Positions 1 to 29,449 of a stretch of 29,449 nucleotides of DNA are shown here, piece after piece. A program made the position numbers and the translations under genes. This DNA comes from a virus: IMG/VR virus record IMGVR_UViG_3300027881_000055, positions 1 to 29,449 of that record; one strand, given 5' to 3'. The notes under the pieces were generated by a model that was given only the letters and a program-made list of their open reading frames with translations, did no database searches and was not told where the DNA came from. Every line of letters starts with the position of its first letter. Position 1 is the first letter of the stretch.

Positions 1-12
1 AGCCATGACCGA

Positions 13-1611
13 TCAGAACGTGCCTCCATCGAATACGGTCTCGTGCAGATATGCTGGTGTGACTGCGAGCAAAGCACTGGCTTCAGCGTCAACCTCAGCC
101 TGAGTTGCAATCTCGATGATGCCCTTCGTGTCTTCAGCTGCGTCAGGTACGGTTTGCATCCCTTCCACGATGTCCCAATCAGCAAAGCTGGCAGCATCGG
201 TTGATGCGGTATTTGCGATCAGCGTGTCACCAGCAACGACCGGGAGAGCGAAGAACGTACCGGCTACCGTGACGATATACATGTCACCAACAGCCAGCGT
301 CGGGGTTCCAGTGTCCAGCTGTGGTGTGTCGGTCGCGGCGTTGTAACCACCCTTGTACGTCATCTCTGACGCGAGCGCCCCAAGAACCTCATCATCGACA
401 TACTGTTTAACCGACTCAGACGTTGCGAGTGTAGTGGCTGATGCAGTTCCCATCGTGTCGTCGTCAATGATCCACGTCCACGTTGCTGAGCCTGTATCGG
501 TCGTCAGCACCGTGTCGGCATCGTTCGCATCCCAGCCAGCCGAGTTGTTGAATAAAGCAAGGTCGATGCCGCTAACGAGCGCCTTACTTGACGTTCCTGC
601 ATCGTCAAAAGCGATCCAGTCTGCCGCAGCAATTGACGTAACACCCAGCTCTGCAATATCAAGCGTCATCACACCAGATGCCGAGTCCAGCCCAGTACCA
701 GCGAGTAAGGCGGCGAAGTCAGTGCCTGATTCTTTTGCAGCAGTACCAGATGCCCCACCATCCAAGAACAGCAGATAGTCAGTGCCCGGAGCGTATACAG
801 CTTCAGAGGCTTCTGACAGGTCAACATCGACAACTGGCTCAGCAGCAGTGCCGCTTATGTCTGTCAGGGTGCCTTCGTTCACACCCGTTACCGTGCCCGC
901 GTTGGTCGTGTATCCGGTTGCGTTGCTGAATATGACCTTGATTGCCTGACTGGTCGCATCAACGTCGATGTCGATGTCAGTGCCGCTAACCCATGTCAGG
1001 GTATCTGTAGCGATGCTTGCAACTGCCGAGCCTGTTTCAGCCCACGTGTATCCAGAATCAGTGTCGGTTACAGTGTGCGTCTCAAACGAGTTCGACGCTG
1101 ACCCACCCGGTGGTGCTGCCCAGTTTCCGTCAGCTCGCAGATAGTTGTCAGTGCCGCCACCAGAAGCACCAGCCATTCCCGACTCAGTGCTATTGAACAC
1201 TGGTATCTGAATATCCGGTGAGGCACCGTCACTGTTAATGTCGTAGAGTGTCCCAGTTCTCGTTCCCTCTGTCAGTGAGGTGGACACATTCTCTACGTGA
1301 CCGAGATCATCGTTGAAAATGCTCAGCGGAGTAGCGCTGAAAAGCACCCGCTTACCTTGGCTGTCGGTGACATCTTCAAACACCAAGTAGTCTGCCGTCA
1401 CTGGAGTCGCAGCAGCCAGACCAGCGGTTGGCTCAGCCGGTGACCCATTAAGGTTTCTGGTTAGCTTGAATACGCCCGGACCAGCCTCACCAATGAACAA
1501 CTCATTGATGCCGTTGGGAGTGCCGGTTTCAGCATTCGCCAGTTCACCTTGAGCCAGTGCGCTTGGGGTATTAGTCGAGACGGATCGTTTAATCCTGAGT
1601 GTGTTTGCCAT
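13..1611 (-). CDS. Putative tail fibre protein with repeated phage-fibre motifs
   Basis: The 532-residue product looks like a modular phage tail fibre. The N-terminus (residues 5-27: LRIKRS, then PSALAQGELANAE) resembles a fibre start seen in many marine and environmental phages. A motif of the form D-Y/W-L/I-x-F-x-D followed by a short DxxLxxxxx stretch occurs three times, near residues 74-100, 278-306 and 331-356. The C-terminus has the common fibre motif TKGIIEIATQAEVDA with AVTPAYL (residues 495-521). The start at 1611 is preceded by GAGGT at good spacing. It is 28 bases downstream of the 1186-residue fibre gene. An ATG at bases 6-4 just past the stop may open another gene that leaves the window. 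Fibre assignment is by motif resemblance; the receptor and attachment site are unknown. Confidence 0.7.
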   Translation of the reverse strand: MANTLRIKRSVSTNTPSALAQGELANAETGTPNGINELFIGEAGPGVFKLTRNLNGSPAEPTAGLAAATPVTADYLVFEDVTDSQGKRVLFSATPLSIFNDDLGHVENVSTSLTEGTRTGTLYDINSDGASPDIQIPVFNSTESGMAGASGGGTDNYLRADGNWAAPPGGSASNSFETHTVTDTDSGYTWAETGSAVASIATDTLTWVSGTDIDIDVDATSQAIKVIFSNATGYTTNAGTVTGVNEGTLTDISGTAAEPVVDVDLSEASEAVYAPGTDYLLFLDGGASGTAAKESGTDFAALLAGTGLDSASGVMTLDIAELGVTSIAAADWIAFDDAGTSSKALVSGIDLALFNNSAGWDANDADTVLTTDTGSATWTWIIDDDTMGTASATTLATSESVKQYVDDEVLGALASEMTYKGGYNAATDTPQLDTGTPTLAVGDMYIVTVAGTFFALPVVAGDTLIANTASTDAASFADWDIVEGMQTVPDAAEDTKGIIEIATQAEVDAEASALLAVTPAYLHETVFDGGTF

Positions 1612-1639
1612 TTTCAGTTACCTCTATTGGTGGGCGGCA

Positions 1640-4600
1640 TTAGAAATACCCCGCATCTGTAATTGAACTCAAATTTACTTTCTTTATGGTGCCATCAGAG
1701 TCGTCGTGAATGGCAACATCATCGTCAGCGTCAGCTACCACATCGCCCCTGTTCGTTATCGCTGTGACATCCAGCGTAAGGGCGGTGGTGCCAGTCACCT
1801 CTCCAGTGTGTGGATGATCATAATCGCTTTCCGTCAGCACTCGCTCGAAGCCAGCACCAGTAAGTGTGTTGTTGACCTCAAGACCACCGCTCGCAGGTGT
1901 CACAGTGCGTGCCACAGAGTCTGCGCCATGATTGACAGTAACAGAGGCTCCATCAATGACCGTATCAAACGCAGGATCACCAACGAAGAACTTCTCAACC
2001 AGACCTGATGTCAGCTGCCACGTGAACATCGCCATCGTGTGCCGATTCGATTCGTGGTTGGCAGCACCTGCCGCATGTCCGACTCTCGCTGTTAGCGACG
2101 AACCAGTCGCAACGCTCGCCTGTGTACCCATGAAACAGTTATGTGTTGTCGAGCCTGTGTCATGCCCATTATAGAAAGCCCAGAGATCATGGATTGCCGG
2201 ACGTGTCAGCTCAGTATAGCCACCACCATCGTCATCGACCTCAAGGTACGCATCTCCCCAGCCGCTCGCTGCCGCCCAGTCAGACGCACTGAACATACCG
2301 AAGCAAGCCCAGTCAGTGGTTGCTGCTGTCGCGGTTACATGCGTCTTGGTGACAGCCACACCGGGATTGGCTTCCCAGTCGCTTTTGTTTGTTGTGTTGG
2401 CTTCGACAGCGTGGTCTTCAAAAACATCGAGATCAATCGCGCAGATGCTGGCAAACAGCAGGTCGTCGGTATCGAACCCTGTCTCACCCTGTACTTGAAG
2501 GGTCCATGTTGCATTTGCTGGAGCCGCCAGCGTTAGAAAGCCGGAATGCGTTCGCATCTCAGCGCTATCTTCAGATTCGCCTTGCATGACAAGCACAGGA
2601 GAGCTGCCATCATCGAGACGCACTGCGTACTGACGACCGCTGGCATCTATCTGGCGCTGCATACACCAGAACACCAGCCAGTTCTTAACGCCATCACCGA
2701 ACGTAATTGCAGCTGTCGATGCCGTCCAGTTTGCGCCAGTCATGTCGGTAACGCCGGTCGTATCTTCGCTGTACTGGTAACTGCTGCCGAGTTCAGTCAG
2801 GTCCATTGCCAACAGCTGAGTGCTGTAACAGTTGACGTTCTGTGTCGCACCAGCATTGATTTCCCAGTGATAGTCCTTGCCACCACCAGCTGTCATCTTG
2901 CGCATAAACCCCAATCCATGACCAGCGCTGGGGTTGACCTCATCCTCTATTCTTGCGTCTGAGTATGTGACCGCACCAGTGCCATCATGCAGTCGGACTT
3001 CGCGATCATTCAGCGTTGAGCTGATCGTGCCGTTGATGCGAATGTCACCAAACAACAGGATGTCGTTGCCGCTGTTCTGGCTTCCAGATGCGAGAGTCGC
3101 ACCAGTGACGTTCTCCCAGCCACCACCTGCGGTTGCCGTGTACGTCGATTCGGTTTGCACAACCTCATGCGTCAGCGCGACACCAGCGGTGCCGGTCTGT
3201 TCAAAATTCAAGAACTCGTAGCGATCAGCAGCTACATCTTCCCAGTTGATACCTTCAGCGTTCGCCAGTTCAATGCGCGTGCCATCAATGCGCGTCGGAT
3301 AATTTGGGTCACCGACGAAAAACTTCTCTTCATTGGTGGAAGCAGTTTGCAAACCAAGCAACGCTGCACCGTGATAACGGAAGCCGTTGGTAGCATAGCC
3401 AGCAGTCATATTGATCGCATTGATCTTGATATCAACAGCGTCTCCAACCGAATACGACCGGGCAGAAGACACCATGGTGTTACCAATCCACGCATTCGCA
3501 TTCGTGTTCTTGCGATTCGAGTTGATGTTGTCCCAACCAATCAACGTATCACCACCACCGTTGAGTTCTTCAAGAATCTCGAAAGAGGTCTGCGGGTTTC
3601 CGTTTGCCATTTCATTGGTAGCCCAACCAAGGGCAACAAAGTTAGTGCCGGTCCCTGCGATAGAGGTGACGGCCACCGTTGACACAACTTCGTCAACGCT
3701 CTGAACTGCGACATTCGATTCCGTAGCGCTGGTATCCTGAACACCATAGGCTTCACTGAAGTCGCTCAATGGAAGTGCGCAGATTGCTTGGTATGTAGTG
3801 ATCTTTGAGCCAGACGCAGACCACGTGCTTGCGATAACCGTTACGGTGCCACCAGCGTAGCTGTCAAGGTAATAAGCACCAGCGCAGCTGTAGAGATCGG
3901 CGGCGCTGTCTTCAACAACATTACCGGAGAGCATGATGTCAGTTGTGCCATCGTTGATGCCAACAGACGGCTCGTTCGCGCCGTTGAATTGATCGAACTG
4001 AGCGCTGGCAAAAATCACCCAGTCACCAGCGCCGAGCACAACGGCAGCGTCTGTTTGTACCCAGCCAGTATCACTGACATCAACCTGTGTTGTTGACGAA
4101 TCTCTCTCGTGGTTCGGCACGTCCGTGTCAAGGTTGAGAATAAACGATGTCTCAGCAGAGACAACGTGATTGGTGCCTGCCGAACCTCTCTTGTGCTGAG
4201 TCTTTACTGCTGTGCCAGCGGTATTCGCTGTGAAGAAGCCCATGTATCCATACGGATTGCCGTAGTTGACAGGGGCTGTGCCAGCGATGCCCTCATAAAG
4301 CATCTCCGAACCAGTCATCTCGGCACCGTTGATGATGACTCGATAACCATTGATGTTAGCGGCTGACGAATTGTCGTTGTGCATGATCGCACGAGTGAAG
4401 ATCACGTAGGTGTCGCCATTGACCATATCTACCTGAGCTTGATCAAGGCCGTTCGCAGTATCGACATACGTCTGACCAGACTCCGTAGAATCGGTGTCAC
4501 TGTAAAATACGTAGTAGCTCATCGGTGTGCCAGCAACACCCACCTCTTCAAAGACCAGCATCTCCTGAGATGCGCCTATCGTGTCTTTCCAGTTGACCGA

Positions 4601-5200
4601 GTGTGCGTTTGCCAGCTGCAAGTAATCGTTGTTCGGGTTCCAGATCAGCGCACCGGCAGTGTCGTGCCACTCAGAGCCTGTGGCATTGAATACCATGTCG
4701 TACTGAGACTGACTGGTAAGGTCGGTGTCGGTCAGGGCGAAGAAGGATGTGACCGCAGAGCCAGCAGAAGACTCCCAGACGTTCGATGTTGAGTTGAACT
4801 GTAAGACATCACCATCGTTCGGGTTCAGGCTGTTATCGACATCTGTGAGGTCTGGCAATGCAAACGAACCTGCGCTGCCCGGTGGCTGAGCAACAAACGC
4901 TGAGCCATTCCAGACCAGTATGTCATCATGAGACGGCGTACCTGTGACATCGGACAGGTCGAAGATCGACTCGGCAGTGATGTCAGTCAGGTAGTCCTGA
5001 AGGTCGGTAATTTGCGATTCGATGTGGGTATGGTCGATAGGTGCATAAAGACCGCTGAAATCGTCACCAGTATCGAACAAGTCAGACTGAGTTGTTTCCT
5101 CCAGCGCCTGAAAGCGCAGTTCGAGCGCAGACACGAGCTGACGAATCTCGTAGCCCCTGAATGTGTCGTCTGGAAATGATGGAAATACAACCTTTGTCAT
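1640..5200 (-). CDS. Large multidomain tail fibre protein
   Basis: This 1186-residue protein begins with a predicted helical, charged segment (residues 1-75, including a DHTHIESQI stretch typical of fibre hinges). Short beta repeats follow (80-180), then long Gly/Ser/Thr/Asp-rich beta domains. Two segments match each other: near residues 196-228 (LANAH-VNWKD then LVFEEVGVAGTP) and 645-674 (LANAEGINWED then LNFEQTGTAG). KFFVGDP occurs at about 626 and again at 1070. Several domains close with similar strands (ICALPLSDF, LLAMDLTEL, ICAIDLDVF), which suggests tandem jelly-roll domains of about 150 residues. The C-terminus carries DHPHTG and a short KKVNLSS fibre motif. The start overlaps the stop of the nozzle-like gene by four bases (ATGA), so translation is probably coupled. 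I infer a trimeric receptor-binding or appendage fibre. Confidence 0.7.
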   Translation of the reverse strand: MTKVVFPSFPDDTFRGYEIRQLVSALELRFQALEETTQSDLFDTGDDFSGLYAPIDHTHIESQITDLQDYLTDITAESIFDLSDVTGTPSHDDILVWNGSAFVAQPPGSAGSFALPDLTDVDNSLNPNDGDVLQFNSTSNVWESSAGSAVTSFFALTDTDLTSQSQYDMVFNATGSEWHDTAGALIWNPNNDYLQLANAHSVNWKDTIGASQEMLVFEEVGVAGTPMSYYVFYSDTDSTESGQTYVDTANGLDQAQVDMVNGDTYVIFTRAIMHNDNSSAANINGYRVIINGAEMTGSEMLYEGIAGTAPVNYGNPYGYMGFFTANTAGTAVKTQHKRGSAGTNHVVSAETSFILNLDTDVPNHERDSSTTQVDVSDTGWVQTDAAVVLGAGDWVIFASAQFDQFNGANEPSVGINDGTTDIMLSGNVVEDSAADLYSCAGAYYLDSYAGGTVTVIASTWSASGSKITTYQAICALPLSDFSEAYGVQDTSATESNVAVQSVDEVVSTVAVTSIAGTGTNFVALGWATNEMANGNPQTSFEILEELNGGGDTLIGWDNINSNRKNTNANAWIGNTMVSSARSYSVGDAVDIKINAINMTAGYATNGFRYHGAALLGLQTASTNEEKFFVGDPNYPTRIDGTRIELANAEGINWEDVAADRYEFLNFEQTGTAGVALTHEVVQTESTYTATAGGGWENVTGATLASGSQNSGNDILLFGDIRINGTISSTLNDREVRLHDGTGAVTYSDARIEDEVNPSAGHGLGFMRKMTAGGGKDYHWEINAGATQNVNCYSTQLLAMDLTELGSSYQYSEDTTGVTDMTGANWTASTAAITFGDGVKNWLVFWCMQRQIDASGRQYAVRLDDGSSPVLVMQGESEDSAEMRTHSGFLTLAAPANATWTLQVQGETGFDTDDLLFASICAIDLDVFEDHAVEANTTNKSDWEANPGVAVTKTHVTATAATTDWACFGMFSASDWAAASGWGDAYLEVDDDGGGYTELTRPAIHDLWAFYNGHDTGSTTHNCFMGTQASVATGSSLTARVGHAAGAANHESNRHTMAMFTWQLTSGLVEKFFVGDPAFDTVIDGASVTVNHGADSVARTVTPASGGLEVNNTLTGAGFERVLTESDYDHPHTGEVTGTTALTLDVTAITNRGDVVADADDDVAIHDDSDGTIKKVNLSSITDAGYF

Positions 5201-7683
5201 CCGCGCTTACCGTGTGGTCCGGCTCTCCCTCTCCAGTTACCCATGCGCCATTTGTCGCCAGTAGCGCCTGATTCAATCCTCAACGCCACCTGACGCGCTC
5301 TCATGCGCGTTGACAGCTTACGTGTTCCCGGTGACACAGTGTATGGTCCTTTGCTGATCAGGTTGGGGTCTTGTGGATATTTACGTCCTGTCAGATAGAC
5401 ATCGACTGATCCTTCCAGTGTGACGAAATCTGGGATCAGCTGATCAATGTGCATCAACTCTTCGCCTGCGTCTGGAACTTCCATCTGGAAGGACTCAATG
5501 AACGATGCCATTGCCGAACCGTTATCATCCGTGCCTGTCTCGTGCTTATAGAGGTAGTTGTCTGTACCTGCTGCATACGCTTTTTCCAGCAAGGGGCTTC
5601 TGTCTGCCCATGCGGTCCTTGCCATCTTTCCTGTAACCCACGTCCCTTCTTCATAGTTGAATGCCACGTATCGGTTCACCTCAATCGGTGAGATATCAAA
5701 GTCACTCGCTGTCAGCACACCTACTGGTCCGGCAGCGAAGTTGTAGAACTTGAATTCATCATCAACATCAGCACCAGCTACCACATGCAACCCAGCAGAC
5801 CCACCAGTGTAAAGAGCCAGTTCTCCAACAGACAGATCGAATTGCCATACCTGCGTACCGTCCAGCCACACAGTGATCGTTGGCGTATCCACCTGCACTG
5901 TGATGATGTAATTGGTGTCCTGTGCTGCGGCAGAGCCAAGCACTGACGTGAATGTGTCGGTGCCCGGATCGTTATCCATGACGCTCTTCACGCCACTGGC
6001 ATCCTTCTTCTGGATGCGGATCGTGTCAGTGAAGAAGTCTGCCTCAACATAGATGCCTTGAGCGTCGTCAGAGGTTGTGTCTGGCGTACCAGTGATTTCT
6101 GTGCGCAGGAATACGAGACCACCCCAGTCTGTGGCAGCGCCACCATCACCATTGAATGCAAACTCGACAGCGTACTCACCCTCAAGCGGCGTGATCAGCG
6201 GTTCATCATTCGTCAGTACGTAGTCGTACTCATAGCCATTGTCTGCTGTGTTTGTGACTTCAGTGAAGCCACCTGAGTTGAACGAGTACGTGTAACCAAT
6301 TGTGCCGCCACCTGATGCCAGCGAGTAACCCACTGGCAAGCCGAGCGAGAAGTCCTGTTGTACCCATGCGTCTGGATCGAACGATGGATAGAACCACCAC
6401 ACTTCATTGAATTCGCGATTCAGGCCACCGTAAATCTTGTCACGCTGCACCACGTTCAAGTTGTCGTACACGAAGTTGCGCACGTCGCATGGTATTACCT
6501 TCACGATGCCGTCATAGATGTAGAAGTCCGACTCAGCCATGAACAGCACACGGTGATCAATCGGCACCGCACAATTCGGTCCCAGTATCGAGACATTCTC
6601 ACCGACGATGTTCAGGCCGAACACAGCGAAGCCGCCAACAAACGGCAGCGTATGCACGCTGACATCGGTAAAGATGACGGTCTCAAGGCGCGAGCGAACA
6701 CCTGCGACGATCTTCGAGCCTGAATAAAGTCTCAGGTCACCTGACGTATTTGTGCTGGTGGGAATCCAATCGTTCAGGTCTTCAGTTGAACACCAGCGAA
6801 TCAGCATCGGATCAAAGGCATTGTTGTAGAAGTCATACGCACCCAATGCGAGCACATGTCGATCTCTTTGCGAGACGATCATGTATTCGTTGTTCGGTGG
6901 CGCATCACCGCCAAGAGCTGTGGCTCTCTGACCAGTTCCCAACGAGCGATCCCACCAATAGATAGCACCGCTGCGTGGACTGGCGAGCAGGTCTTCGCCC
7001 CACGTGTCGAGCGCCCATGTGCGGATGCCCAGTTGCAGGGTGGAGCCGGTTCGAGCATTACCATAGCCTTCTCTACCGTATGGGCCAGTGCCATATCCAG
7101 TTGCTGTGGTGACGCTCGATGCGCCAGCGGAAATATCATATTCGTAGGAAGGTGTGCCACCTTCGCCTGCGCTGCCGGTAGCGGCAGTCTCATCGTCCGT
7201 GATCTCGTAGTTGTCGATGTCAATGACGGTATCGACCGGATATTCACCATCGACCGTAATGCCGGATGTGGCACCCACACCGGCACCTGAGAAGCGCACA
7301 TAGTCGCCCACCTGACAGCCATGGCTAATATGAAGAACCCTGACGCGAGTTTCCCCGGTGTAGGTCGTAAACGGCGATGTGAGCGTCCCAGAGTCCCTGA
7401 GCGGTGTGATGTCGTATAAGGTGCCGTCCTGCCACAGATACAGCTTGGTGTCCGTAGCGACCGCTGCCCAGCGTTTACTGTCAAGCGACGACCAGTCCTT
7501 CAAGCGACGGCAGACACCAAGGAAGGTCGGTTGCAGCTGAACCCAGCCACCGATCTTCTCAACCAATCCCTTCCTGAAGCGAACCTTGTCGGCCTTGTAC
7601 CACATGCCCACAGCGCCGCGCTGCGTCTGCTCTGTGTAGAGACCAGCTTGGATCGGTAATTGAAATATCTGCTTCGTTGTCAT
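5197..7683 (-). CDS. Tail nozzle-like protein (P22 gp10-like) with inserted beta-sandwich
   Basis: The 828-residue product starts with a segment seen in short-tail nozzle and DNA-stabilisation proteins (residues 10-50: P-x-x-x-G, GMWYKADKVRFRKG, GGWVQL). It continues with repeated propeller-like strands (WAAVATDTKLYLW at 72-84, WGEDLL, FMAESDFYIYDG at 381-392). The propeller framework seems to run from EVWWFYPSF (427-435) straight to RYVAFNYEEGTWVTGKMART (671-690). Between them, about residues 440-660, lies a separate domain with a concanavalin/laminin-G-like pattern (YAVEFAF, DTIRIQKK, ITVWLDGTQVW, GLHVVAG). In P22 the gp10 protein forms the tail nozzle that seals the packaged genome. Assignment to that role here rests on motif pattern, size, and position after the adaptor genes. 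A small beta domain near 100-170 may be a second insertion. Confidence 0.6.
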   Translation of the reverse strand: MTTKQIFQLPIQAGLYTEQTQRGAVGMWYKADKVRFRKGLVEKIGGWVQLQPTFLGVCRRLKDWSSLDSKRWAAVATDTKLYLWQDGTLYDITPLRDSGTLTSPFTTYTGETRVRVLHISHGCQVGDYVRFSGAGVGATSGITVDGEYPVDTVIDIDNYEITDDETAATGSAGEGGTPSYEYDISAGASSVTTATGYGTGPYGREGYGNARTGSTLQLGIRTWALDTWGEDLLASPRSGAIYWWDRSLGTGQRATALGGDAPPNNEYMIVSQRDRHVLALGAYDFYNNAFDPMLIRWCSTEDLNDWIPTSTNTSGDLRLYSGSKIVAGVRSRLETVIFTDVSVHTLPFVGGFAVFGLNIVGENVSILGPNCAVPIDHRVLFMAESDFYIYDGIVKVIPCDVRNFVYDNLNVVQRDKIYGGLNREFNEVWWFYPSFDPDAWVQQDFSLGLPVGYSLASGGGTIGYTYSFNSGGFTEVTNTADNGYEYDYVLTNDEPLITPLEGEYAVEFAFNGDGGAATDWGGLVFLRTEITGTPDTTSDDAQGIYVEADFFTDTIRIQKKDASGVKSVMDNDPGTDTFTSVLGSAAAQDTNYIITVQVDTPTITVWLDGTQVWQFDLSVGELALYTGGSAGLHVVAGADVDDEFKFYNFAAGPVGVLTASDFDISPIEVNRYVAFNYEEGTWVTGKMARTAWADRSPLLEKAYAAGTDNYLYKHETGTDDNGSAMASFIESFQMEVPDAGEELMHIDQLIPDFVTLEGSVDVYLTGRKYPQDPNLISKGPYTVSPGTRKLSTRMRARQVALRIESGATGDKWRMGNWRGRAGPHGKRG

Positions 7684-8879
7684 CAGGGTTCGTACTCATT
7701 CCATGCCCGAAGGTAGCCGCTGGTAAGAATGCCCCCAGTATCGCCTGCCCTGCGAATCTCGAATGCCTGCGCAACATGAGCAAATGCAGAACTCGTCAAG
7801 TTCCACTGAAGCGAAACCGTATCAAGCGTCTCCCAGTCACCCTCAGCGTGCGATCCCGGTATAGTTGACCAAGTACCAGTTCTGATGCCAAGCACGTCTC
7901 TCACTTCGTAATCGGTAAGCGCTGGTGGATTATTCCTGTACCACGAATCTGTACGATTATTGGTGCCGAAATCAGTGGTGACGGTTGTCAGTGTTCCGAG
8001 CGAATCATTCTGGAAGTCGAAGGTAGCGCTCTTGGATGTGGGCGTTCCAACAGTGAAGTTGCCAATGTTAAGGAAGTTCGGAATGCTCGCGATACCGCCA
8101 CTCTCACCAACGATGCGAAGCGCCGTCCTTAATTGTGCCTCAGTAAGTGATCCGCTCCATGTAACAACAGAACCATTTTGCGGATAAACGGCTGACCCGG
8201 CAGTACCGCCACAGCCACCACGCTGCGTTCCATAAAGCCCCAAGGATGGTGCAAGCCCAAGTTCACCACCGTGCCCCCACGTGCCACCGTTACCACCATC
8301 ATTTGTCGCAGTTGTGCCACCTTCACCACCGACACCAGCAGCATCAATATTGCCGTCTCCACCTGCTTCGGCAACTGGAAAGCCAGTGGGAATGCCAGCA
8401 GCTCCACCATAGCCTATCCCATAACCCTGCCCACCACCGCCGCCACCACCGGGCGTGCCAGTAGCTCCTTCGTCATGATAGCCGCCGCCGCCACCACCAC
8501 CGCCGCCGCCTAAGATATAGCCGTCATCTACGTCGATACTGATGTCGAAGGTATTAACGCTTATGGCATTAGTGCCACCGTCACCATTACCACCTTGTCC
8601 ACCGCTGCCACCGTTGTCGTCTGCACCATCTCCAGCATCACCACCAGAGCCAACGAAGCGACCACCATTGATCGCAATGAACTCGAATGTACAGTCTCCG
8701 TGAAAATCCAGCGGTATCAGGATGTCGGCTGCGTCTGCACCATTGACTGTGAAAATAAGATCGAACGGATTGGCAGGCTGACCCATGTAGTCCCACAGGT
8801 TGCCGATCAACGTATCTTCGTCAATCAGTATCGTTTGGGCACCCGTACCCATCATGGCTGGTACACGAGACCAGATCAT
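7683..8879 (-). CDS. Glycine-rich adhesin-like tail protein
   Basis: The 398-residue product has a short beta region (residues 15-75, TILIDEDTLIGNLWD and FEFIAINGGRFVGSGG), then a glycine-dominated region (about 75-230) with runs of ten and seven glycines at 124-133 and 144-150, then a beta-rich C-terminal domain (230-398). This order resembles glycine-rich distal adhesins such as the gp38 protein of T4-like phage S16, and the C-terminal parts of lambda-type J proteins, where polyglycine helices pack in a sheet and present receptor-binding loops. The C-terminal domain here is not recognised. The start overlaps the preceding stop as TAATG, and the stop touches the nozzle-like gene. Receptor binding is inferred from composition and position. 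Confidence 0.55.
   Translation of the reverse strand: MIWSRVPAMMGTGAQTILIDEDTLIGNLWDYMGQPANPFDLIFTVNGADAADILIPLDFHGDCTFEFIAINGGRFVGSGGDAGDGADDNGGSGGQGGNGDGGTNAISVNTFDISIDVDDGYILGGGGGGGGGGYHDEGATGTPGGGGGGGQGYGIGYGGAAGIPTGFPVAEAGGDGNIDAAGVGGEGGTTATNDGGNGGTWGHGGELGLAPSLGLYGTQRGGCGGTAGSAVYPQNGSVVTWSGSLTEAQLRTALRIVGESGGIASIPNFLNIGNFTVGTPTSKSATFDFQNDSLGTLTTVTTDFGTNNRTDSWYRNNPPALTDYEVRDVLGIRTGTWSTIPGSHAEGDWETLDTVSLQWNLTSSAFAHVAQAFEIRRAGDTGGILTSGYLRAWNEYEP
8431..8510 (-). repeat. CCN trinucleotide tracts encoding polyglycine
   Basis: Plus-strand bases 8431-8450 and 8481-8510 consist almost only of CCA and CCG triplets, coding for runs of seven and ten glycines on the minus strand. Such tracts can change in length by replication slippage in steps of three bases, which keeps the reading frame. 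They sit in the glycine-rich part of the adhesin-like gene. Confidence 0.85.
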
Positions 8880-9739
8880 TAACCGATTCCCTTCAATATA
8901 GAGCCAATCCAGCGAGCGCCACCAACAAGGTTGGTGCAGTACTCAAAGCCAAGATAATCAATATCATTTGCTCCGAGTGACAGCACTGGCGCTGTCGCGT
9001 TCTCGAAAGCATAAGTGCTTGCAGCGAAACTGATTGTGTACGGACCACCTGATGCGCCCTGCTGAATAACAATTGTAAAAACCTGTCCGTTCTGTGGTAA
9101 GCCGCTGGGTGCAGCCAACTGATAATTGCCATCCCATAACGCATAGAAACTGTTTGATACATCAATGGTTGGGGTAACCGAGCCGGTGTCTTCAACGATA
9201 AGAGCGCGTTCGACAACCTGACCAGCTGCCCATGTTTGCTGCGCATCCAGCCGTGCAATCACTGACTCGTCATCACCACCAACTGCCAGTGCGTTCGTTG
9301 CCGTCGCAGCCAGCGTTGCGTTGCTTGCCAGATCAACTGCTGCGCCAACAATGTCAGTGCCATCGCAGTAACACCAGATAGCCGTATCAGCCGGAATCGT
9401 GACTCCAGTGCCTGCGGTTGTCTTGAAGGTGATCGTTTGTCCACCAGTAGTGGTGTTAGCCACCAGATAGACTTGCGATATGGCCGGACAGGTGACGTTT
9501 TTTGCAGAGCCGGGTGTGCCGACGATACCGATGATCATCATGCGGTAGTGCGGATCGTTGTCGGTGCCTGCGTCTTCTTCCAGCGCGACATCAGCAGAGG
9601 TTACGTCTGCTGTTGCGGTGCCTGAGATTGCATCTTCGAGTAATTCCAGTGCGCTGACATTGAGTACTGATCCCCACGTATCGGGGTTCTCATCGAGCGC
9701 CTGAAACGTCATCTTGATGAAGGGTGATGTCGTTGACAT
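8879..9739 (-). CDS. Putative tail fibre/base protein with NPDTWGxxLN motif
   Basis: This 286-residue protein begins with a widespread phage tail-protein motif, NPDTWGSVLNVSALELLEDAI at residues 18-38, followed by ISGTATADVT. The next part (62-130) is beta-rich with VYLVANTTTGGQTITFK and an IPADTAIWCYCDGTDIV segment, a pattern that recurs in fibre-associated proteins of many tailed phages. The C-terminal part (170-286) has Gly/Asn-rich strands and ends with GGARWIGSI. It lies three bases after the second adaptor gene and its stop overlaps the glycine-rich adhesin start. I infer that it links fibres to the short tail or is itself a small fibre. The motif recognition is firm; the exact role is not. 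Confidence 0.6.
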   Translation of the reverse strand: MSTTSPFIKMTFQALDENPDTWGSVLNVSALELLEDAISGTATADVTSADVALEEDAGTDNDPHYRMMIIGIVGTPGSAKNVTCPAISQVYLVANTTTGGQTITFKTTAGTGVTIPADTAIWCYCDGTDIVGAAVDLASNATLAATATNALAVGGDDESVIARLDAQQTWAAGQVVERALIVEDTGSVTPTIDVSNSFYALWDGNYQLAAPSGLPQNGQVFTIVIQQGASGGPYTISFAASTYAFENATAPVLSLGANDIDYLGFEYCTNLVGGARWIGSILKGIG

Positions 9740-9742
9740 GAC

Positions 9743-10402
9743 TTACCTCTGGGTTGTAGGCACCGCTGGCGCTTCCAGAGGTGTCAAGTTGTATCTCTGA
9801 TTCAGTAGCTCATAGGTCTCCCGTTTAGCCATCGGCAATTCTGCCGTGTACTGTTCCATCCACATCGGAGCACGGTCATCGGACTTGAGGAAGCCCTCTG
9901 CTTCAGCCAGACATGCCTTGAAGAGCATGTCGTCCTGATGCAGGGACAACCATGTAGTCGCGTTACCTACCGATAGTCGCGTTGGACGAGTTACGCCACG
10001 AGCTGTGAGCGTATAAATTGCGTCAGGGATCGGAGACAGTAGCCAATCAGTCTCAGTCTGTTCAGAGTAGTATTTAGGTGGAGCCGTTTGACCCACTGTC
10101 TGGTGATCCCTGACGAAATCGGTTGACCGCAGTTCGAGCCACGTGCGCTCGCCTGCGCTGTCATAAAAAATAGATTGTGTTACCACCAGCTCAGCGTCAG
10201 TCACCGGCTTGGTCACGGTTTCAGCGCCTGACGCTGTATCCGCTGTGTCCTCTGACGTGAAGATCGACAAATCGAGATCACGCCACAAGCGCATCTCTCC
10301 GAGATTGATCACGTCATCAATCGAACCTGTGAACTCAGCGTCGTCGTCTTCAAGCCACGCTTGCAGCTTATCGCTCAGCTCTGTGTACGTCATGTTGCTC
10401 AT
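9743..10402 (-). CDS. Phage adaptor-like protein (second head-tail adaptor)
   Basis: The product (219 residues from the chosen start) resembles the adaptor proteins of short-tailed phages such as SU10: an N-terminal helix (MTYTELSDKLQAWLEDDD), the motif IDDVINLGEMRLWRDLDL with a Met-Arg-Leu-Trp-Arg helix, a central beta part (LELRSTDFVRDH, PPKYYSEQTE) and a C-terminal helical part (DMLFKACLAEAEGFLK, MEQYTAELPMAKRE). Such proteins form a dodecameric ring under the portal. I chose the ATG at 10402 because it overlaps the upstream stop as TGATG, the style used across this operon, and GGGTGGG lies just upstream. A longer start at 10426 would overlap the previous gene by 25 bases. Together with the gp4-like protein this is the second adaptor candidate. 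Confidence 0.6.
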   Translation of the reverse strand: MSNMTYTELSDKLQAWLEDDDAEFTGSIDDVINLGEMRLWRDLDLSIFTSEDTADTASGAETVTKPVTDAELVVTQSIFYDSAGERTWLELRSTDFVRDHQTVGQTAPPKYYSEQTETDWLLSPIPDAIYTLTARGVTRPTRLSVGNATTWLSLHQDDMLFKACLAEAEGFLKSDDRAPMWMEQYTAELPMAKRETYELLNQRYNLTPLEAPAVPTTQR

Positions 10403-10950
10403 CAGCCCACCCTGTGTATAAGACACCCGGCAGCGTTGAAGCTCAGGTCCGCTGTGCCAGTATCAATCTTCACTCTCATGTCAAGCAGGTCTCCAGCCGT
10501 CAATGAGCTGATCTCTTCAAACGAAACCACACCAACATCACTACTCGATGCTGACCTGACCACCTCAATCGCGCCCGGTGAAGCGTTGATGTGTGGACGG
10601 AACGTGATTATGGTCGGCGTGCCATCTGACGAGAACGATGCCCAGAAGCCAGTCCTGTAAATACCAGTCGCCCCGATGGTGAAGTCATATGTTGACGACA
10701 ATGTGAGCGACGTACCATCCGTGTTGACATCAGATGACTGTGCGTGAATGGTGTCGAACACATCGAATAGCTCGAAGGTCGTGCCAACTGCGCTCATGAC
10801 CGCTGGCGCTCCAGCCGCGCTCAATACCATACAGCCGTAACCCATCGCTGATGCCATTGCGTCACGCAGGTCTTCTGGCGAGATGTCAGCCGTAGTGTTA
10901 TCTGCCAGCAGTGTTCTTACAGCTGTCTGATCACGTTCTGTTTGTGCCAT
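10402..10950 (-). CDS. Putative virion protein with C1q/TNF-like jelly-roll domain
   Basis: The 182-residue product has a short helical N-terminus (residues 1-40, including SPEDLRDAMASAMGYG) and a beta-rich domain to the end. The pattern of that domain fits a C1q/TNF-type jelly roll: LTLSSTYDFTIGATGIYRTGFWASF near 83-107, then ITFRPHIN, then LTAGDLLDMRVK and a last strand FNAAGCLIHRV. Such folds occur in head fibres, decoration proteins and receptor-binding tips of phages. It sits between the conserved Trp/Pro-motif gene and the second adaptor, joined to both by one-base stop/start overlaps. Its location in the virion is unknown, either neck whiskers or a tail component. Confidence 0.45.
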   Translation of the reverse strand: MAQTERDQTAVRTLLADNTTADISPEDLRDAMASAMGYGCMVLSAAGAPAVMSAVGTTFELFDVFDTIHAQSSDVNTDGTSLTLSSTYDFTIGATGIYRTGFWASFSSDGTPTIITFRPHINASPGAIEVVRSASSSDVGVVSFEEISSLTAGDLLDMRVKIDTGTADLSFNAAGCLIHRVG

Positions 10951-11513
10951 TACTGGAACCCCTCATCAAAACCACTGGAAGTGCTGTAACCACCAATCTC
11001 TTCAATATAAAAGTTATTGCCCGCTGTAGCGGTGCCCTGAAAAGCAGAAGTCAGCGGGATCAAAAAGACAGGCGAGCTGCCACCGGCTCGACTGAAACCG
11101 TCAACGATTCGCGACACGAAGTAGCCACCACTGTCCAGCTCAATGAACACCCAGTAATTCCACGGAAAGACGATTGCCGTATCAACGTGAAAGCTGGTCT
11201 CATCTCCAGTCAACGTCGCCGCGATAACTCCCAGTGCTGCTGTCGTCGGAATGGTGGGTGTAATGCCGCCATCAAGGTTCTCAGGATCACCATAGCCAGC
11301 TTCAATGGAAATTTCCGGGGCAGGTCGAAAAAGTGCAATAGGATCAACGACTTCCACAGGTATCTCCTGCGGATGTTTCGGCTCCCACCAATCAGGATGA
11401 ACCAACAGTCCTTGAATGTGACCGTCCTCAACGAGATCGCGGTAACGCATCTTCTGACCAGAGCGCTGACACTCGGCAACTGCGTGAGTACCTTTAGCGT
11501 AGCTCTTGCTCAT
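10950..11513 (-). CDS. Conserved phage virion protein with DWWEPKHPQE motif
   Basis: The 187-residue product begins with a conserved segment, AECQRSGQKMRYRDLVEDG followed by GLLVHPDWWEPKHPQE (residues 12-50). A recognisable family of small structural proteins of podoviruses and related phages carries this pattern, with a Cys and basic residues before a W-x-P-x-H-P-Q end. In relatives the first part can look like a metal-binding knuckle; here only one Cys is visible, so metal binding is doubtful. The remainder (100-187) is beta-rich, including VFPWNYWVFIELDSGGY. It overlaps the gp4-like adaptor stop by four bases and is followed by the jelly-roll gene. The function is unknown; position suggests neck or tail. 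Confidence 0.5.
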   Translation of the reverse strand: MSKSYAKGTHAVAECQRSGQKMRYRDLVEDGHIQGLLVHPDWWEPKHPQEIPVEVVDPIALFRPAPEISIEAGYGDPENLDGGITPTIPTTAALGVIAATLTGDETSFHVDTAIVFPWNYWVFIELDSGGYFVSRIVDGFSRAGGSSPVFLIPLTSAFQGTATAGNNFYIEEIGGYSTSSGFDEGFQ

Positions 11514-12238
11514 CGGTAGCTGCTCGCTCTACCTCTCCTGCGCCGCGAACCAGAGGTTGGCACGATGCGAACATCACCACGTTCACGTGAAGCGTTGCTG
11601 CCGGTCTTGAAGGCATTCTCTGCTTTCACGTACAGCGATGCTTCCAGTTCGGGTGGCGCGTACTTCTCTGCAAGACGAAACGCCAACCCGTAAGCGAAAG
11701 CGTCGTACATGTACCAAGGGATGTCTGCGTTGTCGGCAGCAGTGTCGGAGTCTTCGAACTTCATCACCGCATCAAAGTGCAGCTCATCAGTCGAGTTCTC
11801 TGGTACGGTCCACAGCGTCAACGTGATGCCGTCGCGTCCTTTGTCCACGAACACACGATCAGGTCTGCCCTCAATGTCCTTTTCAGGGATGTTGAGCAGC
11901 TCTTTGCGTGACATGAATTCAACGGGTGTGTCTACACCGTTTCGCCGCAGCACCACAGACAGGATGTCGAGTATCGCTACCCCACCAACATCAAGATCGA
12001 AATCTACGCCAGCAACGTATTCCGATTGGCTCTCCACGAGCGTGAACGACTGCCGTTGAATACGGAAGTCGTGATAGTCCTTCGTTGCCCAATCAGCCAA
12101 CATGAAGCGCATGGAGCGCCGCGCAGACAGGATGTGCCGCGAAGTAATCTTCGCCGGGTCTATCCGACAGCGCTCCAGTGCTTCATCAACCATCTCGGCT
12201 AGATCGGGATTAAAGATGAAATTCCCTGATGTCGCCAT
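11510..12238 (-). CDS. Head-tail adaptor, P22 gp4-like
   Basis: The 242-residue product shows the layout of gp4-type adaptors: an N-terminal helix (LAEMVDEALERCRID at 13-27), a second helix rich in Arg and Met (HILSARRSMRFMLADWATK at 35-53), a beta insertion (YDILSV-type strands and VEFMSRKELLNIP), then a C-terminal helix (WYMYDAFAYGLAFRLAEKYAPPELEASL) and a basic disordered tail with an SRRRRGRASS segment. In P22, gp4 binds below the portal after packaging and begins the short tail. An AAGGA ribosome-binding site lies upstream of the ATG. It comes directly before further neck genes, which fits. Any peptidoglycan-cleaving activity, as reported for P22 gp4, cannot be judged here. Confidence 0.7.
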   Translation of the reverse strand: MATSGNFIFNPDLAEMVDEALERCRIDPAKITSRHILSARRSMRFMLADWATKDYHDFRIQRQSFTLVESQSEYVAGVDFDLDVGGVAILDILSVVLRRNGVDTPVEFMSRKELLNIPEKDIEGRPDRVFVDKGRDGITLTLWTVPENSTDELHFDAVMKFEDSDTAADNADIPWYMYDAFAYGLAFRLAEKYAPPELEASLYVKAENAFKTGSNASRERGDVRIVPTSGSRRRRGRASSYR

Positions 12239-12242
12239 GAGG

Positions 12243-12611
12243 TTATCCTTGCTGAATCGTGTAGCTTACCGAGCCAGTGCCAGCCGTTTTGTTGATCCGA
12301 AATGCGAAAACAGGTTTGCCGGAAACCGCAACAGAAGCGTCCACGGCTCCGCTTGCAATCTCGTTATCCCAGTCTGCTGCTGTTGGAGCAACGTAGCGCC
12401 CCGGATCAGTTGGCATTGCGACGTTCACTGCTTGCTGTGCAGTTGCGTCGTACATGATGTTTTGCGATGTCGAGTCAACCGTGAAGGTGATCGTTCCGTT
12501 CGCAATCACATGTACCCTCCAATCATCAAGACAAGTCTCAACAACCACATAGCTCGCGCCCACACCAGCAGGCGTGGTTCCGGTAAAGGGGCGTTTACGT
12601 GAAAATGCCAT
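12243..12611 (-). CDS. Small putative virion protein, unknown
   Basis: The product is about 122 residues and mostly beta, rich in Ala, Thr, Val and Gly (TITFTVDSTSQNI, FAFRINKTAGTGSVSYTI at the end). No family is recognised. The ATG at 12611 is chosen over the GTG at 12614 because AGGGGG lies six bases upstream. It lies between a beta-rich 154-residue protein and the gp4-like adaptor, so a head-completion or decoration role is possible, but this rests on position alone. Confidence 0.5.
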   Translation of the reverse strand: MAFSRKRPFTGTTPAGVGASYVVVETCLDDWRVHVIANGTITFTVDSTSQNIMYDATAQQAVNVAMPTDPGRYVAPTAADWDNEIASGAVDASVAVSGKPVFAFRINKTAGTGSVSYTIQQG

Positions 12612-12622
12612 CACTCACCCCC

Positions 12623-13087
12623 TTAGTCGTTCAGCTTGCCGTCATCGGCCATGACCCACATGATGTAGATGTCGATCTCACCAGCGGTGTTGTTGGTGCC
12701 AACACCATCGTCACCGTAGGTAACCTCAGCCGTTTCAGCGATCACTGTGCCAAGCAAAGCGCCCGCAAGCGCACCGAGAAACACGGTGTGCGTTGAAGCA
12801 TCATAGGCAAGCCCATCAGCAAGACCGTTGTCGTTTGGTGTGCCGAGTTCAAGACCAATGTCCAGAATCGGCGTTGTGCCACCAGAAGCGGTAACGGTTT
12901 CAACCACCCATATTTCCAGCGGGATACATCCCTTTGGCAAAAACCTTCCGGTTCCTGTACCTGCATCAACGGTCGCATCAAGACCTTGTATCGTTAATAT
13001 CGACGGCACTGATGCTGGTGTCTTCAGGTTCGTCCCTGCTGCACCACCTTGTCGCCAATATCCTTTAACTGTACTTCGAGTACCCAT
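12623..13087 (-). CDS. Putative head protein following the capsid gene
   Basis: The 154-residue product is hydrophobic and beta-rich with many Gly and Thr (TVDAGTGTGRFLPKGCIPLEIWVVE, EIDIYIMWVMAD near the end). It has the composition of a decoration or head-associated protein. It is the first gene after the terminator that follows the capsid gene, with its own ribosome-binding site (GGAG just upstream of ATG). Proteins with a FLPKGxIP strand are frequent beside capsid genes in environmental phages, but I cannot name a family with certainty. Confidence 0.5.
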   Translation of the reverse strand: MGTRSTVKGYWRQGGAAGTNLKTPASVPSILTIQGLDATVDAGTGTGRFLPKGCIPLEIWVVETVTASGGTTPILDIGLELGTPNDNGLADGLAYDASTHTVFLGALAGALLGTVIAETAEVTYGDDGVGTNNTAGEIDIYIMWVMADDGKLND

Positions 13088-13120
13088 CTGTCTGTCTCCA
13101 GTCTCTTACGAGTCGTCAGG

Positions 13121-13200
13121 GTTAAAATTAAGAGTGAGGACTGGTGGCTTCAGGTCGTCGCCACGACGCGACTTGCCACCATACCTTCCAGTCCCACTCA
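13121..13200 (-). terminator. Hairpin terminator after the major capsid gene
   Basis: Seven bases past the capsid stop, the minus strand carries GAGTGGGACTGG (13199-13188), which pairs with CCAGTCCTCACTC (13144-13132) as a 12-bp stem with one bulged T. An inner arm GTCGC/GCGAC (13172-13168 and 13161-13157) makes the structure branched or longer. It is followed at once by a T-rich stretch, TCTTAATTTT. This is the form of an intrinsic terminator on the minus strand, probably partial so that capsid mRNA ends here at high level while the neck and tail genes are read through. The remainder of the 119-base gap to 13087 holds only the ribosome-binding site of the next gene. Confidence 0.7.
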
Positions 13201-13206
13201 GACCTC

Positions 13207-14121
13207 TTAGGCGCTGCCAGAGCTGCCGAAGCCACCACGGTAATCAGACCACCCGAACGAGTAGCGTTCACGCGCTTTGTAACGCATGTTGCCGGTCTCG
13301 AAGTCGCCTTCGAGTCCACGTTGGATGTTCTTACGAACCATGTGCTTCAGACCGTCATTGCAGTCCGTGATGATCGTCCACTGACTTGCATCAGTTAGCC
13401 GATGGTTCTTGTAGCAACCACCGGGGATCATGCCCATCTTCTTGATGGCATTGATGTCATTGTCAGCTGTACCGGGACGGTACGGAGACATCAACAGCCT
13501 TTCGGCAACAAACATCAAGTCGGGCGGGACAACCAGTTTAACGGCACGAACAGCAATCGGAATTGCTCGCTCGTCCACGAACTTACTGATCGCGATGCAG
13601 GCTTCCTCAAGGGAAGTCTCTGACAGATCAGCTTGTGTCGAGAACGTGTTCGCCTGCACACCACCACCGAAGAGCGGATGTAGTGTCGAGAACAGCTCAA
13701 CGCCATCACCACCGGGGAAGTTCGAGTCGAAGCCGTTGTTGATCGGGGCCGCGCCCTTTACTTCTTTGGTGTGTTGCATCGAGCGAGCAAGTGCTTTCGA
13801 GTACTTGTTACCGATGGAGCCATAGAGATTGTCTTCCTCAGCTTCCTCTGTGAGCGAGAAGGCCAGTGCAATCGTCTCATGCACGTAGCGGCTGACGAAC
13901 GCCTCACCACCTTGGTCATACGCCACTGGTGCGCCTTCCGGCTTCACAGGTGCGCCAGCCAAGCCAGCGAGCAGTACGTCTTCCTCATACGCTTTCTGAG
14001 AGTTTTCTACAGCGTAAATGGGTCTCCACTCCTGTTCGTAACGTCTGTATTCCAGACCGAACACGGTGTTCAGACCCTCTTGCAGCTCCTTTCTAAAGCG
14101 AGCGCGATTCATGATAGCCAT
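13207..14121 (-). CDS. Major capsid protein
   Basis: From the chosen start the product is 304 residues. It carries hallmarks of a common HK97-fold capsid family of podo- and siphoviruses: LVVPPDLMFVAERLLMS, PYRPGTADNDINAIKKMGM, then DCNDGLKHMVRK, the motif LEGDFETGNMRYKARER, and the C-terminal YSFGWSDYRGGFGSSG. The start at 14121 (MAIMNRARF) is preceded by AAAGGAG eight bases away and does not overlap the previous gene, while a longer reading to 14253 would run through the preceding coding region and reads as non-protein-like. It is followed by a hairpin terminator, as expected for the most expressed virion gene. The scaffold and the probable decoration protein are encoded just upstream. The assignment is firm by motif. 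Confidence 0.9.
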   Translation of the reverse strand: MAIMNRARFRKELQEGLNTVFGLEYRRYEQEWRPIYAVENSQKAYEEDVLLAGLAGAPVKPEGAPVAYDQGGEAFVSRYVHETIALAFSLTEEAEEDNLYGSIGNKYSKALARSMQHTKEVKGAAPINNGFDSNFPGGDGVELFSTLHPLFGGGVQANTFSTQADLSETSLEEACIAISKFVDERAIPIAVRAVKLVVPPDLMFVAERLLMSPYRPGTADNDINAIKKMGMIPGGCYKNHRLTDASQWTIITDCNDGLKHMVRKNIQRGLEGDFETGNMRYKARERYSFGWSDYRGGFGSSGSA

Positions 14122-14134
14122 TAGTCGTTCTCCT

Positions 14135-14731
14135 TTAGATAGACGCGAGCGGCGATGCGACCAGAGCGCTCTCAGATACAACCACTTCAACTCGTGGATT
14201 GTCTGAGGATGCGTCTGCCGGATAGATGCCGTCAGGTGCGAGTGCAAGGCCAATTACTTGGAACTGAGCAGTAGTTGCTCCCGGTGTTCCGACTTCAAAG
14301 CCAGAAACTCCGTTTGCAACATTGCCTGCCCCAGCAACAACGTCAGAGTACTGCGTGACATCGGCTGCGGCGTAAGCGCCTTCTAATTGGACGGAATAAA
14401 CGATATTCAGATCGCTGTACACGAATGCTTCCGCAGGGACCGAACCAAGAGTGACAGTACCGCCCACCCATTGGTTAGACCATACAACATCACCGTTCGC
14501 AGCGGTGTACTGACATCCGGCGAAAACGCCGATAACGTCACCTCCACCAGCAGCTGCTACGTCAATGTTATTTCCATCACCTGCCGGGGTTGCGTGCCTG
14601 ATTACGGCGTCACCCTGAAAGATGCTGGAAGCCTCTGCGGAGTCAATCGTGAAGCCACCCGTATATCGCACGGTGCCACCAGAGCGGTGGCGAATGGGAA
14701 CAAACCCATTAGGTGCGTCGAGATTTGCCAT
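14135..14731 (-). CDS. Probable head decoration/stabilisation protein
   Basis: The 198-residue product starts MANLDAPNGFVPIRHRSGG, a signature I associate with a capsid-adjacent protein found directly upstream of capsid genes in many podo- and siphoviruses. The rest is beta-rich with GDVIGVFAGCQY near 85-96 and YSDLNIVYSVQLEGAY near 126-141. GAGG lies nine bases upstream of the ATG. Position between scaffold genes and the capsid gene supports a capsid decoration or cement protein. It has no scaffold-like charge pattern. Family recognition is good, role moderate. Confidence 0.65.
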   Translation of the reverse strand: MANLDAPNGFVPIRHRSGGTVRYTGGFTIDSAEASSIFQGDAVIRHATPAGDGNNIDVAAAGGGDVIGVFAGCQYTAANGDVVWSNQWVGGTVTLGSVPAEAFVYSDLNIVYSVQLEGAYAAADVTQYSDVVAGAGNVANGVSGFEVGTPGATTAQFQVIGLALAPDGIYPADASSDNPRVEVVVSESALVASPLASI

Positions 14732-14742
14732 TGAACATTACC

Positions 14743-15300
14743 TCATTCATCGTCAGCCACCCCTGCGGGTTGCACCCGGATACCGGGATGGGATACCGAT
14801 GTTTTATGTTCCTTCACAATCGGATGTCCGGCTATCTGGGTCGATTCAAGATCATGTTCAACGCTCTGCATTTGCTCACGTGTCACTTTGGCAATTGCAG
14901 CCTTTCGTCTGGCAAGAATCTCGGAGTCGATCTCCATCAAGACAAGATCATCCACCACTATCATCCCGTTGTCCTTGTCCGCAAACGTGGCATAAATTCG
15001 CCACTCTTCATCGAGACTTTCAGGAGCGCGTGGTCTCCATCCTTCTCGCCAACTGCGATTCAAGTTCTTGGGATCATCCGCACCGTGGATTGACTTTCTG
15101 ACCCATCGCTGAGTCATGCCGTCGCGAGCTGGTGGAGCGTCCAAACTTGATGGACGTAACCATCCTGCTGCTTCCATTTGGTGGGTGGCATCGTACTCCG
15201 AAGTCTCGTCCACACGAGATTCGTGCCCATGGTCAACGCCATGGTTGGTTACAGCGGGTTTCGGTGCAACCTTTTTTGCTACTTTCTTTTGCGCAGTCAT
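14743..15300 (-). CDS. Conserved head-module protein, unknown function
   Basis: The 185-residue product has a basic Lys/Ala/Pro-rich N-terminus (residues 1-20), then a His/Asp/Glu-rich stretch. A conserved core follows at about 60-95: DGMTQRWVRKSIHG, then DPKNLNRSWREGWRPR. This RWVR...EGWxPR pattern recurs in small proteins next to scaffold and capsid genes of many phages, where function is not known. A helical segment follows (MEIDSEILARRKAAIAKVTREQMQ, about 120-145). It overlaps the scaffold stop by four bases (ATGA) and precedes the decoration-like gene. Helical, charged and adjacent to the scaffold, it may take part in procapsid assembly. Confidence 0.55.
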   Translation of the reverse strand: MTAQKKVAKKVAPKPAVTNHGVDHGHESRVDETSEYDATHQMEAAGWLRPSSLDAPPARDGMTQRWVRKSIHGADDPKNLNRSWREGWRPRAPESLDEEWRIYATFADKDNGMIVVDDLVLMEIDSEILARRKAAIAKVTREQMQSVEHDLESTQIAGHPIVKEHKTSVSHPGIRVQPAGVADDE

Positions 15301-16361
15301 TGTCTGGCTCCCTGTTCAGCTTCGCGTTTGTTTCTGGCGTATTCCTTCAACACTTCTGGATCATTCGGGTCCAGATTGAAGCGCCTCATATTCGCGAAGT
15401 CATCCTCCGTGAGTTCGACTTTACTGCCACTTGTCCGCTGGCGACGTGCTTCATTGCCACCGACTGGAGCGACGACTGACTTACCGCGTTTATCTGGCTT
15501 GTCGTTCTTGTCGTCCTTGTCGGTGTCATCACCGGCAGCGTCCAAGTCCTCATACAGCTTAGGCTCCTTCTCCTTGATTCTCTTGTCTAATTCTTCGAAA
15601 TAGTCAGGATTATCAGGACGGTAGCCATCCGCAAAAACTTCCCTGTCCAAACGATTGGCAAGGCGCGTTTGACGTTCAAAGCCATTCGCGCCGTACCAAT
15701 CTCCCCGGTCGTCCATCCACTTGTCGGCAAGCGACTCGTCGGACTTCTTACCTTCTGGGGTAACTTTATCATCAAATGGTTGTACATTGCCATCGGGTGA
15801 TAAGTCTTCAAGGCGTGACTCAGCGAGAACCTTGTCAGCTTTCAGATCAGAGAGCCGCGTCGTGAGACGCACCTGATCTTCTGTGTTCCCGTCCTCAATG
15901 GCTCGTTTCAGGTCGGTCTGAACCTGTTCCTGCGCCGAGTCAGCCTGTTCGACGGTCCTCTCAAGTGATTTCTTGTCCCGCTCGTAGGAGTCCTTTGCTA
16001 TCGTTTTAGCTTGGTCCTCCCAGTAGTCACCGCGCTGGCGCTCCTTGACCTTTGCGCGTTGCTCACGCTTGATGCGGGCCTGAACTTTCTTTGAGTACTC
16101 GTCATCCTCACTGGCCTTACTTGCGTCATCGTCCTTGCCGGTCTTCGTATCAGCTACTAACTCATCATCAGCGTCTGCGGATCGTAGTCCGTCGAGTTGG
16201 ATGTCGTCGTCTTTCTTAGCATCATCAGCTGCCGCTTGCTCAGCGGGAGTCAAGGTGATGCCATCGTCTTTCGTGCCAGCGTCCAAATCTACTGTTACTG
16301 GTTTGTCTTCATTTACACCATGCAGGTCTTCGAAGACAATTTGATCTTCTGGTCTGCTCAT
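15297..16361 (-). CDS. Scaffolding protein
   Basis: The 354-residue product is strongly charged, Asp/Lys/Glu-rich, with few hydrophobic residues. It has long predicted coiled coils (about 85-190: KKVQARIKREQRAKVKERQR, LERTVEQADSAQEQVQTDLKR). A central motif ADKWMDDRGDWYGANGF (about 210-230) recurs in phage scaffold proteins of this type. A basic C-terminus (RRQRTSGSK ... EYARNKREAEQGARQ) would suit binding to the capsid inner face, as known for P22-type scaffolds. AGGGG lies six bases upstream of the ATG. It sits between the co-chaperonin and the capsid genes, the normal place for a scaffold. No protease domain is seen. Confidence 0.75.
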   Translation of the reverse strand: MSRPEDQIVFEDLHGVNEDKPVTVDLDAGTKDDGITLTPAEQAAADDAKKDDDIQLDGLRSADADDELVADTKTGKDDDASKASEDDEYSKKVQARIKREQRAKVKERQRGDYWEDQAKTIAKDSYERDKKSLERTVEQADSAQEQVQTDLKRAIEDGNTEDQVRLTTRLSDLKADKVLAESRLEDLSPDGNVQPFDDKVTPEGKKSDESLADKWMDDRGDWYGANGFERQTRLANRLDREVFADGYRPDNPDYFEELDKRIKEKEPKLYEDLDAAGDDTDKDDKNDKPDKRGKSVVAPVGGNEARRQRTSGSKVELTEDDFANMRRFNLDPNDPEVLKEYARNKREAEQGARQ

Positions 16362-16373
16362 AATATACCCCTG

Positions 16374-16769
16374 TTACAAATATGCCCGGAAACTTGCCGG
16401 GTCTGTCACGATTCCCATGATGCAATCGTCGTTCATCATGAGGTACTTGGTGCCTGCCTTGGTGACAACCTTCTGCCCACCATAGGTGCCGTACATGATC
16501 CAGTCGTCAACCTTCGGCTTCGGGTCCATGTTCGCCAGCTCGATGCCAGAGCGAGTGACAGCCTTGTAGCACTGATCACCCATGGCAACGATCTGACCGA
16601 CATACGTCAGGTACTCTTCCGACTCACGTGCTTCAGCCGGTAGCGCAATGCCGCCTGCTGTTTCCGTGGGTGGCTCGAACGGTCTCACCAGCACGCGCCA
16701 ACCGACTGGTTGGATTGGAAGCTCAACGTCTATGTCGTGCTCCGCTTTTTGGAATGCGACTTCAGTCAT
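16374..16769 (-). CDS. GroES-like co-chaperonin
   Basis: The 131-residue product aligns by eye with Cpn10/GroES. PVGWRVLVRPFEPP (residues 22-35) matches the first strand. TETAGGIALP (36-45) matches the mobile loop, with I-A-L at the place of the I-V-L tripeptide that contacts GroEL. YVGQIVAMG corresponds to the GEVLAVG strand. VDDWIMYGTYGG matches VGDIVIF..GYG, and the C-terminus has YLMMNDDCIMGIV in place of LIMSESDILAIV. It is longer than bacterial GroES (about 97) because of an N-terminal extension of about 20 residues and a longer middle. Phage T4 gp31 is the classic precedent, needed to fold the T4 capsid protein. Location between the portal and the scaffold suggests it helps fold the capsid protein. 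The start overlaps the previous stop by four bases. Confidence 0.8.
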   Translation of the reverse strand: MTEVAFQKAEHDIDVELPIQPVGWRVLVRPFEPPTETAGGIALPAEARESEEYLTYVGQIVAMGDQCYKAVTRSGIELANMDPKPKVDDWIMYGTYGGQKVVTKAGTKYLMMNDDCIMGIVTDPASFRAYL

Positions 16770-17026
16770 TTCCCTTCTCCACCTGTACCGGCTGGTGGCA
16801 TTTCAGGCAGTTCGCCATCTGATTCACGAGCTGCGTCTTCTACCTGACGCAACATCTGATCAGCGATGTTCCCGGCTGCTTCCAGACCAGCGATCATGCC
16901 AGTGATCTTCTTGTACTCTTCGAAGTCTTTGCACGAGCCTTTACCCAGTTGCAATGAGCGTTGCCCTGATGCCTGCCCCAGTGCGTTCTGTAAATCACGC
17001 ACGAATTGTCTTAGTGTTAGTACCAT
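16766..17026 (-). CDS. Small helical protein downstream of portal
   Basis: The 86-residue product is mainly helical (LRQFVRDLQNALGQ, then CKDFEEYKKITGMIAGLEAAGNIADQMLRQVED) with a Pro/Gly-rich tail. Small proteins with a DFxEYxxxxGxIxGL pattern are common just after portal genes in podoviruses and siphoviruses, with no assigned function that I can name. An AAGGAG sequence lies eight bases before the ATG. The gene overlaps the preceding 65-residue gene by 32 bases and the co-chaperonin start by four. Confidence 0.6.
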   Translation of the reverse strand: MVLTLRQFVRDLQNALGQASGQRSLQLGKGSCKDFEEYKKITGMIAGLEAAGNIADQMLRQVEDAARESDGELPEMPPAGTGGEGK

Positions 17027-17192
17027 CTAACTTTCTCCTTGCTACACCTGCCAGTTTATCGAGCAGTGTTTGATATGTGACCCCGGCCTCTTGCGCGGCG
17101 TGGGCGAAGTTTCGGGGAGATACACCACGAACTCCCCGCTTGCGCAGGAATTCGCGTGCGGCACGCACGTCCTCTGGTCTGACGTTATCCAC
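16995..17192 (-). CDS. Small basic helical protein, GTG start
   Basis: The product is about 65 residues (MDNVRPEDVRAAREFLRKRG...), helical and basic, with a pattern like a small helix-turn-helix (DVRAAREFLRKRG, PRNFAHAAQEAG, YQTLLDKLAGVARRK). I place the start at the GTG at 17192, one base after the portal stop; the longer open frame (to 17345) overlaps portal coding and reads as an out-of-frame shadow. The ribosome-binding site is weak, so translation may depend on coupling to the portal. Function unknown; small DNA-binding or head protein are both possible. Confidence 0.5.
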   Translation of the reverse strand: MDNVRPEDVRAAREFLRKRGVRGVSPRNFAHAAQEAGVTYQTLLDKLAGVARRKLDGTNTKTIRA

Positions 17193-17193
17193 C

Positions 17194-19638
17194 CTATTTA
17201 CTCTGTGCCTTTGGTTTCGGTTTAGCAGTCGCTGCCTTTTTCTCTCTTGCAATTTTCGCTGCATTGGCAGCGTCGTCTCGCTTCTCCTTGGCTTGAGCTG
17301 CTCTGTTCTCGCGCTCCTGTTTCGCTTTGGCAAGATAGTCTTCACGGTCTTCCTTGCTCAGCGCTGCCAAGTCCTGACGGTTGATGTCAGCCAGCGCCTT
17401 CTCGTCCATGCGCTCCATCTCTCTGGCGTGTGACTCATCCTTCCGTCTTTCGTCTGATTCAAACTGTTCATCCTCTGGGTCCATTCCGTCTTCCGGGTCC
17501 ATGATCTGGATTACCGGCACCTGTGCTGCCATCTGTGCGAGCTGTGTCTCGATCTCAGGTGGCATGGGCTGCTCTGGAGTGAACTGCCCCGGTTCAGGCA
17601 TCTGTCCACCGAGCTGTCGATTCATCTCCACCCAGTACTTGTATGCGAAGTGCTCAGCCATGTGTGCCTGCATCACCGGCCCGATCATTTCCATGGCCTC
17701 TGGTTGCAATCCATTGATGAAGTTCACATGCACGTCGATGTGTGCATCGTGGTCCTGATCAATGAATGCGTTCGCGCCCTGTCCCTGCAACATGCCCATG
17801 TTCTCGGTCACAGGATCAGCACGCACTGGTACTTGCTTCTGCAACAGCTCTTCGTAATCAGCCACCCGAATAGCTCGCAAGAAGCGCTCATGCACAGCCA
17901 TCTGGTTGTACAGCTGCGGATGTGCGTCACTCAGCTCAACCAGCGCTTGCCCCTGCGCGATGCGCTGCGTCGATGAGAAAATGTTCGGATCACTGATCGG
18001 GATAACATCGACACGACCGTCATAGTCCTGACGCATCACAACCGACTCAGCAGCTTCCACTTTGTATGGGTACTGGTCCGGCAGGAATTCATAGTTGAGT
18101 TCAGCACGGAGCTTGAACTCTTCAGCTGCCGCCATATGCAGGCGACGATGGATTGCTGAGAAGGGCTTGGAGCCTTGCTCTATGAGGGCGATGGTAGTAC
18201 CCACCGGACCAGTGTTCGATGCTTCACCCGTCAAGACCTCAGTGCTGGCAGAGAATGCCTTGCCTGCATCCAGCAGTGTCTCGAACAGCTTCGCCAGTGC
18301 TGGCGATGGGTCTTTGAATGGCGGCGTGTAGAAAGCGCGTGCCAGCTCATCTGCCGACATGTTCACTTCCTTGTACACACCCGGATCAATGTGTTCGTCT
18401 CCCGGCTTCATCTTCGCGTCGTTGGATACGTAGCCACCCTGCATGTTGGCAAACGCAGCAGAGTCCAACAGCGCCCTGATGGTGCCACTGGTTGCTTCAG
18501 CAACAGAGCCGATGATGTGCAACAGGCCGAAGCCGTAGAAGCCCAGACCCGGCAGGTATTTGTAGTGCGTGAACCAGATGCGCTTCTGCATCAGCGGGTC
18601 GTCTTCTTTCCAGTTCCTGCGAACCGACAACACCTCTCTGGTGGCCTTCTCCACGGTAACAATGTAAGGCAGTGGCGCAGCACGCTCGTAACGCTCTTGG
18701 TCAGATTCCAGCACCATGTCGCAATGACATTCGTATACGGTGTACACCGAATCGTCTGCGTGCATCTCAGCAGAACGTGAGTCAGCTTGATCCCTGTTCT
18801 CGTGCTCGCGATCATCCACCGAGTCGGTGCTGTACGGTGTGCTCATCGGCAGCTCAATCTCTTCCCAGAAACCTGACTCGAACAGCTTCTTCATCTCGCT
18901 GGTGTTCTTGAACATGCGGTGCGTGTAGCGCGGCGCACTGGCAAGGTCGGTAGCGATGTATGGCACGATGAAATCAGGTGACTGAATGTAGCGACTCACT
19001 ACCATCTGGCTCACTGAGTCGTAGTACGTCTTCTTGAAGGCCGAACCAGCCAGCGGCAGGTAGAACAACATCGAGTCCACCTGCCAGAAGTAACTGCGAT
19101 CCTGATCGAGAATCTGGTAGTTCATGTGGTTCTTGATGCGCTCAGCCTGATCTTCGACCTCACGTGTCATCTCACCGACGATCTTGGTCTTGACTGGTCC
19201 TTCAGAGGGGAACACCTCTTCGATAGCGCGTGCCTGAAACTGCACCACAGCCTCACCGATGAGTGGATACGTAACAGCAGAGGCACCATCGAAGGCAAGC
19301 TCTTCCAGCGGCACGTCATTCAAGCCCAGCAACTCCATGGCTTGTTCCATGCGTTGTTCCCAGTCCTTGCGTGACTCGATGTCTACATCAACCCACTCGC
19401 AAATCAGGTTCGCCATGTCAGCCAGTTCCTGCCTGCTGAGATCGTGCATGATGTTCGCTGCGTGCTCGTCGCTGTCATCCTGAGAGTAGCGATTCATGCC
19501 GGGGTTGAAGTCAACGGTCGCTCGGTTACCACGTCGAGACACCTGAGCATCACCAACCATGCCAGAGAACCCACCATCATCCAACGCTGGCATCTCCGGT
19601 GAGCGTCCGTAGTCTATGTCGTCTGATCGCCTTGCCAT
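17194..19638 (-). CDS. Portal protein
   Basis: The 814-residue product is a large portal of the type found in podoviruses such as P22-like and SU10-like phages. Visible features are SRKDWEQRMEQAMELLGL (about 88-105), AFDGASAVTYPLIGEAVVQFQARAIEEVFPSEGPVKTKIVG (about 118-158 in short pieces), YRYIQSPDFIVPY-type strands, PYIVTVEKATREVLSVRRNW, LPGLGFYGFGLLHIIGSVAEATSGTIRALLDSA (about 366-398) and MKPGDEHIDPG. The last hundred residues are a charged Lys/Arg/Glu/Ala-rich coil, which may be the crown or barrel. The portal is the dodecameric ring through which the terminase pumps DNA. CGGAG lies seven bases upstream of the ATG. Its neighbours are the terminase upstream and the head genes downstream, which is the standard order. 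Confidence 0.85.
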   Translation of the reverse strand: MARRSDDIDYGRSPEMPALDDGGFSGMVGDAQVSRRGNRATVDFNPGMNRYSQDDSDEHAANIMHDLSRQELADMANLICEWVDVDIESRKDWEQRMEQAMELLGLNDVPLEELAFDGASAVTYPLIGEAVVQFQARAIEEVFPSEGPVKTKIVGEMTREVEDQAERIKNHMNYQILDQDRSYFWQVDSMLFYLPLAGSAFKKTYYDSVSQMVVSRYIQSPDFIVPYIATDLASAPRYTHRMFKNTSEMKKLFESGFWEEIELPMSTPYSTDSVDDREHENRDQADSRSAEMHADDSVYTVYECHCDMVLESDQERYERAAPLPYIVTVEKATREVLSVRRNWKEDDPLMQKRIWFTHYKYLPGLGFYGFGLLHIIGSVAEATSGTIRALLDSAAFANMQGGYVSNDAKMKPGDEHIDPGVYKEVNMSADELARAFYTPPFKDPSPALAKLFETLLDAGKAFSASTEVLTGEASNTGPVGTTIALIEQGSKPFSAIHRRLHMAAAEEFKLRAELNYEFLPDQYPYKVEAAESVVMRQDYDGRVDVIPISDPNIFSSTQRIAQGQALVELSDAHPQLYNQMAVHERFLRAIRVADYEELLQKQVPVRADPVTENMGMLQGQGANAFIDQDHDAHIDVHVNFINGLQPEAMEMIGPVMQAHMAEHFAYKYWVEMNRQLGGQMPEPGQFTPEQPMPPEIETQLAQMAAQVPVIQIMDPEDGMDPEDEQFESDERRKDESHAREMERMDEKALADINRQDLAALSKEDREDYLAKAKQERENRAAQAKEKRDDAANAAKIAREKKAATAKPKPKAQSK

Positions 19639-19642
19639 TGGA

Positions 19643-19837
19643 TTACTCCGAATCTACCAGCGCCGCCCAAGCGTTCCAGCCAGCTGTCAACCGAGTGCTA
19701 ACCTCAGCTTCGGTATCGTAATGCTCATTGATCTCAGTTCGCTCCCTATCAACGATCATCATCCCGGTCATCTGGTAACCGAATGTTGGGTCCAGCGCCT
19801 GTATTTCTATCTTAAATACGTTGTCATCGTGTGCCAT
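19643..19837 (-). CDS. Small unknown protein between terminase and portal
   Basis: The 64-residue product begins MAHDDNVFKIEIQALDPTFG and is a mix of beta strands and a helix, with no recognised motif. Its start overlaps the terminase stop as TAATG, and its stop is four bases before the portal gene. It is very likely real given this tight coupling. It may regulate packaging, but no evidence shows that. Confidence 0.5.
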   Translation of the reverse strand: MAHDDNVFKIEIQALDPTFGYQMTGMMIVDRERTEINEHYDTEAEVSTRLTAGWNAWAALVDSE

Positions 19838-21495
19838 TATCGTGTCCCTCTGATGCCGCCATACGTGCGAACAGGTTTGTTCACGTGACGCATCAAGTTA
19901 TCGTTATCGTCATCATCATCAAGAAAATCAGCACTCCACTTCTTGCGAAGCCAGAGCATTGCCTGTGTACATGTGTCCGTTAAATCATCGTGATCATCAG
20001 CTGGATAGTTGCCACACTGACTGATTACTTCGCTCGCCCAGTTGCGCTTCACGTAGAACACGCAACCGCGCTCAAGGACAAGAGATGCAGCGTGTGCTCG
20101 CACGAACTTCGAGTCAGTGACTTTGATTCGTGCAACCGGCAAACCCGCACGCCGCAGCTCCTGCGCCAGAGAGTGACCAGATGCTTTCTTCTCGATCAGT
20201 ACCTTGTCTGGCTTCCACAGCTCTGCGGCTTGAATGGCATTGTCGCGCAGCTCTGGGAACTCCAGACGCAAGTTCATGCGTTCCAGAAGGATCAGGCAGA
20301 GCCGCTTCTGGCCTTTGTATTTCGCCGTCCACGGCAACTTCGGGTTCAGTCGCTCTTCATGTTCGAACACGCCCCACGTGGTACGGGCACTGAAGTCGGA
20401 CTCTTCATCCTCTTCGAACGCCGTGTCGTAACTCTGGATCACCATCTGGATGGATGGCAGTTCTGGCTCGGTCCACTCGCGCCAGTGATGCTCCTTCATG
20501 ATGTTGCCACCCTTGGCGCTGGGGTTCTGCTGAATCTGTGACTCGAAGCCACGCTCAGTCAGTTCCATGGACAGCTTGCGCATCTCTGCCTGACCAAAGC
20601 GCTCAGGTGTCAGTAGATCGTTCTCCTTGCTGCGCGGGTCAACGAAGATCACCTGCTCTTGCTTCAGCGGCTCGATATGATCACCGAATGAGAAGGCATC
20701 AGGGCTTGCAGGAACAACGCGATTCGACGTTTTCTTTGCTTTGGTCACACAACGGTTTGAGGGTACGAAGTACCCCGGCAGGTTAAGGTGAACCCAAGTT
20801 CCACTTGCGAGCACGTGCCCCGGCAAGTCCTGATGGTGACCACGCTGAGCGATGATCACACGGCCTAATTTCTTCGGATCGTTACCACGTGTTGACATGA
20901 CATCACGCCACCACTCGATAACACCTGTGCGTATGGTGTCGGAGTTAATCTCCTTCATGTTGTGAGCGTCGTCCACGACGATCCTGTCGCCGCCCTCACC
21001 CGTTGCCGTGCCACCTACTGACGTTGCCAGTCGGTAGCCATTGGCGTCGTTGTCAAATCGTCCCTTCTGGTTCAGGTCAGAGCTGAGCGAGAAGCAATCA
21101 CCGAAGTGCTCCTGATACCACGGACTCTGGATTAGCCTGCGACACTTCACCGAATCACGAATGGTCAGTGCGCTCGCGTAGGTGGCGAACAACCACTGCG
21201 TCGATGGTCTCCATGTCCACTCCCAGCACGGCCACATGACAGCCACGATGGTGGACTTCGAGTGTCGTGGTGGGATGTTGATCACCAGATCGTCAATGTC
21301 ACCCAGTGAGACATACATCAGGTGATCGCAAATGGCATCAATGTGCCAGCCGCACTTGAACTCCTTGCCCGGTTCCACCACGTGCCACGCCTGTCGCACA
21401 AACTCCTTGAGGTCGTTGCGCATCTGCATGGCCTGTATGTAGGTCCACTGAGCGCCTGCCTCATATACACCAAACTCTGTGGCAGGCATGTTCAT
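19837..21495 (-). CDS. terL: Terminase large subunit
   Basis: The 552-residue product has the ATPase and nuclease halves of a packaging motor. Walker A is INIPPRHSKST (73-82) and Walker B is RIVVDDAHN (171-179). The coupling motif is IIAQRGHHQDLPG (214-226), where TRWHEDDLxG is more usual. In the RNase H-like nuclease half, QSYDTAFEEDEESDFSA (354-370) supplies the first Asp, VLIEKKASGHSL (432-443) a Glu, and YPADDHDDLTDT (497-508) further acidic residues. The protein cuts concatemers and drives DNA into the prohead through the portal. The start overlaps the upstream stop by four bases. No obvious small subunit lies immediately upstream. Confidence 0.9.
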   Translation of the reverse strand: MNMPATEFGVYEAGAQWTYIQAMQMRNDLKEFVRQAWHVVEPGKEFKCGWHIDAICDHLMYVSLGDIDDLVINIPPRHSKSTIVAVMWPCWEWTWRPSTQWLFATYASALTIRDSVKCRRLIQSPWYQEHFGDCFSLSSDLNQKGRFDNDANGYRLATSVGGTATGEGGDRIVVDDAHNMKEINSDTIRTGVIEWWRDVMSTRGNDPKKLGRVIIAQRGHHQDLPGHVLASGTWVHLNLPGYFVPSNRCVTKAKKTSNRVVPASPDAFSFGDHIEPLKQEQVIFVDPRSKENDLLTPERFGQAEMRKLSMELTERGFESQIQQNPSAKGGNIMKEHHWREWTEPELPSIQMVIQSYDTAFEEDEESDFSARTTWGVFEHEERLNPKLPWTAKYKGQKRLCLILLERMNLRLEFPELRDNAIQAAELWKPDKVLIEKKASGHSLAQELRRAGLPVARIKVTDSKFVRAHAASLVLERGCVFYVKRNWASEVISQCGNYPADDHDDLTDTCTQAMLWLRKKWSADFLDDDDDNDNLMRHVNKPVRTYGGIRGTR

Positions 21496-22016
21496 TTCTG
21501 AAGCCCCAAGAACCCTGACACGGTGAGCAGCTTCTTCTGCACCCAGTGTCCAAATGTATCCACTGTGCTGTGATCAGCAGGGTCTTCTTCCCACACAGCG
21601 TCAGCGATGTTGTCGAGATCACCCTGACCAAGCGACTGTCCTTCGTTGACGATGAGACCAGCCGAGTTCGTTGGAATGACCTGCACCTGATTCTGATTCA
21701 GGAAGCCTGCTTCGATATCCCAGAAGTCGTTGTTGCTGCCCTCCAGCCTGACTGACCATTGAGCGTCCGGTGTGAATGTGTAGCTGTAGCCATTGAGCGT
21801 GGTGAGCGTGCGAGCGTAGGTCACGCCAGCCACCACCACCTCAGTGTTGTGGTTGTACGAGTCTGGCATCCAGATGTAAGCCTCACTCGCCAGCAACGCC
21901 ATCATCGCAATCCGCAACGCATCGGTGTCAGCCGAGTACAGTGTCCCGGTCACAAGCGTCAGATCAGCCTGCGGGATCGAGAATATCTTGGTTGCTGGGT
22001 CGAGAGTGATAGCCAT
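21492..22016 (-). CDS. Conserved phage structural protein (SIPQADLTLV family)
   Basis: The 174-residue product carries a strongly patterned sequence: IFSIPQADLTLVTGTLYSAD (11-30), then SYNHNTEVVVAGVTYARTL, then NGYSYTF with WSVRLEGSNN (about 75-95), and GFLNQNQVQVIPTNSAGLIV (103-122). These blocks recur in a family of virion-associated proteins of podoviruses and siphoviruses, often located near other fibre genes. In contrast to the typical place among tail genes, here it sits just upstream of the terminase. The C-terminus (140-174) is helical and ends in a short hydrophobic segment. Exact function is not known; tail or capsid appendage is plausible. Confidence 0.55.
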   Translation of the reverse strand: MAITLDPATKIFSIPQADLTLVTGTLYSADTDALRIAMMALLASEAYIWMPDSYNHNTEVVVAGVTYARTLTTLNGYSYTFTPDAQWSVRLEGSNNDFWDIEAGFLNQNQVQVIPTNSAGLIVNEGQSLGQGDLDNIADAVWEEDPADHSTVDTFGHWVQKKLLTVSGFLGLQK

Positions 22017-22372
22017 CAGTTGTCTTCAGGTGTAGTACTGCCTCCGTTAGCGAGCCATGACTGGCGCTCAATGTTCCACTGCGACTTGAACTGCTCCAGC
22101 TCATTGCGCATCGTGCCAACCATGCCGATGAACCTGTTGTTCTGCTCACACAGGTCATCCATCATGGACTTCAGCACCTTGTTCTCTTCAGCGATGCCCT
22201 GCACCGTGGCAATCTCACCCATGGTGAGCTTTGCCGTGCTGATGTCCCGCATCTGTCCACGCAACTCAGCCTCAGTCTTGCGGTCCTCTTCCGGTGGTCC
22301 ACGGTCTATGCCGTCACCCTTCCCGATTGGAACGCCGTCTGCGTCTTCTGTTGTGCTGCCAAATGTACTCAT
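22016..22372 (-). CDS. Coiled-coil protein; possible small terminase candidate
   Basis: The 118-residue product has an acidic, Gly/Pro-rich N-terminus (residues 1-30), then a long helix with heptad-like pattern (AELRGQMRDISTAKLTMG, GIAEENKVLKSMMDDLCEQNNRFIGMVGTMRNELEQF). The C-terminus is polar. No DNA-binding helix-turn-helix is visible. Its place two genes upstream of the terminase large subunit makes it one candidate for the small subunit, but the sequence alone gives no direct support; a virion coiled coil is equally possible. It is joined to the next gene by TGATG. Confidence 0.5.
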   Translation of the reverse strand: MSTFGSTTEDADGVPIGKGDGIDRGPPEEDRKTEAELRGQMRDISTAKLTMGEIATVQGIAEENKVLKSMMDDLCEQNNRFIGMVGTMRNELEQFKSQWNIERQSWLANGGSTTPEDN

Positions 22373-22375
22373 GTC

Positions 22376-24295
22376 CTATTCATCCGATTGCAATGTAACT
22401 GTTGCGTCAGTGCCACCACTGGCATCTGCCACTGTGATTCCTGTCTGCCTGTAGAACGGTGAAGATGTACTCTTGCGTGCCCAGCCAATCAGCCCTTGTG
22501 ATGCAGGCCACACCTTCGAAGACTGGATGATGCCGGTCGTCGCAGTCAGTCCACTGATCGGCGCATATGAAAATACTGGTGTACCAGTTGCTGGTGAGCT
22601 GATGCCACTGGTAACTGCATAGGTGAAAACGGTCGTGCTGGTCACAGTAATCTGTGCCTGCTTGTTGTAGTCATCAGGCTGTGCGCCACGCACCACAACA
22701 TAGTCTCCTGTCGCCAGACCATGCACTGCTGATGCTGTCAGTGTCGCTGTGCCAGCCGATGACGAGAGCGTGGTCACTGCTGCCTGATACGGGAACCCTG
22801 AGCCACCACCGTTGTCTGCTGTCTCGACCAGCACACGTGCCTGATCAATGGGGTCGCCAGCACTGTCCTGCACCGTGAACTTGGTGGTCGCTGGATCGGC
22901 AACAATCGTTATTACAACACCTGCCGAGTAGAAGCCGAAATTGCCAGTGCAGCCCACCAGATTGACGGTGAGCGTGCCTGTCGTATCCCTGAAAGCGAAC
23001 GTCTCATCTCCAGCCTCTGCCGTTGGGCTGGTGTTCTCACTAGCCGAGAAGTCTGTACCGAAGGCACATCCACGGAGCGTGATCGCGCTGGTCGGAATGT
23101 TGGCTCCAAAGTCTATCGCGTGATGCGCTGTGCCTGATGTCTTCGAAAACGTCAGGTCGTCCAGCTCACCGTCTGGATCGACGTTCAGGTCATAGGTCAG
23201 GCAAGCACCATTCGCAGCGCCGACATACTCACTGAATGAGCTGCCTGACAGGTCACAGCCGTTCGCGACAACCTCATCATTTGCGATGAATGCACAGTTT
23301 GTCCACAGGTCACCAGTGTCATCGGATGTCTCGATACCTACGTCGAACCCAATGAAGGAACACGAGAGCATATTGCACACGGTGATGTCAGCACCGTTGC
23401 CATCGAATGATGCTGATGCAGCAGAAGGGACAGTGAATGTTGTTGACGTAAAAGAGAACTCGCAGTTGGTTGCTGTCGAACTGCCGATCAATGCAAAGCG
23501 ATAGTAGTTGTTGGTGGACAGCCCACGGTCTTCCCATGAGTAGGTGACGAACGCCTCTGTCCAGAACTGATCAGATGCACTACTCGAATCACCGAGAATG
23601 ATGTTGCCTTGGATGCCGTAAACACCAACACCAAGCTCGCGGATAACACCCAGTGCCTGTTGGTTGGTGACTGCCCGGTCCAGCACTGCCATCTCTGCTG
23701 CACTGCCAGCCGCACCTGATGTCGTGCCACCAACGAAGGTGACGGCATCGCCGTTATCTGCAAAGCGAATGATGTCCCAGTAGCAGTTGGTGCCGCCACC
23801 CAGTGCTTTGGATAGCGTCTTGAATGCCACTCCCACTTCAGTGATTGCGGTCTCGTCAAGACTGGCCTCTGATCCTCCACCAGTGAGCGCTGTGAAGTTG
23901 GCTGGCTTGTTGGCAAGGTCGAGCAGGTAGCACTCCCACTTCACCGGACCATCGTCATGCCGGAACGCAGACTTGTCCGAGCCACCGACATGATAACCAA
24001 CGTAGTTTGTGCCATCAGTGACCTGAATCATGATGCCACCATTGACCAGCGTGTCCATGTTGCCGTTTGCCTGAACCCAGACCGACAGCGAGCCACCACC
24101 AGAGTAGTCGTCAGAAGTGATCGACACATAAGCGTCATGAGTCGCAGTGCTGACACCCATGCCCAGCTGGTTGGTTGCTTCAATCGCCACTGGTGCATTA
24201 GCTGCAACAACAGTTGCGCTTCCAGTCCAGCCAGTGTTGGCATCACACTCGTTGAGGATGATTCGTGCGGTGTCGTCTGCGACTGTCGTGGTCAT
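22376..24295 (-). CDS. Fibre-like virion protein with predicted beta-helix
   Basis: The 639-residue product is built of short strands rich in Gly, Ser, Thr and Asn. An N-terminal domain (8-185) reads like a carbohydrate-binding beta-sandwich (GSLSVWVQANGN, GGIMIQVTDGTNYVGYHVG, CYWDIIRF). A middle part (about 225-460) shows beta-helix-like short repeats (CEFSFTS, CNMLSCSFIGFDVG, WTNCAFIAND, LRGCAF, NLVGCTGNFGFY). Then a small domain at 505-560 has the common phage-virion motif HGLATGDYVVVRGAQPDDYN with FTYAV. The C-terminus is short. It overlaps the SPOUT-like gene by four bases. Structural and probably surface-exposed; substrate unknown, and depolymerase activity cannot be claimed. Confidence 0.6.
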   Translation of the reverse strand: MTTTVADDTARIILNECDANTGWTGSATVVAANAPVAIEATNQLGMGVSTATHDAYVSITSDDYSGGGSLSVWVQANGNMDTLVNGGIMIQVTDGTNYVGYHVGGSDKSAFRHDDGPVKWECYLLDLANKPANFTALTGGGSEASLDETAITEVGVAFKTLSKALGGGTNCYWDIIRFADNGDAVTFVGGTTSGAAGSAAEMAVLDRAVTNQQALGVIRELGVGVYGIQGNIILGDSSSASDQFWTEAFVTYSWEDRGLSTNNYYRFALIGSSTATNCEFSFTSTTFTVPSAASASFDGNGADITVCNMLSCSFIGFDVGIETSDDTGDLWTNCAFIANDEVVANGCDLSGSSFSEYVGAANGACLTYDLNVDPDGELDDLTFSKTSGTAHHAIDFGANIPTSAITLRGCAFGTDFSASENTSPTAEAGDETFAFRDTTGTLTVNLVGCTGNFGFYSAGVVITIVADPATTKFTVQDSAGDPIDQARVLVETADNGGGSGFPYQAAVTTLSSSAGTATLTASAVHGLATGDYVVVRGAQPDDYNKQAQITVTSTTVFTYAVTSGISSPATGTPVFSYAPISGLTATTGIIQSSKVWPASQGLIGWARKSTSSPFYRQTGITVADASGGTDATVTLQSDE

Positions 24296-24708
24296 TTGCT
24301 CGCCCTGTCATACAGGACAATCGACATCGCCTGATGCGGCCAAAGCATCCCCATCAGGTCACAGTCAATTCGTACTGACAGATCATCCTGCCCATACGTT
24401 GGGAACGGTGTGTAATTCGCCTTGCCGAAGACATACAAAGCATCCTCTGGGTGCTCGAAGTCTTTCAGCTCAGTCTCGCCGTTCTCGTCTACGAACACAG
24501 TGGTCAGGTGCGGCTTTGACGCAAGCACCTCTTCCACCGTCTCGTACTCATCAAGGAACTTGCACTGAATGCCAGTGACCGGGAACATAGTAAGGCGCTC
24601 GACATTGAACGAGCGCATCGCCATGCCCCAGTGTTCGATCTCTGTGATCGGCGCTGCCCAACCAAGCTCCCAATTTCCAGCTACCTCAATGATAGTGACG
24701 CTCCACAA
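24292..24708 (-). CDS. SPOUT (SpoU/TrmH-like) RNA methyltransferase-like protein
   Basis: The reading frame gives a product whose second half resembles the trefoil-knot region of SpoU-type RNA methyltransferases. HPEDALYVFGKANYTPFP stands where family members have a LVxGxExxG motif, and RIDCDLMGMLWPHQAMSIVLYDRA stands where IPM...SLNVSVAxAIxLYE occurs. The first half (ITEIEHWGMAMRSFNVERLTMFPVTG) fits the N-terminal strand-helix that holds the NxGxxxRxAxxxG motif, but that motif is changed. The start is uncertain: TTG at 24708 (138 residues) is used here; rare ATC/ATT starts at 24693/24690 follow GGAG, and an ATG at 24771 would overlap the sulfotransferase-like gene by 86 bases. Members methylate tRNA or rRNA with S-adenosylmethionine. 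The missing canonical residues mean activity is not assured. Confidence 0.5.
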   Translation of the reverse strand: MWSVTIIEVAGNWELGWAAPITEIEHWGMAMRSFNVERLTMFPVTGIQCKFLDEYETVEEVLASKPHLTTVFVDENGETELKDFEHPEDALYVFGKANYTPFPTYGQDDLSVRIDCDLMGMLWPHQAMSIVLYDRASK

Positions 24709-25111
24709 TCGGCAACTTGTACACTGGTCGCAGGTCAGCCTTGTGCAGCTTCCAGCCAGCGTACGCTCCATCACCATGACCCTCTTGTGTCCAGTCAGTG
24801 ATGCGTGGGTCGCTACACTGATCCACACAGATGACATCGAGTTCTATCATTTGATCCAGCGCATGGAGCTGACCCCACGCCATGAAGAACTCACCATACG
24901 GAAAGCTCTTCGGGTTATTCCTGCGACACCATGACCGAAACACATCCGCTGGCTCTCGCAGGGGCACGATGATCTCGCGCTCCATCGAACACCATTCCCA
25001 CAATCTTCCCCAAGGGAGCGTGGTGTGCGCATTATCTCTAACATCCAGCCTCTTCTTGAGAAACCGTGTACCAGAGTGCGGCACCGATACAATGATGGGA
25101 TCAGATGTCAT
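24686..25111 (-). CDS. Short sulfotransferase-like protein
   Basis: The 141-residue product starts TSDPIIVSVPHSGTRFLKKRL; the SVPHSGTRFL piece matches the 5'-phosphosulfate-binding loop of sulfotransferases (usually PRSGTT or PHSGTR). IVPLREPADVFRSWCRRNN (about 47-65) matches the 3'-phosphate-binding strand-helix (VRxPxDxxxSxxxR). Such enzymes move sulfate from PAPS to a sugar, lipid or protein. At 141 residues it is shorter than the usual 220-300, so it is either a minimal version, as seen in some phage genomes, or lacks the C-terminal part. It overlaps the 780-residue virion gene by 11 bases upstream and the SPOUT-like gene downstream. Substrate unknown; modification of a virion glycan or of the host surface is conjecture. 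Confidence 0.55.
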   Translation of the reverse strand: MTSDPIIVSVPHSGTRFLKKRLDVRDNAHTTLPWGRLWEWCSMEREIIVPLREPADVFRSWCRRNNPKSFPYGEFFMAWGQLHALDQMIELDVICVDQCSDPRITDWTQEGHGDGAYAGWKLHKADLRPVYKLPIVERHYH

Positions 25112-27443
25112 CGATCCTGCTTATCGAGATAACGCCACCTGTCGTGGTCATCTCGCCCTCACCCTCAGCTGTCTTGATAGGCGTTGCCCCACCATCCCTG
25201 ACCCGCATGAAGTGATCGCGGTTCGCATCGTAGACATAGCTGAACGTGTCCGATGTACCAGTGGCTACGTAGTCAAGGTAGCCAACAAACACGTTGTCAG
25301 TGTTAAGCGCGTTGTTGCCACTGAAGTCCGTTTGAGGAATGGTGAAGGTGTCAGCCGTGGTATCGAACGCTGTGTACCTGTGTAGCGAGTACAGGCCATC
25401 AGCTCGCTCGATGCGGATGCTGCCCTTTGTGCCACCAGCAGTAAGTGGAGTATCGGGCGGCAGCGGGTCATTCACCGTAACCGTGGTCACGTTGGTTGCC
25501 GACAGCGTGCCGTTCAGTGTCATCTGGCTGAAGTTGATGTCCAGATTCGTGGCGTGCTTCTCGGTGACCAGAACGTAGTCATCAGTGATGAAGCCAGAGG
25601 CTGTCATGGTGACGGTGTTCGGTGGCGTGATCGGGTTGTTCTGCAAGTCGAAGAACTTGTCAGACGATGACGTGTCTCCAGCTTCCATACCAAAACCGTA
25701 TGCACCGATCAGTGCTGAACCAGTCGAAGCACCGACGAACGGAGTTGATACCGCACGCTCTGTCGCATCTGCGCTCAGCGTGTAGAAGTCCGTATGATCA
25801 GTGGCGTCGTACACGATGGTGTTATCCACCGGCACAACACCCTTGGTCACCTGTCCATAAAACACACCAGCAGCGCCCTGATCATCGAATGCCAGCACCT
25901 TCAGCTCACCGACAGAGAGTTGCAGGTCGCCGCCTGTTGGTGCTACCGCAGTTGCGGTCGTGCCCGATGACTGACCAGTGAAGGTCTCCGTACCAATCGT
26001 GCCTTCCTCAAGGTCGATGATCAACGACAGCCCCACTGTATCGACACCCAGCACCCTGCCCTTCCACACTGGTGGGTCTGTGTCTTCATGCACTGCCTCA
26101 CCGACCGTGAACGGACCACCACCGACTGCACCGTGATCAAGGAACGTGCCATACACGTGCTTGTCGTTGGTTGCCGTGGTGGGAGCGCCTGTCTCCAGAT
26201 CATAGGGCACCGAGATGTTCGGACCACGATGCAGCTCCCCGTTCTCACCTTGCAGTGTCTCGGTGGTTGTGTCAGCTGATGCGTGCTTCAGGTACTCGTA
26301 GAACGTGTTGATGTCCTGCACACCACGTGTCCACTCCGAGTAGTACTCTTCGGTTGAGCCATCACCAGAGATGTCGATCTCCCTGAGACCTTCGGTGTTG
26401 GTCACGTCTACGATTGCATCAATGGCAGGCCACAACGTAGTGTTGTTCAGGTCACCAGTGTCACTCAGGGCAAGGACGTTGTTGCCGGGGTTGGTGCCGT
26501 TGATCGGGAACTCACCGAAGGTGAAATTGTAGCGTCGGTTCTGTCCCAGCAGCCTGCGTCGGTTGATGTCCACACCGTCTTCTCTGATCTTGATCATGAA
26601 GCGGTGCGAGATACCCTGACCAGCGTCGAAGTTGATGCCCTTGCAGATGTTGTAAGCGTCCGCGCTCTCCCACGTATCACCAGTGCCACCGTACAGATCG
26701 TCCACCGTGATGGTCGTCGCAGTATTGGAAACAATCGTGCCGACACAACCATCAGTGGTGTTCTTGATCCAGTAGCCTATCCACTCATCCGTAGTCCAGC
26801 TCTGAGTTGAGTCAGTCAGGACCGTGGCGCTGCTGCCACCAGTGTGAGTGCCACCCTGCCAGCCATAGTTCCAGTAGTCATCAGTGACAATCGAGCCGTC
26901 CTTCACCACCTGAATGTGAACGTCCTGATTACCGAAGTTGACGATACCATCCCAGCGCTCTTCCAAAGGACCACTGCCCTGCGTGATTGAGCCATCGTAG
27001 AGATGCTCGATCTCAGTCGCTGTGACGTTGTACGTGACACCACTCGTGCCACTCCAATCCTTCAGCGTGATGATGTTGTCAGTTGATCGGTTGGTCGCCT
27101 CTTGGTCGATGATGTCATGCTCGTCATCGTCAGCGAACTCTGGATCATCAGCGAGCGCTCCGATCCATCTGTGGAATTGGATCACGGTTGCATAGGATGC
27201 AATCTGTGTCGCAGTGCCGGTCGTGCCACCACCAACACCTGTCGCCTCAAAGCGCACACCTACTGTGTCGGATGCAGCCCCGATTGCTACGAAGTCGGTG
27301 TCACCGACTACTCTGATCATGTAGTAATCACCGACGACGAAATTGGTGGTCGTAATAACAGAGCCGCCAGTATGGTCGTAACCGATGTACCTGATATTGC
27401 CGGTCGCTCTGTCGATTGACCAGTCGTCGTTTACCATTGGCAT
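25101..27443 (-). CDS. Large virion protein, fibre-like
   Basis: The 780-residue product contains recurrent phage-virion motifs. At residues 38-80, GDYYMIRVVGDTDFVAIGAASDT then VGVRFEATGVGGGTTGTA form a well-known small beta repeat of fibres. Then ATVIQFHRWIGALADD and RSTDNIITLKDW, HLYDGSITQ, WDGIVNFG and VHIQVVKDGSIV (85-190) follow, a pattern I associate with a conserved family of structural proteins of environmental siphoviruses and podoviruses. The middle part has GFTVGE-type strands and DPPVWKGRVLG (about 455), and the C-terminal region (700-780) is beta-rich. GAGGAC lies eight bases upstream of the ATG. Together with the 174-residue and 639-residue proteins it suggests a second set of appendage genes upstream of the terminase. 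Confidence 0.6.
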   Translation of the reverse strand: MPMVNDDWSIDRATGNIRYIGYDHTGGSVITTTNFVVGDYYMIRVVGDTDFVAIGAASDTVGVRFEATGVGGGTTGTATQIASYATVIQFHRWIGALADDPEFADDDEHDIIDQEATNRSTDNIITLKDWSGTSGVTYNVTATEIEHLYDGSITQGSGPLEERWDGIVNFGNQDVHIQVVKDGSIVTDDYWNYGWQGGTHTGGSSATVLTDSTQSWTTDEWIGYWIKNTTDGCVGTIVSNTATTITVDDLYGGTGDTWESADAYNICKGINFDAGQGISHRFMIKIREDGVDINRRRLLGQNRRYNFTFGEFPINGTNPGNNVLALSDTGDLNNTTLWPAIDAIVDVTNTEGLREIDISGDGSTEEYYSEWTRGVQDINTFYEYLKHASADTTTETLQGENGELHRGPNISVPYDLETGAPTTATNDKHVYGTFLDHGAVGGGPFTVGEAVHEDTDPPVWKGRVLGVDTVGLSLIIDLEEGTIGTETFTGQSSGTTATAVAPTGGDLQLSVGELKVLAFDDQGAAGVFYGQVTKGVVPVDNTIVYDATDHTDFYTLSADATERAVSTPFVGASTGSALIGAYGFGMEAGDTSSSDKFFDLQNNPITPPNTVTMTASGFITDDYVLVTEKHATNLDINFSQMTLNGTLSATNVTTVTVNDPLPPDTPLTAGGTKGSIRIERADGLYSLHRYTAFDTTADTFTIPQTDFSGNNALNTDNVFVGYLDYVATGTSDTFSYVYDANRDHFMRVRDGGATPIKTAEGEGEMTTTGGVISISRIDDI

Positions 27444-27484
27444 GATTTAAGTCCTCATAGTTCTCATTGGCCCCTGTATTGAAT

Positions 27485-27497
27485 CGCTCTTCCGATC
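27485..27497. other. 13-base match to a common sequencing adapter
   Basis: CGCTCTTCCGATC reads on the plus strand, identical to the 3' part of the Illumina adapter tail that ends GCTCTTCCGATCT; the next base here is A instead of T. It lies across the stop codon of the 27496-27810 gene in the 52-base gap before the 780-residue gene. It may be chance or an assembly remnant. The remainder of that gap holds only the ribosome-binding site of the following gene. Confidence 0.6.
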
Positions 27498-27810
27498 ACG
27501 TCTTACCGTAGTTCGGGTCGTCCTTACGTTTGTTGTAGGTGGTGACCATGGATGCACCAGCTTCACCGATCTTGTCCCAACCAGAGCCGGTCATCTCTTC
27601 AGGTGACTTCGCTGGCTCAGCCTTGGCTTCTTTCTGCTTCGGCTGCTTGCCTTTCTTCTCCAGCGCTGCTTTGGCATCAACACCACCAGCACCTTCGTCG
27701 CTGGGCTTGATGTCCTTGCCTGCTCCCATGCCCGTCTTAGAGCGCCTGACTCGTCCACCACCATCAACTGCTTGAGGTGGCCTGCAACATTCTTTCGCTG
27801 ATCTGCCCAT
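27496..27810 (-). CDS. Small charged protein, unknown
   Basis: The 104-residue product is Lys/Ala/Gly/Glu/Pro-rich with low complexity (AKAALEKKGKQPKQKEAKAEPAK) and a short C-terminal segment GWDKIGEAGASMVTTYNKR. It looks disordered in the middle. The start overlaps the preceding stop as TAATG. No family is recognised. The stop codon falls in the adapter-like string at 27485-27497, so the true C-terminus might differ if that string is an artefact. Confidence 0.5.
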   Translation of the reverse strand: MGRSAKECCRPPQAVDGGGRVRRSKTGMGAGKDIKPSDEGAGGVDAKAALEKKGKQPKQKEAKAEPAKSPEEMTGSGWDKIGEAGASMVTTYNKRKDDPNYGKT

Positions 27811-28076
27811 TACTTCTTCCTCTTGATCTTGTGTGTCTTGGTGCCCGAACGAAGTCGAGCCACGTCATCTCTCTCTGGCTCAGGGTTGCCACCGACCTTG
27901 CGGGACATGCGCCGTCCTGTCTTTGTGAGACTGGTCGCTTCAAGCACCCGACCAACCTTGCTCCTGAGTGTCTTCTTGTGTGCCTTTGCCTTCGCCTTCT
28001 TCTTGCCTGCCGCTGCTGCCTTCTTGGTCTTGCGCAGCTGGTGAACCTTGCCGCCTGATCGGTATGTATCTGCCAC
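27810..28076 (-). CDS. Lysine/alanine-rich basic protein, histone H1-like tail
   Basis: The 88-residue product is very basic: TKKAAAAGKKKAKAKAHKKT at about 17-36, then GRVLEATSLTKTGRRMSRK and a final THKIKRKK. It has the composition of a nucleic-acid-binding protein like bacterial histone H1-like or phage internal DNA-condensing proteins. Start is GTG at 28076 with AGGAG seven bases upstream. It is placed among virion genes, so packaging with the genome or binding host nucleic acid is possible; this is inference from composition alone. Confidence 0.55.
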   Translation of the reverse strand: MADTYRSGGKVHQLRKTKKAAAAGKKKAKAKAHKKTLRSKVGRVLEATSLTKTGRRMSRKVGGNPEPERDDVARLRSGTKTHKIKRKK

Positions 28077-28085
28077 GTCTGTCTC

Positions 28086-28670
28086 CTATGAGTAACTGAG
28101 CGATGCTCGGTTGTTCCAGATATTGTCGTAGTTGTCGTTGCCATCAGCCCAGAGGATGGTCACGTCACCGTCCACTGCGATGGTGATCTCTTCACATCGC
28201 CATGAGGCTGCTGCTGTTGAGGTGCCGGGAACCGCATTGCCCCGATAGATAGTCTCTGGGGATGCGCCGTCTGTGTCAGTTCGTACTGTCTGTGCCACTG
28301 CTGGACTCCCGATTAGATTCCATGACCCAGCCACCTTCTCGTAGATGTCACCGTTGTCACCGTCGATGTACACGTCACCATCAATGCCAAGTCCTGCGCT
28401 GGGTGCGCCATTGCCTGTGAGTACGCTCGTACCGTCAGCACCATCAGCGCCGGGTGAGCCTGACGAGCCGGTGTCACCCTTCTCGCCGTCTTCACCTTGC
28501 GGACCACGTGGTGGGACATCAGAGATGAGACCCAGCTCATAGCCCTCTTCGTAGGCTTGCCAGCTCTTGCCGACTACTGCTTGATCGTAGGGATTGTCGC
28601 GATCACGACCGAACAGGGCTGTGTTGAACCCTTGGTCGAATGCGATCTTTGATTGTCCCGAATATGCCAT
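28086..28670 (-). CDS. Collagen-like virion protein
   Basis: The product is 194 residues from the chosen ATG (28670; GGGG just upstream; a GTG at 28685 adds five residues). An N-terminal helical part (AFDQGFNTALFGRDRDNPYDQ, SWQAYEEGYELGL) leads into a collagen-like stretch, GPQGEDGEKGDTGSSGSPG then ADGADG, eight Gly-X-Y triplets at about 55-78. A beta-rich C-terminal part follows with DGDVYIDGDNGDIYEKVAGSWNLIG, a common phage fibre segment, and CEEITIAVDGDVTILWADGNDNY. Gly-X-Y repeats form triple helices in phage fibres. It is the first gene after the promoter candidate. Confidence 0.65.
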   Translation of the reverse strand: MAYSGQSKIAFDQGFNTALFGRDRDNPYDQAVVGKSWQAYEEGYELGLISDVPPRGPQGEDGEKGDTGSSGSPGADGADGTSVLTGNGAPSAGLGIDGDVYIDGDNGDIYEKVAGSWNLIGSPAVAQTVRTDTDGASPETIYRGNAVPGTSTAAASWRCEEITIAVDGDVTILWADGNDNYDNIWNNRASLSYS

Positions 28671-28690
28671 GCACGCGCCCCACACATTGA

Positions 28691-28709
28691 GGGCTGCACA
28701 TAGCAGCCC
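28691..28709 (-). other. GC-rich hairpin in leader of the fibre gene
   Basis: GGGCTGC and GCAGCCC form a perfect 7-bp stem with a five-base loop in the 105-base gap between the 96-residue gene and the fibre gene. No T-run follows on either strand, so it is not a normal intrinsic terminator. A smaller stem GCCA/TGGC lies at 28724-28735. It is probably a leader structure affecting mRNA stability or processing. Confidence 0.55.
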
Positions 28710-28757
28710 CTGTTGCTTGAGTCGCCACCTGTGGCAGGGACATCAGTTGTTGTGAAT

Positions 28758-28766
28758 ACTATACCA
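28758..28766 (-). promoter_or_regulatory. Candidate extended -10 promoter
   Basis: The minus strand reads TGGTATAGT at 28766-28758, a good match to the extended -10 form TGnTATAAT. The hexamer 17 bases upstream is TATGGA, a weak -35, as allowed for extended -10 promoters. Transcription would begin near 28750 and run through the hairpin into the collagen-like gene and the virion operon. It is the best promoter-like site in the few gaps of this window, but chance is not excluded. Confidence 0.4.
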
Positions 28767-28775
28767 GTCGGTGAG

Positions 28776-29033
28776 TCAGTTCCATATGATACGCCCCTGT
28801 CTCAGGTCTTCAATGTCTTCGGCAGTCAGGTCGAATGCCTGCTGCTCCCAGTGGTGATGCCGCACTTCATAGTGATCACCACAGTTGACAACCATGATGC
28901 TGTCACCGGGCTTGGGGCATAGCTTGTAGACGTTGACCGTGCCTTCGGTCTCGTCAATGCCTTCCTTGATCACAGGCTGCTTCTCCTCTCGTATGCACCC
29001 CTGCACAACCATCGTACCGTGTGGCCGTACCAT
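28776..29033 (-). CDS. Small unknown protein
   Basis: From the ATG at 29033 the product is 85 residues (MVRPHGTMVVQGCIREEKQPV...). It contains VYKLCPKPGDSIMVVNCGDHYEVRHHHWEQQ and a C-terminal FDLTAEDIEDLRQGR. It has few Cys and a His-rich patch (RHHHW). No family is recognised. A GTG at 29066 would add 11 residues and overlap the previous gene by 20 bases. Likely a real gene given its amphipathic, protein-like sequence, but it may belong to a different module from the virion genes downstream. Confidence 0.45.
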   Translation of the reverse strand: MVRPHGTMVVQGCIREEKQPVIKEGIDETEGTVNVYKLCPKPGDSIMVVNCGDHYEVRHHHWEQQAFDLTAEDIEDLRQGRIIWN

Positions 29034-29046
29034 TGCAAGCGTCTGT

Positions 29047-29310
29047 CTACGGCACTTCCCATCCACTTCCCATCAGTTCTTGTGTCACGATGAAGCGTCT
29101 AATGCTGCTGCGCTTAGCAACCTGACTGGCGTTCCATGCACGCAGCGCCCACGCATCCATACCTTTCCACTGACCTGTATGTCCAGCACAGTGTGGGTCA
29201 CAGCACACGAAACGAAACTGCCATCTGCCAAGCGCTCTGCTCCACGGTGGATGCTGTCTGCGTGTCTCCACCTCTGGCTCACTGCCACACAGCTCACACG
29301 GCAGAATCAT
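29047..29310 (-). CDS. Lar-like zinc-ribbon protein
   Basis: The 87-residue product has two Cys pairs: LPCELCGSEPEVE (3-15) and VCCDPHCAGHTGQ (35-47), followed by MDAWALRAWNASQ, which fits the pattern PCPFCG...C..C...A...WN of the Lar (restriction alleviation) family. Proteins of that family in phages and the Rac prophage are small zinc ribbons; Lar itself modulates type I restriction. Many relatives have no tested role. It overlaps the upstream partial gene by ATGA. I see the Cys pattern clearly; the anti-restriction role is inference. Confidence 0.6.
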   Translation of the reverse strand: MILPCELCGSEPEVETRRQHPPWSRALGRWQFRFVCCDPHCAGHTGQWKGMDAWALRAWNASQVAKRSSIRRFIVTQELMGSGWEVP

Positions 29311-29449
29311 CGGGCAGTCTGTTTACCTGAAGCAGAGTCCACATTGTCTGTGAGCAGCGCCAGTTCAAATCTGATACGCCTTATCATTGACTCTGGATCG
29401 TCATAACCCTTTGTAATAATCCACTGAACAAGCGATATGAACTGTTTTT
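29307..29449 (-). CDS. Partial gene, 3' end only
   Basis: An open frame enters from the window edge and ends at TGA (29309-29307), giving 46 residues: KQFISLVQWIITKGYDDPES then MIRRIRFELALLTDNVDS, then ASGKQTAR. It is amphipathic and helical, so likely the C-terminus of a real protein. Its stop overlaps the zinc-ribbon start as ATGA, the operon style of this phage. Function cannot be told from this fragment. Confidence 0.55.
   Translation of the reverse strand, partial: KQFISLVQWIITKGYDDPESMIRRIRFELALLTDNVDSASGKQTAR

Follow-up and report, generated by a model that had tools for sequence, protein, structure and literature searches.

Nearly all of the SPOUT proteins studied to date are RNA methyltransferases. 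Activity of T. thermophilus TrmH is nearly abolished when Asn35, Arg41, Glu124, Ser150 or Asn152 is changed (PMC5372735), and in a 2007 survey inactive SPOUT members were stated to be not yet reported, with one candidate being named (PMC1829167). The tRNA 2'-O-methyltransferases TrmL, YibK and CspR of the SpoU/TrmH class resemble the small phage protein considered here (gene B) in size, in secondary-structure order and in overall fold (TMq 0.73-0.78), and the motif 2 G and a LYD/YE-type C-terminal helix are common to both. Gene B differs from them in the replacement of all five catalytic positions, in a set of new conserved residues and in its location beside a phage spike gene. TrmH-family proteins are also encoded by Mycobacterium phage WXIN, Rhodococcus phage Trina and the huge phage LR756511.1. 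In contrast to gene B, all three retain the motif-3 Asn and the Glu of FGxE/GxE, and the motif-1 N...R is likewise present in WXIN and Trina; the three genes furthermore lie away from spike genes in the stretches examined. By motif, WXIN and LR756511.1 are the nearest phage sequences to gene B, with which they share HP..A.Y..G, V.I.T and LYDR/LRDR-type ends. In LR756511.1, a 595-kb uncultured phage, a bona fide SpoU-family gene (L006, positions 3682-4276) is interrupted by a frameshift, and each of the two resulting ORFs matches PF00588.

Sulfotransferases (Pfam Sulfotransfer_1/3; SULT and Cpz8 structures) are the closest described counterparts of the neighbouring gene A, in which motifs resembling their 5'-phosphosulfate loop and 3'-phosphate site occur in the same order and spacing. 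However, gene A has about half the usual length, carries His in place of the loop Lys/Arg and falls under every profile cut-off. Dedicated tail-fibre chaperones (e.g. T4 gp38/gp57A and lambda Tfa) are small proteins encoded beside the fibre gene which they serve, and several of them act on the C-terminal end of the fibre. None of these is known to have a SPOUT fold. Gene B is like them in being a small protein encoded beside a fibre gene, but unlike several of them it tracks the N-terminal domain of its neighbour, gene Y, and not the C-terminal end. A literature search returned no earlier description of a tail-fibre-linked SPOUT protein, a SPOUT pseudoenzyme or a sulfotransferase in phage virion operons.

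Gene organisation and distribution

Within the window, the whole 29,449-nucleotide stretch of viral DNA analysed here, genes A and B are two overlapping small ORFs on the minus strand between the spike/fibre-like genes X and Y. This arrangement and its position inside the virion operon are as given in a preliminary description of the locus, and the motifs quoted there (SVPHSGTRFL, IVPLREPADVFRSW, ALYVFG and MLWPHQAMSIVLYDR) were all found in the ORFs. The relevant features are as follows.

13207-14253: major head protein
17194-19638: portal
19837-21495: terminase large subunit
22376-24295, minus strand: gene Y, spike/fibre-like, 639 aa; its N-terminal domain of ~240 aa is the part co-segregating with gene B
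24292-24699, minus strand: core of gene B, predicted degenerate SPOUT protein (SpoU/TrmH class) of ~134 aa; start uncertain, 24690-24708; nine members
24686-25111, minus strand: gene A, probable minimal sulfotransferase-like protein, 141 aa, ATG start; three relatives (L007, L015 and L016) at 51-59 % identity
25101-27443, minus strand: gene X, spike/fibre-like, 780 aa; gene A stands behind X in one X subclade

A 181-aa version of gene B (ATG at 24837) was rejected as too long, because the relatives start close to "MIEVAG" and residues 1-46 of the longer ORF correspond to the tail of gene A, out of frame. There is no ATG near the real start in the window, the options being TTG at 24708 or ATT/ATC behind GGAG. 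Gene B thus appears to be without a normal start codon at 24690-24708, and the ATT/ATC option overlaps the stop of gene A. Purifying selection acts on both genes: the window and L001 give dN 0.18 and dS 1.1 for gene B, and for gene A dN is about 0.3-0.4 and dS is saturated.

Profile scans of IMG/VR yielded nine full B proteins (window, L001, L002, L004, L007, L008, L010, L012 and L014) with pairwise identities of 31-72 %, and a tenth, truncated relative in L005. No relatives of either gene were found in cultured phages at E <= 0.01, and neither the N-terminal domain of Y nor X has a match among cultured phages. No relative of gene B turned up in the genomes of 84,980 bacterial and archaeal species, and it is absent from PHROG. 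In BFVD its only matches with E < 0.001 are two giant-virus TrmH-like proteins. Single-sequence searches of Pfam, PHROG, NCBIfam, the PDB and cultured phages gave nothing usable for either gene. A Curtobacterium phage match for gene A (E 0.03) was discarded because it runs antisense to an annotated gene.

Gene A, a probable minimal sulfotransferase

Two motifs resembling those of the PAPS site are present in gene A.

25058-25081, minus strand: 5'-phosphosulfate-loop-like motif PHSGTRFL, residues 11-18, with His replacing the usual Lys/Arg
24932-24961, minus strand: 3'-phosphate-site-like motif LREPADVFRS, residues 51-60, with an R-to-S spacing of 8

Both PH.GTRFL, which follows strand 1, and LR.P..V..S are invariant among the four relatives. 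The latter contains the R-x7-S of the 3'-phosphate motif, with the same spacing as in the sulfotransferases of set A9; the bacterial members of that set mostly have HRSGTS at the loop. The order and spacing of the two motifs were recovered in 0/200,000 shuffles of gene A, while among the 1214 ORFs of at least 80 aa in the compared loci the pattern has seven matches, all of them copies of gene A. The AlphaFold2 model has a pLDDT of 70, with residues 98-124 unpredicted. Foldseek comparison of this model gives sulfotransferases as the most probable fold class (probabilities 0.82-0.89), but with E > 0.05, and RecA-like proteins (RadA) and guanylate kinase are also matched at similar E-values. Pfam Sulfotransfer_1 matches one member only (E 0.14), and hhalign comparison with sulfotransferases is weak (P 0.02). 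The sulfotransferase identity that had been proposed for gene A is plausible: the PAPS-site-like motifs stand in the expected order and spacing, while the support from fold and profile is weak.

It is rather unlikely that gene A is some other small P-loop protein, either kinase-like or a nucleotide-binding structural protein. Such an assignment would fit the RadA and guanylate kinase matches, the single Sulfotransfer_1 match and the length of 141 aa, about half the usual sulfotransferase size, but it is countered by the invariance of both PAPS-site motifs with their canonical R-to-S spacing in four relatives, and by the highest Foldseek probabilities going to sulfotransferases. All four A genes follow an X of one subclade, whose members are 64-75 % identical to one another and 42-58 % identical to the X proteins of loci lacking gene A. 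Gene A is read here as probably a separately gained minimal sulfotransferase, an optional gene behind spike X, whose product would probably use PAPS in the sulfation of a glycan or protein; we infer this activity in its entirety.

Predicted SPOUT fold of gene B

The AlphaFold2 model of gene B, built from a seven-row alignment, has a pLDDT of 82.6 and a pTM of 0.82, with residues 91-110, the knot region, forming a low-confidence part (mean pLDDT about 57-67). The best fifty Foldseek matches of this model in the PDB are all SPOUT proteins of the SpoU/TrmH class, including CspR, YibK, TrmL, TsnR, AviRb, TrmH and TrmJ (best E 4e-7; TM up to 0.78), so that the model and its structural matches both point to the SPOUT alpha/beta fold. 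Homology to the SpoU/TrmH class is also indicated at the sequence level by three comparisons. Using hhalign against an alignment of five true SpoU proteins (E. coli TrmL, TrmJ and TrmH, and two phage TrmH-like proteins), gene B was matched with P 1e-5 and prob 82 over an alignment spanning residues 47-138 only, while the SpoU target against gene A and gene B against the sulfotransferases, used as null controls, gave nothing. In a profile search of 177,635 PDB sequences, TrmL and AviRb ranked first, with E-values (0.23 and 0.53) that are weak alone. Pfam SpoU_methylase (PF00588) matches two B members (best E 0.012), no member being shown to reach the curated cut-off. By structure prediction and profiles, gene B is a SPOUT/SpoU homologue, in agreement with the SPOUT-like character first suggested for it.

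Loss of the catalytic residues and a new conserved set

The three motif regions of the SpoU/TrmH class can be placed in gene B as follows.

24628-24672, minus strand: motif-1 region WELGWAAPITEIEHW, residues 10-24; the catalytic Asn is replaced by E20, and the Arg position, 26, lies just outside and is variable
24415-24435, minus strand: motif-2 region YVFGKAN, residues 89-95; the catalytic Glu is replaced by A94 (A/G/V)
24331-24345, minus strand: motif-3 region LWPHQ, residues 119-123, replacing (S)LN(V/L)S; WPHQ occurs in 8/9 members

The motif-2 and motif-3 correspondences to TrmH were taken from the profile alignment, while that of motif 1 was assigned manually, using secondary structure and an ungapped TrmL anchor, as the aligners do not settle it and MAFFT leaves the N-terminal parts unaligned. 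On these correspondences, all five catalytic residues of TrmH are replaced in 9/9 B members. Asn35 and Arg41 of motif 1 correspond to E20 and the variable position 26, Glu124 of motif 2 to A/G/V at position 94, and Ser150 and Asn152 of motif 3 to the variable position 118 and to position 120, which is W in all members except L014, where it is F. The replacement of the SLN motif that had been remarked on is thus borne out, but because all five residues required in TrmH are gone from every member, the accompanying proposal that gene B is a modification enzyme finds no support as far as known kinds of enzyme are concerned. RNA methyltransferase activity is unlikely on the basis of the sequence, and we infer that gene B does not methylate.

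A new set of residues is conserved in the ancestral active-site loops. WExG..P..E...W and GK are invariant (W10, E11, G13, P17, E20, W24, G92 and K93), and WPHQ (W120-P121-H122-Q123) is kept in 8/9 members, being absent from L014. When a conserved column is defined as one kept in at least 8/9 members, and with motif regions picked after the alignment was seen, 15/32 conserved columns fall in the three ancestral motif regions, which make up 33/135 positions (p 0.001). This clustering indicates that the loops have not merely decayed and that selection maintains a new surface or pocket there.

Linkage of gene B to the spike gene Y

Gene B lies directly upstream of Y in 9/9 loci, overlapping it or a few bases apart, and a search from the N-terminal domain of Y alone recovered five loci, each with gene B directly upstream. 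Only 5/9 loci have X ahead of gene B in the same orientation, either immediately adjacent to it or separated from it by gene A. In L012, B and Y form a two-gene unit (positions 5995-8353) whose orientation is opposite to that of the larger genes flanking it on either side; the surrounding genes include a fibre-like gene at 2977-5919. The conserved unit is gene B together with the spike gene Y, and the linkage to one fibre gene that would characterise a fibre chaperone or adaptor is thus found for gene B, both in its position before Y in 9/9 loci and in the L012 pair. The Y of L015 and that of L016 are divergent homologues (prob 96 by hhalign), and there is no gene B anywhere in either record, although these records may be incomplete.

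Distances between B proteins correlate with those between the Y N-terminal domains (r 0.70, p 0.0008), compared with r 0.43 for the Y C-terminal part and r 0.34 for X (five genomes). Since the nine B sequences are few and share ancestry, this co-divergence is taken as support and not as proof. Between the window and L007, gene B is 54 % identical, the N-terminal part of Y 58 % and the C-terminal part 85 %, from which it follows that the C-terminal part of Y was exchanged while gene B stayed with the N-terminal part. Y of the window (22376-24295) and of L007 (6399-8309) is accordingly a mosaic spike. In L007 the spike is encoded by two ORFs of 450 and 158 aa, which a frameshift may have separated. 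In L002, an Hsp20-like small heat-shock gene, recognised by eye, is located directly upstream of gene B (positions 1-408).

Possible roles of gene B

Because gene B is in every case found together with the attachment end of Y, it is more likely to be a helper or part of the spike than an RNA-modifying enzyme. The favoured reading is that of a pseudo-methyltransferase, with a re-tooled enzyme acting on Y ranked second. Gene B would derive from a small SpoU/TrmH-class RNA methyltransferase, having kept the fold while losing the catalytic and AdoMet residues, and its old active-site loops would have been rebuilt with the new conserved residue set. It would be translated just ahead of Y and would most likely bind the conserved Y N-terminal domain, its role being that of a dedicated folding/assembly factor or of a virion adaptor. 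That gene B is such an exapted SPOUT pseudo-methyltransferase, serving Y as assembly factor or structural partner, with gene A a separate and probable minimal sulfotransferase, is put forward tentatively, at close to an even chance. With somewhat more reserve, gene B may found a family of phage proteins that have recruited the SPOUT methyltransferase fold as a partner, non-catalytic (or with a new catalytic function), of the tail-spike attachment domain; it may also be a knotted protein in or on the virion. If this is true, a whole family that has shed all of its catalytic residues and is tied to a single phage spike domain would clearly exemplify fold exaptation, with gene B as a possible knotted virion component. 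The case also calls for caution before such genes are labelled RNA methyltransferases.

A re-tooled enzyme, that is, a protein-modifying or otherwise unusual SPOUT protein acting on the Y N-terminal domain or its glycan through a WPHQ/E/K pocket, is unlikely but would account for several of the observations. The new conserved residues sit in the ancestral active-site loops and are not scattered, a SPOUT protein with a protein substrate is known (Sfm1; PMC9508554), the pairing of an enzyme with its substrate would equally yield the linkage of B to Y, and the operons carry modification enzymes (gene A, and glycosyltransferase-, methyltransferase- and sulfotransferase-like genes in L007 and L014). 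However, every residue on which methyl transfer is known to depend has been lost (PMC5372735), and the likeliest new catalytic motif, WPHQ, is lacking in L014. More doubtful still is a role in binding host tRNA or rRNA with no modification of the RNA, or in some other regulation of translation, the adjacency of gene B to Y being incidental. Although the SPOUT fold almost always occurs in proteins acting on RNA (PMC9508554) and the nearest structures are the tRNA enzymes TrmL and CspR, such a role sits poorly with the strict adjacency to Y in 9/9 loci, the transplanted B-Y pair included, with the position in the virion operon and with the lack of gene B in the records with a divergent Y.

Co-occurrence of genes A and B

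The two genes had been proposed to form a modification cassette, with conserved adjacency in related phages as its check, but they occur together in only 2/12 records (window and L007); eight records have gene B but no gene A, the B of one being truncated, and two (L015 and L016) have gene A but no gene B. The pair is not a unit, given this low co-occurrence, and a cassette of a sulfotransferase and an active SPOUT methyltransferase expressed with the late genes is very improbable: the overlap of the genes in the window and L007, the sulfotransferase-like motifs of A and the SPOUT fold of B speak for it, while the rarity of their joint presence and the lost catalytic residues of B speak against it.

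Other putative modification genes are clustered in the virion operons near X, B and Y in L007 (1996-2673 and 9362-11647) and L014 (3163-5611), where glycosyltransferase-like, FkbM methyltransferase-like and larger sulfotransferase-like genes were recognised with Pfam, with the L007 gene at 9994-10470 being assigned by motif only. The gene content of these clusters suggests that some of these phages modify glycans.
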